NCBI GenBank assembly: GCA_943324505.2
Contig: CALPLW020000006.1
Coordinates: 1-35,129, forward strand
Length of the DNA: 35,129 bases
Direction: 5' to 3'
From: Comamonas sp. lk
Lineage (GTDB): Bacteria > Pseudomonadota > Gammaproteobacteria > Burkholderiales > Burkholderiaceae_C
Below the pieces are notes generated by a model. It was not told the DNA's origin. It ran no database searches and saw only the letters and a list, made by a program, of their open reading frames with translations. Made by a program: the position numbers and the translations under genes. Position 1 is the first letter of the stretch. Every line of letters starts with the position of its first letter. Below, in pieces: positions 1 through 35,129 of the stretch.

Positions 1-179
1 GACTTCTTGATGATGTCTTCCAGCGCCATGTTTTCGAAGTCGGTACCTTTTTGCAGGTTGTTCAGGTTCACCACATAAGCGTTGTGATGTTTACCATGGT
101 GGAACTCCAGGGTTTCGCGGGAGTAGTGGGGTGCCAGGGCGTCGATGGCGTAAGGCAGGGCGGGTAGTGTGTGTTCCAT
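1..179 (-). CDS. sodB: Superoxide dismutase [Fe], N-terminal part (truncated by window start)
   Basis: Reverse translation from ATG at 179: [59 protein letters not shown], characteristic Fe/Mn-SOD N-terminus. Confidence 0.93.
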
Positions 180-229
180 GGGGTCCTCGTGAAGTGGGTT
201 GTAACAGTTGCGGATTGTAGAAACTTTGT

Positions 230-1579
230 TCAAGGCAAGTTAGACACGTTCAAATCAACCTCGCCGTCTGAAAGTGTGGCGCGCACGGTCTGGCCCACCG
301 CGATCTGCCGTACGCTGGTCAGTGTTCTGCCGTGTGTGTCGGCCAGCCAGGCGTAGCCGCGTCTCAACACCAGCGATGGATCGAGCAACACGAGGCGAAG
401 TTTGGCGCGTTCCAGCCGCTCCTGTTGCCGGTCAAAGCGCCGGCCCACCGCCTCCGGCAATCGCGCCTGCACCGCATCAAGCGTTTGCTGTTTCCGCCGC
501 AAAAAATGCATGGAAAAGACCTGCAGCCGCTGCCCCGCTGAGGCCAGCCTAAGGCGTTGGCTGGCCGCCAGAGCGGAGGGCCGGCCTAGACGGCCGGCGG
601 TCAGGTCAAGTCGCTGGGCCTGCACGTCGAGCCGACGAAAAGCAGCCGTCTGTAACCGGCGCTCAAGAATAGTCAGCGCGCCCTGCCAGACCTCGCGCGG
701 CTGCGCCACAAGTTCAGCAGCAGCTGTCGGGGTGGTGGCTCGCAGATCAGCCACAAAGTCAGCAATGCTGAAATCAGTCTCGTGACCAACACCGCTGACC
801 ACCGGCACCGGACTGCGACTGATAGTGCGCGCCAGCTGCTCATCGTTGAACGACCACAAGTCCTCAATCGATCCCCCACCGCGCACCAGCAAAATGACAT
901 CCACCAAAGGCGTGGGCCCAACTCCTGTGTGGGCTGATAAAACTGGGCTTGGGCCGCGCCCGGTCTCGGTTAGCCGGTATAAGTTATTGAGCGCGGCCAT
1001 CAGCTCCGCTGGTGCACTGGCTCCCTGCACAGAGGCCGGCGCCACCACCACGGGAATGTGCGGAACACGCCGCTGCAGGGCGCTGACCACGTCATGCAGG
1101 GCGGCCGCGCCCAAAGAGGTCACAACGCCAATACCGCGCGGCATCAGGGGCAGCGGGCGTTTACGGTCGGCATCAAAAAGACCTTCCGCCTCGAGCCTTA
1201 CACGCAATTTAAGAAACTGCTCGTACCAGGCGCCCTGCCCGGCCCGGCTCATGCTCTCCACCACCAACTGCAGTTCCCCGCGCGGCTCATAGACACCGAG
1301 TCGGCCACGCAGCTCAACGAGCTCGCCGTCACGTGGCGAAAAAGTCAGCAGCCCTGCCGCACGGCGGAACATCGCACACCTGAGCTGGCCGCTGGTGTCC
1401 TTGAGCGAAAAATAGCAATGGCCACTGGTGGCACGTGAGAAACCCGATATCTCGCCACGGACGGTGACCGGATTGAAACGGGCCTCCAGTGCATCGCCGA
1501 TGGCGTGGCAGAGTGCGCCAACCTCCCAGACTCGACCGATCACGCCCAACTGACCTCCCTCGGCCGCGCTGGCGCTCAT
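230..1579 (-). CDS. xseA: Exodeoxyribonuclease VII large subunit
   Basis: OB-fold N-terminus ([22 protein letters not shown]), [42 protein letters not shown] motifs. Confidence 0.95.
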
Positions 1580-1682
1580 GACCCTACAGGCCCGTCACAC
1601 ATAGGAAGGCTGGCTGGCACGGCAGATCGTCTGAAGTTGATGGTCCATAATTCAAGCGCATTTCATCGAACCGGGAGTCTTA

Positions 1683-2312
1683 TTGTTTTCCATCATACAA
1701 GCTGCTGGGTGGCCGATATGGCCGCTGCTCGCCTGTTCCGTGCTGGCCGTGGCACTGGTGATTGAGCGTTTCATCAGCCTGCAGACAATCAAAATTGCAC
1801 CGCCGCGCTTGTTGGCTGAAGTGCTGAGTGTCACCCGGACCTCGGTCCCGCCGCCCGACGTGGTGAACCATCTGGAGCAAACATCGGCATTGGGGGAGGT
1901 ACTGGCCAGCGGCCTGCGCGCCCTCAACAGCAACCCGCGCTGCAGCGAGCAGGACCTGCGCGCTGCCATGGAAGGTACCGGTCGGCTGGTGGCCCACCGC
2001 TTGGAGCGCTACTTGAGCGCCTTGGCCACCATCGCCTCCGCCGCGCCATTGATGGGTCTGTTCGGCACGGTGGTTGGCATGATCGAGATTTTTGGCGCGC
2101 AGACCCCTACTGGTGGCGCAACGGGCGGCAACCCGGCGCAACTGGCACACGGCATATCGATTGCCCTGTACAACACAGCTTTCGGGCTGATCGTCGCCAT
2201 TCCTTCGCTTATTTTCTGGCGGTATTTCAGAGCGCGGGTCGATGGCTTCCTGCTGACGCTGGAACTGGCGTCCGAGCGCTTGGTACGCCAACTTAACCAA
2301 TTACGGCGCTGA
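1683..2312 (+). CDS. exbB: MotA/TolQ/ExbB proton channel family protein
   Basis: MotA/TolQ/ExbB motif (ASAAPLMGLFGTVVGMIEIF, GISIALYNTAFGLIVAIPSLIFWRYF); TTG start; followed by ExbD. Confidence 0.9.
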   Translation: MFSIIQAAGWPIWPLLACSVLAVALVIERFISLQTIKIAPPRLLAEVLSVTRTSVPPPDVVNHLEQTSALGEVLASGLRALNSNPRCSEQDLRAAMEGTGRLVAHRLERYLSALATIASAAPLMGLFGTVVGMIEIFGAQTPTGGATGGNPAQLAHGISIALYNTAFGLIVAIPSLIFWRYFRARVDGFLLTLELASERLVRQLNQLRR

Positions 2313-2325
2313 CGGATCGTAGGCC

Positions 2326-2754
2326 ATGAATTTCCGACAACGCTCCCGTGATGAGCCAGAAATCAACCTGATTCCGTTCATCGATGTGCTGCTGGTCGTG
2401 CTGATTTTCTTGATGCTTTCTACCACCTACAGCAAGTTCACTGAACTGCAATTGACCCTGCCTGTTGCCGATGCCGACGCACCGCGTGACCGTGCCAAAG
2501 AGGTTTTGGTGGGCGTGACCGCCGATGGCGCCTATACCGTGAACAAGGTACCGGTGGCCGGGCGCAGTGTGGAAACGCTGGCGCGGGCTCTCACCGACGG
2601 TGCCAACGCCGGGCGCGAGACCGTGCTGCTTATTTCTGCCGATGCTAGCGCCCGCCATCAGTCTGTCATCAGTGTGATGGAGGCTGCACGCCGCGCTGGC
2701 CTGACCCAAATTACCTTTGCCACCCAGACGTCCAGCGCCAACGGGACCCCTTGA
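2326..2754 (+). CDS. exbD: Biopolymer transport protein ExbD/TolR
   Basis: [24 protein letters not shown], single N-terminal TM, ExbD signature. Confidence 0.92.
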
Positions 2755-2758
2755 GGCC

Positions 2759-3805
2759 ATGGCCGCAGTATCCCAAGGATTGCGCTGGCAGCTGATACTT
2801 ACTCGCAGCTGGAACCGCCGCGGTACTTTGGCATGCTTGCTCTGGCCACTCAGCCTGATTTACCGGACCCTCTTTGCAGGCCGCCGCCTGCTCTACCGCC
2901 TGGGTTGGCTGACGGCGCGGCGCCTTGACGTGCCCGTGATGGTGGTGGGCAATGTGGTGGCCGGGGGCGCCGGCAAGACGCCGGTGGTGATGGCCCTGGT
3001 CCAGCACCTGCGCCAGCGCGGACTGCGCGTGGGTGTAATTTCGCGTGGCTACGGACGTCAGAGCCGTGGCTGCATGGAGGTGCTTCCCGACAGCCGGCCA
3101 GAGCACGGAGGTGACGAACCGTTGCTGATTCGGCGCTGCACCGGGGTGCCTGTCGTGGTTGCTGAGCGCCGCACACAAGCTGCCGCCGCATTGTTGGCCA
3201 ATTACCCCGATACCGACGTGATCGTGGCCGATGATGGCCTACAGCATGCCGCGCTGTACCGGGATTTTGAGCTCTGCGTCTTTGATGATCGGGGTATAGG
3301 CAACGGGCTGCTATTGCCCGCCGGCCCTTTGCGGGAGCCCTGGCCGCGACCGGTAGACCTGATTCTGCACACTGGCCTAAAACCCGCTTTTCCCGGCTTT
3401 CGTGCCCACCGGCAGCTGGCGTCACTGGCTTGGCAACAGGATGGTTCGACCATGCCCCTGGCTGCACTGGTCGCGACCGGCCAGCCGCCGCTTCTCGCGC
3501 TGGCCGCCATCGCCAGACCGGCGGAATTCTTCGACATGCTGCGCGCTTGCGGTTTGCAGTTGGCACACACGATCACGCTACCCGATCACTATGATTTTAA
3601 TAGCTTTAACATCAATGAATTCAAGGGCTACAGCGTAATTTGCACTGAAAAAGACGCACTCAAACTCTGGCCAAAGTGGCCGCAGGCCTTCGCCGTACCC
3701 CTGCTGCTGACGCTGGAGCCTGCCTGCCTGGCTCGGCTTGACGAATGGCTGAACAACCGCCTGACCGCAAAGCTATCATCGCCCGATGGACACTCGACTA
3801 CTTGA
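2759..3805 (+). CDS. lpxK: Tetraacyldisaccharide 4'-kinase
   Basis: [68 protein letters not shown]; start chosen at ATG 2759 just after the exbD stop. Confidence 0.94.
3589..3640 (+). repeat. Small dispersed repeat, copy A (inside lpxK)
   Basis: CTATgattttaATAGC-N17-CAAGGGCTaCAGcgtAATT, in register with copy B. Confidence 0.75.
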
Positions 3806-3968
3806 ACTGCTGGTTTGCCCTGTCACCAAGGGCCCACTGACCTACGACCGCGACAAACAAGAGTTGGCCTCACGCAGCGCGCGTCTGGCCTACCCGGTTC
3901 GCGACGGCATCCCGATCCTGCTGGAAAATGAAGCACGCACCCTCAGCGACGAGGAGCTTGGCCTGTGA
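3786..3968 (+). CDS. Trm112-family / YcaR-like small protein
   Basis: [51 protein letters not shown]; classic lpxK-ycaR-kdsB context. Confidence 0.9.
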
Positions 3969-4747
3969 GCTTCACGGTGCTGATACCGGCACGACTGGCC
4001 TCTACCCGGCTACCCAACAAGCCACTGGCTGACATTGGTGGGCTGCCCATGGTGGTTCGGGTGGCTCAGCGCGTGCTACTCGGCCAGCCGCATGACGACC
4101 AGCCCCGCGTTGTTGTGGCCACTGACAGCGCAGTCATCATGGCGGCATGCGCCGCCCATGGCGTCGAAGCCGTGCTGACGCGCCATGACCATCCCTCGGG
4201 CAGTGACCGCTTGGCTGAAGCCAGCAGCTTGCTCGGCTTGCCCGATGAGCACATCGTGGTCAACGTGCAGGGGGATGAGCCGCTGATTGACCCCGAGCTG
4301 GTTGGCGCAGTGGCGATGTTGTTGACGCAGCAGCCACAGGCCAGCATGAGCACAGCAGCCCATGCCATCGATAACGAGGCGGATTTTCACAACCCCAGCG
4401 TGGTGAAAGTGGTGCTCGACGCGCAGGGCCTGGCGCTTTATTTCAGCCGCGCGCCCATTCCGTACTGGCGGGACCAACCCCAGAACGCCGGAGGCATTGG
4501 GACGATGGGGCTGCCAACCCAGCCACATCCCCTGCGCCACATCGGTATCTATGCATACCGCGCCGGCTTTCTGCGCCAGTTTCCCAAGCTGGCGCAAGCG
4601 CCAATCGAAACCACAGAGGCCCTGGAGCAACTGCGAGCCATGTGGCATGGTTATCGGATCGCCGTCCACGTAACCCTGCAGCCGCCGGGCCTCGGTGTCG
4701 ATACACCTCAGGACCTGGATCGGGTACGGCGCCTGATTACCCGCTGA
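3965..4747 (+). CDS. kdsB: 3-deoxy-manno-octulosonate cytidylyltransferase
   Basis: [64 protein letters not shown] start overlaps upstream stop. Confidence 0.95.
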
Positions 4748-5539
<792 letters not shown>

Positions 5540-5542
5540 GGC

Positions 5543-6532
5543 TCAGCCCAGTAAGCTCAGCATCAAGGCAATTCGAGCCTTGACGGGCGACAAACCCGAC
5601 GAATCCGGCAAGCGCTGCCCCGCCGTTGGCAACACGCGGCCCAAGGCACACCGGGTTCCCCGCCATACACGCACGCCCCTGGCTTGAGCCCGCAGTAAAG
5701 CAACTTCCAAATCTTGGTGGACCGAGCCGTTCCCGGTGCCAGCTACCACCAGTCCCCGCAGCGGCTCCAGCCCATTTTTCTCTTGGGACAATAATGCGTC
5801 CACCACCGCCCCGCTGACCCCGGCATGGCTCAGCACCAGTTCGACCCTGGGCCAGCGGTTGCCACTTGCTATAGAATGAATAGCACCCTCACTACAACCG
5901 ACAAGGGCTGCAGGCCAATTCTTCACTAGGCGAATAACGCCCTCCTCCAAATAGCCAAGCGGCCCAGAGTCCCCGGACCCGAATGCGTCGAGCCGATACG
6001 GATGCACTTTTTGCACGTCCAGCGCGCAGTGCAAAACACCGGCACAGACCACCAATACGCCACAGGCGCCGGATGCATTAGCCACGGCGACCGCATCCAG
6101 CAGATTCTGTGGGCCATCAGGCGCGAGTGCCGTGGCAGGTCGCATGGCACAGGTCAGTACCACCGGCTTGCGAGCCAGAGCAGCTATCGGCAGCACAGAC
6201 AGCAAAAAATAAGCGGTTTCCTCCAGAGTGTCAGTACCATGGGTGATCACGATGCCTCGCACATCCTGTTGCGCCAGGTATTGGTCTACACGCAGCGCCA
6301 GCTGCTGCCACACGGCAAACGTCATGTCCTTGCTGTCAAGCTGCGCCACCTGTTCGGACACCAAATAACAGCCATCCAACACCTCGGCCATGCCCTGAAC
6401 ACCTTTTAGCAAATCGGACACCGGCAACTGTGCTGCCGAGTACGCGAGATTGTCAGATGGACGACTTGCCACCCCGGCAATCGTGCCACCAGTCCCCAAG
6501 ACAACAATTTTTTCAACTATTTTTGTGACCAT
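5543..6532 (-). CDS. Asparaginase family protein (L-asparaginase type)
   Basis: [15 protein letters not shown] and [16 protein letters not shown] asparaginase signatures; alternative upstream start at 6541. Confidence 0.9.
5869..5920 (+). repeat. Small dispersed repeat, copy B (inside asparaginase gene, antisense to it)
   Basis: CTATagaatgaATAGC-N17-CAAGGGCTgCAGgccAATT, in register with copy A. Confidence 0.75.
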
Positions 6533-6550
6533 CACTTGCAAACTCTATAA

Positions 6551-6570
6551 AACTGGTTAAAAATACAGTT
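6551..6570. promoter_or_regulatory. Putative LexA (SOS) box 1
   Basis: AACTGGTTAAAAATACAGTT: CTG-N10-CAG, upstream of lexA. Confidence 0.8.
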
Positions 6571-6588
6571 ACTGGATATGAAACCAGT
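6571..6588. promoter_or_regulatory. Putative LexA (SOS) box 2
   Basis: ACTGGATATGAAACCAGT: CTG-N10-CAG with 5-bp symmetric arms, 19 bp from box 1 centre-to-centre. Confidence 0.75.
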
Positions 6589-6630
6589 GCTTTACTGCCC
6601 AGCAACGCACAACACCGCCAAGGAGTCGCC

Positions 6631-7305
6631 ATGCTTGAGAGCCCCAAACTGACCGCCCGCCAGCAACAAATACTGGACCTGATCCAGAGCGCGATTGCCC
6701 GCACCGGCGCGCCACCCACCCGCGCCGAGATCGCCACCGAGCTTGGCTTCAAGTCGGCCAATGCCGCTGAAGAGCATCTTCAAGCCCTGGCCCGCAAAGG
6801 TGTCATTGAGCTCGTGAGTGGCACGTCCCGCGGTATCCGGCTCAGAAGCGATGCCATGCGCTCCATCAATGCACTGCGCAGCAAGCAGTATTCGCAACCC
6901 CTGCCAGGCTTTGCCCAATTGGCCTTGCCACTCATTGGACGGGTTGCCGCCGGCTCACCGATTCTCGCGCAAGAGCATGTCGATCAGACCTATTACCTGG
7001 AAAACAGCCTGTTCCAGCACAAGCCCGACTACCTGCTGAAGGTACGCGGCATGTCCATGCGCGATGCCGGGATCATGGACGGCGACTTGCTGGCCGTGCA
7101 AGCCACCAAAGACGCCAAGAATGGGCAAATCGTGGTCGCCCGCCTGGGCGACGAAGTCACCGTCAAACGTTTCCGACGCAACAAGGACCAAATTGAGTTG
7201 CACCCTGAAAACCCCGACTATCAAACCATCGTGGTCGAGCCAGGTGAGCCATTTGAAATTGAAGGACTGGCCGTCGGCCTGATCCGCAACACCATGCTGA
7301 TGTAA
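6631..7305 (+). CDS. lexA: LexA repressor
   Basis: [56 protein letters not shown]24 domain [17 protein letters not shown]. Confidence 0.96.
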
Positions 7306-7324
7306 TCAGCCAAGGACCCAACCT

Positions 7325-7669
7325 ATGAGCATTGCCCTCTTCGCGATTTCTGACCTGGTGTCCCCTGTTCAAGGCTGGGCACGCTGGCTGCTACCCCACC
7401 GAAGCTCAATTGGCTCACAACAGGCGCCTAGCATCCAGGCCGCATATCGGTCGACAACTCCTAATTCGATAGCATACAAACCAATGGCAGCAAGGTCTAG
7501 GGGCATTTATCATGCTCAGACACACCGCGTACGGCCGCTGCGCATTGAGCGCATCGTCGAGTCCGGCCAGCCCGCCAGCCATGTGGGCCGAATGGTCATG
7601 TCTGGTCGCATGGCCGATGTCTGCGCCGAGCTTGACCGCTTGGTTGCAAGCGAATCTGCCCGCCAATAA
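7325..7669 (+). CDS. Hypothetical small protein downstream of lexA
   Basis: Open frame following lexA; C-terminus (GRMVMSGRMADVCAELDRLVASES) looks protein-like, the middle overlaps a degenerate dispersed-repeat copy. Confidence 0.45.
   Translation: MSIALFAISDLVSPVQGWARWLLPHRSSIGSQQAPSIQAAYRSTTPNSIAYKPMAARSRGIYHAQTHRVRPLRIERIVESGQPASHVGRMVMSGRMADVCAELDRLVASESARQ
7458..7510 (+). repeat. Small dispersed repeat, degenerate copy C (downstream of lexA)
   Basis: ATAGC-N17-CAAGGTCTAGGGGCATTT; same ATAGC-to-CAAGG spacing as copies A and B. Confidence 0.55.
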
Positions 7670-7782
7670 ATTGGCGGAACTCAGCTGGCCCGGTCGGCCC
7701 AGCTTACCAGCCAAGAGCGCCCTAATGCAAGAAATTAGCTCAGGGCCTCGGTAGGCTGTCATACCGAGGCACAATCTCACTC

Positions 7783-8790
7783 ATGAATATTGTGATCCTT
7801 GATGACTACCAAGACGCCGTGAGAAAGCTGCCCTGCGCGGCCCGGCTTGAAGCCTACCAGGCAAAGGTTTACACCAATACCGTTAAGGGCCTGGGCCAGT
7901 TGTCCGTCCGCCTAAAGGACGCCGACGTGATTGTTCTGAATCGGGAGCGCACCCACTTGCCTCGCGCCTTGATTGAAAAGCTGCCAAAGCTGAAACTGGT
8001 CGTGCAGACCGGCAAAATTGGGCCACATGTCGACGTGGCTGCCTGTACCGAGCGTGGCATCGCCGTGGCAGACGGCACTGGCTCGCCCACTGCGCCGGCG
8101 GAGCTCACCTGGGCACTGATCATGGCAGCGATGCGCCGCCTACCGCACTACATCGCCAACCTGAAGCACGGGGTCTGGCAACAGTCAGGCTTGAAGTCGG
8201 GCGCCATGCCGACCAATTTTGGTATCGGCACAGTGCTCAAGGGCAAAACACTGGGCGTCTGGGGCTACGGAAAAATTGGTCAATTGGTGGCTGGTTATGG
8301 CGAGGCCTTTGGTATGAAGGTCCTCGTCTGGGGCCGTGACTCTTCGCGTGAGCGCGCCGTCGTCGATGGCTTTGAAGCCGCCAGCAGCCGGGACGACTTC
8401 TTTGCGCAGTGCGACGTGCTCTCGCTCCACTTGCGGCTTTCTGATGACACGCGAGGAATGGTACGGCTGGATGACCTGTCGAAGATGAAACCCACTGCCG
8501 TGCTGGTCAACACATCACGCGCCGAATTGATCGAGCCCGATGCACTGATGGCGGCACTCAACCGCGGCCGACCCGGCATGGCTGCGGTCGATGTGTTTGA
8601 ATCCGAGCCCATCTTGCAGGGCCACGCCCTGCTGCGCTTAGAGAACTGCATTTGCACGCCCCACATAGGCTATGTAGAGCAAAACAGCTACGAGCTGTAC
8701 TTCAGCGCAGCCTTTGACAACGTCATCAACTTCATCAAAGGCACGCCGACCAACATCGTCAACCCAGGCGCTCTGCAGGTTCGCCGCTGA
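7783..8790 (+). CDS. D-isomer-specific 2-hydroxyacid dehydrogenase family protein
   Basis: GKTLGVWGYGKIGQLVAGYGEAFGMKVLVWGRD Rossmann motif, VLVNTSRAELIEPDALMAAL, CTPHIGYVEQNSYELY. Confidence 0.93.
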   Translation: MNIVILDDYQDAVRKLPCAARLEAYQAKVYTNTVKGLGQLSVRLKDADVIVLNRERTHLPRALIEKLPKLKLVVQTGKIGPHVDVAACTERGIAVADGTGSPTAPAELTWALIMAAMRRLPHYIANLKHGVWQQSGLKSGAMPTNFGIGTVLKGKTLGVWGYGKIGQLVAGYGEAFGMKVLVWGRDSSRERAVVDGFEAASSRDDFFAQCDVLSLHLRLSDDTRGMVRLDDLSKMKPTAVLVNTSRAELIEPDALMAALNRGRPGMAAVDVFESEPILQGHALLRLENCICTPHIGYVEQNSYELYFSAAFDNVINFIKGTPTNIVNPGALQVRR

Positions 8791-8857
8791 TCAACACCAG
8801 GCGTTGGTGATCGGCCAGCCGTCGGCTCTGGACAACTTGCCAGCCCTCATCTAAACC

Positions 8858-10378
8858 ATGACCCTCCATTTTTCACAGGTCGGCATTATTGGCGCAGGCG
8901 CTATGGGTCGCGGTATCGCCCAGCTGGCGGCCCAGGCGGGCAGCAGTGTCTTTCTCTTCGACACCCAATCCAGCGCCAGCGCGGCAGCGCAAACGGCGGT
9001 CTTTTCACAATGGGACAAGTTACAGGACAAAGGACGACTGGAGCAGGCTCAGGTGGCTGGCTACAAGTCGCGCCTGCACTGCGTGGCTTCCTTGGCTGAG
9101 CTGGCCTCCTGCCAACTGGTGGTAGAGGCGATTGTGGAACGCCTCGATGCCAAGGCCGACCTTTTTAGCCAGCTCGAGGAACTGCTCACCCCGGATGCCG
9201 TTCTGGCCAGCAACACCTCTTCGCTGTCGATCACAGCACTGGGGGCTCGGCTCAAGCGGCCGCAGCGGCTGGCGGGCTTTCACTTCTTTAATCCTGTGCC
9301 GCTGATGAAGGTGGTAGAGGTCATCGCTGGCCTGAAGACCGACGCAACCGTGTGCGACGCCTTGTCCGTGTTTGCCAGGCAGATGGGCCACACCCCGGTC
9401 CGCGCCCAAGATACGCCTGGCTTCATTGTTAACCACGCCGGACGCGGTTACGGCACCGAGGCTTTGCGGCTGGTGAGCGAAGGCGTAGCCGACTTCGCCA
9501 CCGTCGATCGCATCCTGAAAGACCAGATTGGCTTCAAGCTCGGCCCGTTTGAGCTGATGGACCTCACCGCACTTGACGTCTCCCACCCGGTGATGGAATC
9601 GGTCTACCACCAATATTATGAAGAGCCAAGGTATCGGCCGAGTGTGATCACGGCACAGCGGCTCGCAGGCGGGCTGCTCGGGAAAAAAGTGGGCGAAGGC
9701 TTTTACAGCTACCGAGAAGGCGTGGCTCAGATCAGCCCCGAGGCCATTGCGCCAACGGTCGATGAGATGCCACCGGTCTGGGTATCACCACGCGCAGCAC
9801 GGCGGGCAGAGCTCCTGCTGCTGGTCAAAACCCTCGGTGCCCGCATAGAAACAGGCGCCTCCCCCTCACCGCAGGCCCTGAGTCTGGTGGCACCGCTGGG
9901 TTTTGACATCACCACAGTGGCCGTTGTGGAACGGCTCGACCCGGCTCGTACCGTAGGTATTGACATGCTGGTGGATGACGCCACAACACGACGCCGAGTT
10001 CTGGCGACTAATCCGGCCACTCGGCGCGACATACGACAAGCCGCTCATGCCCTGTTTGCGCGTGATGGCAAGCCGGTCAGTGTGATCCGAGACAGTGGTG
10101 GCTTTGTGACGCAACGGGTGGTGGCCACCATTGTCAACATTGCGAGCGACATTTGCCAGCAGGGCATCTGTTCGCCAACCGATCTAGAGACCGCTGTCAC
10201 GCTTGGCCTGGGCTACCCGAGCGGACCGCTGGCCCTGGGCAACCTGCTGGGGCCAACCAACGTGCTGGAGGTGCTGTTCAACATGCAAACCGTTTACGGC
10301 GACCCTCGCTACCGTCCCAGCCCCTGGCTCAGGCGGCGCGGCGCGATTGGCCTGAGTTTGTTGCACGTTGAAGACTGA
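8858..10378 (+). CDS. 3-hydroxyacyl-CoA dehydrogenase (PaaH/PaaC-like, double-domain)
   Basis: VGIIGAGAMGRGIAQLAAQAG, NTSSLSITALGARLKRPQRLAGFHFFNPVPLMKVVEVI, GFIVNHAGRGYGTEAL; second C-terminal HAD domain. Confidence 0.92.
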   Translation: MTLHFSQVGIIGAGAMGRGIAQLAAQAGSSVFLFDTQSSASAAAQTAVFSQWDKLQDKGRLEQAQVAGYKSRLHCVASLAELASCQLVVEAIVERLDAKADLFSQLEELLTPDAVLASNTSSLSITALGARLKRPQRLAGFHFFNPVPLMKVVEVIAGLKTDATVCDALSVFARQMGHTPVRAQDTPGFIVNHAGRGYGTEALRLVSEGVADFATVDRILKDQIGFKLGPFELMDLTALDVSHPVMESVYHQYYEEPRYRPSVITAQRLAGGLLGKKVGEGFYSYREGVAQISPEAIAPTVDEMPPVWVSPRAARRAELLLLVKTLGARIETGASPSPQALSLVAPLGFDITTVAVVERLDPARTVGIDMLVDDATTRRRVLATNPATRRDIRQAAHALFARDGKPVSVIRDSGGFVTQRVVATIVNIASDICQQGICSPTDLETAVTLGLGYPSGPLALGNLLGPTNVLEVLFNMQTVYGDPRYRPSPWLRRRGAIGLSLLHVED

Positions 10379-11165
10379 ACCCCTGATGGCCGCCGGACTC
10401 CATCAAAGCCGCTCCGGCCAGACCTTGGTCCTGACCATTGCCAACCCGGAACACCGCAACGCACTCGGCCCCGAGATTTATGCTGCGGGGCAAGACGCTT
10501 TGAGTATGGCCAGTAAGGATGCCGGCATCCGATCGATCGTGATCACCGGAGACGGTGGGGTCTTCAGCGCTGGCGGCAATTTGCAGCGCCTGCAAGCCAA
10601 CAGGACCCAAGCACCTGAAGTGCAGGCACAAAGCATAGAGGGCTTGCACCAATGGATCAGGTCGATCGCTCACTGCCCCAAACCCGTGATCGCAGCGGTA
10701 GAAGGCGCGGCAGCCGGCGCAGGCTTTTCACTGGCACTGGCCTGTGACCTGCTGGTCGCAGCCGATGACGCTGTCATGGTCATGGCCTACAGCTCGGTTG
10801 CCCTATCGCCGGATGGCGGCGGCAGCTGGAGCCTAGCGCAGGCCCTGCCCCGACAACTGGTGTCGGAACTCCTGATGTGCGGCAACCGAATCAGTGCCCA
10901 GCGCCTGCACGAACTTGGTGTGGTCAATCGGGTCGGACCGAGGGGGACCGCGCTTCAGATGGCCATGGCACTGGCTGAAGGGCTCAACGCCCGTGCCCCC
11001 AATGCCTTGGCCAGCGCCAAGACCTTGACACGTCAGGCCTGCGCAAACGGCCTGAACCAGCAGTTGGACCATGAGCGCGACCACTTTGTCAGTAACCTCC
11101 ATCATGCCAACGCCAACATTGGCATAACTGCGTTTCTCAATAAGACAACACCAACCTACCAATAG
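10368..11165 (+). CDS. Enoyl-CoA hydratase/isomerase family protein
   Basis: HRNALGPEIY, VFSAGGNLQRL, PVIAAVEGAAAGAGFSLALACDLLVAAD; possible start at ATG 10386. Confidence 0.92.
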   Translation: MKTEPLMAAGLHQSRSGQTLVLTIANPEHRNALGPEIYAAGQDALSMASKDAGIRSIVITGDGGVFSAGGNLQRLQANRTQAPEVQAQSIEGLHQWIRSIAHCPKPVIAAVEGAAAGAGFSLALACDLLVAADDAVMVMAYSSVALSPDGGGSWSLAQALPRQLVSELLMCGNRISAQRLHELGVVNRVGPRGTALQMAMALAEGLNARAPNALASAKTLTRQACANGLNQQLDHERDHFVSNLHHANANIGITAFLNKTTPTYQ

Positions 11166-11245
11166 GCTGAGACTTTAGAGTCCGGGTGGTCGACTGGTCC
11201 CGCGCGCGACAATCAGGCGTTTTTAAGTCACCCACAAGACAGGCT

Positions 11246-11965
11246 ATGGACGATCCCATTCTTACCATCGAAGAACGTGAAGCGATCAATTCCGGTCGCT
11301 GGTTTGCTTCCTTATCCCCTTCCCTTCGTCACGACATACTACGATGCGCCTACGTCAAACGTTTCAAGGACAGCGAGCTAATCGCTGCCCGAGGCGAACC
11401 GCCAGAGGAATGGATCGCCTGTGCTCGGGGAGCCGTACGGGTCAGCTCAACCTCGATCTCTGGCAAGCAGATCACACTGACTTACGTGGAGCCCGGCATC
11501 TGGTTTGGCGATGTGTCGATTTTCGACGGCGACCGGCGTACGCACGACGCCTATGCGCATGGCGACAGCACCATACTCTGTGTGGCAAAGGCCGATTTCA
11601 AGAAAATTTTGGCCCTGCATGCCGAGCTTTACGAGGCGCTGTTGCGCCTGCATGCCCGACGCATACGCCAGCTCTACGGTTTGGTCGAAGACTTGAACAC
11701 CTTGCCGCTACGGGCGCGTTTGGCCAAACAGTTGCTGCATCTGGTTCGCAGCTATGGCGTGCCGTCACTGAGCGATGGCCGGGAGATACGCATTGGGCTG
11801 CAGTTGGCGCAGGAAGAACTGGCGCAACTGCTGGGCGCATCCCGCCAGCGTGTCAATCAGGAACTCAAATCTATGGAACGTGAAGAAGCCATCCGCATCG
11901 AGCCAGGCGGCTTGGTCATTCGCAACCGTGAGACCTTGATGCAGATCATTGACGCTGACAGGTGA
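11246..11965 (+). CDS. Crp/Fnr-family transcriptional regulator
   Basis: cNMP-binding fold (GIWFGDVSIFDGDRRTHDAYA) plus HTH (LAQEELAQLLGASRQRVNQELKSMEREEAIRI); start at ATG 11246. Confidence 0.9.
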   Translation: MDDPILTIEEREAINSGRWFASLSPSLRHDILRCAYVKRFKDSELIAARGEPPEEWIACARGAVRVSSTSISGKQITLTYVEPGIWFGDVSIFDGDRRTHDAYAHGDSTILCVAKADFKKILALHAELYEALLRLHARRIRQLYGLVEDLNTLPLRARLAKQLLHLVRSYGVPSLSDGREIRIGLQLAQEELAQLLGASRQRVNQELKSMEREEAIRIEPGGLVIRNRETLMQIIDADR

Positions 11966-11989
11966 TACCTCGTACACCAGAACTTATCC

Positions 11990-13075
11990 ATGAGTGAATT
12001 TGACCATTTCGTTGGCACCCGCCCCGTACCGACACAGCAGGCGTTTGACACCGATGCCCTCTGCCGGTGGCTAGAGGCTTCCCTGCCCGGGTTCAATGGC
12101 CCGCTCACGGTCGAATCCTTCAAGGGCGGTCAGTCGAACCCGACGTACAAGCTGATCGCCCCATCTGGGACTTATGTGATGCGGGCCAAGCCGGGACCGG
12201 TGGCGAAGTTACTGCCGTCTGCGCACGCCATCGAACGGGAATTTGCCGTGATGAGCGGTTTACAAGGCACCGATGTACCCGTGCCTGGCATGCTATGCCT
12301 TTGCGAAGACGAGTCCGTCATTGGCCGAGCCTTCTACATCATGGAGTTCATGCCCGGACGGATCCTGTGGGACCAGACCCTACCCGGCATGACCCCGCCT
12401 GAGCGCGGCGCCATCTACGCCGAAATGAATCGCGTCATCGCGGCGCTGCACACCGTCAAGTTTGCCGAGTGCGGACTGGCTGGCTTTGGCAAGCCGGGCA
12501 ATTATTTTGAACGGCAAATTGGGCGTTGGAGCAAGCAATATGTCGCATCAATCACCCAGCCCATCCGGGAAATGGATGAATTGATGGCCTGGTTGCCGCA
12601 GCGTATTCCAGACATGGCACGCGATGAACACATGGTCAGCATCGTGCACGGCGACTTCCGTCTCGACAACCTGATGTTTCACCCCACCGAGCCGCGCATC
12701 ATCGCGGTGCTGGACTGGGAGCTGTCCACCCTCGGCCATCCACTGGCCGATTTCAGCTACCACTGCATGGCCTGGCATATCCCTCCCGGCGCATTCCGCG
12801 GCATTGGCGGGCTTGATGTGGGCAGCCTAGGTATCCCCACCGAGGCTGCGTACATCCGCCATTACTGCGAGAGCACCGGCCTCACGACCCCAGACGTGCT
12901 CAAGGCGGACTGGAACTTCTACCTCGCCTACAACCTGTTTCGACTGGCCGCCATCCTGCAAGGCATTGCCAAGCGGGTTGAGGCAGGCACGGCGGCCAGT
13001 GCGCAGGCGATCAACTCAGCCGCCGGTGCCAAGCCATTAGCGCAGATGGCCTGGCAGTTCGCGCAGCGGGCCTGA
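11990..13075 (+). CDS. Phosphotransferase family protein (APH/ACAD10-like kinase)
   Basis: [65 protein letters not shown]. Confidence 0.92.
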
Positions 13076-13119
13076 AACCAAACGCAAGATTTTTGTCAAC
13101 GGACACAACCGGAGATTCC

Positions 13120-14394
13120 ATGGACTTCGACTACTCACCCAAAACCAAAGAACTGCAAGCGCGGCTGCAGGCGTTCATGGACGGGCACATCTACCCCGCC
13201 GAAGGCGCCTACCATGCCGAGATCGCGGCCAACAGCAACGCCGGCAAGCGCTGGACGCCCCTGCAGACGATCGAAAAACTCAAGGTCAAAGCGCGCTCGG
13301 AAGGGCTGTGGAACCTGTTCCTCCCGGTCGATAGCGCCACCGCCTCGGGCTACCACGGAGCCGGCCTGACCAACCAGGAGTACGCGCCACTGGCCGAAAT
13401 CATGGGCCGCGTCATGTGGTCAAGCGAGGTGTTCAACTGCTCGGCGCCCGACACTGGCAACATGGAAACCATTGCTCGCTATGGCTCAGAGCAAGATAAG
13501 GCGCGTTGGCTAAAGCCTCTGCTGGAGGGCCAAATCCGCTCGGCATTTGCCATGACCGAGCCCGATGTCGCCTCCAGCGACGCCACGAATATCGCCACTC
13601 GCATTGAGCGCGATGGCGACCACTATGTGATCAATGGCCGCAAGTGGTGGACATCGGGCGCGGGCGACCCCCGTTGCGCCATCTACATCACCATGGGCAA
13701 GACCAACCCGGACGCGCCACGCCACTCTCAGCAGAGCATGGTGCTGGTGCCCGCCGACACGCCGGGCCTGAAGGTGATTCGCCCACTCAACGTGATGGGC
13801 TATGACGATGCGCCTCATGGCCACATGGAAGTGGTGTTTGACAATGTCCGGGTTCCAGCCAGCAATATTTTGCTTGGAGAAGGCCGTGGCTTTGAAATTG
13901 CCCAAGGGCGCCTTGGCCCCGGGCGCATTCACCACTGCATGCGCCTGATCGGGCTGGCCGAGCGGGCGCTTGAGTTGATGTGCAAGCGGGCCTCATCACG
14001 CGTGGCCTTTGGCAAGACAGTGGCCGCGCAAACCGTCACCCAGGAGCGCATCGCCGAATCGCGCTGCAAGATCGACATGGCACGGCTGCTCACCCTCAAG
14101 GCCGCCTGGATGATGGACGTGGGCGGCAACAAGTTTGCCAAAAATGAAATTGCCATGATCAAGGTGGTGGCGCCGAACATGGCCTGCGAGGTGATCGACT
14201 GGGCGATTCAGGTGCATGGTGGCGCCGGTATGTGCGACGACTTCCCCCTGGCCTACAGCTACGTCAGCGCCCGCACACTGCGCTTTGCCGATGGGCCAGA
14301 CGAGGTCCACCGTAACGCCATTGCCAAACTGGAGCTTGGCAAATATGCCGTTAACCCAAAACCGGTTGAAATGCCCATCACGCGCGGCTACTGA
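13120..14394 (+). CDS. Acyl-CoA dehydrogenase family protein
   Basis: [62 protein letters not shown]; start at ATG 13120. Confidence 0.93.
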
Positions 14395-14423
14395 CTAGCC
14401 CCCAAATGATGAGAGTGGTCAGG

Positions 14424-15662
14424 TCAGCGGCCCAGACCCTCAATCCCTGACCACAGTTCATGCAAGTCCGGGAACCGCCATTTGGCCGGGTCTTCCCGGC
14501 CTGCAATGCGGTCCACGGTATCGGCGCGGGATAAGTCGACCATCATCGCTGGGATTCTCAGGCTGGATTTGGTCGAGTAAAACATTTTGACCTTGGGCGT
14601 CGTCAAGGATTTCCCAGCCTGCTCTGTCACGACGCCGATGCGCCCGGACTTCATCAGTACCAGTGACCCCACCGGGTAAATGCCCATGCTCTTGACAAAG
14701 GCCTGGAACACCGCAGGGTCAAAATGGCCTTTGGACCATTCCGCCATTTTGCGCAGTGATTCGGCCGGATCCCAACCGGTCTTGTAGGCCCGGTTGGATG
14801 TGATGGCGTCATAGACATCGCAAACTGCTCCCATCTTGGCCAGCAAGCTGATCTCATCGCCCTTCAAGCCCTTGGGGTAACCCGAGCCATCCATTTTTTC
14901 ATGATGATGCAGGCAGACATCCAGCGCCACTGGGTCTATTTTTTCGCCGTTCAACAGCATGCCATGGCCTTCGACCGGGTGACTTTTGATTACCCCAAAC
15001 TCAGCTTCGGTCAACTTGCTGGGCTTATTCAGAATCAGCGGCGGCATCACGGCCTTTCCGAGGTCATGCAACAAGCCGGCCAAGCCAGCCGACCGCGTCT
15101 GCGCGTCATCGAAACCTAATTGCCGACCCAGCGCCACCATCATGGCGCACACTGCCACCGAATGCATGTAGGTGTAGTCGTCGGCGGTCTTTATGCGGGC
15201 CATGCTGATCAGGGCGTAAGGGTTACGGGACACCGAATCGGAGATGTGTTCAACCAACTGTCGTGCACTGCCTGTATCGACGGCATTGCCCATACGCGCC
15301 TCCTTGAACATCGCCACCACGGCCTGTTTAGACTGCTTGCAGATCTGGGCCGCCCGCGCCATTTCACGCTCGATAGCTACAGGCGCCACCGCAAGTTTGA
15401 CTGGCGCACGAGGATTAAGCACCGCTTCGATTTCACGCTCAGCCTGCTTTGGCAGCACCGCCACCACTGTGACCGGCACATCTATACCTTTGCTGCTGTC
15501 GATCCAGACCTCACGGATGCTGCTGGACCGTATCGTCAGCAAGTCCTTGGGGTTGGACAAGACAAAGGATGAGCGGATGAAGGGGTGCTCCATCCAGGAG
15601 CCACAAAACTCCTTGATGTGCATACCCACCATCAATTGGTCAACGCCGATTCGTTTCAGCAC
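14424..15662 (-). CDS. HD-GYP domain protein with DUF3391-like N-terminus (putative c-di-GMP phosphodiesterase), copy 1
   Basis: LLHDLGKAVMPP, HHHEKMDGSGYPKGLKGDEISLLAKMGAVCDVYDAITSNRAYK; start inferred at GTG 15662 by alignment with copy 2 (VLKRIGVDQL vs MLKRISVRQL). Confidence 0.88.
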   Translation of the reverse strand: MLKRIGVDQLMVGMHIKEFCGSWMEHPFIRSSFVLSNPKDLLTIRSSSIREVWIDSSKGIDVPVTVVAVLPKQAEREIEAVLNPRAPVKLAVAPVAIEREMARAAQICKQSKQAVVAMFKEARMGNAVDTGSARQLVEHISDSVSRNPYALISMARIKTADDYTYMHSVAVCAMMVALGRQLGFDDAQTRSAGLAGLLHDLGKAVMPPLILNKPSKLTEAEFGVIKSHPVEGHGMLLNGEKIDPVALDVCLHHHEKMDGSGYPKGLKGDEISLLAKMGAVCDVYDAITSNRAYKTGWDPAESLRKMAEWSKGHFDPAVFQAFVKSMGIYPVGSLVLMKSGRIGVVTEQAGKSLTTPKVKMFYSTKSSLRIPAMMVDLSRADTVDRIAGREDPAKWRFPDLHELWSGIEGLGR

Positions 15663-15727
15663 CGCAAATCCCCTGCCCCATATCGTTATGGCTTGATCAT
15701 AGTCTGGAAGGACAGCTCCGCTTAAAG

Positions 15728-16966
15728 TCAACGGCGCACAATGTCAATACCTGACCAAAGTTGGTCCAGATCGGGGAAGCCCCATTTCTCAGGATCCTCC
15801 CGGCCAATGATGCGCTCGGTCGTACCAGGACTCGACAAATCAACCAAGTCCGGTGCAATCCGCATATTCGACTTGGTGGAGAAAAAGACCTTCACCCTCG
15901 GCATGACAAGTGAAGCCGCCGCCTGCTCCGTGACCACGCCAATCCGGCCAGTGTTCATCAGAACCAGTGAGCCCACGGGGTAGATGCCCATGCTTTTGAC
16001 AAAGGCCTGAAACACCTTTTGATCAAAATGTCCGTTTGACCATTCAGCCATTTTCCGCAGCGCCTCGGCTGGATCCCATCCAGTTTTGTAAGGCCGGTTG
16101 GATGTGATTGCATCGTAGACATCACAGACCGCGCCCATTTTGGCCATCAGACTGATAGCATCACCCTTGAGACCCTCCGGATAACCTGAGCCATCTATTT
16201 TTTCGTGGTGGTGCAGGCAGACGTCGAGGGTGTCAGCGTCAAAGTTATCACTCATCAGCAGCATTGCATGCCCTTTGACCGGGTGGCTTTTCATGATTTC
16301 AAACTCAGCCGCTGTCAATTTTCCAGGCTTATTCAGCACCGTGGGCGGCATCGCGGCCTTACCCAAGTCGTGCATCAAACCGGCCAATCCCGCCAGCCGG
16401 GTTTTTGCTTCGTCCAGACCGAGTTGCTTGGCCAGCACCACCATCATGGCGCACACAGCCACCGAATGCAGATAGGTGTAGTCGTCCACCGTTTTCAGCC
16501 GTGCCAGACTGATCAGAGCGCTCGGGTTTCGCATCACCGAGTCTGAAATTTCCTCAACCAAATCTCTGGCGCCGCCAACGTCAACGCTGTTGCCCATGCG
16601 GACTTCTTCAAACATGGACACCATCGCCTGCTTCGAATGACTGCAAATCAGGGCGGCACGCTCCATTTCGTGCTCAATGGACAAACGAACCGCACGCCGG
16701 CCACCTAACGCCACCTGCTCAAGCGCAGCATCGATTTCAATTTCAGCCTGCTTTTCAGACACGACGGGCACAGAGGCGGAGACATCCAGTCCCTTGCTGC
16801 TGTCGATCCAGACTTCTTTGATGCTGCTTGCAAGAATAACGTTCAGATCTTTGGTATTGGAAAGCACAAAGGAAGCCCGTATGAACGGATGCTCCATCCA
16901 AGAGCCACAAAACTCCTTGATATGCATTCCCACGGTCAACTGTCTGACGCTGATGCGTTTAAGCAT
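15728..16966 (-). CDS. HD-GYP domain protein with DUF3391-like N-terminus (putative c-di-GMP phosphodiesterase), copy 2
   Basis: LMHDLGKAAMPP, HHHEKIDGSGYPEGLKGDAISLMAKMGAVCDVYDAITSNRPYK; ATG 16966 (MLKRISVRQLTVGMHIKEFCGSW). Confidence 0.9.
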   Translation of the reverse strand: MLKRISVRQLTVGMHIKEFCGSWMEHPFIRASFVLSNTKDLNVILASSIKEVWIDSSKGLDVSASVPVVSEKQAEIEIDAALEQVALGGRRAVRLSIEHEMERAALICSHSKQAMVSMFEEVRMGNSVDVGGARDLVEEISDSVMRNPSALISLARLKTVDDYTYLHSVAVCAMMVVLAKQLGLDEAKTRLAGLAGLMHDLGKAAMPPTVLNKPGKLTAAEFEIMKSHPVKGHAMLLMSDNFDADTLDVCLHHHEKIDGSGYPEGLKGDAISLMAKMGAVCDVYDAITSNRPYKTGWDPAEALRKMAEWSNGHFDQKVFQAFVKSMGIYPVGSLVLMNTGRIGVVTEQAAASLVMPRVKVFFSTKSNMRIAPDLVDLSSPGTTERIIGREDPEKWGFPDLDQLWSGIDIVRR

Positions 16967-17101
16967 GAAAAGCAAAATCCTGTTAAGCGAACGTGATTGA
17001 CGCCGCACTCTCCGCGTCATAACGCGCTGACCGAAAACGAGTATAAACCGCAACGCCAAACCGGTTTTGGCTGCCACCAGATCGACCTGTACACTCCCAA
17101 T

Positions 17102-18142
17102 ATGTCAAGCCTTTACCTGGATCACTTCGGTCTGAAAAGACCCCCTTTTCAGATCACGCCCGACCCTGATTTCTTTTTTTCAGGGGGGCGTCGGGGTGAT
17201 ATTCTGTCCGCGCTTTTGCATGTGGCCACGCATGACGAGGGCATCACCACCATGGTGGCCGAGGTGGGCAGCGGAAAGACATTATTGTCGCGACTCATGA
17301 TTGGCAAGCTGCCGGCTGACGTGTGCGCGGTTTACTTGGCAAATCCGTTTTTCAGCCGTGACGAGATCATTGAGGCCATTTCACGCGACTTGGGGCTGAC
17401 TGGCCTGGTGGCCTCTATGGAGGGCAAGCTCGCTGCTTTACAACACGAGTTGTTGCGCCGGCACGCCAGCGGTCAACGGGTGCTGCTGGTCATTGACGAG
17501 GCTCACACCATGCCCATCGAATCGCTCGAAGAAGTGCGCCTGCTGTCAAATATCGAAACCGGGCAACACAAGCTGGTCAACATCATGCTGTTTGGTCAGC
17601 CCGAACTCGACGACTTACTCGCCGAACCCAAGTTGCGGCAGCTCAGAGACAGGGTGATCCACCGCTTTGATCTTGCGCGACTTCACGCTGATGAAATCGG
17701 CGCCTACATAGACCACCGCCTGCGTGCTGCTGGCTGGACCAGCGCGCGCCTGTTTTCGCCGCAGGCACTGGCGCAACTTGTCAAGGTTTCAGATGGCCGG
17801 GCGCGTCGCATCAACCTACTGTCTGACAAGGCGCTGCTGGCGGCCTACGCGCAGGGCAAGGAATCGGTCGACGAGCATCACGTCATCAGCGCGGCAAGGG
17901 AGTTGCCAACGGTTCGCCCGGGCGCGGCCGGGAATGTGCAGCAACCCTGGGCCAATCCCGTCTGGCAAATAGCGGCAGCCAGCCTGGCCGCCGCGGGCCT
18001 ATACGGATTATTTTTATGGGCCAGCCTACCAATACCAGGGGGTGGCACTGCCGCATCAACGGCCGAAAAGATGCAACCCGCCAGCTCACCAACTCTCCAC
18101 TTCGATACCAGTTTGACGCTGGGGCCAAGGAGAGCAAATTAA
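17102..18142 (+). CDS. mshM: ExeA/MshM-like AAA+ ATPase with C-terminal TM segment
   Basis: YLDHFGLKRPPFQITPDPDFFFSGGRRGDILSALLH, AEVGSGKTLLSRLM Walker A, VLLVIDEAHTMPIESLEEVRLLSNIET; predicted TM near C-terminus. Confidence 0.85.
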   Translation: MSSLYLDHFGLKRPPFQITPDPDFFFSGGRRGDILSALLHVATHDEGITTMVAEVGSGKTLLSRLMIGKLPADVCAVYLANPFFSRDEIIEAISRDLGLTGLVASMEGKLAALQHELLRRHASGQRVLLVIDEAHTMPIESLEEVRLLSNIETGQHKLVNIMLFGQPELDDLLAEPKLRQLRDRVIHRFDLARLHADEIGAYIDHRLRAAGWTSARLFSPQALAQLVKVSDGRARRINLLSDKALLAAYAQGKESVDEHHVISAARELPTVRPGAAGNVQQPWANPVWQIAAASLAAAGLYGLFLWASLPIPGGGTAASTAEKMQPASSPTLHFDTSLTLGPRRAN

Positions 18143-18253
18143 CCGACTCGGGTAAAAAAATTCACTTCCAGCCCGTGATGCCTTAGGTCACCGTTATGTT
18201 TTTGCACTTACAATGACAAAACAAATGAACTGATTACCCAGGGAAAGCATCTG

Positions 18254-20092
18254 ATGAACGGGTATCTCCGGAATTCAACAAGCGTTCACATCGCGCTTGG
18301 TTCAAGTTTAAGGCTCGCTTGCCTGGGTGGTTGTCTCTGGCTCTCCGGATGCGCAGGCCCGACGCCGCTTTCGACATCGAACCAGCACCTGACACCCAGC
18401 CCGGTCGTGGCCGGGCGGCCACCCGATTTTGCGCTGGCGCCACCCATTCCCAAACCGCCGCGCCCCAGTGAGCGCCAAGAGCTCTACAGCGTGGTGATGC
18501 GAGACGTAGCGGTACAAGATCTGCTGTTTGCCCTTGCGCGTGACGCCAAACTGAATATCGATATCCATCCCGCTATCACTGGCACGGTCACCATGAATGT
18601 GAGCGACCAGACTTTGGTGGAAATATTGGATCGCGTCGCGCGGCAGATTGATCTGCGCTACGACATCAATGGCAAGAACCTGTCCATCCAGCCTGACCTG
18701 CCCTACCTTAAAAATTACCGCATCGACTACCCCAACATCGCTCGGAATTCAACTTCGGCTATCGGCTCGAGCAGTTCTGTCGGGGGCGGCAGCACCTCGA
18801 GCAGTTCCATTGACAACACCTCGTCCAACAAATTCTGGGACACGCTCAAAACCAATCTGATCGACTTACTGCGCGAAACCGACAAGGTGGTTCAAGAGGG
18901 CGGCACCGCCAGCGCCGCCACCGCTGCGCAGGCCGTAGCGCTCACACCTCGGCCTGCCACCAGCGCGCCCGCGTCAGGTGGTGCTGCCACAGGAAACCAA
19001 GTTACTGCAGCGACGGCAGCGGCGGCGGCACAATTGCAAGCCGCCAACGCCGCGGCTGTGCAGCCTGCAGCAGCAGTGCCCCGAAGCATTTTTCGTGAAG
19101 CCGCATCGGTCATTGTTAACGCCGAAACCGGTAACATCAGTGTTCGAGCTACACAAAGCCAACACACCAAGGTGCGTGAATTCGTGGACAGGGTATTGAG
19201 TTCTGCACGCCGGCAAGTGCTGCTTGAAGCCACCATCGTGGAAGTCGACCTGTCCAGCCAGTACCAGCAGGGCATCAACTGGTCGATTCTGCAAACCGGT
19301 GGCGCCAATGCCGGCTCGGGCATATCCATCAATCAAGGCAGTGCTGTGAGTTCGCTGGCCGAATTGACCTTCAAGCAATTCCGGCTCTGGAACGGCGATG
19401 CCGACCTGAGCGCCATGCTCCGGATGCTCGAGTCTTTCGGTACCTTGCGCGTGTTGTCAAGCCCCAAGATTTCGGTACTGAACAACCAGAGCAGCATGTT
19501 GAAGGTGGTGGACAACAAGGTGTATTTCACAGTCACTACCACCCCCGGGACCGCTGCCACGGCAACCACGCCGGCCACTGCGACGACTTACTCCACGGCG
19601 GCAACAACGGTCCCGATCGGCTTCCTGATGGCCGTGATACCGCAGATCAGTGAAGGCCACGAGATCACCCTGAACCTGCGGCCGACCATCACACGAATCA
19701 CTGGCTTCGTCAATGACCCCAACCCTGATCTGGCCAAGGCCGGTGTCTCCAACCGTGTACCCGAAGTCCAAACCCGCGAAATGGAATCCATGATGCGGGT
19801 GCAGTCGGGTGACATCGCCATTTTGGGAGGCTTGATGCAAGACAGTCGCGACAAAAACTCGGACGAAATTCCCGGCCTGAACAACCTGCCTTCTATTGGT
19901 AACCTGTTCAAGTACCGTAACGAGACGAGCAAAAAATCGGAATTGGTGATCTTTTTACGGCCTACGGTGCTGAGCGATGCCAGCCTGTCAGGCGATTTTC
20001 GGGACTATCGGGGGAATTTGCCGACCGCCCTCGACGACGGTCGCAGCAGTGGCGGCTTGATCACCTGGCCGCCGGCCAAGATGGCGCCATGA
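18254..20092 (+). CDS. mshL: MshL-type secretin (pilus/T2SS outer-membrane pore), lipoprotein signal
   Basis: LSGC lipobox, STN-like N domain (VAVQDLLFALARDAKLNIDIHPAITGTVTMNVSDQTLVEILD), secretin core (VRVLSSPKISVLNNQSSMLKVVDNKVYFTV; SGDIAILGGLMQDSRDKNSDEIPGLNNLPSIGNLFKY). Confidence 0.9.
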   Translation: MNGYLRNSTSVHIALGSSLRLACLGGCLWLSGCAGPTPLSTSNQHLTPSPVVAGRPPDFALAPPIPKPPRPSERQELYSVVMRDVAVQDLLFALARDAKLNIDIHPAITGTVTMNVSDQTLVEILDRVARQIDLRYDINGKNLSIQPDLPYLKNYRIDYPNIARNSTSAIGSSSSVGGGSTSSSSIDNTSSNKFWDTLKTNLIDLLRETDKVVQEGGTASAATAAQAVALTPRPATSAPASGGAATGNQVTAATAAAAAQLQAANAAAVQPAAAVPRSIFREAASVIVNAETGNISVRATQSQHTKVREFVDRVLSSARRQVLLEATIVEVDLSSQYQQGINWSILQTGGANAGSGISINQGSAVSSLAELTFKQFRLWNGDADLSAMLRMLESFGTLRVLSSPKISVLNNQSSMLKVVDNKVYFTVTTTPGTAATATTPATATTYSTAATTVPIGFLMAVIPQISEGHEITLNLRPTITRITGFVNDPNPDLAKAGVSNRVPEVQTREMESMMRVQSGDIAILGGLMQDSRDKNSDEIPGLNNLPSIGNLFKYRNETSKKSELVIFLRPTVLSDASLSGDFRDYRGNLPTALDDGRSSGGLITWPPAKMAP

Positions 20093-21894
20093 GTCTGCTG
20101 CTTGACGCTCTGAACCGCGCCAGCAAGGACAAGTCCGCCGCCGAGGCGGCCGCGCAACCCAAAGCGACTGCCGAATGGCCATCCATCAGTCTGACGGCAC
20201 TACCCAATGAGTCCACGCCAAGCGACCCTTCGCTGACACTTGAGCAGCCAGCGCCAGCAAGCCGGGCGGCAATGCAGTCGCCATTGCAGTTTCCGACGCT
20301 CGGCTTAAGCCTTGAGCCCGTATTGGCAGACGTGCCCAGCAATGCCTTGGCTGCCACGGCCGACCCAACTGTTTCGGGCCGTCCTATCGAGCCAACGTTG
20401 GACGAGGAGCCCTTGCTCGCGGCCTTGGGGCTTGGCCTTGACCCGATGCCGCCAGCAGCGCAATCCGAGCCTGCACCTCCCCAAGCAGCAGCGCCTGAGC
20501 CGGCGCCAGAACCCACTGCGCCGCCAATGGCAGAAACAACACCCTCGCCGCCAGTTAAACCGGCGCCAGCCAATAGCTCGGCCCAACCCAGCAAGGTAGC
20601 GCAAAGCATCATGCGCGCCAAAGAGTCCACGCAGGCCATCGGCACGCCACGACCAAGGATGCTGGCACTTGGGGCTGTGGCGAGCCTACTCAGTGTCAGT
20701 GCTGTCAGTGTGCTCTTGGGTTGGATAGACCCACTGGCGCTTCTGGGTCAGAGGTCAACCATCGGCCCTGTAGCGACGACCACGGCTCCAGCCATAACGG
20801 ATCCTGCCTCGGTAGCAGTTGCGCCAAGGGCCCAGCAGGCCGACGGGACGTCTATCCCTGACAATAACGTTGCCGCAAGCACCCCGCCTCAGAGTCGGGC
20901 GCCTGCTGCACCAGTCGCAGCGAAAGCGGGGAAAAAAGAGGCGGCGGTAACGGCCCTGGCCACCGCGACCGTGGCGCCTTTACCATCCCGAGCCAGTCCT
21001 GAGCCGGCTTCTGCTTCTGCTTCTGCTTCTGGTACTCCTACCCCTGCTGCTGCTACTTCGACTGAGACTGTGATCGCGCCACCTTCTGCTAACGTGCCGG
21101 CTTCTGCCCCTGCCGTTGTACTCACTGCTGCGCCAGTTCCGGGGCCCGCCGTCGCTGTCGCTGCCGCGCCCGCCAAACCTGCGTCTGGTCCCGCCACCAC
21201 CCGGCCAACACCCCGCGCTCGTTCGACGGCATCCCAAGCCAAGCTGTCTGACTTGCCCCAAATGCTGGTCACAGCACCGCCGGGGGCAAGCAAGCTGGAA
21301 CAAGCCTACGCCGCGCTGACGCAAGGTCGCCTGGCGGATGCTGCATCGGGCTATAAAGAAGTACTCAAAGTCAACCCTGAAGAACGCGACGCGCTCCTGG
21401 GCTTGGCCTATGTATCGCACAAAGAAGGGCGGGACGAAGAAGCGCGCGATTACTACAAACGCGTCTTACGCCAAGAGCCAGGCAACCCAACGGCACGGGC
21501 CGGGCTGTTAATCCAAAATCTGAGTAACGATGCCGAAGACGTGTCAGCCACTTCACGCGAAGTCGCTGAGCAGCACCCAGGCTCAGCAGCTGCGCAGTCC
21601 GTACTGGGGCATAGCCTGGTTCGGCAGGGGCGCCTGGCTGATGCCCAAATGGCCTTCCAGCGTGCCCAAGTGCTTGAGCCCAGCGTGGCACTCCACGCCT
21701 TCAATCTGGCGGTGGCGCTTGACCGGCTGAAAAGCCATGCGATGGCCCGAACCTTCTACGAACGCGCGCTGTCGCTGTCGAGGCAGAGCGGCGGCGAACA
21801 AGTCAGCGGGCTGACGCATGCCGTGGTGCAGCAGCGCATCGATGAACTACGCCTGGCCACGTCATCCAATCTGCCTGCAGTCAAACAACCGTGA
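20089..21894 (+). CDS. TPR-repeat protein, MshN-like, with Pro/Ala-rich linkers
   Basis: MSLLLDALNRASKDKSAAEA N-terminus, one TM (MLALGAVASLLSVSAVSVLLGWI), C-terminal TPRs; ATGA overlap with mshL. Confidence 0.82.
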   Translation: MSLLLDALNRASKDKSAAEAAAQPKATAEWPSISLTALPNESTPSDPSLTLEQPAPASRAAMQSPLQFPTLGLSLEPVLADVPSNALAATADPTVSGRPIEPTLDEEPLLAALGLGLDPMPPAAQSEPAPPQAAAPEPAPEPTAPPMAETTPSPPVKPAPANSSAQPSKVAQSIMRAKESTQAIGTPRPRMLALGAVASLLSVSAVSVLLGWIDPLALLGQRSTIGPVATTTAPAITDPASVAVAPRAQQADGTSIPDNNVAASTPPQSRAPAAPVAAKAGKKEAAVTALATATVAPLPSRASPEPASASASASGTPTPAAATSTETVIAPPSANVPASAPAVVLTAAPVPGPAVAVAAAPAKPASGPATTRPTPRARSTASQAKLSDLPQMLVTAPPGASKLEQAYAALTQGRLADAASGYKEVLKVNPEERDALLGLAYVSHKEGRDEEARDYYKRVLRQEPGNPTARAGLLIQNLSNDAEDVSATSREVAEQHPGSAAAQSVLGHSLVRQGRLADAQMAFQRAQVLEPSVALHAFNLAVALDRLKSHAMARTFYERALSLSRQSGGEQVSGLTHAVVQQRIDELRLATSSNLPAVKQP

Positions 21895-21960
21895 AAAAAG
21901 TGACCGGATGAATAGCCCGCTCCCTAATTTTTCCCCACCTCATACAGGCCTGGCCCCGCC

Positions 21961-23700
21961 ATGAGTGCTGCCCCAGCCCCCCCTGCTCGACCCACCGCCC
22001 CGAACGCGCCGCCAGTGCGCTTGGGCGATCAACTCGTCGCACTTGGCTTGATCAGCAGCGATCAGCTCCGAATTGCGCTGATGGAGCAAAAGCAAACTGG
22101 CAAGCCACTTGGCGAGGCCCTGATGGCCTTGGGCTTCGCCTCAGCCGAGGTGATGCGCAGTGCCCTGGCGGAAAAACTGGGTGAGAAATCTATCAGCCTC
22201 AAAGGCATCGTGGCCGATGCCGAGGCTTTGGCACTCATACCTAAAGCCGTGGCCAAACGCCATTCTCTGTTCCCCGTCAGCTTGGTCAAGCAAACCAATG
22301 AACTGATCATCGCCACGGCCAACCCCAATGACATCGTGGCGGCCGATCAGATCAAGGCCATGCTAGGGAGCGGCCCAAGGCCGAGCTGGCGTTTGGGCAA
22401 TGGTGCGGAAATCCAAAGTGCCATCGAGCAATACTACGGCCACGAACTGTCTATTGATGGCATTCTCCATGAACTTGAAACCGGCCAGGTAGACAACTTC
22501 GGTATCTCGTCAGACTCCGACGGCGGTTACAGCCACCCCGTTGTGCGACTGGTTGACTCCCTGCTGGCAGACGCCACGCTCCGCGGAGCATCAGATATCC
22601 ACCTCGAACCCGAGAATCAGTTCCTGCGTATTCGGTACCGCATTGACGGTGTTTTGCGGCAAATCCGCTCGTTGCACATCCGATATTGGTCGGCAATGGT
22701 GGTTCGCTTGAAAGTCATGGCTGGGATGAATATTGCCGAGACAAGGGCGCCACAAGACGGTCGTATTTCACTCTCTATCTCAGGCCGGCCTGTTGATTTT
22801 CGTTCAGCAGCGCAGCCCACCATCCATGGTGAGAATTTTGTCCTGAGGATTTTGGACCGCAGAAGCGGCATTTTGCCCCTGACAGGCCTCGGGCTGACGG
22901 AGGCTAACCTGCAACTGCTGCAACTGATGCTGTCACGGCCAGAAGGTATCCTGCTGGTAACAGGTCCTACGGGTTCGGGCAAGACAACAACGCTTTACTC
23001 CGTGTTGGGGCACCTCAACAATGAGGGCGTCAACATCATGACCCTGGAGGACCCGGTCGAATACCCGATGCCCGTCATTCGCCAGACCTCGATCTCTGAT
23101 GCCGTCAAGATGAACTTCTCTGAGGGTGTGCGTTCCATGATGCGGCAGGATCCGGACATCATTCTGGTCGGCGAGGTCCGCGACCAAGACACCGCAGAAA
23201 TGGCCTTCAGGGCGGCCATGACCGGGCACCAGGTGTTTTCTACCTTGCACACCAATTCGGCAGTGCGCTCGATTCCACGGCTTATCGACCTCGGCATCAA
23301 ACCTGACGTTCTGTCCGGTAATGTGATCGGCATTGTGGCGCAGCGACTCATCAGAACGCTCTGCAAGGCATGCAAGGCACCCGACACCCCCAATGAAGCA
23401 GAAGCCCAATTGTTGGGTTTTCCGGCGGACACAACGGCCGTCATTTACCGTCCCATAGGCTGTGCAATTTGTGATCAGCAGGGTTACAAAGGACGAGTGT
23501 CCATTGTGGAACTGCTCAAATTTGACACTCATCTGGATGAGCTGGTTACCCAGCGCTCGAGCATCAAGGTCATGACCGACTACCTTTACAGCCGAGGTTT
23601 CACGCCAATGGCCGTTGACGGCTTGCGACGTGTGCGCGAAGGCGTGACAACCCTCGAGGAGGTGGGTCGGGTGGTTGATCTTACCGATCTGGGGGCCTGA
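21961..23700 (+). CDS. mshE: GspE/PilB/MshE-type secretion ATPase
   Basis: MshEN-like tandem motifs at N-terminus, Walker [13 protein letters not shown], Asp box/Walker B (DPDIILVGEVRDQDTAEMAFRAAMTGHQVFSTLHTNSA). Confidence 0.93.
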   Translation: MSAAPAPPARPTAPNAPPVRLGDQLVALGLISSDQLRIALMEQKQTGKPLGEALMALGFASAEVMRSALAEKLGEKSISLKGIVADAEALALIPKAVAKRHSLFPVSLVKQTNELIIATANPNDIVAADQIKAMLGSGPRPSWRLGNGAEIQSAIEQYYGHELSIDGILHELETGQVDNFGISSDSDGGYSHPVVRLVDSLLADATLRGASDIHLEPENQFLRIRYRIDGVLRQIRSLHIRYWSAMVVRLKVMAGMNIAETRAPQDGRISLSISGRPVDFRSAAQPTIHGENFVLRILDRRSGILPLTGLGLTEANLQLLQLMLSRPEGILLVTGPTGSGKTTTLYSVLGHLNNEGVNIMTLEDPVEYPMPVIRQTSISDAVKMNFSEGVRSMMRQDPDIILVGEVRDQDTAEMAFRAAMTGHQVFSTLHTNSAVRSIPRLIDLGIKPDVLSGNVIGIVAQRLIRTLCKACKAPDTPNEAEAQLLGFPADTTAVIYRPIGCAICDQQGYKGRVSIVELLKFDTHLDELVTQRSSIKVMTDYLYSRGFTPMAVDGLRRVREGVTTLEEVGRVVDLTDLGA

Positions 23701-24899
23701 TGGCACAGTTCACCTACCGGGCAGCGAACGATGCTGGCGCCATCAGCAAAGGGCAGGTTGAAGCCCTGAATGAACTGGACCTGGAAGCGCAGCTCAAGAA
23801 CCTGGGTCTGCAGCTTGTATCGGCCAAGGCCTTGTCGGCGCGCAAGGGCAATGTCCAGAAAATGGCCCGGCGGGACGTGATCGATTTCCTGTTCCAACTG
23901 GAAATGTTGGCCCGGGCCGGCGTGCCGCTGCTGAGCTGCTTGGGTGACATGCGTGACGAGGCTGACTCTGCGACGGGTCGAGAATTAGCGGCGGGCCTCT
24001 ATGAAAAAATCGAAGCCGGGTCCACCTTCAGTGAGGCAATCGCATCCTTCCCCGGTATTTTCAGTCCAACCGTTACAAGTTTAATCCGAGCCGGGGAGCT
24101 GACCGGTCAACTGCCAGATGTTTTGAAAGAGATTGTGCGCTCACTCAAATGGCAGGACGAGCTGGCGGCGACCACCAAAAAACTGCTGATTTACCCCAGT
24201 TTCATGATCGTCGTCATCAGCGGTGTCGTATTTTTCCTGATGGTGTACCTGGTTCCGCAATTGGTGACCTTTATCGCAAGCATGGGCAAAACGCTGCCCT
24301 TTCACACGCGGCTATTGATCGCTGTCTCGGATGTTTTTGTACGCTTTTGGTGGATCATCCTGAGCACCCCGCCAATACTGATCGCCATCGTCTCAGCGGC
24401 GGCGGCGGTGAACCCAAAAATACGTTTCAAACTGCACCAGATGCAACTGGACCTACCGTACCTAGGGCCCATCCTGAAAAAGCTGATTCTGGCCCGATTC
24501 GCCGACACCTTTGCGCTGATGTACAAGACAGGCATCCCATTGATCGACGGACTGACCTACTGCCTTGATGTATCGGAAAATCTGGTCATCAAGCAGGCCA
24601 TTCGGCAGGCGCGCGACCGGGTGTTGACGGGTACATCGCTTTCCGAGAGCTTTGCTTTGGAGCAATTGTTTCCATCCTTGGTGATTCGCATGCTCAAAGT
24701 AGGGGAGTCCACCGGTGCCCTGGATACGTCCCTTGCAAACATCAGTTATTTTTACAGCCGCGACATCGATGAATCCGTGGCTAAAGCGCAGGCGATGGTC
24801 GAACCGGCGCTGACTGTCACCATGGGCGTGATCTTGGGTTGGATCATGGTCTCAGTACTGGGTCCGATCTACGACACCATCTCGACCATCAAAGTCTGA
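23700..24899 (+). CDS. mshG: GspF/PilC/MshG-type inner-membrane platform protein
   Basis: FLFQLEMLARAGVPLLSCLGDMRDEA, three TM segments, LYPSFMIVVISGVVFFLMVYLVPQ-type segment, GESTGALDTSLANISYFYSRDI. Confidence 0.92.
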   Translation: MAQFTYRAANDAGAISKGQVEALNELDLEAQLKNLGLQLVSAKALSARKGNVQKMARRDVIDFLFQLEMLARAGVPLLSCLGDMRDEADSATGRELAAGLYEKIEAGSTFSEAIASFPGIFSPTVTSLIRAGELTGQLPDVLKEIVRSLKWQDELAATTKKLLIYPSFMIVVISGVVFFLMVYLVPQLVTFIASMGKTLPFHTRLLIAVSDVFVRFWWIILSTPPILIAIVSAAAAVNPKIRFKLHQMQLDLPYLGPILKKLILARFADTFALMYKTGIPLIDGLTYCLDVSENLVIKQAIRQARDRVLTGTSLSESFALEQLFPSLVIRMLKVGESTGALDTSLANISYFYSRDIDESVAKAQAMVEPALTVTMGVILGWIMVSVLGPIYDTISTIKV

Positions 24900-24910
24900 C
24901 GCTCAACACC

Positions 24911-26392
24911 TTGAAAACGCTGCTCCATCTTGCGCCTGACGGCGCTCAACTATGGCGGAAGACCAAAGGACAGTGGTTGCCCGTGGACCGAGCGCACCGT
25001 GGTTCGGTTTGGATCGTCACGGACATGGCCGAAGAGACGATCTCTGAGGTTCAAGTACCACGCCTGTACGGCCGAGACAGAAGTGGCTTCATCAACCGGC
25101 AACTGACCAGCCGTTTCCCTGAAACACCCTACAAGATCGCCCTGCCCGCCTCGTCGCAGACCGGTCTTCTCAATCGCCTGGCACCGTTGCGACAGACCCT
25201 GTTGGCGCTTGATGCGAAAGAGCGGATAGATCAGGTGCTGGACAATCTGGATGCCAAGGTGGCCGGTCTGTGGAGCACATCGGGTTTGTTGGCGCGTCTT
25301 GGCGCGTCCAAAACGCTCCCTGGCAACTTATTTGTCGTGGTCCCAGGCTTGCAGTCGATGCGCATCCTTTTTTTAAAAGAGCGCGTGCCCATCATCAGTC
25401 GGCTCATTCTTGAGCCCAGCACAAGCCAGTTGGTCACGGCAGAAATCATCCGGACGCTTCGGCACCTTGAGAACACCAAGGTGATCGAACGCAGTAGCGA
25501 AAAGCCGCCTGTTTTGGTGCTGGGTAACCGTGAGGGCATTGCCCAGGGGCTGCTCGACGAACAGATGCGTTTGATTGAAGCGCCTGCAGCCTTGCGCAAG
25601 GTGGCGACCAGCGACTTCAAGTTTGCTCTTTTTGATCTGGCGATTCAGTCACCGCCCGGGCAACTGGCGCCGCTGTCACGTAGGACGGCCCATATCGCTG
25701 CCGCAGTGGGTCGGTGGGCGTACACCATGGCCGCAGCAATCATCTGCTTCGCCATCTGGAACCTGCTTGCCTCCTTCGAGCGAATTCAGGACGCACGGAC
25801 GTCAATCACTCGCAGCCAAGGCACTCTGACTGAATTGGGTCGCAAGCTGACGATGGTTGAGAAATCCATCGCGGCTTACCCGGTCACGAGCGAATTGGTC
25901 AAAAACACGATCCGCCTTGACCGTGAGGAGCTGCTCTCAGCACCTTCAATTTCCAAGCAATTGGCATCGATCACCGTGGCGCTCGCCGCAGACCCTGCGC
26001 TGCGGCTGGGCAGGCTCGATTGGTCGATTCAATCACCTCTGCTGGCATCCTGCCCGACAGATACTGCGATTGCCCTGGCAACTGCAGTGGCAACCAGCAC
26101 GCCAGCAAGCGACGCAGTCACTCGCGCACCTGGCACTCGGATCAGCTTTGATATTGTGCTACCGCCCACACTGACCGGCAAAGCCAGAACCAGCGTTATC
26201 GCAGCCGTATCCGAACGACTGACAAGCATTCCGGGAGTGGCACTGCAACTGGATCCAGCCAAACTGCAACCTGAATCGTCTTTGGCGGGTGGCAGTCGGC
26301 TGGCCGGCACAGAACCTGCGGCAGTAGCTTGGTGCCTCGATGTGTCAAATGTCTCCCCATCATTGGCACCATCACAGAGATCTAAACCATGA
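24911..26392 (+). CDS. PilM-PilN/MshI/GspL-like assembly protein
   Basis: Soluble N-terminal region, central TM (WAYTMAAAIICFAIWNLLASFERI), coiled region and PilN-like periplasmic domain; position between MshG and PilO-like gene; TTG start inferred. Confidence 0.65.
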   Translation: MKTLLHLAPDGAQLWRKTKGQWLPVDRAHRGSVWIVTDMAEETISEVQVPRLYGRDRSGFINRQLTSRFPETPYKIALPASSQTGLLNRLAPLRQTLLALDAKERIDQVLDNLDAKVAGLWSTSGLLARLGASKTLPGNLFVVVPGLQSMRILFLKERVPIISRLILEPSTSQLVTAEIIRTLRHLENTKVIERSSEKPPVLVLGNREGIAQGLLDEQMRLIEAPAALRKVATSDFKFALFDLAIQSPPGQLAPLSRRTAHIAAAVGRWAYTMAAAIICFAIWNLLASFERIQDARTSITRSQGTLTELGRKLTMVEKSIAAYPVTSELVKNTIRLDREELLSAPSISKQLASITVALAADPALRLGRLDWSIQSPLLASCPTDTAIALATAVATSTPASDAVTRAPGTRISFDIVLPPTLTGKARTSVIAAVSERLTSIPGVALQLDPAKLQPESSLAGGSRLAGTEPAAVAWCLDVSNVSPSLAPSQRSKP

Positions 26393-26988
26393 GCGACCTG
26401 GCATCTGTTGTGCGTCAGTCACGTGCAGGGCTGATCACGCTGGTAACCACCATAACGGTAGGGGGCCTGGCATATTGGGGCGTGACTGGTTTGGAACAAA
26501 ATGTGGCGCTTGAGTTGAGCACCTTTCAGACTCGTGAAGCAGGCGAAAATGCAAAATTAAATGAAAAAAACGCAGAATTAGGGTTTCTAAAGTCCAACTT
26601 CACCCGTTTTGAAACGCTTCGCGGATCGGGGCTGGCTGGCAATGCTGATCGGGAAGGCTGGGCAGAAACCTTGTTGAAAGTACACAAAAACAAAGCCCTC
26701 CCCGATACCCTGAGCTACACGCTGCTGGTACCGGTTCCCGTGCCCGGGATAGAACCGTCACCTACAGTCGCCCCCGCCCAGGCGCATGACATGACTCTGA
26801 CACTGGACAGCATTCATGAGGGCGAACTGTTTGAGTTTCTCAGCAGCTACGAGCAGCAGGTCAGAGGCAGATTCAGAGTCCAGTCCTGCCAGTTGTCGTC
26901 TCCCAGCAGCAAGGGTTTGAATGCAAGTTGCATCTTGCGCTTTTTCAACCAGCCACTTACTCCGCCTCTAGCGGCGCCTTCAACATGA
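26389..26988 (+). CDS. PilO/MshJ-like single-TM assembly protein
   Basis: N-terminal TM (AGLITLVTTITVGGLAYWGVTGLEQ) followed by coiled region; ATGA overlap with upstream gene. Confidence 0.55.
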   Translation: MSDLASVVRQSRAGLITLVTTITVGGLAYWGVTGLEQNVALELSTFQTREAGENAKLNEKNAELGFLKSNFTRFETLRGSGLAGNADREGWAETLLKVHKNKALPDTLSYTLLVPVPVPGIEPSPTVAPAQAHDMTLTLDSIHEGELFEFLSSYEQQVRGRFRVQSCQLSSPSSKGLNASCILRFFNQPLTPPLAAPST

Positions 26989-27461
26989 TTGAACAGCGTT
27001 CTGCAAATTCGCTGGGCTGCAAGGTCCGTCGCAAATGCTACGGTACCCCTTTGTCGCAAACAACGGCAACATCTTGGTTCAAGATGATCTTGATGCTGAG
27101 TTTGTCCATGACAGCTGTTCATACTCTGGCACAGTCTTACGCGAACCTTGGGCCTCTCTTCTTCAACGCGGCCGAGCGCCAGGCCATCGTCCAGGAGCGC
27201 GTCGGCCCTGCAGAGCAAGAGAAACCTCCCAGCATCGTGACACTCTCTGGGGTCCTGGTCCGTTCCGGCGGCAAAGGGACAGCCTGGATCAATGGCCAGG
27301 CGGTTCCTGAAGGGCACTCGCCATTTCCCGGCGTTCCGGTGACTATCCGGCCAGGCCATATCAGTATCAAGAACCAGGCAGTCCGTCCTGGCGAAATGCT
27401 GGACTTGACCAACAGCCATCGCGTCGATACGCTGGCTGCGGGCTCTGTCACACGCCGCTAG
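26985..27461 (+). CDS. PilP/MshK-like secreted or membrane-anchored protein
   Basis: Hydrophobic leader (FKMILMLSLSMTAVHTLAQ) and SGVLVRSGGKGTAWINGQAVPEG motif; ATGA overlap with upstream gene. Confidence 0.55.
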   Translation: MIEQRSANSLGCKVRRKCYGTPLSQTTATSWFKMILMLSLSMTAVHTLAQSYANLGPLFFNAAERQAIVQERVGPAEQEKPPSIVTLSGVLVRSGGKGTAWINGQAVPEGHSPFPGVPVTIRPGHISIKNQAVRPGEMLDLTNSHRVDTLAAGSVTRR

Positions 27462-27472
27462 TCCCGCAGCCT

Positions 27473-27715
27473 ATGAACATTAACACCAACGAAATCCTTA
27501 GTGCCCACAAGAAGAAAACGGCGGCACGTCAGCGTGTTCAGGAGGTGATTGGCTTCATCATTCTGCTAAGTGGGTACGCCCTGCTGGCCGTCAGCCCCGA
27601 CACGCCGTCGGACTGGTTGTTGATTCGTGTGGTGTCAGGATTTGTCGCCCTGTTTGCAGGTTTTGTCTTGGCCGTAATGCCATTCTTGACCAGGTTGACG
27701 GGCAGTGACCAGTAA
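27473..27715 (+). CDS. Small two-TM membrane protein of unknown function
   Basis: Two hydrophobic helices (VIGFIILLSGYALLAVS; LIRVVSGFVALFAGFVLAVMPFL), collinear between the assembly genes and the two-component genes. Confidence 0.7.
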   Translation: MNINTNEILSAHKKKTAARQRVQEVIGFIILLSGYALLAVSPDTPSDWLLIRVVSGFVALFAGFVLAVMPFLTRLTGSDQ

Positions 27716-28343
27716 GCACCCGGTGAACAGACCGTCAGAGTCAAACTTCATACTGCTCGCGGAGGATGACCCGACCCTCAGCGGCTACCTGAGCTCGTCA
27801 TTGACCGATGTCGGGTACCACGTTCAGGCGACACCTGACCGAGCGAGTGCGCTGAGCGTACTCGGCTCGGCCCTGCCCCCCAGCATGTTGCTGCTCGATC
27901 TTGGTCTTCCCCCGCACGCCAGTACCATGAGCGAGGGCCTGAGCTTGCTCGATGCGGCGCTCCAGCTGGTTCCTGGCATCAAAGTCATCGTCCTGACCGG
28001 TCAGGACGAGGATGCCGCAGCATTGGAGGCAATCAGGCGCGGCGCGTTTGATTTTTTGGTAAAACCCGCCAGCTTGGCCGCCATTCACGCGGCGGTCCGA
28101 AGGGCCAGCCTGTTCAACCAAACAGAAGAGCGTATGACGGTAGTGGGTGAAGCCCGCCTCCACCTGACGGCCAGGTTATGGGAAGGCCCCAAGGAGGCTG
28201 CGTCAAGTGCCGAAGAGCAACTGCTCCGGCGCACCTTGGTCGCGGCCGGGTACAACATCGCCGAGGTTGCGCGCCAACTTGGCATGGCCCGCGAGCATGT
28301 TTACTACTACCTGAACAAGTATGGATTACGGCGTCCTGAATAG
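27705..28343 (+). CDS. Response regulator: receiver domain plus Fis-type HTH
   Basis: ILLAEDDPTLSGYL, LLLDLGLP phosphoacceptor, KVIVLTGQD, FLVKPA; C-terminal LLRRTLVAAGYNIAEVARQLGMAREHVYYYLNKYGL. Confidence 0.9.
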   Translation: MTSKHPVNRPSESNFILLAEDDPTLSGYLSSSLTDVGYHVQATPDRASALSVLGSALPPSMLLLDLGLPPHASTMSEGLSLLDAALQLVPGIKVIVLTGQDEDAAALEAIRRGAFDFLVKPASLAAIHAAVRRASLFNQTEERMTVVGEARLHLTARLWEGPKEAASSAEEQLLRRTLVAAGYNIAEVARQLGMAREHVYYYLNKYGLRRPE

Positions 28344-29466
28344 CCTGACGCTGATTTTCCTGGCTGCGGGGCTCACCCTGTACCTGACCAGCAGGAGCCT
28401 GGCCCGGCGCGCAAAGAGCTACCAGGCGGGCATGCAAAGCCTGCTCCAACTGGGCGCGCAGGGGCTCGACCCACTCGACATTCCGCCCGCCGCCTGGCCG
28501 CTTTTGGCCGCCGGCGGCTGGCAGCATCTGCAGTTGTCAGGCGACTGGTTCGGCTACCTGGTCGAGTCCGAATGGGGAAAAAAACCAGAGCAGCCACTTA
28601 AAAGAGGCCCCAAGGCAAGCACGCCACTGGCATTTCGACTGAGCAGTGGTAACGACGTTTTGCTGGTGATGACACTGACCCACAGCGCCGTTGGGGGCGA
28701 GGGACGCCTGTTCGCCGAGCAACTGGCCAAGGTGTTTGTCTTGCTGCTGGAATCGGCGCTGCGCGTTCGGACCGAAGCCATTTCGGTGGCCATGGCCGAG
28801 CGGGCCAGGTTGACGCTCTACCTGCAGCACGACATGCGCAATCTGGCCCAATGGGTCGGCTGGGTGTGCTCTGATTTCAATGATTGCCAACAGCCCGAGA
28901 GCCTGCTCATCGCAGCGCGGCGCCTGCAACAAAATGCACCGCTGGCACGGGAACGTGCAGATCGGCTGGTGGCTCTGCTCGGAAACAACCCAGCCAATCA
29001 ACAAGCGGCCCTGCTGGACTTGAGGCTAGCGGTAGAAAATGCAGCGCAAATGGCCGGGGTACAGGTCGACATCTCTGGGCAGGCACAGGCCTGGATCGCA
29101 CAAACCTTGCTGGCCCGAGCCTTGGACAACCTGTTTTCTAACCTGGCGCCCAATTGGCGCAATCCTGGCGCCGACAAACCGGTGCTTCATTTGCGAACCA
29201 GTACAGAAAGTCCATTTAAACCGGCCATGGCAGAGTTGCGGTTTTTTAGCCCTTGGCCGAACGCGCAAGTGCGCATAGAGCCATTGAGACTCTTTGAACC
29301 GTTTGCAAGCGGGCGGCCAGGCGGGCTGGGGCTTGGCCTCTACCAGGCTCGCAAAAGCCTGCAGGAAGCCCACGGCGACCTTAGCGCAGAAGTCGATGAC
29401 CTTGGGATTACCTTTGTCCTGACGATTCCGGACCGCCAAATTCAAGTTTCAGCCGGCGCCAACTAA
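28321..29466 (+). CDS. Histidine kinase (atypical HDxxN H-box, PrsK-like)
   Basis: H-box-like LYLQHDMRNLAQWV, N-box ALDNLFSNLAPNW, G-box GRPGGLGLGLYQARKSLQEAHG; starts inside upstream RR gene. Confidence 0.82.
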   Translation: MDYGVLNSLTLIFLAAGLTLYLTSRSLARRAKSYQAGMQSLLQLGAQGLDPLDIPPAAWPLLAAGGWQHLQLSGDWFGYLVESEWGKKPEQPLKRGPKASTPLAFRLSSGNDVLLVMTLTHSAVGGEGRLFAEQLAKVFVLLLESALRVRTEAISVAMAERARLTLYLQHDMRNLAQWVGWVCSDFNDCQQPESLLIAARRLQQNAPLARERADRLVALLGNNPANQQAALLDLRLAVENAAQMAGVQVDISGQAQAWIAQTLLARALDNLFSNLAPNWRNPGADKPVLHLRTSTESPFKPAMAELRFFSPWPNAQVRIEPLRLFEPFASGRPGGLGLGLYQARKSLQEAHGDLSAEVDDLGITFVLTIPDRQIQVSAGAN

Positions 29467-29516
29467 CCTGGTCCGAGTAGCACGCTGACAATCGGCCGCC
29501 GTCCGTCTGCCTTGAG

Positions 29517-30146
29517 TTAATGCAAGTGCCGCGGCTTGCGCCCGCCGCCATGGCCGCCACCGTGGCCACCGCCGGAGCCGCGCGGCGGCTTGCCCAATTG
29601 CATGGAGTTCACCAGATCGTCAAAGCGCTGTCCAAACAGCTTGTCAATCTCGGCCACTACGCCACCGAGTTCGGCGCCGTCAAAGTGGCGCTCCATCATG
29701 TTGACCACGTCCTGCACCAGCAGGTCGCGCTGAACTTGCATGATGGAAGCTGGGTCCGGCCCGACAAACAGCATCATGAAATCATCGCGCGACTCGGCCT
29801 CTGTTTCTTCGTCTTCATCGTCAAATTCAGCGTCATAAAAGGTCACCTCCACCGCAGCGCCGGTTGCGGCCAAGTCGTTGAGGTTCATGCAGACCTCGTC
29901 CAAAATCTGGCGAAAATCATCGTCGCCGGCCACGGTCCAGCAGATTTGCAGCATGTGCTCTTGCGCCTCAAACTTGATGCCTGGCTCGTCCTCGTAGCTG
30001 CTCTCGGCAGCATCGGCCAGGGAGCGGGCGCCGGCGTACTTCCAGAGCGGCTTGAGCGCTTCTTGTAACTGCTCGAAGGCGACTTCGGGGCGCAGGGTGA
30101 TCTGGCCGTGCACATGGATTTCAAAAGGGGCGTTGTAGCGTGGCAT
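29517..30146 (-). CDS. Conserved hypothetical acidic protein with Gly/His-rich C-terminal tail
   Basis: Long ORF MPRYNAPFEIHVHGQITLRPEVAFEQLQEALKPLWKYAG...GGGHGGGHGGGRKPRHLH; operon-like spacing with next gene. Confidence 0.8.
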   Translation of the reverse strand: MPRYNAPFEIHVHGQITLRPEVAFEQLQEALKPLWKYAGARSLADAAESSYEDEPGIKFEAQEHMLQICWTVAGDDDFRQILDEVCMNLNDLAATGAAVEVTFYDAEFDDEDEETEAESRDDFMMLFVGPDPASIMQVQRDLLVQDVVNMMERHFDGAELGGVVAEIDKLFGQRFDDLVNSMQLGKPPRGSGGGHGGGHGGGRKPRHLH

Positions 30147-30195
30147 GGCGCTTAGTGTAGTACGGTCGAGCGTCTCAACCGCTTGCTTTCACGCT

Positions 30196-31239
30196 TCAGG
30201 AGCGACGCGCCAAAGGCAGGTTAAGCAAGAGATTTTGTGGTTTGAGTTTGAGCCGCTGGTGCTCATCCATGGCCATGGCCAGATAGACCGGCCGGCCAGC
30301 CACCGCGACCAGCATATCGGCTGGGTTGGCGAACTCCAGGCGAAACAGGCAGAGCAGGCGGCGCATGCGCTCTGCATCGGGTTCATCGCCTTCGTACAGA
30401 TCATTCAGAATGCCGCTGGCCTGGGCATCCAGACCCACGTGCCACACCCAGTGCTCGTCAACGATCTCGCGGTCAGTCTGCACACGCACCTCGACTTTGA
30501 GGAAATGGCTGACCCACCGCTGCAGCAACTCTGCCAGCGCCAACAGTGCGGGTTGACCCTGGTTGAGGTTGAGCACCAGGTCAAAGTGCTCGCTGCGCGG
30601 CCAGTACAGGTCGGGTTTGTCGGCATCCAAGACGTCCAGGTCCACACTGCGCAGCGGCACGCCGCCTTGACGCAGCAACTCCCCCACGCTTCCAAAACCC
30701 GCCGACAGGGCATGGCGCTCCACCGTTTCATCGTCGGCGGCCATCACCGCACCGTCTTCCAGCACCGAGATTTTTTGGGTTCGAAACAACATCTCAGCCA
30801 CGCGGGCCTGCATCGCCGTGGCGGTGTCACCGAGCACATGGCGCAGCAAGATCTGGGTGAGTTGCTGCACCAGCACCGGCGCCACATCAACACCCTCACC
30901 CTGAAACAAGGCCAGGTAAGCCGCCTCCAGCGTGGGGGCGGCCAGCAGGCGGTCACGAAAGCGCAGCCACACACCATAGTTGTCAGCGGCATCCGGGTCC
31001 TGCAAGGCCTGCAGAGCAGCGGCCGGCACTGTGTGGCGGGGATCGGCAATGAGGCTCTCATGCAAACCCAGTTCAGCCGCACAGGAGGCGGGAATGGGGG
31101 CGATTTCGGGGCGTTGCAGCAGCACACGCAGAAAATCGTCGGTCAGGACCAAGTGCCCTTCCGGGTTGACAGCCAGATACGTGTAGCCGCAAGAGGGCCA
31201 GAAGTCGTGCCGGGTTGGCGCGACGGCCGCAGAGGAAGT
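30196..31239 (-). CDS. Conserved hypothetical protein (DUF6352-like); start codon unresolved
   Basis: Long ORF with ordered protein-like sequence DFWPSCGYTYLAVNPEGHLVLTDDFLR...; ORF extends upstream into tRNA-Leu with no ATG/GTG/TTG between the tRNA and the DFWPSCGY region. Confidence 0.75.
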   Translation of the reverse strand, partial: TSSAAVAPTRHDFWPSCGYTYLAVNPEGHLVLTDDFLRVLLQRPEIAPIPASCAAELGLHESLIADPRHTVPAAALQALQDPDAADNYGVWLRFRDRLLAAPTLEAAYLALFQGEGVDVAPVLVQQLTQILLRHVLGDTATAMQARVAEMLFRTQKISVLEDGAVMAADDETVERHALSAGFGSVGELLRQGGVPLRSVDLDVLDADKPDLYWPRSEHFDLVLNLNQGQPALLALAELLQRWVSHFLKVEVRVQTDREIVDEHWVWHVGLDAQASGILNDLYEGDEPDAERMRRLLCLFRLEFANPADMLVAVAGRPVYLAMAMDEHQRLKLKPQNLLLNLPLARRS

Positions 31240-31332
31240 GGTGCCCGGGACCGGAATCGAACCGGTACGCCCCTTATGCAGGAAAGCGGCGGATTTTAAG
31301 TCCGATGTGTCTACCAATTTCACCACCCGGGC
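31239..31332 (-). tRNA. tRNA-Leu (anticodon TAA)
   Basis: Reverse: GCCCGGGTGGTGAAATTGGTAGACACATCGGACTTAAAATCC...GGTTCGATTCCGGTCCCGGGCACCA; 7-bp acceptor stem, encoded CCA. Confidence 0.95.
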
Positions 31333-31358
31333 ACGGCAGCAAGCAGCCGGAGTTGTTC

Positions 31359-31432
31359 TGGAGGCGCGACCCGGAGTCGAACCGGGCTAGACGGATTTGC
31401 AATCCGTTGCATAACCGATTTGCTATCGCGCC
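31359..31432 (-). tRNA. tRNA-Cys (anticodon GCA)
   Basis: Reverse: GGCGCGATAGCAAATCGGTTATGCAACGGATTGCAAATCCGTCTAGCCCGGTTCGACTCCGGGTCGCGCCTCCA. Confidence 0.95.
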
Positions 31433-31445
31433 ATTCATCTGACAA

Positions 31446-31472
31446 AAAAGGGAAGCACTTGGCTTCCCTTTT
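31446..31472 (-). terminator. Rho-independent terminator-like hairpin between tRNA-Gly and tRNA-Cys
   Basis: Perfect 11-bp stem AAAAGGGAAGC/GCTTCCCTTTT with 5-nt loop, T-run on the minus strand (complement of a44-a49). Confidence 0.7.
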
Positions 31473-31480
31473 CTTCAATT

Positions 31481-31556
31481 TGGAGCGGGAAAAGAGTCTC
31501 GAACTCTCGACCTCAACCTTGGCAAGGTTGCGCTCTACCAACTGAGCTATTCCCGC
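31481..31556 (-). tRNA. tRNA-Gly (anticodon GCC)
   Basis: Reverse: GCGGGAATAGCTCAGTTGGTAGAGCGCAACCTTGCCAAGGTTGAGGTCGAGAGTTCGAGACTCTTTTCCCGCTCCA. Confidence 0.96.
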
Positions 31557-31631
31557 ATTTCAAGCTTCAAATTATAGCGAAGATTTTCTGCCTGTTTGGC
31601 GCAGGCCCAAAAAATTTACGCCTCTGTGCCC

Positions 31632-34073
31632 TCAATGCTTGACCGAACCAAGTAGTTCAGCAGGCACTACCACCTCAGCGGGGGCGGCCACCACCAGGGG
31701 CTCGTCATCCGGCAGCGGGGTCGGCATGCGCTCCAGCGCCACTTCCAGCACCTTGTCGATCCAGCGCACGGGCACGATTTCCAGACCGTTTTTGACATTT
31801 TCCGGAATGTCCTGCAAGTCTTTGGCGTTTTCTTCTGGAATCAGCACCGTCTTGATGCCGCCGCGCAGTGCGGCCAGCAACTTCTCTTTCAAGCCGCCAA
31901 TGGCGGTGACCTCACCACGCAGGGTGATCTCACCCGTCATCGCCACGTCGCTGCGCACCGGGATGCCGGTCATGGCCGACACAAAGGCGGTGGTCATGGC
32001 AGCACCAGCGCTGGGCCCGTCCTTGGGTGTGGCGCCGTCGGGCACATGGATGTGAATGTCTTTCTTTTCGAAAAACTCATCCTTGATGCCCAAGCGGCGC
32101 GATCGGCTGCGCACCACGGTGCGGGCCGCCTCTACAGATTCTTTCATGACGTCGCCCAGCGAGCCGGTGCGTGTGATCACGCCCTTGCCCGGCATCATGG
32201 CGGCCTCGATGGTGAGCAAGTCACCGCCGACCTCGGTCCAAGCCAGCCCGACCACCTGCCCCACCTGGTTCTGCTGCTCAGCGCGGCCGTAGGAGTATTT
32301 GCGTACCCCCAGAAAGTCGTTCAGGTTGTCCGCTGTGACCTTGACCTGGGGCAGCATCTTCATGAGTTGCAGTCCTTTGACCACCTTGCGGCAAATCTTG
32401 GACAACTCCCGCTCAAGCGAGCGCACCCCGGCTTCACGGGTGTAGTAGCGCACGATGTCGCGCACCGCATCTTCACCCACCAAGAGCTCGGCTTCTTTGA
32501 CGCCGTTGTTCTTGAGTTGCTTGGGCAACAGGTATTTGATGGCGATGCTGACCTTTTCGTCTTCTGTGTAACCCGACAGGCGGATGACTTCCATGCGGTC
32601 CAGCAGGGCCGGCGGGATATTCATCGAGTTGGACGTGGCGACAAACATGACGTCGCTGAGGTCGAAGTCAACCTCCACATAGTGGTCACCAAACTTGTGG
32701 TTTTGCTCTGGGTCGAGCACCTCCAGCAGGGCGCTGGAAGGATCGCCACGAAAATCAGTGCCGAGCTTGTCGATCTCATCGAGCAGAAACAAGGGGTTGC
32801 GTGTGCCGACCTTGGACAGGCTCTGCAACACCTTCCCCGGCATAGCGCCGATGTAGGTGCGGCGGTGGCCCCGGATTTCGGCCTCGTCACGCATGCCGCC
32901 CAAGGCCATGCGAACGTATTTGCGCCCGGTGGCCTTGGCTATCGACTGACCCAGCGAGGTTTTACCCACGCCCGGTGGGCCGACCAGGCACAAAATGGGC
33001 GCCTTCACCTTGTCAACCCGTTGCTGCACAGCAAGGTATTCCAGGATGCGGTCCTTGACCTTGTCCAGGCCATAGTGGTCTTCGTTGAGCACGGTCTCGG
33101 CATTGCCCAGGTTGTGCTTGATCTTGGTCTTGCTGGCCCAGGGCAGGCCGGTGAGCACATCAATGTAATTGCGGACCACCGTGGCCTCAGCCGACATGGG
33201 CGACATCAGCTTGAGCTTTTTGAGTTCGCCTTCAGCCTTCTTCAGGGCTTCTTTAGGCATTTTGGCGGCCTTGATCTTTTTCTCGATCTCATCCACATCG
33301 GCACCGTCTTCGCCCTCACCCAGTTCCTTCTGGATGGCCTTGACCTGCTCATTGAGGTAAAAGTCGCGCTGGTTTTTTTCCATCTGGCGCTTGACGCGAC
33401 CACGGATTTTTTTGTCGACGTTGAGGATATCGACCTCGCGCTCGATCTGCTCAAAGAGGTTTTCCAGCCGCTCCTTGACGCTGGCCAAGTCAAGCACGAC
33501 CTGCTTGCTCTCCAGCTTCAGGGGCAGGTGGGCGGCGATGGTGTCGGCCAGACGCCCGGCGTCATCAATGCTGGAAATTGAAGTCAGGATTTCCGGTGGA
33601 ATTTTTTTGTTGAGCTTGACGTACTGATCAAACTGCTGCATCACTGCCCGGCGCAGGGCTTCAATCTCGCTGGCCTTGGCCCGGGCCGGGCCTTCTGCCT
33701 GGTCCACAACGACCATCGGCGTCAGCTTGGCGGTGAAGTGTGACTCGCCCTCGTCAATCTTGTCCACATGGGCACGTTGTTGTCCTTCAACCAGCACCTT
33801 CACGGTGCCATCCGGCAGCTTGAGCATCTGCAGGATGGTGGAGACGCAGCCGACATCAAACATGTCGGTGACCAGGGGGTCATCTTTGGCTGCCGCTTTT
33901 TGCGCCACCAGCATGATGCGCCGGTCTGCCTCCATGGCCGCCTCCAGCGCTTTGATGCTTTTGGGGCGACCCACAAAGAGAGGGATCACCATGTGGGGGA
34001 AAACCACGACGTCCCGCAAGGGGAGCAGTGGCAATTCAATCTGGGTAGCAGGTAAGGGAGTGTGACCGGACAT
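31632..34073 (-). CDS. lon: ATP-dependent protease Lon
   Basis: LPLLPLRDVVVFPHMVIPLFVGR, GPPGVGKTSLGQSIAKATGRKYVRMALGGMRDEAEIRGHRRTYIGAMPG, catalytic GATPKDGPSAGAAM. Confidence 0.98.
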   Translation of the reverse strand: MSGHTPLPATQIELPLLPLRDVVVFPHMVIPLFVGRPKSIKALEAAMEADRRIMLVAQKAAAKDDPLVTDMFDVGCVSTILQMLKLPDGTVKVLVEGQQRAHVDKIDEGESHFTAKLTPMVVVDQAEGPARAKASEIEALRRAVMQQFDQYVKLNKKIPPEILTSISSIDDAGRLADTIAAHLPLKLESKQVVLDLASVKERLENLFEQIEREVDILNVDKKIRGRVKRQMEKNQRDFYLNEQVKAIQKELGEGEDGADVDEIEKKIKAAKMPKEALKKAEGELKKLKLMSPMSAEATVVRNYIDVLTGLPWASKTKIKHNLGNAETVLNEDHYGLDKVKDRILEYLAVQQRVDKVKAPILCLVGPPGVGKTSLGQSIAKATGRKYVRMALGGMRDEAEIRGHRRTYIGAMPGKVLQSLSKVGTRNPLFLLDEIDKLGTDFRGDPSSALLEVLDPEQNHKFGDHYVEVDFDLSDVMFVATSNSMNIPPALLDRMEVIRLSGYTEDEKVSIAIKYLLPKQLKNNGVKEAELLVGEDAVRDIVRYYTREAGVRSLERELSKICRKVVKGLQLMKMLPQVKVTADNLNDFLGVRKYSYGRAEQQNQVGQVVGLAWTEVGGDLLTIEAAMMPGKGVITRTGSLGDVMKESVEAARTVVRSRSRRLGIKDEFFEKKDIHIHVPDGATPKDGPSAGAAMTTAFVSAMTGIPVRSDVAMTGEITLRGEVTAIGGLKEKLLAALRGGIKTVLIPEENAKDLQDIPENVKNGLEIVPVRWIDKVLEVALERMPTPLPDDEPLVVAAPAEVVVPAELLGSVKH

Positions 34074-34097
34074 GAGTAAGCCTTTCGTTACCTGTTC

Positions 34098-34125
34098 AAT
34101 ATGAATCGACTAAGACAGTTTTCAA
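34098..34125 (-). promoter_or_regulatory. Candidate promoter for lon
   Basis: Minus strand TTGAAA-N16-CATATT, with the -10 element 25 bp upstream of the lon start. Confidence 0.35.
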
Positions 34126-34193
34126 CCCAGCCCCGATTATGACTGGCAGGTTTTGCACCTAACTGGCCTACTCTGTGGCAAATAGGTGCTTGA

Positions 34194-35129
34194 TCAAGCC
34201 TTCTTGGCCGCTTCGCGGTACAGAAGCAGTGGCGGCTTGTTTTCTTCAATGGTGCTCTCGTCCACAACCACCTTTTCCACGTTGGAACTGCTGGGCAGCT
34301 CGTACATGGTGTCGATCAGGGCCTGTTCCAGGATGGAGCGCAGACCCCGTGCGCCGGTCTTGCGTGCCAGCGCCTTCTTGGCAATGGCTTTGAGCGCGGA
34401 CGGCCGAATTTCCAGATCAACGCCTTCCATGGCCAAGAGCTTGCCATATTGCTTGACCAGGGCGTTTTTCGGCTCGGTCAGGATCTGGATCAGGGCATCT
34501 TCAGACAGTTCGGCCAAGGTGGCCACCACCGGCATACGCCCGACCAGCTCAGGGATCAGGCCAAATTTGATCAGGTCTTCAGGCTCAACGTCCTTGAACA
34601 CCTCGGTCAGCGTACGGTCTGCCTTGCTCTTGACGGATGCACCAAAACCGATGCCAGAGGACGCAGTGCGGTTCTCGATCACCTTCTCCAGCCCAGAAAA
34701 AGCACCGCCACAAATGAACAGGATGTTGGTGGTGTCGATCTGCACGAAATCCTGGTTGGGGTGCTTGCGCCCCCCCTGTGGCGGCACACTGGCCATGGTG
34801 CCTTCGATCAGCTTGAGCAGGGCTTGTTGCACACCCTCGCCCGACACGTCCCGGGTGATGGAAGGGTTGTCGGACTTGCGCGAGATTTTGTCGATTTCGT
34901 CGATATAGACGATGCCGCGCTGGGCCCGCTCCACCTCGTAATTACAGCTTTGCAGCAACTTGAGCACGATGTTTTCCACGTCCTCGCCCACGTAACCGGC
35001 TTCGGTCAGCGTGGTGGCGTCGGCCATGACAAAGGGCACGTCCAGCATGCGGGCCAGGGTTTGCGCCAGCAGGGTCTTACCTGAACCCGTGGGGCCAATG
35101 AGCAAGATATTGCTTTTGGCCAGCTCCAC
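34194..35129 (-). CDS. clpX: ATP-dependent Clp protease ATP-binding subunit ClpX (N-terminus beyond window end)
   Basis: [53 protein letters not shown]; order clpX-lon. Confidence 0.97.

Follow-up and report, generated by a model that had tools for sequence, protein, structure and literature searches.

A putative MSHA-related type IV filament machine in Comamonas, with a linked two-component system and a conserved box at the promoter of a remote pilin gene

The eleven genes located at positions 17102-29466 of the 35,129-nucleotide DNA stretch of Comamonas sp. lk analyzed in this work (the window) probably encode a type IV filament machine, a relative of the MSHA pilus machine that stands apart from it, and the response regulator (RR) and histidine kinase (HK) at the end of the gene run would activate a remote pilin gene of the KGQ type through a conserved promoter box, in a role similar to that of PilSR. 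No published account of such a locus with the RR/HK pair was found in the open-access literature. A sequence-only reading of the window had offered, as one of several options, an under-described hybrid with its own regulators. This option is supported by the data presented below, and two findings extend it, namely the box at the pilin promoter and the separation of the system's ATPase from MSHA-type paralogues in a tree.

The window corresponds to contig C6 of a 3.7-Mb MAG of 390 contigs (87% complete, 5% contamination). Inspection of the ORFs and of their overlaps revealed a compact run in the order mshM, L, N, E, G, I, J, K, 2-TM gene, RR and HK (Table 1), in which all of the machine genes are open frames. 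ATGA four-base overlaps are present at the mshL/N, I/J and J/K junctions, a single base is shared at the E/G junction, and the 2-TM/RR and RR/HK genes overlap by 11 and 23 nt, respectively. The tightly packed MSHA-like run with two regulators anticipated in the sequence-only reading was borne out in its ORFs, order, strand and start-stop overlaps. The profile search suggested in that reading supported the AAA_22, Secretin/TIGR02519, TPR, T2SSE plus MshEN, T2SSF, and Response_reg plus HTH_8 assignments, and nothing meaningful was obtained for MshI, MshJ and MshK in the Pfam/NCBIfam scan. TIGR02519 was by far the best family of the secretin, and the MshE-like ATPase reached 60.4 bits against NF053729, above its cut-off of 38. 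A profile search with MshI against PDB sequences did not yield any significant match; its AF2 model (pLDDT 72) matched PilM (5eoy, 2ych) and GspL (4pht, 5tkw) in Foldseek. Gene calls in relatives were longest-ORF calls.

Table 1. Features of the window around the msh-like locus
Feature	Coordinates	Strand	Evidence or remark
DUF3391 + HD-GYP, probable c-di-GMP phosphodiesterase	14424..15731	-	PF11871, PF13487
Second DUF3391 + HD-GYP, divergent from mshM, likely start ~16966	15728..17077	-	PF11871, PF13487
mshM-like / ExeA-type AAA ATPase, 346 aa	17102..18142	+	PF13401 (AAA_22) 83 bits; nearest NCBIfam TIGR03015, below cut-off
mshL-like outer-membrane secretin, 612 aa	18254..20092	+	PF00263 125 bits; TIGR02519 MshL 245.7 bits (cut-off 250.2)
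MshN-like TPR protein, 601 aa	20089..21894	+	TPR families; position matched in relatives
MshE-like extension ATPase, N-terminal MshEN c-di-GMP motif, 579 aa	21961..23700	+	PF00437 416 bits, PF05157
MshG-like inner-membrane platform, 399 aa	23700..24899	+	PF00482 (T2SSF) 166 bits
MshI-like: PilM/GspL actin-like domain + TM + PilN-like domain, 494 aa	24908..26392	+	structure model
MshJ-like (PilO position), 199 aa	26389..26988	+	position, length, conservation among relatives
MshK-like (PilP position), WINGQAVPEG motif	26985..27461	+	position, length, conservation among relatives
Small 2-TM protein, 80 aa	27473..27715	+	present in 15 loci, window counted
Response regulator, REC + Fis-type HTH, without AAA domain, 212 aa	27705..28343	+	PF00072, PF02954 (HTH_8)
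Membrane histidine kinase, H170 in LQHDMRN H-box, 381 aa	28321..29466	+	22-locus alignment; AF2 + Foldseek
Three tRNA genes (Leu-TAA, Cys-GCA, Gly-GCC), downstream of locus	31239..31556	-

The HD-GYP genes are arranged in tandem in the window; L034 has one such gene, and none is found upstream in the other listed loci. Because they occur only in the window and in L034 among the listed loci, these neighbours were rejected as a conserved component.

Neither a type IV pilin motif inside the locus (the window has just two loose matches, both in spurious ORFs outside the locus) nor a prepilin peptidase within the window was found, as the sequence-only reading had stated. Its suggestion that the machine may use remote pilins is favoured by the search of the whole genome, which detected 11 N_methyl matches and one prepilin peptidase, on contig C204. 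According to inspection and neighbourhood, the 11 matches are of the PilA/PilE, Gsp, FimT/PilVW, KGQ and GRLPCPA types, and none of them is an MshA-type major pilin in this 87% complete MAG. The remaining T2SSE genes, as read from their neighbours, belong to a T4aP (C150, C136) and to a T2SS (C174, C72) with their own pilins, and four remote pilins, on C153, on C381 and as a pair on C151, are unaccounted for by these two systems. All four match pilin families that are present inside the locus of relatives (search and alignment), where the GRLPCPA pilins are mostly located between mshK and the RR gene, and the KGQ pilins mostly right after the HK gene. The ends of C153 and C381 overlap by 425 bp with 93% identity and, therefore, both contigs most likely represent one locus, which shows the order ABC permease, pilin, PglL-type ligase, second pilin and ABC ATPase. 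The assignment of C151, C153 and C381 to the MAG relies on binning and is supported by synteny in relatives. With these pilins and the C204 peptidase, the genome contains the ATPase, platform, secretin, PilMNOP-type set, pilins and prepilin peptidase that characterize the type IV filament superfamily, MshJ and MshK being assigned by position only.

The PglL-type ligase between the two pilin genes (L026 1327-2856, on C381 of G000) carries Wzy_C_2, Wzy_C and PglL_A domains, and a PglL-type ligase adjoins a pilin gene in L112 (G020) as well; this neighbourhood suggests that the pilins may be glycosylated. In the alignment, the relocated KGQ pilins of L024, L112 and L113 lack the cysteines that most in-locus members have in their C-terminal half.

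The arrangement of the pilin genes was compared among relatives. In G020 (L034), the machine and the KGQ pilin are on a single contig, with about 26 kb between them, and in G017 the pilin lies about 9 kb from the RR gene on the opposite strand; both genomes have the same ABC/pilin neighbourhood as C153/C381, and the C151 pair has its syntenic partner on C67 of G017 (L118). The pilins are in the locus in G013, G014, G029 and most full loci of the clade. Since pilins are found in or beside the locus in most relatives, their absence here is a derived local state and not a property of the system, i.e. the pilin-less aspect is a local rearrangement. In L033 the pilin follows the HK gene, but a DUF6806 C-terminal fragment (353 bp, 87%) is present on both sides of the pilin, and a short HK-like piece lies near it as well (9353-11775), so that a duplication or an assembly chimera is possible. 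These features weakened L033 as a proof that the pilin was ancestrally beside HK in the subclade, and the ancestral position was read from the wider clade instead.

When the 37 genomes of the genus were scanned for MshL (at least 500 bits), RR (at least 250 bits) and KGQ pilin (at least 79 bits), the three proteins were found in an identical set of seven genomes and in none of the other 30 at a comparable score; identical sets of seven are expected by chance with a probability of about 1e-7 if relatedness is ignored.

The RR/HK pair is a conserved trait of one clade of loci that covers several families. Mapping of HK presence on the 55 scorable loci of an MshE tree of 81 loci revealed three changes, i.e. 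a clade of 37 loci (SH-aLRT 99) from Comamonadaceae, Sterolibacteriaceae, Rhodocyclales, Lysobacteraceae and others, a single loss of RR/HK in L056, L058, L059 and L060, and an isolated presence in L107. At the level of the order, HK was found in 6 of 399 genomes, all of them among the 154 with MshL, and in each case it is encoded on the mshL strand, at most 14 kb downstream. Among 274 genomes of the class, HK was present in 2 and MshL in 50, with HK and MshL of G252 being on separate contigs. The sequence-only reading would have been contradicted by pilin genes just outside the locus in most relatives, annotated as a standard MSHA pilus of this exact order, or by an unconserved linkage of the two-component genes; pilins in or beside the locus were indeed found in most relatives, and the linkage turned out to be conserved across families. 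Its interpretation is therefore partly supported, namely for the MSHA-like machine, the lack of a local pilin and the use of remote pilins.

The four loci that lost the pair do not show a match to mshM either, an apparent joint loss. In L107, RR/HK (20349-21668) are located beside a locus of the HK-less clade, which may reflect transfer or independent retention.

The alignment of 22 loci showed that residue D65 and the HTH residues of RR are near-invariant. The H-box (LQHDMRN), the N-box and the GLGLGL region of HK are kept in the window clade, and the AF2 model of HK (pLDDT 80) matched histidine-kinase cores in Foldseek; nevertheless, the DxGxG (G1) box was lacking in 22 of the 22 aligned loci, which makes the kinase activity uncertain. 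The xanthomonad HKs of L061-L063 have lost the Asn of the N-box too.

A word search upstream of the KGQ pilins of HK-bearing loci revealed one strong motif, with exact gapped words shared by up to 13 of 22 sequences (3-4 in shuffled sequences), and the same gapped words were found in 0 of 17 sequences upstream of HK-less pilins. The motif is a 15-bp imperfect palindrome, GTAAAAATTTCTGAC, that is followed by TCCC and, about 23 bp on, by a -10 box. By eye, it was recognized in the 22 upstream sequences and in L054, being weakest in L063, L064 and L115, and hence it precedes the pilin in 23 of 23 HK-bearing loci examined, the relocated pilin counted. These loci are related, and such counts are not independent events. 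The symmetry of the box is 0.60 compared with 0.31 for shuffled letters, and GT...AC is present in 27 of 27 sites. In 17 of 23 cases the distance between the first G and the start of a TANNNT box is 37-39 bp, an offset whose binomial probability (3e-23) assumes independence and is overstated because the loci are related. Where the pilin is next to HK, the first bases of the box overlap the HK stop codon, and the remote copies keep these bases without the HK gene. The identity between remote and adjacent pilins is 0.69-0.75 within the box and 0.21-0.35 in the flanking windows.

The distribution of the box was then analyzed with a matrix and with a fixed pattern. At 19 bits, the matrix, which was built from the box sites and whose scores for those sites are thus not independent, gave 17 matches in 531 kb of clade loci versus 1 in 849 kb of other loci, the latter being in L111 and not at a pilin. 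The fixed pattern GTAAANNTTYNNSACTCC was designed from known sites, so that its news is its rarity elsewhere; it matched once in the whole 3.7-Mb genome, at C153:7720, 87 bp before the start of the remote pilin. It was present in 8 of 61 genomes; five of these bear HK and show the match at their KGQ pilin, the other matches are in G015 (L156, with no pilin downstream), G010 and G042, and the reversed pattern used as a control matched none of the 61. Five further HK genomes were inspected: in G408, G422 and G461, order genomes outside the matrix, the box lies 114-136 bp ahead of the GFTLVE codon at four pilins, G050 has a diverged palindrome at the pilin, and G252 is without the box. Two cultured bacteria, Lysobacter sp. 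CAU 1642 and Pseudomarimonas arenosa CAU 1598, carry the locus together with RR/HK and the box. The box was not found upstream of six additional HK-less control pilins (0 of 23 HK-less in total), upstream of the msh operon or of the C151 pair, or in the sister loci L056, L058, L059 and L060 that lost RR/HK. Sigma-54 pilin promoters, found in 1 of 46 upstream sequences (L096; shuffled rate 0.4%) and at none of the own pilins or msh genes, were rejected.

These results are consistent with a simple model, which we propose from comparative sequence analysis. The secretin, the extension ATPase, the platform, the PilMNOP-type alignment proteins, the ExeA-like ATPase and the TPR protein would constitute a filament assembly machine, and the C204 prepilin peptidase would mature the remote pilins, which are the KGQ pilin (the candidate major subunit, C153/C381), the second pilin next to it and the GRLPCPA pair of C151. 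HK would signal to RR, whose Fis-type HTH may bind the 15-bp GTAAAANNNTTTTAC-type imperfect palindrome, the centre of which is close to position -43 in the promoter of the KGQ pilin. The bound RR would then activate this promoter, HK to RR to KGQ pilin promoter being the simplest model, so that proteins other than PilSR would play a PilSR-like role. An activator that overlaps the -35 region (class II activation) would be expected to have its site near -43, at a constant distance from a -10 box. Because neither the machine operon nor the C151 pair has a box, the control by RR would reach the KGQ pilin alone. As a further layer of control, c-di-GMP might gate extension through the MshEN motif of the MshE-like ATPase. 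Such an input is plausible, as motif I of the window ATPase is perfect, but motif II departs from the consensus in two key residues, its first R being P and its last Q being K.

The box might instead be the site of another regulator or part of an alternative-sigma promoter, RR/HK controlling something else, e.g. the c-di-GMP enzymes or the machine operon. We consider this unlikely, even though co-occurrence of the box and RR/HK is not equal to binding, both sets are phylogenetically nested and could be co-inherited without direct binding, and the msh operon that encodes RR is itself without a box; the palindromic symmetry suits a dimeric activator, the -10 box lies at a fixed 22-24 bp downstream of the box, the box is gone where RR/HK were lost, and the sigma-54 scan was negative. 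That the box occurs only where RR/HK are present and was kept by the moved pilin makes the parts still look like one system. It is very improbable that the machine is a relic or a filament-less secretion system, with the remote pilins serving the T4aP or the T2SS. Such a view could draw on the lack of an own pilin in the locus and on the T4aP and T2SS, with their own pilins, present in the genome, but it has to face open frames in all of the machine genes, a strict machine-pilin co-occurrence in the genus, where machine-less relatives have no strong KGQ pilin match, and relatives that carry these pilin families in the locus. Moreover, the T2SS equivalog cut-offs were widely missed and the genome has a separate T2SS; the option of a secretion system rather than a pilus, raised in the sequence-only reading, is therefore left without support.

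It is also quite unlikely that the locus is simply a canonical MSHA with scattered pilins in a known arrangement. The MSH model (PMC6668835) has mshA, E, G, L and M as mandatory genes and allows mshA as a loner; its description indicates that MSH loci are normally without a prepilin peptidase and that MSH systems are almost always a single locus. The gene content of the window fits MSH, with the mshE, mshG, mshL and mshM homologues together in one locus, no peptidase in the locus and one on C204, and the TIGR02519 cut-off was missed just narrowly; the loner status of mshA in the model (PMC6668835) would accommodate remote pilins. However, the system departs from the single-locus habit, with pilins on C151 and C153/C381, it has the gene order M-L-N-E-G-I-J-K, and no MshA-type pilin was detected in the genome. 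A second MshE-like ATPase was found within about 30 kb of that of the system in 5 of the 9 genomes searched, and those of G706 and G708 are accompanied in their loci by msh-type genes and MshA-like pilins (ORFs judged by eye). In a quick tree without V. cholerae MshE, the 20 sampled ATPases of the system formed their own clade (SH-aLRT 100, stem 1.63), the paralogues, including those next door in G706 and G708, forming another. In agreement with this, the N-domain of V. cholerae MshE (5htl), the sole MSHA reference compared, scored 93 bits with the G706 paralogue and 48 with the window protein. With a separate clade and this lower N-domain score, the window ATPase was not assigned as an orthologue of MSHA MshE; the system would be MSHA-like in working, but on both results it was not assigned to MSHA. 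More tentatively than for the window itself, we favour a second type IV filament system that is related to MSH, has no name of its own and shows the order M-L-N-E-G-I-J-K. It would be distributed widely among beta- and some gammaproteobacteria, part of the genomes having it beside an MSHA-type locus, and in one clade it would have a non-sigma-54 two-component system driving the major pilin from a conserved operator that followed the moved pilin gene.

An apparently incomplete pilus locus thus becomes a testable system, for which a putative operator and candidates for the regulator and for the major pilin, the latter on another contig, are available, and in which machine and substrate would be separable in the genome yet tied by a promoter element. 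Pilin genes would be controlled here by a system other than PilSR, the MSH-related filament family is one that annotation will likely merge with MSHA, and the pilin-PglL neighbourhood provides a concrete glycosylation hypothesis.

Among known systems, the canonical MSHA (e.g. of Vibrio cholerae) shares with the window the msh-type set M, L, N, E, G, I, J and K, an MshEN-type N-domain on the ATPase and the absence of a prepilin peptidase from the locus. In contrast, the window system has another gene order, an ATPase of a separate clade, KGQ and GRLPCPA pilins that replace MshA, a dedicated RR/HK pair and, in its own genome, dispersed pilins. Some relatives have both kinds of locus, and in L150 and L151 (G706) and in L152 (G708) an MSHA-type locus with an MshA-like pilin directly adjoins the second msh-like system. 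The type II secretion system has homologous E, F, D and L components, but the window proteins missed the GspD, GspE and GspF equivalog cut-offs (166.8 versus 351.35, 493.3 versus 630.25 and 286.9 versus 424 bits, respectively), the T2SS of the own genome is a separate set elsewhere, and the window locus is without pseudopilins. PrsK/PrsR of PEP-CTERM/EPS systems (TIGR02916, TIGR02915) are the nearest family for the HK C-terminus and the REC domain, although HK (23.1 versus 300 bits) and RR (101.3 versus 502.6 bits) fall far under the cut-offs and the genomic partner is another one. A functional parallel would be PilS-PilR, which exerts two-component control of pilA in T4aP (PMC6058289), in that a pilus-dedicated two-component system would govern the major pilin gene in the window system as well. 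Nevertheless, the window RR is not of the NtrC type of PilR, as it lacks an AAA domain, and the own pilins and msh genes are without a sigma-54 promoter match; its putative site near -43 is next to a -10 box, and the RR/HK genes are linked to an msh-like machine.
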